Below are positions 1-32,060 of a stretch of DNA of 32,060 nucleotides, in pieces; within the stretch, counting starts at the first letter, position 1, and the number at the start of each line of letters is the position of its first letter. A program made the position numbers and the translations under genes. The DNA lies in the IMG/VR virus record IMGVR_UViG_3300032087_005722, positions 1 through 32,060 of that record, one strand, 5' to 3'. The notes beneath the pieces were generated by a model. The model was not told the origin of the DNA. It did not search any database and was given only the letters and a program-made list of their open reading frames with translations. The stretch comes from a virus.

Positions 1-91
1 TACAATGCAACTTGCCAATCAAGGTGTTTTCGGTGACGTTAACAGTATTTTTGTAAAAGAGCTTATATTAAAATCATTAGATTACCCACAT
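1..91. repeat. Left copy of 91-bp terminal direct repeat
   Basis: These 91 bases are identical to 31970-32060. The portal reading frame crosses the junction without interruption when the copies are merged. This indicates a circular or circularly permuted molecule of about 31,969 bp rather than two separate copies of a sequence. An assembler overlap is the simplest explanation; a short physical terminal redundancy is possible but less likely, because the repeat lies inside a coding region. Confidence 0.93.
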
Positions 92-415
92 TACAGAGCT
101 ATTATAGATAAATTAAAACAAGAAGAAGAACAGATGTCACAAGTACCGCAAGAACCGCAGTTTGAAGATTATCTTAAAAATGTACAAATAAGCTTAAAGG
201 ATATTATGGGAATGATATCTATGATGGATCCTCAATCACAATTTTTTGCAATCGATAGCGTAACAAGTGCATTAGGATTAGCTCCACCTCCTCCGCCTCC
301 TGCTCCTGCACCGTTACCACAGGATGAACAAGGATTAATGGAAGAGGATATTCAACAACAAGCTATTATGGATCAAGTCGCTCCTGAAGAAGGTATGGCT
401 TTAAACTTTTCATAA
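1..415 (+). CDS. Portal protein, C-terminal part (continues from 30348-32060)
   Basis: This is the 3' end of the portal gene that begins at 30348; the first complete codon here starts at base 2. The joined gene has 678 codons. The ATG at position 5 is internal (about residue 543) and not a start. The tail is acidic and glutamine-rich, with a proline tract around residues 635-646 (PPPPPPAPAP), probably a flexible end. The portal is the dodecameric ring at the capsid vertex through which DNA is packaged and ejected. The gene stops at 415 and converges with leftward genes. I see no clear rightward terminator after it. Confidence 0.88.
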   Translation, partial: TMQLANQGVFGDVNSIFVKELILKSLDYPHYRAIIDKLKQEEEQMSQVPQEPQFEDYLKNVQISLKDIMGMISMMDPQSQFFAIDSVTSALGLAPPPPPPAPAPLPQDEQGLMEEDIQQQAIMDQVAPEEGMALNFS

Positions 416-566
416 TATCATCACCTATCATTTCTTGTTCTAGTGTGTATATCATTTTTTTAAGCATTTGTAATTTAACCTTTGCTGTTAAATTCTTATA
501 CTCTTGATTAGGCACAAAGATTAAACTTTCACTATCTTCATATATAAATAATACTTCAGGGTTCAC
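366..566 (-). CDS. Doubtful small hypothetical ORF
   Basis: A 66-codon leftward frame with a GTG start at 566 and no convincing ribosome binding site upstream. It overlaps the last 50 bases of the portal gene on the opposite strand and lies beyond the leftward terminator at 586-615, so the packaging operon should not read into it. The translation is ordinary (MNPEVLFIYEDSESLIF at its start) and not low-complexity, which is why I keep it. I recognise no domain. It may be a chance frame filling the gap between convergent genes. Confidence 0.3.
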   Translation of the reverse strand: MNPEVLFIYEDSESLIFVPNQEYKNLTAKVKLQMLKKMIYTLEQEMIGDDIMKSLKPYLLQERLDP

Positions 567-585
567 TTTTTAAGTTTACTATAAC

Positions 586-615
586 AAAAAACCCCAGCAA
601 AGCGGATTGCCGGGG
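586..615 (-). terminator. Rho-independent terminator of the leftward packaging operon
   Basis: On the minus strand a GC-rich stem (bases 607-615 pairing with 592-600, nine positions with one A/C mismatch, six-base loop) is followed directly by six T residues (plus-strand A586-A591). The U-tract exists only for leftward transcription. It lies about 95 bp past the MerR-like gene and so closes the operon that starts near 6755. Confidence 0.85.
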
Positions 616-710
616 GGAATATCCATAAGGTGATTATGAATACTTAATTATAACATATTAAAGGTGTCGATTTCGACCGGTTTAAAATAACTCAAACGTA
701 AATAAGACAA

Positions 711-887
711 CTATTCATATATATCCGATCTTAACTGTTGAATTTGCAGTTTAGAATAAAGTCTATAGTTGTTGATTGGGTGCCTTTTTGCATTTAATTT
801 ACCTTTTTTATCCCAACGCCTTAGAGTATAAGGATTTACACCTAATATGCTAGCTGCCTCTCGAACTGTTATTAACTTATCTTTCAT
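711..887 (-). CDS. MerR/excisionase-like DNA-binding protein, 58 aa
   Basis: A short gene reading MKDKLITVREAASILGVNP at its N terminus. Residues 6-26 form a MerR/HTH_17-type helix-turn-helix (T-V-R-E-A-A-x-x-L-G-V, then T-L-R-R-W), followed by a basic wing (around K-A-K-R-H-P). This architecture is typical of phage excisionases, Cox-type directionality factors and small MerR-like regulators. The family bends DNA next to att sites or represses promoters. The start ATG lies five bases from two 18-bp direct repeats and has no Shine-Dalgarno nearby, so autoregulation at those repeats is a reasonable inference. It is about 9 kb from the integrase, unusual for an excisionase, and is the last gene before the terminator. 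Whether it is Xis or a plain regulator cannot be told from sequence. Confidence 0.82.
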   Translation of the reverse strand: MKDKLITVREAASILGVNPYTLRRWDKKGKLNAKRHPINNYRLYSKLQIQQLRSDIYE

Positions 888-891
888 ATTA

Positions 892-930
892 TCGTGTACA
901 ACTTCCCACTTTTCGTGTACAACTTCCCAC
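892..930. repeat. Two 18-bp tandem direct repeats (iteron- or operator-like)
   Basis: TCGTGTACAACTTCCCAC occurs at 892-909 and again at 913-930, a 21-bp period, so both copies face the same side of the helix. Each contains the palindrome TGTACA. They sit immediately upstream of the MerR/excisionase-like gene start (887) and downstream of the AT-rich 307-aa gene. Likely roles are an operator for the MerR-like protein, Xis arm sites, or replication iterons; the sequence alone does not decide. Confidence 0.85.
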
Positions 931-941
931 CAAAATGCATA

Positions 942-1865
942 TTAATTAAATTGAGGTTCTAAAATTTTTTGATTTAACAAAAACATAAAACTACTTTCTA
1001 ACATATGAAAAATGTTATATTTACCAGAATTATTATACATACATAAATATACTTTTGTTTTTATATTTTTTCGCATCTGATCATCAGTTTTATATATATA
1101 TGATTCTCTCCATAATTCAGGTTCTGGTATATCTTCATGTTCTTGATATATTTTTTTATGTATTATATTTACATAATCATATTGATAAATTTTTGAAGCT
1201 AAATATAAAATTGGTTCAGTTACTATTTTTAACAATTTTTCCGATATGTCATTAAAATATAAATTTGCAAATGGCGACTGAAAACTATTGTGACTATTGC
1301 AGCCATCAAAAGTATATGTATCTTGATATAAATTATTTAATATAAAATTATTTAAATCTCTTTCTTTTTCTTCATTATCTTGTTCTTTTTCTCGAAAAAA
1401 TATATTTACTAAAGTTAAATTATATATATCTTGAATATTTAATAAATTAAAAAAATTTTTATTGTTATTGTCAGAAAATACACTTCTATCACTATTATTT
1501 AAATACATAAATATTATTTTCATTAAATTTTCATTGTATATTATATTTTGTTTTGTATTTTTATAACTAAATTTTTTTTTATTTAAAAATAATTCAAACA
1601 AATAATAAAAATAATTTAAATTTTCTTGTTTTTTTGTACAATAATTAATTAAATAATTATCTTTACTTTCTGCATCTATTCCTATACTGCAAAAAATACT
1701 TTTAATAATTTTAGATGTTTCTTCAGGATATTCTTGAAATTGACTTAAATTAGCATTACCTAAATCATTTGAATTAGTAAAAGATGATCCTAAATAACAA
1801 TTTTTATTCAATAACATTTCAGATATAATTTTTAGTAATTTTATTTTTTGTATTTTATATTTCAT
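942..1865 (-). CDS. Unknown AT-extreme protein, 307 aa
   Basis: I recognise no family. The protein is rich in Asn, Lys, Ile, Tyr and Phe, as expected from very AT-rich DNA; the 60 bases at 1561-1620 contain only three G or C. Start at 1865 is supported by AAGGTG nine bases upstream. No signal peptide or clear membrane helix is visible. A short acidic stretch (about residues 158-168, R-E-K-E-Q-D-N-E-E-K-E) interrupts the sequence. It lies 56 bp downstream of the DnaB-like helicase gene, with the same base composition, so the two probably arrived together and may act together, for example as helicase and partner or loader. That role is inference from context only. Confidence 0.75.
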   Translation of the reverse strand: MKYKIQKIKLLKIISEMLLNKNCYLGSSFTNSNDLGNANLSQFQEYPEETSKIIKSIFCSIGIDAESKDNYLINYCTKKQENLNYFYYLFELFLNKKKFSYKNTKQNIIYNENLMKIIFMYLNNSDRSVFSDNNNKNFFNLLNIQDIYNLTLVNIFFREKEQDNEEKERDLNNFILNNLYQDTYTFDGCNSHNSFQSPFANLYFNDISEKLLKIVTEPILYLASKIYQYDYVNIIHKKIYQEHEDIPEPELWRESYIYKTDDQMRKNIKTKVYLCMYNNSGKYNIFHMLESSFMFLLNQKILEPQFN

Positions 1866-1921
1866 TAAACACCTTAATTATTTAATTTACATAGCTTTCC
1901 ATTAGTTAATTTTTTATTTTA

Positions 1922-3100
1922 TCAAAAAGTATAATCTTCTAATTTTTGAATATTTTTATGTTCAGAAATATAGTCTCCTTCTATTAATTTAAATTTTTTC
2001 TTTAATTCTATATTTTGTCCATATCTATTTTTAACTGTTTTTATAGTTAAATACATATTTTTCCCATTTTCTGCTTCTTCATATTTTGATTGCAAAACTT
2101 TAGATTTATGATCTTTTATTTTAAGGTGTGAATTATTAAAAATATCTAATATTAAATCCGCTGGCCTATACATTCCTTTTGACTCTGCTAATTCTCCATC
2201 ATCAGAAACTTGACTACTAGTAATAATTATTGCATTAAACTTTACACATAATTTTGCTAGTTTAGAAGAAAGCAATTGTAATTTAAGCCAATTTCCTTCG
2301 GCAGCTTTTAAATTGTGATCTATTATCTGAATATAATCTAAAAAATAAACATGTGTTTTTTCTGGAAATTCTTTATTATTTACTTCAATTAGCTGCTCTA
2401 TTTCATCTAACATATATGTATTTTTATATATGCATAATTTTTTATTTTTTTTTAATTCAGTAATTTTTTCAAAGTTTTTTTGGTATTCTAAATTATTTTC
2501 AATTATATAATTACCTAATTTTTTTTGATGAGGAAGAGGAACTAAAGATGGACAGTGTTTTACAATTTTTTGCTTTGAAAAAATATTAATTAATTTCATA
2601 TTTAACATAATATGATTAGATTCCCATGAAAAAAAATGACAACTTACATTTTTATTTAAATTTGCTTTTTCAGTTAAAAAACGATGCATTAAATTTAATT
2701 TAAATGTAGTTTTACCATGATTAGACATTGCTTGAATAATAATAAATTGTCCTTTTGCAAATGTTATATAATCATCAATATTTTTTACACCAAAAAAAAG
2801 AGATTCTTGGCCTTTGGTTAATAAATTATTTTCAAATTCAGAAATTAACTCAACATTTTTAGATTCATCAAAGATACTGTTAATATTATTTTTATTAGTT
2901 AATTTTTTTATAAATTTTGGATCAGGTAATTTTTTATATATTATGTTTAAAAATTTTTTAATTTTTTCTTTATCTATATCATTATCTGTATTAAAACATT
3001 TTTCTAAACACAAACATAAATCATTTAATGTAATATGTTTTAAATTTTTAATTTTATCTATATTAGTTTGATTATCAATAAGATCAAATAATTTATCCAT
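1922..3100 (-). CDS. DnaB-like replicative helicase (RecA-fold ATPase), 392 aa
   Basis: The C-terminal two-thirds carries DnaB-type motifs in order: Walker A A-M-S-N-H-G-K-T-T (124-132), H1a glutamate in FFSWES (E160), Walker B FLDYIQII (D255), H3 SSQVSDDGE (Q297) and H4 VKNRYGQ (R359). The family forms hexameric rings that unwind DNA 5'-3' at the fork. The first glycine of the P-loop is alanine, a tolerated change in this superfamily. The roughly 110-residue N-terminal region does not obviously match the usual DnaB N-terminal domain, and the protein is shorter than typical DnaB (about 450-470 aa). Start ATG at 3100 has AGGTGA just upstream. Base composition is far more AT-rich than the terminase genes upstream. 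It sits in the packaging operon, away from the other replication genes. Confidence 0.85.
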   Translation of the reverse strand: MDKLFDLIDNQTNIDKIKNLKHITLNDLCLCLEKCFNTDNDIDKEKIKKFLNIIYKKLPDPKFIKKLTNKNNINSIFDESKNVELISEFENNLLTKGQESLFFGVKNIDDYITFAKGQFIIIQAMSNHGKTTFKLNLMHRFLTEKANLNKNVSCHFFSWESNHIMLNMKLINIFSKQKIVKHCPSLVPLPHQKKLGNYIIENNLEYQKNFEKITELKKNKKLCIYKNTYMLDEIEQLIEVNNKEFPEKTHVYFLDYIQIIDHNLKAAEGNWLKLQLLSSKLAKLCVKFNAIIITSSQVSDDGELAESKGMYRPADLILDIFNNSHLKIKDHKSKVLQSKYEEAENGKNMYLTIKTVKNRYGQNIELKKKFKLIEGDYISEHKNIQKLEDYTF

Positions 3101-3122
3101 AAATCACCTCATGGATATTATA

Positions 3123-3404
3123 TCACCATTTCACTTTATCTGCCCAATAAGCTGCACTCATTTTTCCCTTAGCTATATTCTTAGCGTGTCTTGCTTTAAA
3201 TGACTTTTGCCTAGCTTTTCCTTTAGAAGTCATAGGATTAGATCCTGCTCCTGATACTCCTTGTTGCCCAAACCTAATTGTTTTTACTTTATTTCCTTCT
3301 TTAGCTACGACTACGTGACTTTTAGTAGGATGGGAAGGAGTTTTTTTAGGTTTATTTACACCTGATACACCAACTCTTTTAATTAATGCTTTTAATCTAC
3401 TCAT
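3123..3404 (-). CDS. Small very basic protein, 93 aa
   Basis: Strongly basic (many Lys, Arg and His). The C-terminal third reads K-S-F-K-A-R-H-A-K-N-I-A-K-G-K-M-S-A-A-Y-W, a signature I associate with small phage and virus proteins of unknown function. A central Gly/Ser-containing segment (FGQQGVSGAGSNP) may be a loop. No membrane segment. Its ATG overlaps the TGA of the 46-aa gene upstream in an ATGA arrangement, so translation is probably coupled. The charge suggests nucleic-acid contact, perhaps DNA condensation or packaging, but that is inference. Confidence 0.85.
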   Translation of the reverse strand: MSRLKALIKRVGVSGVNKPKKTPSHPTKSHVVVAKEGNKVKTIRFGQQGVSGAGSNPMTSKGKARQKSFKARHAKNIAKGKMSAAYWADKVKW

Positions 3405-3541
3405 TTATAACCTTTTTTCTTGCTTTTATCTTTCATAGAATAGGCAATAGCTAGAGCTTGCTTCATTCCTTTTCCTGCTTTCCTTTCTTTTTTAACATTT
3501 TCTCCAAATGTTTTGTTAGATGTTCCGTATTTAAGAGGCAC
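3401..3541 (-). CDS. Small basic protein, 46 aa, GTG start
   Basis: A short gene beginning GTG at 3541 with a strong GGGAGG about eight bases upstream, giving VPLKYGTSNKTFGENVKKE and a Lys-rich tail containing K-Q-A-L-A-I-A-Y-S-M. The K-Q-A-[LV]-A-I-A pattern is common in short basic phage proteins (for example those labelled DUF6496), a resemblance judged by eye. It overlaps the end of the 72-aa gene by 11 bases and its TGA overlaps the next ATG, forming a tight translational chain. Function unknown. Confidence 0.75.
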   Translation of the reverse strand: MPLKYGTSNKTFGENVKKERKAGKGMKQALAIAYSMKDKSKKKGYK

Positions 3542-3749
3542 TGAACATTCCTCCCATGTAATGTCTTGGTTTAGCTTTGTAAACTTTATCCATAAGCTTA
3601 TTATAATCTATTGTAAGACAATCAATAGCATCTTTATACATATCAATTTGTGCAATATCGTCTAATTCTTCTATTGCCATATCGATACAAATGCTTGTTT
3701 CGTTATTTTCTTGATTATATTTAATAATAATTAGGTGTTCGCTTTTCAT
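3531..3749 (-). CDS. Hypothetical acidic protein, 72 aa
   Basis: An acidic small protein with no domain I can name: an N-terminal beta-type stretch (EHLIIIKY), a D/E-rich middle (IEELDDIAQIDMYKDAIDCL) and a basic C terminus (KAKPRHYMGGMF). The start ATG shares one base with the TGA of the zinc-ribbon gene (TGATG), so it is translated as part of the packaging operon. Confidence 0.7.
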   Translation of the reverse strand: MKSEHLIIIKYNQENNETSICIDMAIEELDDIAQIDMYKDAIDCLTIDYNKLMDKVYKAKPRHYMGGMFSAS

Positions 3750-4117
3750 CAGGCTCCTCTTTTTTTAAATTCATGTTCTATTTTGTCGACGAGTACGGCA
3801 TCTCTTTTCTTTGATTCTTGTTCATTAATGCGCTTATAACGCTTTGCCTCTCTTTGTATCTCTTCTTGTGACCCATATACGAGTCCTTCTTCTCTACATT
3901 TTCTGTCTATCTCAGCTGTAGATATCTGATTTCCATAATTAGACACATCATTTACATAGTTAATTCCTGCAAACATAGCACCTTTGTAATTCCCGTAATA
4001 AATAAACGTGTTATCTGACTTACACTTAAGGCAAGTAATTGTATTTTTAACTGGAAAACTTACATATTGTGATGTAATTTCTGTGCAGTCTCTGCACTTA
4101 ATGTCATGAATCGGCAT
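3749..4117 (-). CDS. Zinc-ribbon protein, 122 aa
   Basis: The N terminus has two CxxC knuckles, C8-x2-C11 and C29-x2-C32, separated by 17 residues: an FmdB-like zinc ribbon. The C-terminal half (about 70-122) is charged and helical (REAKRYKRINEQESKKRD). Proteins of this shape are often found beside phage terminase genes, with no established role; nucleic-acid binding is likely. The start overlaps the upstream coiled-coil/HTH gene by 14 bases. Confidence 0.8.
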   Translation of the reverse strand: MPIHDIKCRDCTEITSQYVSFPVKNTITCLKCKSDNTFIYYGNYKGAMFAGINYVNDVSNYGNQISTAEIDRKCREEGLVYGSQEEIQREAKRYKRINEQESKKRDAVLVDKIEHEFKKRGA

Positions 4118-4661
4118 TTATCTTTTTTAAAAAGTATTTTTTCAACTTTGCTCTTCTTACATAGTCAGGATTTTTTTCTTGTCCGTTAATAATCTGATAA
4201 AATCGAGACGGTTCTACCTTTAAAAACTTAGCAACTTCTGTGTGACTATAGCCTGAGCTGGCATATAGACCTTTTAGTTCTTCTGACGTGATAGAGGTAT
4301 CTAGAAACTTACTTGATTCAAACTCTTCTATCTTATTAACAATCTCATTTATTTTTTGCTCTACCCTTTCAAGTCTCTCGCCCATCATTCTTACGTTTTC
4401 TGATAGCACATATGGGTTAGATCTGTACTGTATTTCTTTAATTGACGTGTCATGCTCCATGACTCTTTTAGTAAGTTGATTTAAGTTACATTCTTTAGCT
4501 GAATCTATTTGTCTTTTGTTTGCTTCTACAGCAGCTTTAATTAAAAATATCTCATTTTTTTGCATTGCTAACTTTATTTGATCAACCACATTTCTTTGAA
4601 TTCCTGCCCTTAAGTCATCAAACTTCCTGTGCATATCCGTCATTATCATATCCATGTTCAT
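4104..4661 (-). CDS. Coiled-coil protein with C-terminal HTH, 185 aa
   Basis: A long helical N-terminal part includes a probable coiled coil (about 89-116, heptad-like ERLERVEQKINEIVNKIEE). The C terminus holds a helix-turn-helix (about 139-160, HTEVAKFLKVEPSRFYQI) and a basic tail. The combination suggests an oligomeric DNA-binding protein. It starts exactly at the large-terminase stop (one-base overlap) with GGAGG upstream. It might assist DNA recognition for packaging or regulate the late operon; it is not needed as small terminase because a better candidate exists at 6348-6755. Confidence 0.75.
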   Translation of the reverse strand: MNMDMIMTDMHRKFDDLRAGIQRNVVDQIKLAMQKNEIFLIKAAVEANKRQIDSAKECNLNQLTKRVMEHDTSIKEIQYRSNPYVLSENVRMMGERLERVEQKINEIVNKIEEFESSKFLDTSITSEELKGLYASSGYSHTEVAKFLKVEPSRFYQIINGQEKNPDYVRRAKLKKYFLKKINADS

Positions 4662-5971
4662 TATGTTCCTCCTTGAACGATTTGTTTTAGTGTCGGTTTG
4701 CTCGTGCCTAACTCGAAGGCATCCGCAGATTGCACTTTTATTTCTGCTAGATAACGCATTGCATATTGCAGCGCATCGCAGCTATGATCATCGAACTTCC
4801 TGACCTGTTCTTTCCTGTTTTCAGTGCCAGTCATAGCAGCTCTTTTATATTGGTAACGTTTGTGTTGACCCCAGGTATATTCACAGTTTTCCATAATGCG
4901 TAGTTGGTTTAAGTGAAACGCACGATTAACTAGCAAAATATTAGCCGTTTTGTCCTTGGTGCATTCAATTAAATTTAAACCTAACTTTATTAGATCTTCC
5001 CACATAGAATCTGCATCAACTCTACCTGTCTTCATAGAAAAATCAGCTACAATATCTAAGTTGCCATAACGCCTGCAAGCCTGTGCAATATCTTCTAGCG
5101 TTGCACCTTTTTTCTTCCATTCATCAAAAACATAGACATTGCCGTATTCATCTTTTGCACAAAACACAGCTGCACTATCATTCACTATTCCATGGTCAAA
5201 ACCGATACAACGATACCAATGTGGCTGTATCATTATCTGCTTCACTTTGTGATGATCTAACATTGCGGTATAGACACGATCACTTGTCTTTGACCAACCA
5301 CCATACAAATAACGATCAAGATAATCTTCTGGATAATTTTGCTGTAAATTGGCAATATAATTATCTGGCAAGTTAACTTGATTATCTTTAGTTTCTCCTG
5401 ATATAAAGTATATTCCTTGTCCTTGCCTAAATTCTTCAGTACTGTCGATATACAAGTCTTTCAAGTGACAGTCCGCCGGGTTTCCTTCGGTGAGCATTAA
5501 AGGACGAGGAACAGCTTTACCACTTAATCTTCCTAATACCTGCAAGTACAATGGCTCTGGTATCTCTTCTGCCTGTACTAACAGCGTAAAGTCATAGTTA
5601 TTACTCTTAATCTTAGAATCTCGATCAAAAGCTCTAAACGTCAACCTAGACCCATTAAAAAAAACGATCTCTCTTGCTGCACTCTTATAAACATAACTAT
5701 TCTCTTCAGGTGGAAAAGCCTCTAGAAACTGCACAATACAAGAATCCTGTAACTCCCCATACGTCATTCTTATTATTGATCCATTAGATCCTGGATAATT
5801 TAAACACAACAACAAAACAACAAACATCATTAAAAAGCTCTTTCCACATCTAAAAGCACCAAAAAATGCAAAGTGATTATAGTTATGATCTGTCCTTAAC
5901 TTATTGCCATTAAAGATCATCTTGAACATTGCTTTCTGTTTGTCATTTAACCTAATTACTTTTTTAGACAT
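4661..5971 (-). CDS. terL: Terminase large subunit, 436 aa
   Basis: The packaging motor ATPase and nuclease. Numbered from ATG 5971: Walker A G38-A-F-R-C-G-K-S45, Walker B-like FTLLVQAEE (128-136, catalytic Glu 135/136), coupling motif MLTEGNP (159-165), then an RNase H-fold nuclease with acidic residues D259 (GFDHG), D310 (IVADFS) and D394-D399 (DDHSCDALQYAMRY). I chose 5971 because it is preceded by a double AGGAAAGG; the frame is open 15 codons further to 6016 but that extension overlaps the gene upstream. It is translated after the membrane-protein gene, whose 3' end carries a G-quadruplex motif 29 bases before this start. Confidence 0.95.
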   Translation of the reverse strand: MSKKVIRLNDKQKAMFKMIFNGNKLRTDHNYNHFAFFGAFRCGKSFLMMFVVLLLCLNYPGSNGSIIRMTYGELQDSCIVQFLEAFPPEENSYVYKSAAREIVFFNGSRLTFRAFDRDSKIKSNNYDFTLLVQAEEIPEPLYLQVLGRLSGKAVPRPLMLTEGNPADCHLKDLYIDSTEEFRQGQGIYFISGETKDNQVNLPDNYIANLQQNYPEDYLDRYLYGGWSKTSDRVYTAMLDHHKVKQIMIQPHWYRCIGFDHGIVNDSAAVFCAKDEYGNVYVFDEWKKKGATLEDIAQACRRYGNLDIVADFSMKTGRVDADSMWEDLIKLGLNLIECTKDKTANILLVNRAFHLNQLRIMENCEYTWGQHKRYQYKRAAMTGTENRKEQVRKFDDHSCDALQYAMRYLAEIKVQSADAFELGTSKPTLKQIVQGGT

Positions 5972-5999
5972 CCTTTCCTTTCCTGTGTATGTATAACAT

Positions 6000-6236
6000 T
6001 TAACCCACCCACCCACCCCTTTCTACATTCTCTTGTTCTTCCGCATCCTTAAACACCTGATGCATACTAACCCCTTCCTGCTCCTGTAATAGCTTCCATG
6101 CTCCTATCGGATCACTATCACCCTTAAACAGCCATACTGCCCTCATAGCAATCGTAAAGGCCATCGTAAGGCTAAACACTAATAACAACAAAATTAATAA
6201 AGAAAAAAAATAAAATAGAAGTTGATTTATTAACAT
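6000..6236 (-). CDS. Small membrane protein, 78 aa
   Basis: From the ATG at 6236 the protein has one long hydrophobic segment (about residues 5-30, rich in Leu and Phe: LLFYFFSLLILLLLVFSL), followed by a cytoplasmic-looking polar tail ending R-G-G-W-V-G. The frame is open to 6302, but the extra 22 residues are polar and have no better ribosome site; neither start shows a clear Shine-Dalgarno. Position between the terminase subunits is odd for a lysis protein, though a holin or pinholin role is possible. Its last codons are the G-tract repeat described separately. Confidence 0.6.
   Translation of the reverse strand: MLINQLLFYFFSLLILLLLVFSLTMAFTIAMRAVWLFKGDSDPIGAWKLLQEQEGVSMHQVFKDAEEQENVERGGWVG
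6004..6019 (-). other. G-quadruplex motif, four G-tracts with one-base loops
   Basis: The minus strand reads GGGGTGGGTGGGTGGG, the most stable class of G4 sequence, in an AT-rich genome. It is on the coding strand, so the mRNA also carries it. It encodes the last residues of the membrane protein and lies 32 bp before the large-terminase start codon, where folding could influence terminase translation or DNA processing. The effect is inference. Confidence 0.85.
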
Positions 6237-6347
6237 AGGGGGGTCAAAAGGGTCTTGTTTTGGGAAATTAAAAATGTGTGTTTGGATATAACCCCACGGC
6301 ATACGAAACCCCCACGCCGCCGGAACTCGATTTTGAGTTTTTGGTTT

Positions 6348-6755
6348 TTAATCATTCTCTCCTCTCACCTCATAGATAACTTGCTGATTCATTACTTGAT
6401 TTTGTTGTTGTTGATTAAGCATTCCAGTGCACTCAGCCGCCAAGCGTAAAGATTTAACACAACCCTCAAATAAAGCCTTGTCTGATATTTTCTTCATTAA
6501 AAGCTGGCGTAAGGCATTTGCTTCAAAATTATCGGATTGAAGCTGGCCTACTATGTTTTTTAAATGCTTTTGGCATGTATTAATTGAAAGGCCACAATAT
6601 GAGGAAACCTCTGATAACGAGGGAATTCCCATGGACTTGTGTTCCATCAGGAATAAATAGGATTTAAGGATTTTATTTTTATTATTGTCTACTAATTTAC
6701 CTTCTAACTTGTTTCTTATTTTTTGTTCAAGCCTATTATTTTCTTTTTTAGTCAT
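6348..6755 (-). CDS. terS: Probable terminase small subunit, 135 aa
   Basis: A helical protein with a charged N terminus, a helix-turn-helix (about 48-66, LSEVSSYCGLSINTCQKHL), a second helical region and a Gln/Asn-rich linker (QQQQNQVMNQQ) before an acidic tail ending RGEND. Size, DNA-binding fold and position one gene upstream of the large terminase fit a small terminase, which binds the packaging site and recruits the motor. I did not recognise a specific family, so the call rests on context. No Shine-Dalgarno precedes the ATG. A weak promoter-like pair (TTGATT 6790-6785, CATAAA 6766-6761) would start transcription almost at the ATG. A general phage HTH regulator is the alternative. Confidence 0.65.
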   Translation of the reverse strand: MTKKENNRLEQKIRNKLEGKLVDNNKNKILKSYLFLMEHKSMGIPSLSEVSSYCGLSINTCQKHLKNIVGQLQSDNFEANALRQLLMKKISDKALFEGCVKSLRLAAECTGMLNQQQQNQVMNQQVIYEVRGEND

Positions 6756-6940
6756 GCAAGTTTATGAATTTTAAAAAGTATCCTAATCAATAATTTTCCC
6801 CCTAAACCACTACAAAAACTCACATAGCAATATCTTTTAACTATCCTATTATGTGAATAGATAAAAAAAGCAAGAGTCATACTATATATATACGATATTC
6901 CAGCTAAATTGCAAAACATAGTAATATCACTTCAGTTTTA

Positions 6941-6970
6941 TTGGGTAGTGAAAGCCCTATCAATACCCAA
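6941..6970. promoter_or_regulatory. Inverted repeat TTGGGTA/TACCCAA
   Basis: Seven-base perfect arms (6941-6947 and 6964-6970) flank 16 bases. There is no T-tract, so it is not a terminator. It lies about 55 bp upstream of the early rightward promoter and could be an operator for the phage repressor or a host regulator. Confidence 0.4.
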
Positions 6971-7025
6971 CTCAACAACAATAACATGAATAAAAGTAAA
7001 CACAAAAAAAATTTAAAAAAAACAC

Positions 7026-7054
7026 TTGACTGTAACATTAATCTACCATATACT
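7026..7054 (+). promoter_or_regulatory. Early rightward sigma70-type promoter
   Basis: TTGACT (7026-7031) and TATACT (7049-7054) are separated by exactly 17 bp, each matching the consensus at five of six positions. Transcription would start near 7061, about 26 bases ahead of the 25-aa gene and its GGAGGT ribosome site. It is one of the two best promoters in the window by eye. Confidence 0.75.
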
Positions 7055-7086
7055 AATAGTATCTTAACAAAAGCGGAGGTATTAAG

Positions 7087-7164
7087 ATGGAAAAAAACAT
7101 TATTCAAGTAACTGATAATTATGGTTATGATGTAGCAACAAACAAAATAGTATTACTAGGATAG
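7087..7164 (+). CDS. Micropeptide, 25 aa, first early gene
   Basis: A 25-codon frame with an excellent ribosome site (GCGGAGGT, eight bases before ATG) directly behind the early promoter. The product MEKNIIQVTDNYGYDVATNK ends five residues later. It resembles the start of the next gene (V-T-D-x-Y-G ... D-V-[AS]-T), so it may be a shortened duplicate or a leader peptide. Size makes function uncertain, but the expression signals are better than for most genes here. Confidence 0.55.
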   Translation: MEKNIIQVTDNYGYDVATNKIVLLG

Positions 7165-7194
7165 GATAGGAATAATAAAAAATAAGGTGAGACA

Positions 7195-7368
7195 ATGAAT
7201 AAAGAAATGAAAAGATATTACGTTACTGATTATTATGGAAATTGCTTAGATGTTTCCACACACGAAACAGACTTAAGCCAAAGAGTAAAATGCTTAGACA
7301 ACGACACAGACGAGTTCATCTATGTAAATGGGTGGGACGTTGAATGGGAAGTTTGGGAAGCTGAATAA
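7195..7368 (+). CDS. Small early protein, 57 aa
   Basis: Start ATG 7195 follows AATAAGGTGA. The protein begins MNKEMKRYYVTDYYGNCLDV and has a Trp/Asp/Glu-rich acidic C terminus (NGWDVEWEVWEAE). The N-terminal V-T-D-Y-Y-G pattern is shared with the 25-aa gene upstream. No known domain. Small acidic early phage proteins often bind and inhibit host enzymes; for this one that is only a possibility. Confidence 0.65.
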   Translation: MNKEMKRYYVTDYYGNCLDVSTHETDLSQRVKCLDNDTDEFIYVNGWDVEWEVWEAE

Positions 7369-7401
7369 GAATAAAAAAAATAAATAAATAAGGTGATAAA
7401 A

Positions 7402-7659
7402 ATGAAAATTAAATACATAGCAACGGCTAAAGAATGGCGTGATAAAGTTAACGGCAATAGTTATTTTTCTGTTCAAGTTAAAAACCTAGAAAATGGAAAG
7501 ATTATCTATATGCCATATCAATATGGTTACGGCAATCACTTTGAAGATGAAGTTAAAAAGTTATTAAATTTAAATGGTTATAACAGTTCTTTACCAATAG
7601 AGTTTATTAAAATTGAAAATTGCCTTAAAAGAGATGTTATAGCGTGGGGTTTAGAATGA
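7402..7659 (+). CDS. Early protein, 85 aa
   Basis: I use ATG 7402, spaced correctly from AAGGTGA; an in-frame GTG at 7393 lies within that ribosome site. The protein has an alternating beta-like N terminus (KIKYIATAKEWRDKVNGNSY, then FSVQV) and a Tyr-rich middle (YMPYQYGYGNHFE). I recall proteins with the W-R-D-K-x-N-G-N-S-Y-F pattern in many phages, without known function. The stop overlaps the next ATG (ATGA). Confidence 0.75.
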   Translation: MKIKYIATAKEWRDKVNGNSYFSVQVKNLENGKIIYMPYQYGYGNHFEDEVKKLLNLNGYNSSLPIEFIKIENCLKRDVIAWGLE

Positions 7660-8234
7660 ATAAAGAAAAAGAAAAAACAAAAGAATTAGTAACTATTGAC
7701 TTTGGCGGTTTCTATGAGACGTTAGCCGATGAAGCTATAAAACAGCGCATGTTTAATGAATATGGAAATATTAATAAATATGAATCATATGACGATCAAC
7801 CGTGGGAAGTTATTGAAAAATATGAAACACAAGAAAATCTAAACAAGGCGTATGATGATTACTGCATAGATTATTGTGAATATTTACAAAAATGGATAAG
7901 CAAAAATCTTAATGTAGAAATTTCTATACAATTTAGTGAGCTATGGAGTCCAAGAGAGTACAATTATCAAACAGATCAAATAGACGCTCATATAAGCATA
8001 AAAGACTTGAATAAATTGTATGAAGCAATAAGAAGCAATAAAGAATTCTGCAAGGAATTTATAGAAACAATAGAAAAAAATACAACTTCTTGTGATGGAT
8101 ATATGGCATTTTATAATAAAGATCAAGTTTTAAATGAAAATAAACATAATATGCTTTTTAGAAATATTTTCGATTTTATTTGTAGCAAAGTAGATGAAAT
8201 ACACTGCTATTATGAGATAGTTGAAGGATACTAA
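7656..8234 (+). CDS. Early protein, 192 aa, phage-type hypothetical
   Basis: ATG 7656 overlaps the preceding TGA, so translation is coupled; the frame is open four codons further upstream but lacks a better start. The protein is acidic and Tyr-rich. The segment S-P-R-E-Y-N-Y-Q-T-D-Q-I (about 103-114) matches a pattern I recognise from hypothetical proteins of many tailed phages (S-P-[KR]-x-Y-N-[FY]-x-T-D). Function is unknown to me. No membrane segment or catalytic motif is evident. Confidence 0.8.
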   Translation: MNKEKEKTKELVTIDFGGFYETLADEAIKQRMFNEYGNINKYESYDDQPWEVIEKYETQENLNKAYDDYCIDYCEYLQKWISKNLNVEISIQFSELWSPREYNYQTDQIDAHISIKDLNKLYEAIRSNKEFCKEFIETIEKNTTSCDGYMAFYNKDQVLNENKHNMLFRNIFDFICSKVDEIHCYYEIVEGY

Positions 8235-8258
8235 TTAACAAAAAAATAAGGTGATAAA

Positions 8259-8417
8259 ATGAATACAGAAAAAATTAAACATAATGGGCATATAATTATC
8301 TCGGACATAATTGATAATCAACTAATTAAAAAACGTTATATTGGTTACTCAATAATAGAGTGTAAAAAAATGTTCAAAGCATATATTAATGATAAAGAAT
8401 ATAAATTAAATAAATAA
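8259..8417 (+). CDS. Small early protein, 52 aa
   Basis: ATG 8259 sits behind AATAAGGTGATAAA. The product starts MNTEKIKHNGHIIISDIIDN and is basic at its C terminus (F-K-A-Y-I-N-D-K-E-Y-K-L-N-K), with the pattern G-Y-S-I-I-E-C-K-K-M-F-K seen in short phage proteins. Spacing to both neighbours and the repeated leader support a real gene. Function unknown. Confidence 0.65.
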   Translation: MNTEKIKHNGHIIISDIIDNQLIKKRYIGYSIIECKKMFKAYINDKEYKLNK

Positions 8418-8426
8418 GGCGAAATT

Positions 8427-8681
8427 ATGAACAATAAATATTATGTAAGCATGACTGATAATTTTTTAAGTGGGTGGGGTCTAGCTGAAGGTAAAATAAA
8501 CAAATACATTGTTGAATGTAACAGTTATGAACAAGCTAAAATAATTGAAAATAATGCAAGAAAAAGATCTGAAATGAAATATATAAGTATATGCATTAAC
8601 AAGCCTTGTTATAATTCACAAAAATATATATCTACTTATAGACTTTTTAATGAATTAGGAGATGTTTGGACAAATAAATAA
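8427..8681 (+). CDS. Early protein, 84 aa
   Basis: ATG 8427 follows AAGGCGA. The sequence N-K-Y-Y-V-S-M-T-D-N-F-L-S-G-W-G followed by I-V-E-C-N-S-Y-E-Q-A belongs to a type I have seen often in phage genomes as an uncharacterised protein. Ten bases separate it from the 52-aa gene. It looks soluble and slightly basic. Confidence 0.75.
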   Translation: MNNKYYVSMTDNFLSGWGLAEGKINKYIVECNSYEQAKIIENNARKRSEMKYISICINKPCYNSQKYISTYRLFNELGDVWTNK

Positions 8682-8695
8682 ATAAGGAAAATAAA

Positions 8696-9100
8696 ATGAA
8701 TATAGAAATAACTAAAAAACAGATAGATAGTTTATCATGGACAAGCGGTAGAAGCATTGTCATAAATCAGTGGCCAAGATTTGAAATATTCAAAAATAGT
8801 ATTGAAAAAATAGATGAATTTACAAATGATGAATGGAAGTATATCAATTGTTTACCAGTCAAGGACACAAATTTTCCTATTGATTTAATTGATTTAAATA
8901 TAAAAAAAATTGAATATTTTAAAAAAAATTATCCCGATAAAAATTGTAATCTATTTTGGTATGACGATAAACTTCATTTAATTTTAGCTTATAATTACTA
9001 CATAAAAAAAGGATATGATTGCCTACCTATGTGGGACACTGAATATTTAAATAATAAATGGGATAGCGGCTCAGTGTTATTAATTAAAAATTTATATTAA
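8696..9100 (+). CDS. Early protein, 134 aa
   Basis: Start ATG 8696 follows AAGGAAAATAAA. The protein is Trp/Tyr/Asp-rich and contains W-T-S-G-R-S-I-V-I-N-Q-W near the N terminus (about 15-26). No family recognised, no membrane segment. It is transcribed with the rest of the early cluster. Confidence 0.75.
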   Translation: MNIEITKKQIDSLSWTSGRSIVINQWPRFEIFKNSIEKIDEFTNDEWKYINCLPVKDTNFPIDLIDLNIKKIEYFKKNYPDKNCNLFWYDDKLHLILAYNYYIKKGYDCLPMWDTEYLNNKWDSGSVLLIKNLY

Positions 9101-9131
9101 ATAAAAGAAAATAAAAATAAGGTGGTAAAAA

Positions 9132-9380
9132 ATGAATAATAACAACAAACTCAAAACGCTAAACATAGGCTTTAATAACTTTGTGCCTCTAGATAGGATA
9201 ATTGCCGTTGTAGATCATGACTCAAAGTCAATTAAGAAAACAATAAAAATAGCAAAAGAACAAAAACAATTATATGACGCAGGTAAGGATAAGGACATTG
9301 AAAGTGTAATCATTTTTGATACTGGACAAGTGGTTCTATCCTCAATAAGGGTGGCAACACTTTTAAAAAGAGTAAGTTAA
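9132..9380 (+). CDS. Early protein, 82 aa, possible DUF370-like
   Basis: ATG 9132 sits behind AATAAGGTGGTAAAA. The layout, an N-terminal I-G-F-N-N-F-V-P-L-D-R-I-I-A-V-V, a lysine-rich helix (AKEQKQLYDAGKDKD) and S-V-I-I-F-D-T-G-Q-V-V-L-S-S-I, recalls the DUF370/RemA-type fold (I-G-F-G-N-x-V-x-x-x-R-[IV]-[IV]-A-[IV] ... D-x-G-x-V-x-L-S). In Bacillus RemA is a DNA-binding regulator. The match is by eye and covers both conserved blocks, so I rate it likely. A regulator at the end of the early operon is plausible. Confidence 0.7.
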   Translation: MNNNNKLKTLNIGFNNFVPLDRIIAVVDHDSKSIKKTIKIAKEQKQLYDAGKDKDIESVIIFDTGQVVLSSIRVATLLKRVS

Positions 9381-9414
9381 TTGATAAAATATAAATCTAA
9401 AAATAAGGTGAGAG

Positions 9415-9678
9415 ATGGAAAATACAGAAGACAAGCAACTGCAAGAAACTAGAGACATATACAATAACGCTAAATTTTTTGTCGATATTCACAACTCATA
9501 TAAATCATTATTAAACCTTTTCACTCATATGGAAACCGATTATTTACGTCAGTGTAATCGATTAAATTACACAGAATTACAAGTTAAAACCAAAGCTTTT
9601 TACCACACAACTCAAATTTTTAATGAGGCAAAATTAAAACTTTTGAAATTAAAAATGTTTACTCAGCATAAAGAATAA
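9415..9678 (+). CDS. Early helical protein, 87 aa
   Basis: ATG 9415 follows AATAAGGTGAGAG. The product appears all-helical and polar, with a likely amphipathic helix pair; no domain recognised. It is the last gene of the early cluster and converges with the integrase gene across 54 bp of A/T-rich DNA in which I see no terminator hairpin. Confidence 0.7.
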   Translation: MENTEDKQLQETRDIYNNAKFFVDIHNSYKSLLNLFTHMETDYLRQCNRLNYTELQVKTKAFYHTTQIFNEAKLKLLKLKMFTQHKE

Positions 9679-9732
9679 AATAAACTAAACAAACAGAATA
9701 AATAAAACACAAAACAAATAAATAATTTTCAT

Positions 9733-10686
9733 TCATATATTTTTTACCGTTTTGAGTTTTTTAAATTCTTTAGTTATTAGTGTCTCACTGTTTGAGTAAT
9801 AGATACTTGTCATATGAGAGCTACTATGTCCAACATACTTGCTCACCGCTTCAAGCGAAAATCCTTGTGCCAATGCATTAGAAATAAAAGCTTTTCTTAA
9901 ATCGGAAAATTTAAACTTTTGGGTGTGCTTGTAATCTTTCTTTGAAAAGCGATACCAATAATTAAGAAGTAATTGAGTGCTACGATAGGGAAAAATAAAT
10001 TGTTTGTCATAATATGGAATAGATTTTAAAATTTGTCTGGCAGTCTCATTAAGAATAATTGTTCGGCCTTGCCCTTTATTAACTGAAAAACTTGGAATAT
10101 ATAACTTAGTCTCTTTTTCGTTATAATGCTTGTGCTTGATTCTGTGCAATTCTTGTAGCCTCACGCCTGTGGAATATAAAAAAATAACAGTGTAATAAAG
10201 CTTCATCACGCTACTATCTTTATGTTGTTCCAACTTTCTTCTTCCTTTTGTTGTGTCTACAGCTAATGATTGCTTTATTTTTTTTTTGAAATATAAAATT
10301 TGATCTTCTGTAACTGTTTGAGTCTTTGGTTTTGGCTTTGCCGATAATCGATCATTGAATACAACTTCTTTATCTAGGTAAGTATTTAAATAAAGAAACG
10401 ATAAATAACGTTTAAATATACTAAAAGTTATTTTTGCGTGGCTTTGTGAGTACTTATTTTGCAACTTGCCCTTAAAATCCTCTACAATCGCATAATTTAT
10501 TTTATCAATGTGTAAAGCTTCTGGCATTAACATTTTAATGTTTTGAATAGCTGTATAAGCATGTTTTTTTGTTGCTTGTGTTATTTTTGTACTTTCTTGA
10601 TATTCTTTTACAAAAAATATATCTATTAACACATTAAAATGCCTAGAAGTGTCTTCAATTTTCTTTTTCTTGAATATATTAAACAT
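9733..10686 (-). CDS. int: Tyrosine recombinase/integrase, 317 aa
   Basis: Site-specific recombinase that would integrate the phage into the host chromosome. N-terminal SAM-like arm/core-binding domain (about 12-115) and C-terminal catalytic domain with R176 (STGVRLQELHRIKH), candidate Lys K204, R264 in FSDLRKAF, H287 in YVGHSS and nucleophile Y296 (IYYS). The usual His of the HxxR box is Ser261, a variation also known in active members. Length is close to typical phage integrases. Its own promoter lies at 10728-10700. No Shine-Dalgarno precedes the ATG. I could not identify an attP core or a tRNA fragment next to it. Confidence 0.93.
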   Translation of the reverse strand: MFNIFKKKKIEDTSRHFNVLIDIFFVKEYQESTKITQATKKHAYTAIQNIKMLMPEALHIDKINYAIVEDFKGKLQNKYSQSHAKITFSIFKRYLSFLYLNTYLDKEVVFNDRLSAKPKPKTQTVTEDQILYFKKKIKQSLAVDTTKGRRKLEQHKDSSVMKLYYTVIFLYSTGVRLQELHRIKHKHYNEKETKLYIPSFSVNKGQGRTIILNETARQILKSIPYYDKQFIFPYRSTQLLLNYWYRFSKKDYKHTQKFKFSDLRKAFISNALAQGFSLEAVSKYVGHSSSHMTSIYYSNSETLITKEFKKLKTVKNI

Positions 10687-10699
10687 GGGCTTGCTTTTT

Positions 10700-10728
10700 A
10701 ATATAATTGAAGGATATTACTATGTCAA
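10700..10728 (-). promoter_or_regulatory. Leftward promoter of the integrase gene
   Basis: On the minus strand TTGACA (10728-10723, perfect) is 17 bp from TATATT (10705-10700). Transcription would begin near 10693, giving a leader of only about seven bases before the integrase ATG. It overlaps the direct repeats at 10722-10740, so a repressor bound there would block it. Confidence 0.75.
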
Positions 10729-10740
10729 ATACATGTCAAA
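10722..10740. repeat. Direct repeats ATGTCAAA, 11-bp period
   Basis: ATGTCAAA occurs at 10722-10729 and 10733-10740, one helical turn apart, over the -35 of the integrase promoter and just upstream of the repressor-like gene promoter. Candidate operator half-sites for the HTH protein, or integrase arm sites. Confidence 0.6.
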
Positions 10741-10746
10741 AAATGC

Positions 10747-10776
10747 TTGTGTTTTTTTATTATAACGTGCTATTAT
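10747..10776 (+). promoter_or_regulatory. Rightward promoter of the HTH gene, leaderless start
   Basis: TTGTGT (10747-10752) and TATTAT (10771-10776) are 18 bp apart. The expected start of transcription falls at about 10783, the A of the HTH gene ATG. There is no Shine-Dalgarno. A leaderless message from a maintenance promoter is also how lambda cI is made from PRM. Confidence 0.55.
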
Positions 10777-10782
10777 TGTTCC

Positions 10783-11064
10783 ATGAAAAAAATATATATT
10801 CACACAATAAACATAGAAAACAGAATGAAAGAAAAAGGATTTAATAAAACTCAACTAGCTGAAATCTTAAACAAAAAATACGGTTTTGAGAGTGGCAGAC
10901 ATAGAATTATGAGGCTAACTAATCCAGTCTATGACGAGAGCAGCCCAGGTTTATTTTACATAGTAGCATTATCAGAGATCTTAGATATGCCAGTTCAGTC
11001 ATTTTTTTACGTTGTTAATAATGAAGCTATCTCAAATAGCATAGCGACGGAAGGGGGTGGATAA
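10783..11064 (+). CDS. XRE-like HTH protein, probable lysogeny repressor, 93 aa
   Basis: Residues 11-47 form a Cro/C1-type helix-turn-helix (N-R-M-K-E-K-G-F-N-K-T-Q-L-A-E-I-L), followed by L-F-Y-I-V-A-L-S-E-I-L-D-M-P-V-Q-S-F-F, the usual fifth helix of XRE domains. It lacks a cleavable C-terminal domain, so it is a short repressor or Cro-type regulator. I start at 10783, not at the upstream frame extension (10747), which would overlap the promoter. Divergent placement from the integrase with shared repeats suggests it governs the lysis-lysogeny choice. Confidence 0.8.
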   Translation: MKKIYIHTINIENRMKEKGFNKTQLAEILNKKYGFESGRHRIMRLTNPVYDESSPGLFYIVALSEILDMPVQSFFYVVNNEAISNSIATEGGG

Positions 11065-11086
11065 CATGTGAATAACTTATATATAA

Positions 11087-11114
11087 CTAAGGCCGTTCTG
11101 GACGACGACCTTAG
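11087..11114 (+). promoter_or_regulatory. GC-rich hairpin upstream of recombination operon
   Basis: CTAAGG (11087-11092) pairs with CCTTAG (11109-11114), with an inner CGT/ACG pair inside. No T-tract follows, so it is not a classic terminator. It lies between the repressor-like gene and the 90-aa gene and stands out from AT-rich surroundings. It may be an operator or a 5' leader structure. Confidence 0.4.
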
Positions 11115-11148
11115 ACGTTAAACAAACTAAGCAAATAGGAGAAAAAAA

Positions 11149-11421
11149 ATGAATATAAAATTTCCCACACTTACTCATGAAAATTATAACATTCAAGAAC
11201 ATTTAAACCAAAAAATAGAATTTATGCTAGCTAATGCATTACTTCTCAAGTACGCAGAACAACTAAATTGTGAACAAAAAGCCGATATATTTTCCGATAT
11301 CATTCACAGCCAACAAGATTGGCTTTGCATTCATGCTCATATTAGCCATGAAAAAAGCACAAAAATAATAAGCGACTTTGTAGAGGAGAATTATAATCGC
11401 AAATTTGGAGTAGACGTATGA
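11149..11421 (+). CDS. Hypothetical protein, 90 aa
   Basis: ATG 11149 follows AGGAG with eight bases between. A mostly helical small protein with several His residues (HSQQDWLCIHAHISHE); I see no metal-binding pattern that I trust and no known domain. It is the first gene of the recombination/replication operon and overlaps the next gene by four bases (ATGA). Confidence 0.75.
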   Translation: MNIKFPTLTHENYNIQEHLNQKIEFMLANALLLKYAEQLNCEQKADIFSDIIHSQQDWLCIHAHISHEKSTKIISDFVEENYNRKFGVDV

Positions 11422-12275
11422 ATCAAACAACAACAAAAAAAGAAACAAAACAACTTACATTTAATGATTTCTCAACTATCGAATCGTTAAGATATAACAA
11501 AAACGTGAAAATGAAATACCACTACAACGGAGAAGACTTTACGTTTGAAAGTGATGAATTTTTCTACGAATGGTGTCATAGAGCAGACATTACAGTAAAA
11601 CAAGAAAGTGCAGAATACTTGGATAAGGAAACAAACATATATTACAACAATGGTTGCTCACCATACTACGAGGAATTACCCACATTTTTTCATGTTCTGC
11701 CAAATACTATTAAATCAATTAAAGAAAACTCTATAAGGTTTTTCATACATCAACTAATTAAGTTTTATCAAGCTGATTATCCTACTAACATACCCAATAT
11801 TCAGCAGGAATGGAGAGATTATGCAGAGAAAATGCTAAATTTGATTGATTTTTATAAAAAGAAAATAACAAAAAATGATGTTCAAATACATAAAATAGAA
11901 ACTGAAAAATCTATTTTTTATTTAAAAATTAAATTATCAGTCAACGTTAAAAACATTTTAAAAATATTGCTAGGAAGCTATCCACGACGATTTAAAAATC
12001 ATTTTAACACGCTTGCAGACAACGCTTTCTTAAATTATTTTTGGAAAAATACTGAAATGTACGATTTTGCTGAATTAGCAGCACTTAGAAATCTAAATGA
12101 ATTGATTTTAGAAAGTGACGATTTTGGCAGAATTGAAATAAGCCCAGAAAGGGCATATGAAAATTATAAAGATGTTTGTCTTGGCGAAATGGGTAATGCG
12201 GACTGGATAGCTTTTGTGAAGTCTTGTCATAGCAACTACAATTATATAAATCCAAGAACAAATAAAAACAAATAA
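11418..12275 (+). CDS. Hypothetical protein, 285 aa
   Basis: No family recognised. The N-terminal 60 residues look like a small beta-rich module (MKYHYNGEDFTFESDEFF). The remainder is helical and aromatic-rich with K-I-K-L-S-V-N-V-K-N-I-L-K-I-L-L around residues 170-185. It is translationally coupled to the 90-aa gene and precedes the annealing protein by 13 bp, so a part in recombination or replication is likely by context only. Confidence 0.75.
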   Translation: MNQTTTKKETKQLTFNDFSTIESLRYNKNVKMKYHYNGEDFTFESDEFFYEWCHRADITVKQESAEYLDKETNIYYNNGCSPYYEELPTFFHVLPNTIKSIKENSIRFFIHQLIKFYQADYPTNIPNIQQEWRDYAEKMLNLIDFYKKKITKNDVQIHKIETEKSIFYLKIKLSVNVKNILKILLGSYPRRFKNHFNTLADNAFLNYFWKNTEMYDFAELAALRNLNELILESDDFGRIEISPERAYENYKDVCLGEMGNADWIAFVKSCHSNYNYINPRTNKNK

Positions 12276-12288
12276 AAGGAGTATTAAA

Positions 12289-12984
12289 ATGACTAAACAA
12301 GAAAATCAATTCAAAAAATTACAAGATATTAACGTCGATAAGTATAGGGAAAAAAAGGGCAGGTTTGATTATCTATCTTGGGCAATAGCACTACGAGAAC
12401 TAAAAAAAATATATCCTACTGCTACATTTGAAGTTATTAAATATGATAACAAGCCATACTGTAAGACTGAAACTGGGTATTTTGTGGAGGTAGCCGTTAC
12501 AGTAAATGACGTTACACAATCACAAATACATCCGGTATTAGATAATGCTAACAGACCCATAGTTAAACCAAATTGCTTTGAAATTAACACGTCAATTCAA
12601 AGATGCCTGGCTAAGGCCATAGCACTTCATGGGCTTGGGCTTTCACTGTTTGCAGGAGAGGATCTTGAGCAATACGACGAGAAAAAAACTACTGCAAAGC
12701 CAGCAACACAAAACACGCCAAATATCGATTACAGTAAAAGTGTAAAAGTGGAGCAACAGCCTAACGATGATTATTGGGGTGATGCGGTAATTCCAGAGAC
12801 TAACTTCGATTTTGATGACAATTCAAAGCCTAAATTAGCAGAAGAAAATAAAGATAAAAATAATATCCAAAACCCTGCAACTGAAAAACAACTTGCTTTA
12901 TTAAGAAAAAAAGGTGTAATCTCTGATACTGATATTGTTACAAAGCAGGAAGCATCTGTATTAATCGGTAACATGTTCAAATAA
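12289..12984 (+). CDS. Single-strand annealing protein, Sak/DUF1071 type, 231 aa
   Basis: Residues about 15-128 match the DUF1071/Sak family: F-D-Y-L-S-W-A-I-A-L-R-E-L-K-K-I-Y-P (26-43), K-P-Y (55-57), a V-E-V-A-V-T-V strand, V-L-D-N-A-N-R (83-89) and R-C-L-A-K-A-I-A-L-H-G-L-G-L (105-118), ending F-A-G-E-D-L. The family anneals complementary strands during phage recombination and repair. A low-complexity linker leads to a C-terminal module (about 196-231, A-T-E-K-Q-L-A-L-L-R-K-K-G-V and T-K-Q-E-A-S-V-L-I) common at the ends of phage DNA-binding proteins. The ribosome site is AAAGGAG. Confidence 0.88.
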   Translation: MTKQENQFKKLQDINVDKYREKKGRFDYLSWAIALRELKKIYPTATFEVIKYDNKPYCKTETGYFVEVAVTVNDVTQSQIHPVLDNANRPIVKPNCFEINTSIQRCLAKAIALHGLGLSLFAGEDLEQYDEKKTTAKPATQNTPNIDYSKSVKVEQQPNDDYWGDAVIPETNFDFDDNSKPKLAEENKDKNNIQNPATEKQLALLRKKGVISDTDIVTKQEASVLIGNMFK

Positions 12985-13002
12985 ATAAAAAAGGATTTCA
13001 GT

Positions 13003-14253
13003 TTGATTAAGAATTATTGTCAATTGCCAGTATCGTTACAAAAAAGCGAGGTAGGATTTCACTTCTTCCTCGCTATTTCTCAGAACAGTTCTGTATCAAA
13101 TAAATTAGTACATGATCGTTTTGGTGTCAAGATTAATTTACCTAAAAATTCTTACGTTTCGTCACAGTATCAGCTAGCTAAAAAGCTTGGCTGGACACGA
13201 AAAAAAATAAGAGTAGCGCAACAAAAGCTCCAAGATCAAGGCTATATGACAATCAAGCCATTATATTTTAAGAAACGAAAAATCGGCTCCATGTACTTTT
13301 TAAAATTTAACCAAGCTGGAGAAGCGATCGTAGATCAAGGGCCTATACTTTTAGACAGAAAATACCTATCAAAAAACTATTTTAAATTAGTGCCAAAAAA
13401 GGAAACTAAGCACAAAAAAGAGTATAATAATGGTATGAAAGACATCAACGAAATTATTAACAATTTAAGTTCAAATCAAGTCGAAGGGCCTATCATTAAA
13501 GAAGAGAAAAATAAATATCCTATTCCTTACTCCTGTAATAATGATAAAGTCACAAAAAAAGAAGCCGTCATAAAAAAGCACTGTAACCGGCAGGATCAGG
13601 ATGTCTTAAAATTTACACAATGGGCTACAAAGCACGGTTTAAACCTTAGAGAGGAGTTTAAAAACCTTGCTTATGAAGCTAATCATTACTCACCAAACAA
13701 AATTGATCTAAAAAAAGTACTTGCAGAATTGAAAGAGGAAACGCTAAATCCGCTTTACAGCATTTACAACTTGCTTTGCATGAAAGGAAAAATCATGGAG
13801 CAGGCAGGTAAGCAGCAGGAAGCAAGGTTTTTCAAGGAATGGCACAGATACGCAGAAGGTAGTTATTACGCAAGAGAAACTATAGAGCAAATAAGAGCAG
13901 CTATGTGTTTTTACCGTGACAAGATCATGAGTAAAGTAAAGCTTGAAAACCAAAAGAAACAGAAAATAGAGCAGGAAAAGGAATCAGATATACAAGCAAA
14001 TTTAACTAGAGCTGCCAGGAAATACTGGGAAGAGTTACAGGCTAGCGATAAAGAAGAGGCTGAAAAAATCATCAAGAAGGCAAATATCTTGAATATGAAG
14101 ACTAGAGGCATGTTAGACGTTGCTAAGATGTCTAATTTAAAGAATAAGAAGGCTCTCTATCAATTTGCAATGTCATGCATTGAGATAGAATTACTTAAAA
14201 TAGACGAACACAAACAAAAAATTGAGAAATTAGCGGAGATGACTCATGTATAA
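13003..14253 (+). CDS. Winged-helix replication-initiator-like protein, 416 aa
   Basis: The start is TTG at 13003, with AAAAAGGA eight bases upstream and no in-frame ATG nearby. Residues about 50-105 form a winged helix (Y-Q-L-A-K-K-L-G-W-T-R-K-K-I-R-V-A-Q-Q-K, then G-Y-M-T-I-K), as in phage O-like and DnaD-like replication proteins. The C-terminal half is helical and highly charged (K/E-rich from about 300), probably coiled coil. Position between the annealing protein and the nuclease fits an origin-binding initiator that recruits a helicase. If so, the origin may lie in or near this gene. The family assignment is tentative. Confidence 0.65.
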   Translation: MIKNYCQLPVSLQKSEVGFHFFLAISQNSSVSNKLVHDRFGVKINLPKNSYVSSQYQLAKKLGWTRKKIRVAQQKLQDQGYMTIKPLYFKKRKIGSMYFLKFNQAGEAIVDQGPILLDRKYLSKNYFKLVPKKETKHKKEYNNGMKDINEIINNLSSNQVEGPIIKEEKNKYPIPYSCNNDKVTKKEAVIKKHCNRQDQDVLKFTQWATKHGLNLREEFKNLAYEANHYSPNKIDLKKVLAELKEETLNPLYSIYNLLCMKGKIMEQAGKQQEARFFKEWHRYAEGSYYARETIEQIRAAMCFYRDKIMSKVKLENQKKQKIEQEKESDIQANLTRAARKYWEELQASDKEEAEKIIKKANILNMKTRGMLDVAKMSNLKNKKALYQFAMSCIEIELLKIDEHKQKIEKLAEMTHV

Positions 14254-15241
14254 ATTTGATTGGAGAGATTATTTGGATCGCAATAACAAAGCGATACTTG
14301 ATCTAGGTATAACTGAAGATATGTTAGAAGATATACCCGATCAATTAATTAGAGCGTTTATTTATAGAAAATATCGATCTATATCTGATAATCCTCAAGT
14401 TTATTTTGCGTATAGAGATAAGGAATTTAATTTTTATTCTACGAGGCTTAGAAACTTAACGCCTCAACTGCAAATTTTTGCTATGTATGAATTTTTTATT
14501 TGTGAGTCCTTGTACATTTCTGGCTGGAGAAATTTTGTAGATTATTTTTTGGATATGAATGATGAAGGACTGGAAAAATATGTAAAACAGTACATGACAA
14601 AACTTATTGAAAACTGGGTAAAGTTTAGCACGGATTATTGTGAAAATGCCTTTAACGATAGCTATAAACATAAAGCTTTTTTTGACGAGTTTCATTTAAA
14701 GATGGATTTAACGCATGAGAGAAAAAGGTTATTTGAGCAGCAGCCCTTATACTTTTTTACTCATTTTGGAAAGCTTTTTAAGTTGTTTATGAAATATTTT
14801 TTTGGAGCCTACCCGGAATTTGATAAGCACGGCGGTATATATACAGAAAGAAAGATAAATCCTAAAGAAAACTTTTATAAAAATGCTAAGCAAGAAAAAT
14901 TTAATCGTGAAAGTACAAGTTTCATTCCTGATAAAAATGTTATAATCACTAGTGAAACGAAAGATTCAATGCAATTAATGCAAGATGTCGAGGAACGTAT
15001 TCCCTCTAATGAAGTTAGGAAGAAATACAAAAAAAACAAAATGCAAGAATCTAGTTTTAATTGGATAAGATCAATACAAAATTTAATAAATACGTATGGA
15101 GATAACCATTATTATCACGATCAAGAACATATCATGTATACCGTATTAAGTTTTGCAATTGAAAATATTAATGGCGGAGGCCAATTATATGATTACACCT
15201 ATAAACAAATACAATCTATATACCAACAAAGCCCAAAATAA
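14246..15241 (+). CDS. Hypothetical protein, 331 aa
   Basis: Overlaps the preceding gene by eight bases. Aromatic-rich (many F, Y, W) and mostly helical, with N-terminal YKFDWRDYLDRNNKAILDLG. No known domain recognised. A central helical region (about 60-190) is followed by a polar linker (200-270) and a Tyr/His-rich C terminus. Coupling to the initiator-like gene suggests a replication partner, for example a loader, but it has no P-loop, so an AAA+ loader is excluded. Confidence 0.75.
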   Translation: MYKFDWRDYLDRNNKAILDLGITEDMLEDIPDQLIRAFIYRKYRSISDNPQVYFAYRDKEFNFYSTRLRNLTPQLQIFAMYEFFICESLYISGWRNFVDYFLDMNDEGLEKYVKQYMTKLIENWVKFSTDYCENAFNDSYKHKAFFDEFHLKMDLTHERKRLFEQQPLYFFTHFGKLFKLFMKYFFGAYPEFDKHGGIYTERKINPKENFYKNAKQEKFNRESTSFIPDKNVIITSETKDSMQLMQDVEERIPSNEVRKKYKKNKMQESSFNWIRSIQNLINTYGDNHYYHDQEHIMYTVLSFAIENINGGGQLYDYTYKQIQSIYQQSPK

Positions 15242-15261
15242 TTTCATGGAGGGCTTTGCTA

Positions 15262-15639
15262 ATGTCTTTTCTAAAATCACTCGAAAGGAAAACCGAAACG
15301 TCGGACGAAAAGTTGTGGTATTGGATACGCTGCCTTTACCCAAATTTAACTAAAATACTAGTTAGAGAACACCGTTTTTGTGAAAGAAAGTTTAGATTTG
15401 ACTTTGCTTTTGTTGATGAAAAAATAGCTATTGAGTGTGACGGCGGAACGCACTTAATTAAAACTAAAGCAGGTCAATTAGTACCTGGCAGACACAGCTC
15501 AGATAAAGATTATGAGAAAAGAAATATTGCAGCTCTTAATGGCTGGAAAATGCTGGCCTTTACTAGCAAACAAATTAAAAACGATCCTAAAGGGTGCGTT
15601 GATACGATTAAGGAGATGTACGAAAAATGGAAAAAATAG
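15262..15639 (+). CDS. PD-(D/E)XK nuclease, Vsr/DUF559-like, 125 aa
   Basis: ATG 15262 is well spaced from GGAGGG; a TTG two codons earlier is too close to it. The core reads F-R-F-D47-F-A-F-V-D-E-K-I-A-I-E58-C-D60-G-G-T-H, followed by G-R-H ... D-Y-E-K87-R-N-I-A-A-L-N-G-W-K-M-L, the layout of Vsr/DUF559-type nucleases. Such genes in phage recombination blocks often act as Holliday-junction resolvases or repair endonucleases, and that is the likely role here. Homing endonuclease is less likely because it is embedded in an operon with overlaps. Confidence 0.82.
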   Translation: MSFLKSLERKTETSDEKLWYWIRCLYPNLTKILVREHRFCERKFRFDFAFVDEKIAIECDGGTHLIKTKAGQLVPGRHSSDKDYEKRNIAALNGWKMLAFTSKQIKNDPKGCVDTIKEMYEKWKK

Positions 15640-15920
15640 AAGCTCAAGAATACGCGCAAAAATTGTTATCCGTAACATTCAGAGAAGCAATTCAGGAAAT
15701 GTTAAAAGTGATGATAGAAGGAAAGGAAAAATATAAAAAAGATGACTGGGAAACAAGATCAATAGATCATCACCTAGAACACATAAGGGCTCATTTAGCT
15801 AGCTACGATAAAAATAGAGATTTTAAGCACTTGTATGACTTGACCCATGCTATGACCAGATGTATGATGCTAACACAAGCCCTAATAAACAAAAGCCCAG
15901 ATGAGTACATGCGATTATGA
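15627..15920 (+). CDS. MazG-like/DUF5664-type protein, 97 aa
   Basis: An all-helical protein with K-Y-K-K-D-D-W ... H-H-L-E-H-I-R-A-H-L-A-S-Y ... F-K-H-L-Y-D-L-T-H-A-M-T-R. This resembles the DUF5664 pattern (K-Y-x-x-x-N-W, a His-rich helix, then D-x-x-H-A), annotated in databases as dATP/dGTP diphosphohydrolase N-terminal domain. It would trim purine dNTPs or shape the nucleotide pool. The expected second acidic helix is weak (only D-K-N-R-D), so activity is uncertain. It overlaps the nuclease gene by 13 bases. Confidence 0.6.
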   Translation: MEKIEAQEYAQKLLSVTFREAIQEMLKVMIEGKEKYKKDDWETRSIDHHLEHIRAHLASYDKNRDFKHLYDLTHAMTRCMMLTQALINKSPDEYMRL

Positions 15921-16152
15921 TGAGTTTCATCAATTCTTAGATCAAATACATACATCACTTATAGGTGATGCTAAAAAAGCTAATAGTGGATTCACTAAAG
16001 ACTTTTTTAATACTTTATTTTTAAATGTTGAGCGTAAAGATGCACTGCTTGAAATGAAATATTTTGAGAATCCAAGCCTTAGAGGTTTTGGACAGTGGAA
16101 AAGGTCGGCTCACCAGCTTGATCCAACTACTACAAAATGGCCAGAATTTTAG
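15901..16152 (+). CDS. Hypothetical protein, 83 aa
   Basis: ATG 15901 lies inside the end of the MazG-like gene (20-base overlap). The N terminus is acidic and helical; the C terminus is Trp/Pro-containing (R-G-F-G-Q-W-K-R-S-A-H-Q-L). No known domain. It ends the recombination/replication operon; a possible new promoter follows. Confidence 0.65.
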   Translation: MSTCDYDEFHQFLDQIHTSLIGDAKKANSGFTKDFFNTLFLNVERKDALLEMKYFENPSLRGFGQWKRSAHQLDPTTTKWPEF

Positions 16153-16181
16153 TATAAATTAAGCAATTTTCTTGTTTTTTT

Positions 16182-16195
16182 AGTATAATTATACT
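16182..16195. promoter_or_regulatory. Perfect 14-bp palindrome overlapping a -10 box
   Basis: AGTATAATTATACT is fully palindromic and contains TATAAT (16184-16189). The predicted start of transcription, six to seven bases later, coincides with the GTG start at 16196. A second half-site AGTATAA lies at 16151-16157. No good -35 is visible at the expected spacing, which suggests an activator-dependent or repressor-controlled promoter. Confidence 0.6.
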
Positions 16196-16411
16196 GTGAA
16201 CAAGAAAAATAAAAGATTTAATTATTTTATTAATGTAGAAGCAAAATCAGAAGCATTGTTATGCGAAAGTCTACAAGTAATAGCTAATAACGTTAAGCAA
16301 GGTTATTTTAAAAGTGAAGTTGGAGATGCAGCTGCTAGGTTTAGATACAACGCTGGAATACCTGGTAAATCATATGAGGAAATTGATAAATGGTTACGAA
16401 CGGAGACTTAG
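16196..16411 (+). CDS. Small protein, 71 aa, possibly leaderless GTG start
   Basis: GTG 16196 immediately follows the palindrome and has no ribosome site. The protein is basic, starting VNKKNKRFNYFINVEAKSEA, with C-terminal Y-N-A-G-I-P-G-K-S-Y-E-E-I-D-K-W-L. No domain recognised. It overlaps the membrane-anchored gene by 22 bases and may belong to a late rightward lysis-type cluster. Confidence 0.65.
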   Translation: MNKKNKRFNYFINVEAKSEALLCESLQVIANNVKQGYFKSEVGDAAARFRYNAGIPGKSYEEIDKWLRTET

Positions 16412-16665
16412 TTAGTAATAGGATTGCATCATTCAGAGACGAGTTAGGCTCTAAGTATCCTAAACTTAGAAACACAGACGAACTTAATTGCGCACTAGAT
16501 TTATCAAGGCTTGTACTATCTACTTTTACCAGAGATGCTCAAGTTAGGATTGAGAATCTAGAAAGTGAATTAAGTAGACTAAGAACGGTTTTTAAATATG
16601 CTATGAGTTTTATTTCTGCTTTAGTCGTTGCTTTATTGTCAAATATATTTATGAAGTTTATGTGA
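16390..16665 (+). CDS. C-terminally anchored membrane protein, 91 aa; holin candidate
   Basis: Residues 55-66 form a short coiled coil (E-N-L-E-S-E-L-S-R-L-R) and 69-90 a single hydrophobic helix (Y-A-M-S-F-I-S-A-L-V-V-A-L-L-S-N-I-F) at the very C terminus. It is next to, but convergent with, the endolysin gene. A tail-anchored protein of this size fits a pinholin or spanin-like role, but families with this layout are diverse, so the call is from topology and neighbourhood. It overlaps the genes on both sides. Confidence 0.6.
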   Translation: MVTNGDLVSNRIASFRDELGSKYPKLRNTDELNCALDLSRLVLSTFTRDAQVRIENLESELSRLRTVFKYAMSFISALVVALLSNIFMKFM

Positions 16666-16850
16666 TGATTGATAATAGTTTTTCTATACTAAATGAAGCT
16701 GTAAAACATAGCTTAGATATGAAACAATACAAAAAGCCCGACAAAGACTTGCTATGGATTAGGCGAAAGTACGAGTCGGGCGAAGATATTAAATGGTTAG
16801 AAAATCAACTTATAAAACATTATAAGAAGATAAAAAAAGAGTTAGGGTGA
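16665..16850 (+). CDS. Small basic protein, 61 aa
   Basis: Starts at ATG 16665 (shares a base with the preceding stop) or GTG 16662. Charged and helical, with L-L-W-I-R-R-K-Y-E-S-G-E-D-I-K-W-L-E-N-Q and a Lys-rich end. The last nine bases overlap the 3' end of the endolysin gene on the opposite strand. Function unknown. Confidence 0.6.
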   Translation: MIDNSFSILNEAVKHSLDMKQYKKPDKDLLWIRRKYESGEDIKWLENQLIKHYKKIKKELG

Positions 16851-17276
16851 TACAATCAAAATCTCATTTTTATCTGTCCATCTTATATCGACATGAATCC
16901 ACCCATTAGTATGTTCGATATCCTCGACGGTAGTAATTCCATAGCTCATATATTGCAGTTCATTATTGATTATATCTTGGAAAATTTCTTCGTGTGATAG
17001 TCCTTTAATATGAAAATCAAAAGCCCTTCCAAACCTATGTTGTGACATTTCAGCTCCAACTGTACACAAAGGATCTCTAAAACCTCTAAACTGATAACCG
17101 CCATGTTCTCTTGTATGCCAATTATTTATTATCATTGGTTTTTTAAATCGGTTTCTTATACATTGAGCAGCATAAACTAAACGCTTTTGTACAAACCAAG
17201 CTGCTGAATTTTTAAATTTTGAGTATATACTTTTAGGAACAAACTCTTGCAATATAAAATTATCGCTAATTTTCAT
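16842..17276 (-). CDS. Endolysin, peptidase M15-type, 144 aa
   Basis: Zinc peptidase of the M15 (D-Ala-D-Ala carboxypeptidase/L-Ala-D-Glu endopeptidase) family that cuts peptidoglycan stem peptides at lysis. Zinc ligands are visible as H80 in SQHRFGRAFDFH, D87 in the same motif and H128 in WIHVDIRW. No signal peptide, so it needs a holin. It is the last gene of the virion operon; its ATG overlaps the TGA of the coiled-coil gene upstream. Confidence 0.9.
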   Translation of the reverse strand: MKISDNFILQEFVPKSIYSKFKNSAAWFVQKRLVYAAQCIRNRFKKPMIINNWHTREHGGYQFRGFRDPLCTVGAEMSQHRFGRAFDFHIKGLSHEEIFQDIINNELQYMSYGITTVEDIEHTNGWIHVDIRWTDKNEILIVSP

Positions 17277-17524
17277 TTAAGGCTTGCTTGTATTTTTTCT
17301 ATTTTCTTGTCAAAACGCTCAATTTTCTTAACTGCCTTTTCTATTTTATTAATCTTTTCAGCAGAAATGTTTAAAAGTTGGTTGTTCTCTTTTGCATTTT
17401 TTTCAATTATCTTACATATCTGTTCAAATAAGGTTGTTATTGCTTCTACCTGATCGATAAATCTGCTTATCTTTTTTAGTGTTGATACTAGATTTAATAC
17501 TTTGAAAGCTTTTAATAATGCCAT
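17273..17524 (-). CDS. Coiled-coil protein, 83 aa
   Basis: Entirely helical: an amphipathic N-terminal part (MALLKAFKVLNLVSTLKKIS) and a Lys/Glu/Ile coiled coil (about 52-80, E-K-I-N-K-I-E-K-A-V-K-K-I-E-R-F). It has the strongest ribosome site of the region, AAAAAGGAGG. Directly upstream of and coupled to the endolysin, it could be a lysis accessory (an atypical holin acting through the amphipathic N terminus) or a virion component. Unknown. Confidence 0.7.
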   Translation of the reverse strand: MALLKAFKVLNLVSTLKKISRFIDQVEAITTLFEQICKIIEKNAKENNQLLNISAEKINKIEKAVKKIERFDKKIEKIQASLK

Positions 17525-17563
17525 TTCTATCCTCCTTTTTTATAGCGCGTCTAATTCTTATCA

Positions 17564-18421
17564 CTATATTTGTACTGCCGTATCTAACAGCTGAGATTGA
17601 CTGTAGTATCCAGATATAAAATATGTTACTCGCAAATTGAAACCGCCTCCTAAAGAAGCCTGAACAAAAACAGAATTATTGTTATCAATACCAAAAATTA
17701 GCCCTAAGTTATTACTAATTGCAGTTGCAGTTCCTATTGGGGTAGACGAATTAGTTGAAACAGCATAGATTGAATAAATGTTTGTTATCGTACCTGTTGG
17801 AATAGCAAAAAATATTCCTGCGATTGCATTTATTCCAGATGAATAATCAATGATTTTATACTTATTTGAGCCGCCAACCGTTACGTCTAATGTTTTAGTT
17901 ATAAAACCTGAGTTTCTTAACTCTTTTGATTCTAATTGCGGTTTCACATTTAAATTTAATCGAGTTGAAGAAACAGCATATCCAATAATATATGCACGTA
18001 CTCCTGGATTTGTAACTGTAATTCCTCCATCAACACCTATGTAATATGCCGCACCAACAATTAAAGATGAATAAGATTCATAAAATTGATTAGACACAGC
18101 AACAGTAGCTCCAGATGTTACTGTTTGTGTGGCTACTCCAATTACCTGCGTTATTCCAGTGTCATTTATGTTTGTTGCCTTTACTGCATTACCAGATGAT
18201 ATTCTTAATACATCTCCTGCTGATATATCCTCACCAGCAGTAACGTTAAATGTTTCTGTAGGTAAGCCTGTAAATGTTGTTGCAGTAACATTCTGAAAAG
18301 TCACATCATAGTTGCCAGAAGTTAACCAAGTAACAGACTGAGTCCAGTTGCCATCATGATCAGTCTGATCAAATGGCGTTCCGTCATACATATTTAAATC
18401 GCTTGTGGATGGTGTTGTCAT
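17564..18421 (-). CDS. Virion surface/fibre-like protein, 285 aa
   Basis: Beta-rich, Thr/Ser/Gly/Val-rich throughout. Residues about 58-160 (FNVTAGEDISAGDVLRISSG onward) resemble the DUF2190/decoration-type module, also seen in the 175-aa protein at 27237-27764. The C-terminal half (from about 170) looks like a trimeric fibre or capsid-binding domain, ending in a Tyr/Ser-rich strand region. The gene is in the virion operon, coupled by ATGA overlap. A head fibre, or a tail-spike tip with host-binding function, are both possible. Confidence 0.7.
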   Translation of the reverse strand: MTTPSTSDLNMYDGTPFDQTDHDGNWTQSVTWLTSGNYDVTFQNVTATTFTGLPTETFNVTAGEDISAGDVLRISSGNAVKATNINDTGITQVIGVATQTVTSGATVAVSNQFYESYSSLIVGAAYYIGVDGGITVTNPGVRAYIIGYAVSSTRLNLNVKPQLESKELRNSGFITKTLDVTVGGSNKYKIIDYSSGINAIAGIFFAIPTGTITNIYSIYAVSTNSSTPIGTATAISNNLGLIFGIDNNNSVFVQASLGGGFNLRVTYFISGYYSQSQLLDTAVQI

Positions 18422-19896
18422 TTTACTACTCCTCTTTCATTTTCAATTTGTTCTTGATTAGTAATTTTTCCAACAGGATCTCTTGTTATAGGTGTAAATC
18501 CTCTTGCTAAAAATTTTCCTATAACTCTAGGAACGTATTGGCCTTTAGTTATAATTTGTCTTTGAACTAATGGACTTGAAAGACCTAGCCCTGCAGCTGT
18601 AGTTAGTAATCCTGTCATAGGGTCACTAGTTATAAATCCTGTACCTGCTCCTGTTCCTAAAATTAAATTTGAAATTTTTGGCATACCTTTTTCTGTTCCA
18701 GCTAAAGCTACTCCTTTTTCATAAAACTTTTTTTGTGGAGGTAAAATATCGCTAAATGCTTTAAGCTGTTCTTGTAATTCAATTGGCTGTTCTCTTGATG
18801 TTTTAAATAATCCTTGAGCTCTTTTTCCTTTTTGAAATTTTCCTATTAATGGATCAGTTAAAGTGCTTAAATCTTCAATTTTTTTTCTAATTTCTCCTAC
18901 TTTACCTTTACTTATATCTTTAACTTCACCTCGTAATTTATTAGCTACTTTTAATAACAATTGATCTGTATCACCTAATTGAGATACTTTTAACTCATCA
19001 TTTTTTGCTGCAAATGCACCGCTTTTCCTTAGTGATCTGTCTATTTTTTGTAGTATTTCTAGTCTTCCTGCAGGACTAGGATCATTTTTTATTAAATCTA
19101 AAACACTTTTTACTGCATTTTTTGTTTCTTCTGAATATCTAGCAGTATTACCACGCATTTTATTTAATTCTTTTAAAGTATCTTCAACTACTGTATTTTT
19201 TATAAATTTTTCATCTGCTAAGGTAATAGCTTTTTGCGCTTTATCTACTTCTTTTAATTGTTGTTTGTTTAGTCTTTTTTTAACTTTAGATATTGTTTTT
19301 AAAGATTTTCTAGCACTTTTTACAACTTTTTCTAAATTTGTACCCTTAACTAATTCTGGATTTTCTATTAAATATTCTAATGATTCTGCAGGTGCACCTG
19401 ACATAGCAGACATTCCTTTTGAGACTGGTTTTTTAGCAAGTTGAAATCCTTTTCCTATTGCAGATCCGATTCCGCCTGTTACTGCATCTATAACACCTGC
19501 TTTTATTCCTGATTTTATTGCTTGGCCTGCAGTTTCACCTCTTGTTAATCCTTCAGCAATTCTTGAACCACCTGTAATACCAGCACCTATAATTCTTCCT
19601 GGTATTGTTTGTTTAAGTGCTAATCCTGCAAAAGGAGCAATTTGTGAAGCAACATTTATTGCTTTTTTTATACCTTTTGGCTTTACTGCAGCAGGCATTT
19701 GCCTAGCATCAATTTCTCGTTGTCTTTCAGCAAGTTCGTTTTCAAATTCTATAGTTTCTTTAGATTTCCAATTTAATTCTGAAGATATTTCATCAATTGT
19801 TTTTTGTTTGTCTTCTTCTGATAATGATTCAAAAGTATCACTAATATTAATTTTTATTTTTTCACCTGTATTTGGATTAGTAATATTTATTTTCAT
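18418..19896 (-). CDS. Internal virion (ejection) protein, 492 aa
   Basis: I start at ATG 19896 (GGGAGAGAG upstream), which shares one base with the previous stop; the frame continues five codons higher. The N terminus has a ubiquitin-like or docking region (M-K-I-N-I-T-N-P-N-T-G-E-K-I), then a Gly/Ala-rich hydrophobic helix region (about 70-150, G-L-A-L-K-Q ... G-G-I-G-S-A-I-G-K-G), a long Lys-rich coiled coil (180-380) and a second Gly-rich hydrophobic part (410-450). This mixture of membrane-active and coiled segments is typical of podovirus ejection proteins that make the DNA channel through the envelope. Confidence 0.75.
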   Translation of the reverse strand: MKINITNPNTGEKIKINISDTFESLSEEDKQKTIDEISSELNWKSKETIEFENELAERQREIDARQMPAAVKPKGIKKAINVASQIAPFAGLALKQTIPGRIIGAGITGGSRIAEGLTRGETAGQAIKSGIKAGVIDAVTGGIGSAIGKGFQLAKKPVSKGMSAMSGAPAESLEYLIENPELVKGTNLEKVVKSARKSLKTISKVKKRLNKQQLKEVDKAQKAITLADEKFIKNTVVEDTLKELNKMRGNTARYSEETKNAVKSVLDLIKNDPSPAGRLEILQKIDRSLRKSGAFAAKNDELKVSQLGDTDQLLLKVANKLRGEVKDISKGKVGEIRKKIEDLSTLTDPLIGKFQKGKRAQGLFKTSREQPIELQEQLKAFSDILPPQKKFYEKGVALAGTEKGMPKISNLILGTGAGTGFITSDPMTGLLTTAAGLGLSSPLVQRQIITKGQYVPRVIGKFLARGFTPITRDPVGKITNQEQIENERGVVK

Positions 19897-21044
19897 TAAT
19901 CTCTCTCCCACGTTTGACCTGTTTGAGTAGATCCTGTCTGAACTGTTTCTTTTTTAAAAGGATCAGAAAATAAAAGTTGTCTAGGATCAATAATTGCTTT
20001 TGCATTTAATTTGTCTAACTCTACTGATAAACTACCAAGAGCTTGCGCAATTGCTTCTTCAGATTGACCTTCTCTTAATGCTAATGCTGCAGATTTTAAA
20101 AGCTGAATATCTTTATCTGAAACATTACCAAGAGATCCTCCAGTTGGACTATTTTCTCTAATCTGTTGTAACCTATCTAAAGTTAAATTGGATATTATAA
20201 AATCTTTAGCAGCGTCGGCATCACGTTGAGGTTTAAAACCACCTGCTCTATAAGATCTTTGTAATACTGGATTTACTGCTAAATATTTACCTAGGTCTGT
20301 TAATTCCCATGTTCCTTGTTCATTTTGTCTAATAAGTTTATCTATATTTGTTTTAATATTTTGATTTTTCTTTAATACATTTTTATTATATGCAACTTCT
20401 TTTTGTACTTGTTTTTTTCTAGCATTTAATTCTTTTTCATTAACAAAATCTATAGATTTATCTCCAGATAGCGGAACTTTTATTAAAAATCTATCAGGTA
20501 TATTTTCTGTTTCTAATGGATCTGATATTTTTTTATAACCTTTCTGAATGAGAGTAATTTCTGTTTGCCTATCTTGTTTTTTTTGAGCTCTTAATGCTTC
20601 ATCTCTTTCATTTTGTATAGTTTTTAATTCTTCATCTTTATCTGCTTGTATTTGTAATTTTTTTCGTCTAGTTTCTTCTTCTTCTTTAAATTTTTCAGCT
20701 GCTAAAGTAGATTGTCTTTCTGCCTTTGATCTAACATTTTCATCTATTCTGCTAGAAATATTAGATAAAGCACTTGCCATAGTGTCTTCACCTTCTGCTG
20801 CTGCTACAACAGATCCAATACTAGCTAATGCAGAATATGTACTAGGATCTTTTGCAAGTTCTGTTAATTTAGAAAGGATAGGATTGTCTTGTCTGTTATC
20901 ATTAAATTGTTTCCCAGTTATTTGGTTCTGGGGAACAGAATCAGTCTGCATTTGATTTATTAATTTTGCTGCCATGTCTTCTCGATCAACTTTAAATGTT
21001 TCAGGAGGTAATTTTGCAAAATCTAAAAGTCTATTTACTGCCAT
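19896..21044 (-). CDS. Internal virion (ejection) protein, 382 aa, coiled coil
   Basis: A long K/E/R/Q-rich coiled coil (about 100-165, A-E-K-F-K-E-E-E-E-T-R-R-K-K-L) is preceded by a small Ala/Ser-rich hydrophobic stretch (Y-S-A-L-A-S-I-G-S-V-V-A-A) and followed by a mixed domain containing L-T-D-L-G-K-Y-L-A-V-N-P. Block position and composition match podovirus internal virion proteins. No transglycosylase motif seen. Start overlaps the Gly/Ala-rich gene stop by one base. Confidence 0.7.
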   Translation of the reverse strand: MAVNRLLDFAKLPPETFKVDREDMAAKLINQMQTDSVPQNQITGKQFNDNRQDNPILSKLTELAKDPSTYSALASIGSVVAAAEGEDTMASALSNISSRIDENVRSKAERQSTLAAEKFKEEEETRRKKLQIQADKDEELKTIQNERDEALRAQKKQDRQTEITLIQKGYKKISDPLETENIPDRFLIKVPLSGDKSIDFVNEKELNARKKQVQKEVAYNKNVLKKNQNIKTNIDKLIRQNEQGTWELTDLGKYLAVNPVLQRSYRAGGFKPQRDADAAKDFIISNLTLDRLQQIRENSPTGGSLGNVSDKDIQLLKSAALALREGQSEEAIAQALGSLSVELDKLNAKAIIDPRQLLFSDPFKKETVQTGSTQTGQTWERD

Positions 21045-21391
21045 TAGAGTAACCCCTTGCTTCTTAATCTATCGACTTCGTTGCCGTAGTTTACTCCTCC
21101 TCTTCCTGTAGCTATAGGAGCTGATGGCGGTTCTGCTAAAAATTGTTTAGCTGTTTTTCCAATTTCTGTACCTGTTTGTATATTTGCAAGCATTTGTGCA
21201 AGCTTTGCACCTTTTGCTGCACCTGCGCCTGCTCCAGCTGCTCCAACACCTGCTGCTGTTCCCGCTGCACCCGCTGCGCCTGCTGCACCTGCGCCTGCTG
21301 CACCTGCGCCTGCTCCAGCTCCTGCGCCTGCTGCGCCTAATGAACTTATAATTTTACTTCCTAACGTAATAATTGCTGTAAATGGATCCAT
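21044..21391 (-). CDS. Gly/Ala-repeat virion protein, 115 aa
   Basis: Residues about 19-59 consist almost only of Gly and Ala, encoded by repeated GC-rich DNA (GCTGCACCTGCGCCTGCT at 21216, 21282 and 21297 on the plus strand). The flanks are ordinary: M-D-P-F-T-A-I-I-T-L-G-S and a C terminus with G-R-G-G-V-N-Y-G-N-E-V-D-R-L-R. It starts the ejection block and probably forms a flexible, membrane-active ejection component, like small internal proteins of podoviruses. Repeat number may vary between relatives. Confidence 0.7.
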   Translation of the reverse strand: MDPFTAIITLGSKIISSLGAAGAGAGAGAGAAGAGAAGAAGAAGTAAGVGAAGAGAGAAKGAKLAQMLANIQTGTEIGKTAKQFLAEPPSAPIATGRGGVNYGNEVDRLRSKGLL

Positions 21392-21407
21392 ATTTTTTCT
21401 CCTTTAT

Positions 21408-22193
21408 CTAAAAAAATTTTCCAAATGTTAATTGTTTAAGTTTGTCTTTTGTACTTTTACCTTTACCTCTTTGAAGTGATTTAAAGGTGTCAAAACTTTT
21501 AGCTTGCTCAGCTGCATCAAATTGTGGTCTTCCTTCTGCTGTTACACCTTTAGCAAATGCTTTTTCTTGTGCATTTATTGCTCGTTGTCTTGCAAACTCT
21601 TGTTGCGCTGCTCTATCTGCTCTTGCCTGTTCGATTTCTGACATCCGTTCTGCTCTTGCCTGTTGCGCTTCTTGCATCCCTCTTTGAGCTGCAAACTGTT
21701 GCCTTACACCTCTATCTGCTAATGCTTGTTGTAATGCTACTTGCTCAGCTCTATTAGCTAAGTCTGTTTGCATTCTGTTTTGCTGTCTTTGCATCATTAA
21801 AGCTGCTTCTGGCCCTCTAACTCCTGCCTGTTGTAACGCTATTCTTCCCTGTGCAGCCGCTCTTTGTTGTTCAGGCAAAGCTTGTTGTCTAATTAATTCT
21901 TGTAATCTTGTAACCGCTGCTGGGGTTCCTGTAGTTTCGGCATCAAATTCTGCACTTCTTCCTAATCTAAACGGACCACCACTAACTCTAAATGGCGTTC
22001 CTGTTGCTTGTTGAAAATCTGATATACCTCTTTCATATTCAACACCTGCTTGTTGTCCTATTTCTCCTAATAAAGCTCTTTCTCTAGCTGACGCACGATC
22101 TGCTTCTTGTGCTGCAAGAATTGATTCTAGTCGTGTTTGTCCTTGTTGTGTTTCTGCTGCTCTTCTTTGTGCTGATCTTTTTTTACTTCCCAT
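21408..22193 (-). CDS. Ejection-type protein, Gln/Ala/Arg-rich, 261 aa
   Basis: Almost wholly helical and very rich in Q, A, R and E (A-Q-R-G-M-Q-E-A-Q-Q-A-R-A-E-R-M-S-E-I-E), with basic termini (M-G-S-K-K-R-S-A-Q-R-R-A-A-E). A short central part (about 63-90, T-G-T-P-F-R-V-S-G-G-P-F-R-L-G) breaks the helix. Composition and position between the acetyltransferase and other internal proteins fit a T7 gp14-like internal protein. Base composition is higher in GC than the rest of the genome, owing to Ala/Arg content. Confidence 0.7.
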   Translation of the reverse strand: MGSKKRSAQRRAAETQQGQTRLESILAAQEADRASARERALLGEIGQQAGVEYERGISDFQQATGTPFRVSGGPFRLGRSAEFDAETTGTPAAVTRLQELIRQQALPEQQRAAAQGRIALQQAGVRGPEAALMMQRQQNRMQTDLANRAEQVALQQALADRGVRQQFAAQRGMQEAQQARAERMSEIEQARADRAAQQEFARQRAINAQEKAFAKGVTAEGRPQFDAAEQAKSFDTFKSLQRGKGKSTKDKLKQLTFGKFF

Positions 22194-22650
22194 ACTTTAT
22201 CTCCTTTTCAAAATATGTTTCTGTTTCAACATATTTATTTTTTTTTATTAACTTAACGATTGGATTTTTAGTGCTTGATATAACTATTAATCTTTTTAAA
22301 TTATTTTCTTTAGCCCATTTATCAGCTTTATCTAATAAATTTTGTAAAATTCTATACTTTGTTTTTGAAGGTAAATTACTATTACAATGCCAAACTCTTT
22401 CAATTCCTGTAGCATGAGGACAAAGATTCATTTTAGTTATTTCAAAAACAATAGATCCAACTATTTCATTTTTAATTTTAGCAACTAAAACAAGTCCTTT
22501 ATTTTCTAAAACATCTATTAAATCTGTTAAAACTTCTTTTAAATTAAATATATATTTAAATTCTGCATATTTATTTTGATCTGTATTCCAATCTTTTAAT
22601 TTTTCTATATACTTTTCTACGTCTTTTTTTTGTAAATTATCTATGTTCAT
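22183..22650 (-). CDS. GNAT-family N-acetyltransferase, 155 aa
   Basis: A GNAT fold read by its order of elements: LVLVAKIKNEIVGSIVFEI (beta2-beta4, with G-S-I-V), E-R-V-W-H-C-N then S-K-T-K-Y-R-I-L-Q-N-L-L-D-K-A (the acetyl-CoA loop and helix 3), and L-K-R-L-I-V-I-S-S-T-K-N-P-I-V-K-L-I-K-K-N-K-Y (beta5, helix 4). The canonical Q/R-x-x-G-x-G/A loop is degenerate (N-L-P-S-K-T-K). Such genes are often found among tail and ejection genes of phages; the substrate is unknown. Overlaps both neighbours. Confidence 0.75.
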   Translation of the reverse strand: MNIDNLQKKDVEKYIEKLKDWNTDQNKYAEFKYIFNLKEVLTDLIDVLENKGLVLVAKIKNEIVGSIVFEITKMNLCPHATGIERVWHCNSNLPSKTKYRILQNLLDKADKWAKENNLKRLIVISSTKNPIVKLIKKNKYVETETYFEKEIKYGK

Positions 22651-24443
22651 CTTTCTTTATTTGTTAATTGCTGTCCGATAAGTTTGTAACCTCTGTAGTT
22701 GAAGCGATTAGATGAAAACATTCGTAACCTAATCCATTTAGCGTATTTATTAATATGTGCAACTTTATAATCATCTACATTTGTTACTGTTTCATAGTAT
22801 GTTGAGTTGTAGTAAGTTGGGTTAAATGCGTCTGCTTCTATTGAAAAATTTACATTTTGTGCTAAATCTGAGTTGCTTTCGGGTGTGATTGTAATGCTAA
22901 CTGTTATGTCACCTGAATTACCGTAGTAAATAATTAGATCATTGAAATATTTGTATGTGTCATTAACTAAAATTTCTCCTGTTTCGAAATGACTATCAAA
23001 ATTTTCTCCTCGATATTTTTCGTTTTTGTACATTTCCTCAACGATTGCCGTTGTGTTTTGACCTATAAAAAACTTCTCTCCTAAAATTCCAAACTTACGA
23101 TAAGTAGGCGTGTATGAGGCTGTTCTAATTCTGTATGTTGTCCAACCTTGAATTCTTATGTCATATACGTAAATTAAAGAACCTACAATTAAGTGATACT
23201 TATAATCAAAATATGCACCTTCAAGTTCTATATTTTCTAAACTATTTTTCAACTGATCTTTATTTAAAGCTGCTGAAAAATTCTGTGTCGCTAAGTTATC
23301 AAAACTTGTCGCTAAGTTAACTGCAATTTCGCCATTAAAAACACGTATATCATATTGATCTGATACGAACATCAAACCGCCTCTAAAATCTACGTTTTGC
23401 GGAACTTTTGCTATTGTATGACCATCTAAACAGCCCACGTTAGAAGTTGTTTGCTTAACTGTTGCAGCTTCTCCTGAAACATCAACTAAATAAATTCTTT
23501 TTTCTGAAAAAACTACAATCTGATTGTAATCTTCTGCCATACCTGTAAGGCCAGTATTATCATTACCCTGACCTGATACATCCGTTACACCAATAGTTGC
23601 AAATAACGATTCAATTTCCGTTTCTGATCGATATAAATAGTTTGGCCTTCTGGCATTACCTATTCCTATTAATCTTTCATCTTTTACTGTAATAAACTTA
23701 GGTTTAGGAGCAGGAGCATTAGTTGCAGGTATGTTACTTCCTAATGATCCATCTGCTGTATTGTCTTGATACGTAGTCGTAGTATTGTCATTTATTTTAA
23801 CTAAAAACTTTAATTGTGTACCACCTGCTTCAGTACGATATACATCTCGCTCTGTAGTTCCTGTAGGACCGATAGGTAAAGTTAAATCGATTTTGTTAGA
23901 ACTTGGACTTACCGTATTCGAAATGCAAGATGTTACTGATTCTACACCGTCGATTACATAGGTAATTGCATAAAAATAATCGCCTGTTAGTACACCTGCT
24001 ACAAGATTATTAGTAGCAAGAGGCGCGCCCATTTCTGTTACTACAGTACCGTTGTAAACCAATACATTATCAACACCGTTCGAAATAAATAATTTGTCAT
24101 TTAATACTGCGAAAGAACATTTATTTCCTGCTGTTAGACCACTATATATTGTTGTTGCAACGTTAATGGAATCAACCCCATCTTTAATGACATCTCCACC
24201 TTTAACAATAATATTTTCCTTTTGTAGATTACCGCTAGAATCAATGTATCTAAACTGAAACAAGCCATCGATACCATCCGTACCACCTGCATCATATTCC
24301 ACATTAGGTGCTGAAATTCTTGATAATCCTATAATATTGTCAAAGTTATAATTAACGATATTTTGACAAAACTCAGTTCCAATAAACTTAGGACCGCGAT
24401 CTGTCCTAATGCCTTTACATTCTGTCTGCAATACCTCAAACAT
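22647..24443 (-). CDS. Tail hub/DNA-stabilisation protein, 598 aa, beta-propeller-like
   Basis: Large beta-rich protein without low complexity. It contains repeated blade-like elements (NKCSFAVLNDKLFISNGVDN; D-Y-N-Q-I-V-V-F-S-E-K-R-I-Y; G-G-L-M-F-V-S-D-Q-Y-D-I-R-V-F-N-G) and an FN3-like segment (Y-F-Y-A-I-T-Y-V-I-D-G-V-E-S). Such proteins form the tail hub below the portal in P22 (gp10) and T7 (gp12)-type podoviruses. It follows the adaptor gene with a one-base overlap, the usual podovirus order. The exact family is not determined. Confidence 0.75.
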   Translation of the reverse strand: MFEVLQTECKGIRTDRGPKFIGTEFCQNIVNYNFDNIIGLSRISAPNVEYDAGGTDGIDGLFQFRYIDSSGNLQKENIIVKGGDVIKDGVDSINVATTIYSGLTAGNKCSFAVLNDKLFISNGVDNVLVYNGTVVTEMGAPLATNNLVAGVLTGDYFYAITYVIDGVESVTSCISNTVSPSSNKIDLTLPIGPTGTTERDVYRTEAGGTQLKFLVKINDNTTTTYQDNTADGSLGSNIPATNAPAPKPKFITVKDERLIGIGNARRPNYLYRSETEIESLFATIGVTDVSGQGNDNTGLTGMAEDYNQIVVFSEKRIYLVDVSGEAATVKQTTSNVGCLDGHTIAKVPQNVDFRGGLMFVSDQYDIRVFNGEIAVNLATSFDNLATQNFSAALNKDQLKNSLENIELEGAYFDYKYHLIVGSLIYVYDIRIQGWTTYRIRTASYTPTYRKFGILGEKFFIGQNTTAIVEEMYKNEKYRGENFDSHFETGEILVNDTYKYFNDLIIYYGNSGDITVSITITPESNSDLAQNVNFSIEADAFNPTYYNSTYYETVTNVDDYKVAHINKYAKWIRLRMFSSNRFNYRGYKLIGQQLTNKER

Positions 24444-25372
24444 TACATTGTAGCTCCAGTATTGTTACTTTCCCAATCAAAAGCATCAGATATAAATAGT
24501 CCTGACGTGATGTCCGAATGATTCCATTCTATGTCTTCTTTTGCTTGCTCTAAAAAGGCAGAAGCATCAACCTTGTATGGTTGTGCACGTACTGCATCTA
24601 CTTTGACTAAAAGCATATAGGTAGTTAAATCAATGATAGATATCATATGCTCTTCTGGAATATTAAGTTCTCTGTTTAAGTCATCAGTAGAAATAATGTC
24701 TGCATCAGAAACAAATATGGGCTTCTCTAATCTTCGATAAAAAACCATTAAGTTATTTTCACTAACTACTGCAGATGCATCATGTTCTGCTGCCGTTGTG
24801 TCTTCTACTGCTCTTGTACAGTTTAAAAACTGTGTTGCTGTTTTTGTTTGATATCTTATCTTTTCAGAACCAATCGTTACTCTTCCATTTTGTTCAGGAA
24901 AATCTGTTGTAGAGACTACATTTAAAGTTGTGTCGTTAGCATTTAATGCGCTTGTCAATGTTGTTGTCTGAAACTCTAGTGAGGAGTCAGGATAGAAATA
25001 CATTTCATTTTTCCAGATACTTACAAACTGTGGTATGCCTGAATACGTCTGATAGGGATATCGAGTATGAGTATAGTTCATCGGCTTTATGTTTAATTGA
25101 TATCTTCTGCCTCCTCTCCAAACATAAATATTTTTATACGCTTCTGACCTAATCGCATATTGTGGAGCTTCTATGCTTCTAATATTTGAACCTAAATTTA
25201 CCGAAAATATATCTTCAATTCCTTTTGTATATGCTGCATACTGATCTAAGCAAATTTGAAATTGTGCGACTAAATTTTTATTGCTAAACAAGGCGTTTAT
25301 GTTTTTTCCTGTATTGTCATCATTTGTATTTGTTTGGAATCTAATTCTTGATATTGCATCTTTTACTAACAT
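24443..25372 (-). CDS. Head-tail adaptor protein, 309 aa
   Basis: Small adaptor with an inserted domain at about 138-204: a beta module (T-T-L-N-V-V-S-T-T-D-F-P-E-Q-N-G-R-V-T-I, G-S-E-K-I-R-Y-Q, C-T-R-A-V-E-D-T-T-A-A-E-H) common in phage tail adaptor proteins. The N- and C-terminal parts are helical and would contact the portal (P22 gp4/T7 gp11 role). Context, between fibre and hub genes, supports this. A minor tail protein is the alternative. Confidence 0.72.
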   Translation of the reverse strand: MLVKDAISRIRFQTNTNDDNTGKNINALFSNKNLVAQFQICLDQYAAYTKGIEDIFSVNLGSNIRSIEAPQYAIRSEAYKNIYVWRGGRRYQLNIKPMNYTHTRYPYQTYSGIPQFVSIWKNEMYFYPDSSLEFQTTTLTSALNANDTTLNVVSTTDFPEQNGRVTIGSEKIRYQTKTATQFLNCTRAVEDTTAAEHDASAVVSENNLMVFYRRLEKPIFVSDADIISTDDLNRELNIPEEHMISIIDLTTYMLLVKVDAVRAQPYKVDASAFLEQAKEDIEWNHSDITSGLFISDAFDWESNNTGATM

Positions 25373-25382
25373 ATTTATCTCC

Positions 25383-26825
25383 TTATGATGTTGAATTACT
25401 AAAAAGCGGATACCAAGTACCAGCAGAATAAATAAATGATGCGCCTCTGTGATAGCGTAAATTTACAGTTGTAAAGCCACCAGTAGGCGGTTGAATGTTG
25501 CCTTGATATGTAATCGTCACCATGCCGTTATAATTTGTTTTTATGAAAGTTACGACTTGTCCTTCAACGCCATTTCTTAAATTATGAATGCTATATGTTA
25601 AGCCTAAATGAAGATCAATTACCCTTACTCCTTTTACATCTATAGAGGATCTTGAGTCTGGAACCTTATAGATACTTAAAACCTCAGTATTGATTGGAAT
25701 TCCTTGGTGAAATACTTCATACCAATCCGTATAGTTTTCCACACTAGAAGATGCTTCAAAACTACGTTTCCATGTACGAACATGACTAGTTGAGGCATCA
25801 TATGTTGCTGTTGATAGCTCTTGATATCCATGACCGTATGAAAGATTGAGTGCGTTATAACCTGTCATCACCGTTTTTAAGACATTAAATTGTGAATCTG
25901 GAAAATTATCAGGCCCATTGCTCCAGCCTTGCGTTTCTGAATTTACATTATCTACAAAGTAGTAGCCTGATTGTCTGTACCGAGCTGCATTAAAATCACG
26001 ACCAGTTTGAATCATTACCCCTTTCAAATAGCCATTTAACCCACCATTGTTAATCTCTTGCCACGAAGAAACTATAGGAACAGTATCAATCGAAAAAATA
26101 CGCATCCACATGCGTGTATTTGGATTAATCCCGTTACTCTGATTCATTCCCGTTGTCCATATTTGAACGCAACTAGTTGGCGAATCATCACCTGTCTTGT
26201 CAGAATAAACTTGAACGAAATGTTCATTGCCTTGTATATCTGGAGGTGCATTTAAAGCTGTGGATGAAACAGAATAAACTCCTGGATTTAGTAGATCATT
26301 TAAGTTACCTGAATATGAATTTTGAAAATCAATAGGTAAATAATCGCCTTCAAGTACTGGTGAAAGATCAACCGTTATTGTTGATTCAGGATTGACCATA
26401 TTTAAATTTAAAATTTTGTTATTTAACGAAGCAGAATCTAAATGCGTGTTTAAATCTGATAGCTCTGATAAATCTACGGTTATTGTTGAAGTTGGATTGA
26501 CCATACTAAGTGAAAGCACATTATCAACGCCTAATGTCGCAGAATCTAAGTGTGTGTTTTCAGTCGGAAAACGACCATCTAAATCAACCGTTACTGTTCC
26601 TACTGGATCAGTTTGATTAAGTGTTAAAACGCCGTCATTTGTATTGAACGCAGCTGAAACAGTGTGCGTATTTTCAGTTGCATATCTTCCATCTAAATCA
26701 GCAGTGAGTTCAACGCCATCATTTCGAGTTGCAGTTAATATTCCTGTACCTGATGCAAAAGCTAAAGCTGTGACAAAGGTATTTTCAGAAGCTTCAAGTT
26801 GTTGAGGATTATATATGTACGTCAT
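25383..26825 (-). CDS. Tail fibre protein with pyocin-knob-like domains, 480 aa
   Basis: The N-terminal ~145 residues are four imperfect repeats of about 35 residues (T-E-N-T-H-x-x-S-A ... T-V-T-V-D-L; M-V-N-P-x-S-T-I-T-V-D-L-S), a beta-solenoid or shaft. Two pyocin-knob-like modules follow, the first about 150-262 (G-V-Y-S-V-S ... R-M-W-M-R-I-F ... S-S-W-Q-E-I) and the second about 265-380 (Y-T-D-W-Y-E-V-F). The C-terminal ~100 residues are a beta-rich receptor-binding tip. It is the likely host-recognition protein. Confidence 0.85.
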   Translation of the reverse strand: MTYIYNPQQLEASENTFVTALAFASGTGILTATRNDGVELTADLDGRYATENTHTVSAAFNTNDGVLTLNQTDPVGTVTVDLDGRFPTENTHLDSATLGVDNVLSLSMVNPTSTITVDLSELSDLNTHLDSASLNNKILNLNMVNPESTITVDLSPVLEGDYLPIDFQNSYSGNLNDLLNPGVYSVSSTALNAPPDIQGNEHFVQVYSDKTGDDSPTSCVQIWTTGMNQSNGINPNTRMWMRIFSIDTVPIVSSWQEINNGGLNGYLKGVMIQTGRDFNAARYRQSGYYFVDNVNSETQGWSNGPDNFPDSQFNVLKTVMTGYNALNLSYGHGYQELSTATYDASTSHVRTWKRSFEASSSVENYTDWYEVFHQGIPINTEVLSIYKVPDSRSSIDVKGVRVIDLHLGLTYSIHNLRNGVEGQVVTFIKTNYNGMVTITYQGNIQPPTGGFTTVNLRYHRGASFIYSAGTWYPLFSNSTS

Positions 26826-27223
26826 GTGCCCTCCATTACCACTAAACTATGACCTGAAGTCGCTGCAATGCCATTTATTGCGCCTGTGTAGATTGGGTTT
26901 GCAATGACTATATTTCCACCATTAGCATTAAGCCTAATACCGCTATTCATCACTGCAGCAGCGCCTAAAGAAATAAAAATATTTACATCACTGTTGTTTA
27001 CTAGTGCTATAATTTTTCTGCTTTCATTAGATGCTGCTATGGATGTCGAAGTGTTACCTATTGTTACTTCTGAATTTGTAGCGTTATCAAATTCAATTGC
27101 TCCCCCACTCCCACCGCCTTGGGTATTGACGGTGGGAATGTAAGGATCAGATTGACTGCCAGAGCCTGTAGCTTTAAAGAATTTTATTCCATCGTGGCTA
27201 TATATTGCCTGGTAATCAGTCAT
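26822..27223 (-). CDS. Small virion protein, 133 aa
   Basis: Beta-rich protein containing a Gly/Ser linker (G-S-G-S-Q-S-D-P-Y-I-P, G-G-G-S-G-G-A-I) and S-R-K-I-I-A-L-V-N-N-S-D-V-N-I-F-I-S-L-G, a pattern I associate with head or fibre attachment proteins beside fibre genes. Its stop overlaps the fibre ATG. It may be a fibre adaptor; no firm family. Confidence 0.7.
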   Translation of the reverse strand: MTDYQAIYSHDGIKFFKATGSGSQSDPYIPTVNTQGGGSGGAIEFDNATNSEVTIGNTSTSIAASNESRKIIALVNNSDVNIFISLGAAAVMNSGIRLNANGGNIVIANPIYTGAINGIAATSGHSLVVMEGT

Positions 27224-27236
27224 TTAAGTTTTATTC

Positions 27237-27764
27237 CTATGGTGTTGCAGCTTCTACTTTAACTACTCTTTCCGGTACCACAGCCATAGTAATCTGACCG
27301 CCTGAAGTTGCAGTTTTAGCAATTCCAATTGATTTAATGCTATGAGCAGTTGCACCCGATGTGCCGTCTACAACTACAGTTGTTCCAGCAGCTAACACTT
27401 CAACGTGGTCGCCAGCAGCAACAGTTCCAGCAGCAGCAGTAATTACACCAGCAGTCTGTGCCCAAAAATATTCGCCTGAAGTAATAGCAGTTGTATTAAA
27501 ACCTAATTTAACACCACTATCCTGAGCAGTAGGAGCAGCTGTTACTACTTCTGCGTCTCCTCCAGAACCACACTCAATAGCAAAAGGTGTTCCAACAGTT
27601 GCAAAAGCTGCATGAGCTTTAACGTACATAAACTGAGAGACTCCGCCTTTAGAAGTGTCATTTACTTCAATAACAGTTCCTAAAGGATATTCTTTTGTTG
27701 CTGAGCTAGCATCTAAAGAATCGAGGTCTACAGCTTGAATATTATTAATTGCCTTATATGCCAT
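27237..27764 (-). CDS. Capsid decoration-type protein, 175 aa
   Basis: Thr/Ala/Val-rich beta protein starting M-A-Y-K-A-I-N-N-I-Q-A-V-D. The G-T-V-A-A-G-D-H-V-E-V-L-A-A-G-T and I-G-I-A-K-T-A segments resemble DUF2190-type decoration modules, and parts resemble the 285-aa protein at 17564-18421. Directly downstream of the capsid gene, as decoration proteins often are. It would stabilise the capsid surface. Confidence 0.7.
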   Translation of the reverse strand: MAYKAINNIQAVDLDSLDASSATKEYPLGTVIEVNDTSKGGVSQFMYVKAHAAFATVGTPFAIECGSGGDAEVVTAAPTAQDSGVKLGFNTTAITSGEYFWAQTAGVITAAAGTVAAGDHVEVLAAGTTVVVDGTSGATAHSIKSIGIAKTATSGGQITMAVVPERVVKVEAATP

Positions 27765-27775
27765 AATAATTCTCC

Positions 27776-28777
27776 TTAGCTTTGTAATGCTGTAAAAACA
27801 GCGTTGTAACGACGTGCGATATTAACAAGATTCATTACCAAGTAAGTCTGAGAAGAAATCGCAGCTTGGTTAGGTAATCTCATGTTTAATGTATCCATTG
27901 GCGATTTAGAACCTTCGAATCCATACTTGTAGTACATACGAAATGTATTAGTAGAAAGAATATAAAGTTCATTGTCAGCCGTAGCACCATCAGCAGAGCC
28001 AGTACAAAATTCGTCTACTGTCCACGATATGCCGTTAAAAAGACAGCCAGCGAACCCACTCTTTAATGTCTGTTCAGTAGTAAATTGCTGTTGAGACTGC
28101 TGAGAATTAAGGAATTTAGCTAATACATAAGAGTTAGAAATCATTAAGTCAGGAGCATATGTTCCAGTCTCATCACCAACACCTTGACCACGTCCCATTA
28201 ATACACGAAATACGTCATTGATGTTGCTATAGTTAATGGTATTAGTCGTTGTATCGCGCTCAAATAGCCATTCTGGAAGATCACTGTCAGACAATCCACC
28301 ATATGCTGTACCTGCAGCTCCAGCAGCGTCTTTTAATGAATTAATTTGGTTAGAATCGCTAGAGCTAGAAGTATGCAACGCAGAAGATAAATCTCTAATT
28401 GCATCCTGTTTTGCAAGTGCTATCTTTGTCTTAATTAAATCTTTAACAGCATTAGATCCTGTACCTGTACTAAAGTCTTTTAAGTTGAAAGTTGAGTTAG
28501 AAACATAAAATTTCCAGTCAAATTCAGCAAAAGTTAACTGTTGGTTAGCATTGGTAGGAACAGTGTCGTATTCTCCACTGAAAAAACCTTTAGCTGAGTT
28601 TTCAGCGTACTGAACTGGAATCTGAATTTTAGTACCGTCACCTTTTTTTAAGTGAGGTTTTTTACTCATAATATTGTAAAAATAATTTGCTTTCGCAAAA
28701 GATGAAGCTAACTCGTCAGCAATTAGTCTGTGCGCTACACTGACGGCTTCGTTCAATTGATCGGTTGTTAAAGCCAT
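27776..28777 (-). CDS. Major capsid protein, 333 aa
   Basis: Position after a scaffold-like gene and before a decoration-type gene, the length and the composition point to the coat protein, with an expected HK97 fold. Landmarks are L-N-E-A-V-S-V-A-H-R-L-I at the N terminus, K-K-G-D-G-T-K-I-Q-I-P-V (about 40-51), a Ser-rich central loop, and a C terminus with S-S-Q-T-Y-L-V-M-N-L-V-N-I-A-R-R. The family was not recognised by name. No prohead protease gene is present, in line with P22/T7-type assembly through a scaffold. Confidence 0.82.
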   Translation of the reverse strand: MALTTDQLNEAVSVAHRLIADELASSFAKANYFYNIMSKKPHLKKGDGTKIQIPVQYAENSAKGFFSGEYDTVPTNANQQLTFAEFDWKFYVSNSTFNLKDFSTGTGSNAVKDLIKTKIALAKQDAIRDLSSALHTSSSSDSNQINSLKDAAGAAGTAYGGLSDSDLPEWLFERDTTTNTINYSNINDVFRVLMGRGQGVGDETGTYAPDLMISNSYVLAKFLNSQQSQQQFTTEQTLKSGFAGCLFNGISWTVDEFCTGSADGATADNELYILSTNTFRMYYKYGFEGSKSPMDTLNMRLPNQAAISSQTYLVMNLVNIARRYNAVFTALQS

Positions 28778-28790
28778 TTTTTAGTCTCCG

Positions 28791-29570
28791 TTAACCTAAA
28801 ATCCTTGATAGTGCATCATCAATATTTCGTTCGTTAATTACTGGATTACCTTTACTTCCTGAAGAGGAAGAGGAAGGAGTAGAAAACTTTGATTTATATG
28901 CATTTTCTGCTGCTTGATTTCTAGCATTTTGCATAGCAACATCTGCTGCGTGCGATTTAAAATGATGTACCCACGATTCCATAGGAACATTATTCTCATT
29001 AGCATATTTTAAAAAGTCGTCAGGGTTATATTGAATGTTGTACTTTTTGGCGTACTCATTAATTTGACCCATCTGTTGCTCTTGTTGTTCTTGTAATACT
29101 AATTGATCTGCACGGGCTGATAGATTGTTTTTCCAATCCATTAACTCACGTAATTGATTTTGCAACTGATTATCAGGATTCGGTTGATAATTTTGTTGTT
29201 GATTTTGTTGGGTTTGGCCATTTTGATAGCGTTCTAAAACGCTCATAATTTCATCGCCTACACCTGGAGCGTCCATTAATTTTTCCAATACTTCATAATC
29301 GGATTTATATCTACCTAGATCTTCAACTTGCGATTTATAGTCGTTGATTTGACCGTCGTATTCGCCTTGTTTCTTTTCTAAATACTTTAAAGACTCATAC
29401 ATCTTATTAGGGTCTTCACCCCAATGATCTGCATACCTTTTGTCTTCTTGCCAATTAATTATATCTGCGACTTGTCCGTCTTCAGATGCTTGTTGAGTGT
29501 CGTTAGCTTGTCCAAAATTTAGTTGGGTGCTTTCAACTTGCTCGACATCTTCTGCTTGGATGTCTTCCAT
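28791..29570 (-). CDS. Scaffold-like protein, 259 aa
   Basis: Acidic, Gln/Asn-rich and helical: N-terminal acidic region, a coiled coil (about 65-120), a Gln stretch (Q-N-G-Q-T-Q-Q-N-Q-Q-Q-N-Y-Q-P-N), a second helical part and a Ser-rich linker (S-S-S-S-S-G-S-K-G). These are usual traits of phage scaffolds, which organise coat assembly and leave. It lies just upstream of the capsid gene. Assignment is by composition and order. Confidence 0.75.
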   Translation of the reverse strand: MEDIQAEDVEQVESTQLNFGQANDTQQASEDGQVADIINWQEDKRYADHWGEDPNKMYESLKYLEKKQGEYDGQINDYKSQVEDLGRYKSDYEVLEKLMDAPGVGDEIMSVLERYQNGQTQQNQQQNYQPNPDNQLQNQLRELMDWKNNLSARADQLVLQEQQEQQMGQINEYAKKYNIQYNPDDFLKYANENNVPMESWVHHFKSHAADVAMQNARNQAAENAYKSKFSTPSSSSSGSKGNPVINERNIDDALSRILG

Positions 29571-29581
29571 AACTTAAACTC

Positions 29582-29947
29582 CTACTTACCTGGATTAGGT
29601 AAAATTTTGTCTAGCTCGTAATTTATAGTTGAGAATGGATCGTCTTCTTGCATGGAAGGTAACTCCTTCTTAGTGATTCTCACAATACAGCTATCAATCT
29701 TCATAAGAGCCTCACGGGTGTTCTGGTTACTAATCGACTCTTTTATATCTTCTAGTTTTTTAACTAGCTCATCAGGGCTATAACCGCCATAATCGGCAAC
29801 GCTATATTCCTTTTTGTTATCTTTATCTTTTTCAGAAGTTTCTTTTTTTATTTCCTCGTACATGTCTTCTTTTTTTTCTGACATTTCTGGACCTTCTGGC
29901 GCTCCTATTTTAATAATGAACATGCCCATTTTTTTGTCTTTATGCAT
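29582..29947 (-). CDS. Hypothetical acidic protein, 121 aa
   Basis: Highly charged (K/E/D-rich, E-E-I-K-K-E-T-S-E-K-D-K-D-N-K-K-E), probably largely disordered at the N terminus, with a more ordered C-terminal helix region. The first ATG (29947) overlaps the upstream stop by eight bases; a second ATG at residue 7 is also possible. In the head block, so perhaps a scaffold-associated or portal-adjacent protein. Unknown function. Confidence 0.65.
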   Translation of the reverse strand: MHKDKKMGMFIIKIGAPEGPEMSEKKEDMYEEIKKETSEKDKDNKKEYSVADYGGYSPDELVKKLEDIKESISNQNTREALMKIDSCIVRITKKELPSMQEDDPFSTINYELDKILPNPGK

Positions 29948-30224
29948 CTAATTTTTTCTTCCTTGCTGTACGCTTTTTTTTCAAAATAATCTTAGGTTCT
30001 ACATCAACAGGTTTAACCTCAGGTTCAGGTTCTAAAGGCACTACATTTGACTCAAATATCTGATTAGCAGTAGAAAAAGGCACATCAAAGGTATAGCTAT
30101 TTATCTTTACTCTGATATGCGACTCTTTATAACCAAGTTGTCCTGCTGGAAAAATGGAATCTACCCAAAGATTTAAACCAATATTAGATTTAAATCTTAA
30201 TTCTTGCCCTGAAGTAAATTCCAT
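29940..30224 (-). CDS. First gene of virion operon, 94 aa
   Basis: A beta-rich N-terminal domain (about 1-62; F-T-S-G-Q-E-L-R-F-K-S-N, N-S-Y-T-F-D-V-P-F) is followed by a Pro/Glu stretch (P-L-E-P-E-P-E-V-K-P) and a Lys/Arg-rich tail (K-K-K-R-T-A-R-K-K-K). No domain recognised. Divergent from the portal gene; the palindrome at 30232-30247 sits only eight bases before its ATG. Confidence 0.65.
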   Translation of the reverse strand: MEFTSGQELRFKSNIGLNLWVDSIFPAGQLGYKESHIRVKINSYTFDVPFSTANQIFESNVVPLEPEPEVKPVDVEPKIILKKKRTARKKKLDA

Positions 30225-30231
30225 ACTCTAA

Positions 30232-30247
30232 TTGTAAAATTTTACAA
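30232..30247. promoter_or_regulatory. Perfect 16-bp palindrome, candidate operator
   Basis: TTGTAAAATTTTACAA is fully palindromic and lies in the 123-bp gap between the divergent portal and virion-operon genes. The half-site TTGTAAAA recurs at 30310-30317, and TGTAAAA again at 30323-30329, within tandem units of 12 and 13 bp (30311-30322 and 30323-30335). The arrangement suggests a regulator that controls both transcription units. I could not place convincing -35/-10 boxes here. Confidence 0.6.
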
Positions 30248-30347
30248 AACGAAAATCATGCAAGTAGATTACAATTTAAGTTTAAAATTTCCATTTTTAC
30301 TAGAATATATTGTAAAAAAAAGTGTAAAAAAAAAGTTAGAATTAAGT

Positions 30348-32060
30348 ATGTCCCTTAAAAACGAAAAACTAGTAAAATACTTAAACTCTTTGCGTCGTCC
30401 AGCAATGAACACGGAAGAGCAGAAAAGCTTTGTAAAGTACGCCAAATACTATAATGGAATGGTAGCTCCTGACGTTGGGTATAGTTATAGTTCTGACCCA
30501 AGAAGAGGCAATAATCGTAACTATTACAACTGTATAAGGCCTATAGTCGAAACTAAAGCCACGATAGCTCTAGACGCTCAAATAACAACTAATGTAAAAG
30601 TATCTAGTTTGTCGCACGCTAACTTTGATTATGTAAAAGAACTCGATTCTGTGGCAGAAATTTTAAATGACGTGTGGGAAAATGTTAAAAAGTCTAACAA
30701 CATATCAGACGTACATCAACAGATTGTTCGTGATGGTTTAATTTATGGTATTGGAATTGGAAAAGTTGCATGGGATCAGAGTGCAGACGAAGGATTAGGA
30801 AATGTTTCAATAACTAGAATAAGTCCTACTAATTTTTTCCCTGAGCCATCAGCTACTACAGTTAAAAATGCAAATTATATTTTTGTTCAAAGGTCATTGT
30901 CCAAGTTTGATCTTATAGACCAATACAAAGGGGATAGAAGAGTTTTAGAAATTTTAGATAAGTTAAATAAAAAGCAAAAGGTGACGATTGAGGAGCCTGA
31001 GCAAACAAATATTTTACAAGGATATTCGAATGACAAAGATTCTGGCCAAGCTTATTTATCTAGGGGTGGTTTTCCTTCTTCTACTGAAACTAATTACACT
31101 GTATACGAGTGCTACTTACGAGACGACACAATTTTCCAACCTGAAAAGCAAGATACCAGCGACACTGAAAAAGTTAAAAGAGAGAATTTATTCAAATATC
31201 CAAACGGAAGGCTAATCGTCTACATAGGCGATTACATATTAGAGGATAGAGCAATTGATTATCCTTTTGGCTTTCCTTTTGCGACTTTTACACCAACAAC
31301 TACAAATACACTTGTGGGTTATGGTGATGTTAGAGACTTATGTGCTACGCAAGATAAGCTTACTAATGCCTACTACAAATTAAATGAGTTAGTTGCAAAA
31401 TACAGGTCTATGCTTATTGTTAGTCCTGACTCTATTAACCCTAACGATCTCTCTAAAAACTTTGACATTATCTCTGCAAAAAGAGGATCAATTCAACCAC
31501 CGATACAAGTGACGAATAAATTATCGCAAGATATTCAGCTGATGCGAGATCATATTAATAACCTTAAGCGTGACGCTTTGTCTTTAGCGCGTATTAACGA
31601 GGTTATGTTATCAGGAGAAAGGCCAGTAGGTGCTAATTCAGGTCAAATGATACGAGATTTAAACGAGTCTCCCATGTCATCAATACGAGAAATTCAACGT
31701 AATTTTAAAAGCTTTTTAATTGACTTGAGCAATAAAGGCGTAACTTTAATTCAACTTTACTATACTCAGCCTAGGGTTATGAGAATTTCTGGTCAAAGAC
31801 TAGCTGTGATGAGTGAGGATCAACAAAACATTGAGATATTTAGCCCTGAACAAGAACCTGAAATGTCAGTGCCACAACAATTTTTAAATGACTTGTCTAT
31901 AACTCAATATGAAATTGAAATACAAACTGGATCAGCTATGCCACAGTCACAACAAGCAATTGCTCAAACTACAATGCAACTTGCCAATCAAGGTGTTTTC
32001 GGTGACGTTAACAGTATTTTTGTAAAAGAGCTTATATTAAAATCATTAGATTACCCACAT
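30348..32060 (+). CDS. Portal protein, N-terminal and central part (continues at 1-415)
   Basis: An open frame from ATG 30348 to the window edge, reading MSLKNEKLVKYLNSLRRPAM at the start; joined with 1-415 it is 678 aa, similar in size to P22-type portals. Landmarks: I-R-P-I-V-E-T-K-A-T-I-A-L-D (about 66-79), G-I-G-K-V-A-W-D (about 137-144), G-Y-G-D-V-R-D-L-C-A (about 324-333, beginning of the wing/stem region), and G-E-R-P-V-G-A-N-S-G-Q-M-I-R-D-L-N-E-S-P (about 423-442). The ribosome site is weak. The gene is rightward and alone between two leftward operons, separated from scaffold and capsid genes by a divergent control region. Confidence 0.88.
   Translation, partial: MSLKNEKLVKYLNSLRRPAMNTEEQKSFVKYAKYYNGMVAPDVGYSYSSDPRRGNNRNYYNCIRPIVETKATIALDAQITTNVKVSSLSHANFDYVKELDSVAEILNDVWENVKKSNNISDVHQQIVRDGLIYGIGIGKVAWDQSADEGLGNVSITRISPTNFFPEPSATTVKNANYIFVQRSLSKFDLIDQYKGDRRVLEILDKLNKKQKVTIEEPEQTNILQGYSNDKDSGQAYLSRGGFPSSTETNYTVYECYLRDDTIFQPEKQDTSDTEKVKRENLFKYPNGRLIVYIGDYILEDRAIDYPFGFPFATFTPTTTNTLVGYGDVRDLCATQDKLTNAYYKLNELVAKYRSMLIVSPDSINPNDLSKNFDIISAKRGSIQPPIQVTNKLSQDIQLMRDHINNLKRDALSLARINEVMLSGERPVGANSGQMIRDLNESPMSSIREIQRNFKSFLIDLSNKGVTLIQLYYTQPRVMRISGQRLAVMSEDQQNIEIFSPEQEPEMSVPQQFLNDLSITQYEIEIQTGSAMPQSQQAIAQTTMQLANQGVFGDVNSIFVKELILKSLDYPH
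31970..32060. repeat. Right copy of 91-bp terminal direct repeat
   Basis: Identical to bases 1-91, inside the portal gene. See the left copy. The length is within the range of assembler overlaps. Confidence 0.93.

Follow-up and report, generated by a model that had tools for sequence, protein, structure and literature searches.

A temperate phage of ∼32 kb with a circular map probably has a hypervariable slot for cargo genes (morons), filled in this genome by a gene for a DnaB-type helicase, a gene for a 307-amino-acid protein and a small helix-turn-helix (HTH) gene. The slot is proposed because five contents are found in five genomes and because similarity in the closest pair breaks off sharply at a ribosome-binding site that is conserved in both. 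The proposed slot is bounded by the last conserved packaging-side gene, of 93 amino acids, and by the portal gene, whose 3′ end converges on the slot from the other side. The window, i.e. the whole stretch of DNA that was analysed, comprises the 32,060 bases of the source record, IMGVR_UViG_3300032087_005722 (positions 1–32,060). A preliminary description of this DNA had interpreted the helicase and 307-amino-acid genes as a two-gene replication module imported into the packaging operon. The foreignness of the genes to the operon is upheld by the present analysis; the two-gene replication module is not.

Genome organization

The record carries an exact terminal repeat of 91 bp and thus closes into a circle of 31,969 bp, which is the whole genome map. 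The map is cut within the portal gene, whose open reading frame at 30258–32060 resumes at 5–415 (plus strand; phrog_156, E = 5e-37), and this 3′ end bounds the slot on its far side. Genes on the minus strand span positions 711–6755. Their order starts with small packaging-side genes, which are followed by TerL (4661–6016; phrog_2, E = 4e-31), more small genes and the 93-amino-acid gene (3123–3404; phrog_7595, E = 1e-38). The last is 94, 80 and 89% identical in three relatives and bounds the slot on the packaging side. The order ends with the helicase gene (1922–3100), the 307-amino-acid gene (942–1865), the 58-amino-acid HTH gene (711–887) and a terminator. The helicase and 307-amino-acid open reading frames are thus placed as previously described, on the minus strand and in the same orientation as the terminase genes. 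The intrinsic terminator (592–615, minus strand) has a 9-bp stem with six GC pairs, followed by TTTTTT. Placed after the HTH gene, it marks the end of the minus-strand cassette (read from 615 to 592), opposite the convergent portal gene with its stop at 415; three terminator-like sites were found, against 1.8 expected. Promoter-like matches are at chance level, including a site at 3146–3117.

A tyrosine integrase gene (9733–10686) marks the phage as temperate. TerL and portal matches among 84,980 genomes revealed no prophage and no host, and tRNA and Rfam scans of the whole window were empty. A replication module is found elsewhere in the genome, at 11.4–15.2 kb. It includes a Sak-like annealing protein (SSAP; 12289–12984, E = 4e-53) and a DnaD-like protein with a weak match (13003–14253, E = 7e-4). 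A DUF559/MTES_1575-type endonuclease-like protein (15256–15639) is also encoded there and shows 74% identity in the closest relative.

Contents of the slot in related phages

A TerL search of IMG/VR identified three relatives, and a portal search added the L004 near-copies and the distant contig L035. The closest relative, G001 (contigs L002, L005 and L006), is 31.9 kb long; G002 and G003 are partial, with 16 and 21 kb. G001 has a TerL 88–89% identical to that of the window and is syntenic over essentially the whole genome, with 75–92% identity in most late (capsid-side) genes. It carries neither the helicase nor the 307-amino-acid gene. Neither PF03796 nor phrog_19 detected a DnaB gene in G001 or in the partial G002 and G003; both profiles were positive in 14 of 14 control genomes.

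From the 94%-identical 93-amino-acid gene, DNA similarity between the window and G001 extends past the stop codon, over the spacer and the Shine-Dalgarno sequence, as far as the next ATG, and ends there. The spacer and Shine-Dalgarno sequence, GAGGTGATTT (3101–3122, minus strand), is common to the window and L002, and the window/L002 alignment of the junction reads ...TGGTGATATAATATCCATGAGGTGATTTATGG against ...TGGTGATATAGTATTTATAAGGTGATTAATGG. Beyond the ATG, the G001 slot contains a 143-amino-acid open reading frame, a 477-amino-acid Cas12f/TnpB-like nuclease and a CRISPR array. The compact type V CRISPR locus is found at L002 13792–16173, equivalent to L006 17517–19898. The nuclease is Cas12f/Cas12u4-like (PADLOC, E = 1e-33) with a Cas12f1-like TNB domain (E = 2e-16), and it displays RuvC D/E/D-like motifs and two CxxC pairs; it has solved TnpB/Cas12f relatives. 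The array has at least six repeats of 35 nt with spacers of 26–33 nt. The contig ends inside the array, and the slot content was read as far as this end. No cas1 or cas2 was seen near the locus.

One of the spacers, spacer 3 (L006 19683–19715, 33 nt), is similar to nicotinamide phosphoribosyltransferase genes of Pseudomonas phages, with 83–92% similarity over 24–30 nt and a best E of 0.09 among the matches listed. Translated in the frame of these genes, it gives FGFAVKA, which suggests as its target a competing phage with NAD-salvage genes. For two other spacers no match was convincing. Immediately upstream of the 93-amino-acid gene, and in G001 only, is a gene for a C-5 cytosine DNA methylase (L002 12570–13361; Pfam E = 8e-49, 43% GC), a second variable point beside the slot.

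The slot of L003 contains a gene for a DUF5659 protein, two small open reading frames and then, directly before the portal stop, a 312-amino-acid homolog of the 307-amino-acid protein; no helicase is present in this slot. L004 has other small open reading frames and a DUF5659 protein. In L035, whose portal is 57% identical, the portal gene is followed by an integrase, a hydrophobic 136-amino-acid protein and a hydrolase. The window, G001, L003, L004 and L035 thus have five different contents at one position.

A tRNA-like sequence with an anticodon loop enlarged to ∼27 nt is present in L003 (9857–9962) and L004 (4326–4437). It is missed by ARAGORN and Rfam and is absent from the window. Directly after it in L003 is a 63-amino-acid protein that resembles the arm-binding start of tyrosine integrases, and the slot of L004 encodes a similar protein of 72 amino acids. 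The far edge of the slot in the window displays a 22-nt palindromic motif, GTCGATTTCGACCGGTTTAAAA / GTCGAWTTCGACCGGTTTAAAA (666–687, plus strand), which also adjoins the portal stop in L004 (5905–5926). Exact copies are found in 14 IMG/VR contigs, some clearly unrelated; in one of the unrelated contigs, L030, the motif is near an integrase and forms part of a longer perfect palindrome.

The helicase

The helicase gene encodes 392 amino acids with a RecA-type fold. The translated sequence matches Pfam DnaB_C (PF03796; E = 4e-11, 43.1 bits, above the curated cutoff of 27) and phrog_19 (E = 1e-20). Walker A GKT (residues 129–131), the catalytic E160, Walker B D255, Q258 and Q297 are all kept. An alignment with three phage DnaB proteins, to which the helicase is only about 22–24% identical, also shows conservation of the KNRYG (arginine-finger) region and its C-terminal K/R. 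TIGR00665 and TIGR03600 give 30 bits against cutoffs of 385 and 499. By these profiles the protein is classed as a divergent relative of the DnaB family and not a canonical DnaB equivalog. There is no match to the Pfam N-terminal DnaB domain, and the ∼95 residues before the core are too few for a full N-domain. No close relative was detected by tblastn in the phage collection, where E-values are marginal only, by tblastn in plasmids or in viral-contig scans. Structure prediction of the protein alone gives a pLDDT of 33.

As the catalytic motifs are intact, the protein is probably an active DnaB-type ATPase, and its most likely role is that of a replicative helicase which the phage owns as an accessory. 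Like other DnaB-type enzymes it would be a hexameric ring, loaded onto phage DNA by the DnaD-like/Sak module that the phage itself encodes. Such a helicase would relieve dependence on the host DnaB; the closest relative manages without it.

The 307-amino-acid protein

Family profile searches (Pfam, PHROG and PADLOC) give no significant match for the 307-amino-acid protein. The sole homolog is the L003 protein (L003:10431–11369), which is 41% identical (E = 2e-63) and whose gene has 21% GC; tblastn in phages and viral-contig scans detect no further relative. Structure prediction of the 307-amino-acid protein together with this homolog gives a pLDDT of 35. A PHROG family of virion structural proteins matched weakly (E = 0.024); the match is not shared by the homolog and was rejected as chance. 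Nothing ties the protein to replication, and no initiator or Rep family is recognised in it. The protein is a fast-evolving orphan, separable from the helicase, and is probably an independent moron. As such it would most likely serve inter-phage or lysogeny functions, independently of the helicase.

The HTH gene and the direct repeats

The last gene of the minus-strand cassette encodes a 58-amino-acid MerR-type HTH protein (MerR, E = 2e-11; HTH_17, E = 7e-7; PADLOC mad1, a MerR-like HTH, E = 2e-13). Just upstream are two perfect 16-nt direct repeats, GTGTACAACTTCCCAC, at 894–909 and 915–930, with a period of 21. No second exact copy arose in any of 100 shuffles. The repeats had been linked with the imported replication module, but, placed upstream of the HTH gene, they resemble its operator rather than an origin of replication. 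The HTH gene is probably autorepressed by its product through this putative operator. Two other identities were considered for the repeats and rejected: a CRISPR remnant, as the spacer is 5 nt and there is no Cas gene, and iterons, as there are two copies only, no recognised Rep family and the usual position of an operator.

Base composition

GC content is 15–23% in all 500-bp windows between 1001 and 3000, against a genome mean of 32%, and it bears out the earlier observation that the helicase and 307-amino-acid genes are far more AT-rich than their surroundings. The lowest 2150-bp stretch of the genome starts at ∼951 and has 19.0% GC, a value reached by none of 1000 block shuffles. The hand counts on which the observation had relied are exact, with three G/C in 60 at 1561–1620, the genome minimum, and 31 in 60 at 5461–5520; the latter is an unusually GC-rich point of comparison, TerL overall having 37% GC.

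The 307-amino-acid gene has 17.5% GC and a GC3 of 8.2%, and the helicase gene about 20.1–20.2% GC and a GC3 of 9.2%. Back-translation of the two proteins with the core codon usage of this phage yields 24 and 26% GC, respectively, so that amino-acid content accounts for just over half of the GC deficit. The remainder is codon choice: GC3 is 8–9% against 25% expected, and none of 1000 simulations was as low. This codon choice suggests that the occupants of the cassette came from an AT-rich gene pool.

An equally low GC3 is found in tail-side genes, with 7% at 18418–19911, 9% at 19896–21044 and 11% at 22183–22650, and two of these three genes are missing from the closest relative. The tail-side region formed by 18418–21044 and 22183–22650 is itself also strongly different from G001. 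Over the genome, genes without a G001 counterpart have 27% GC, against 34% for conserved genes (Mann-Whitney p = 0.0008), and the main slot occupants in L002 and L003 are likewise AT-rich, with 21–23% GC. In this lineage low GC accompanies gene turnover, which agrees with the lower GC of accessory compared with core genomes that is general in bacteria (PMC5303225).

Origin of the cassette

As the comparison with G001 shows, cargo is exchanged at the ribosome-binding site behind the 93-amino-acid gene. With a swap at this point, each new occupant can inherit the translation signal. That the genes are foreign to the operon, as previously proposed, agrees with their absence from G001, with the other cargo that starts from the same Shine-Dalgarno sequence and ATG, and with a codon choice unlike that of core genes. 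Long co-residence would have placed the same AT-rich pair in all relatives; the pair is present in none of the four.

The adjacency, common orientation and similar composition of the genes, the direct repeats and HTH gene at one end and the replicative type of the helicase could also point to a co-inherited replication module, e.g. a plasmid-like iteron replicon imported recently as a unit. This is quite unlikely, as L003 has a homolog of the 307-amino-acid gene in this slot and no helicase next to it. There are, moreover, only two repeats, in the usual position of an operator, and the 307-amino-acid protein belongs to no recognised initiator family and shows no link to replication. Nor does the composition date the import. 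At only 41% protein identity, the L003 homolog has just as low a GC content (21%), and low GC is therefore a lasting property of the 307-amino-acid family or of its donor pool and not a clock. A broader proposal is that AT-richness is a lasting trait of weakly constrained accessory genes, produced by relaxed selection and AT mutational bias, and not the mark of a recent import. The L003 homolog, the same GC3 in resident variable tail genes and the general difference between accessory and core genes in bacteria (PMC5303225) favour it, but the presence/absence pattern and the sharp junction still demand horizontal exchange. This is possible, though on the unlikely side. It is compatible with a cargo slot, and composition would then be silent on timing.

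The slot could instead be a dedicated island of inter-phage conflict, with the helicase and 307-amino-acid protein themselves acting as a pair in anti-phage defence or counter-defence. In exactly this slot the closest relative carries a CRISPR array and a Cas12-like nuclease, one of its spacers resembles phage NAD-salvage genes, and the cargo evolves fast and is rich in AT, two traits that are frequent in defence genes. PADLOC models match neither protein, however, DnaB-type helicases are normally replication enzymes, and the two genes do not travel together, which makes a conflict system of this kind unlikely. More doubtful still is a combined scheme in which the helicase and the orphan were swapped with CRISPR-Cas12 behind one inherited ribosome-binding site, both serving inter-phage competition. 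If it were true, the CRISPR occupant would destroy rivals, the helicase would free the phage from a host helicase disabled by rivals or defences, and the 307-amino-acid protein would be a new inter-phage factor. Finally, the helicase is found in one genome only and the source is a metagenomic contig, and a chimera of metagenome assembly might give such a picture. It is hardly credible here, as the genome closes by the exact 91-bp overlap, the junction keeps the Shine-Dalgarno sequence and ATG common to L002, and the 307-amino-acid homolog is in the same slot of an independent contig.

With a cargo slot as the preferred explanation, the segment between the phrog_7595 gene and the portal stop points to where an otherwise undescribed phage group keeps exchangeable genes. 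It is an address at which to seek new compact CRISPR systems, helicases and orphan morons. The extreme composition is a sign of gene turnover but gives no date for it, since the diverged homolog is just as AT-rich.

Comparison with known systems

Moron turnover in a temperate phage is of a known kind, and the most striking aspect is the replacement of the helicase by a compact CRISPR-Cas system in the closest relative. As with the morons of temperate phages, the window cassette is patchy in distribution and deviant in composition, and it comes last in a late operon, before an intrinsic terminator. It differs from morons and lysogenic-conversion cargo in that it includes a replicative-type helicase.

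The helicase shares with the DnaB family (phrog_19, PF03796) the RecA-type ATPase core with Walker A, the catalytic Glu, Walker B, Q and the arginine-finger region. Unlike family members with a full N-terminal domain, it has only ∼95 residues before the core, and its gene lies outside the replication module, in a cargo slot where the packaging and portal genes meet.

Phage-encoded compact type V CRISPR-Cas is already known (Al-Shayeb et al., 2022, as cited in PMC12607003). The G001 slot resembles these V-U/V-F systems in that a TnpB/Cas12f-like protein of 477 amino acids is encoded beside a CRISPR array; this is the occupant of the relative, whereas the window has neither a CRISPR array nor a Cas gene. 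The 93-amino-acid gene also occurs in packaging modules of circular 35-kb aquatic phages; in phage C72C1, for example, the phrog_7595 gene is near the terminase small subunit and portal genes, but in another gene order, and the DnaB cargo is not seen there.
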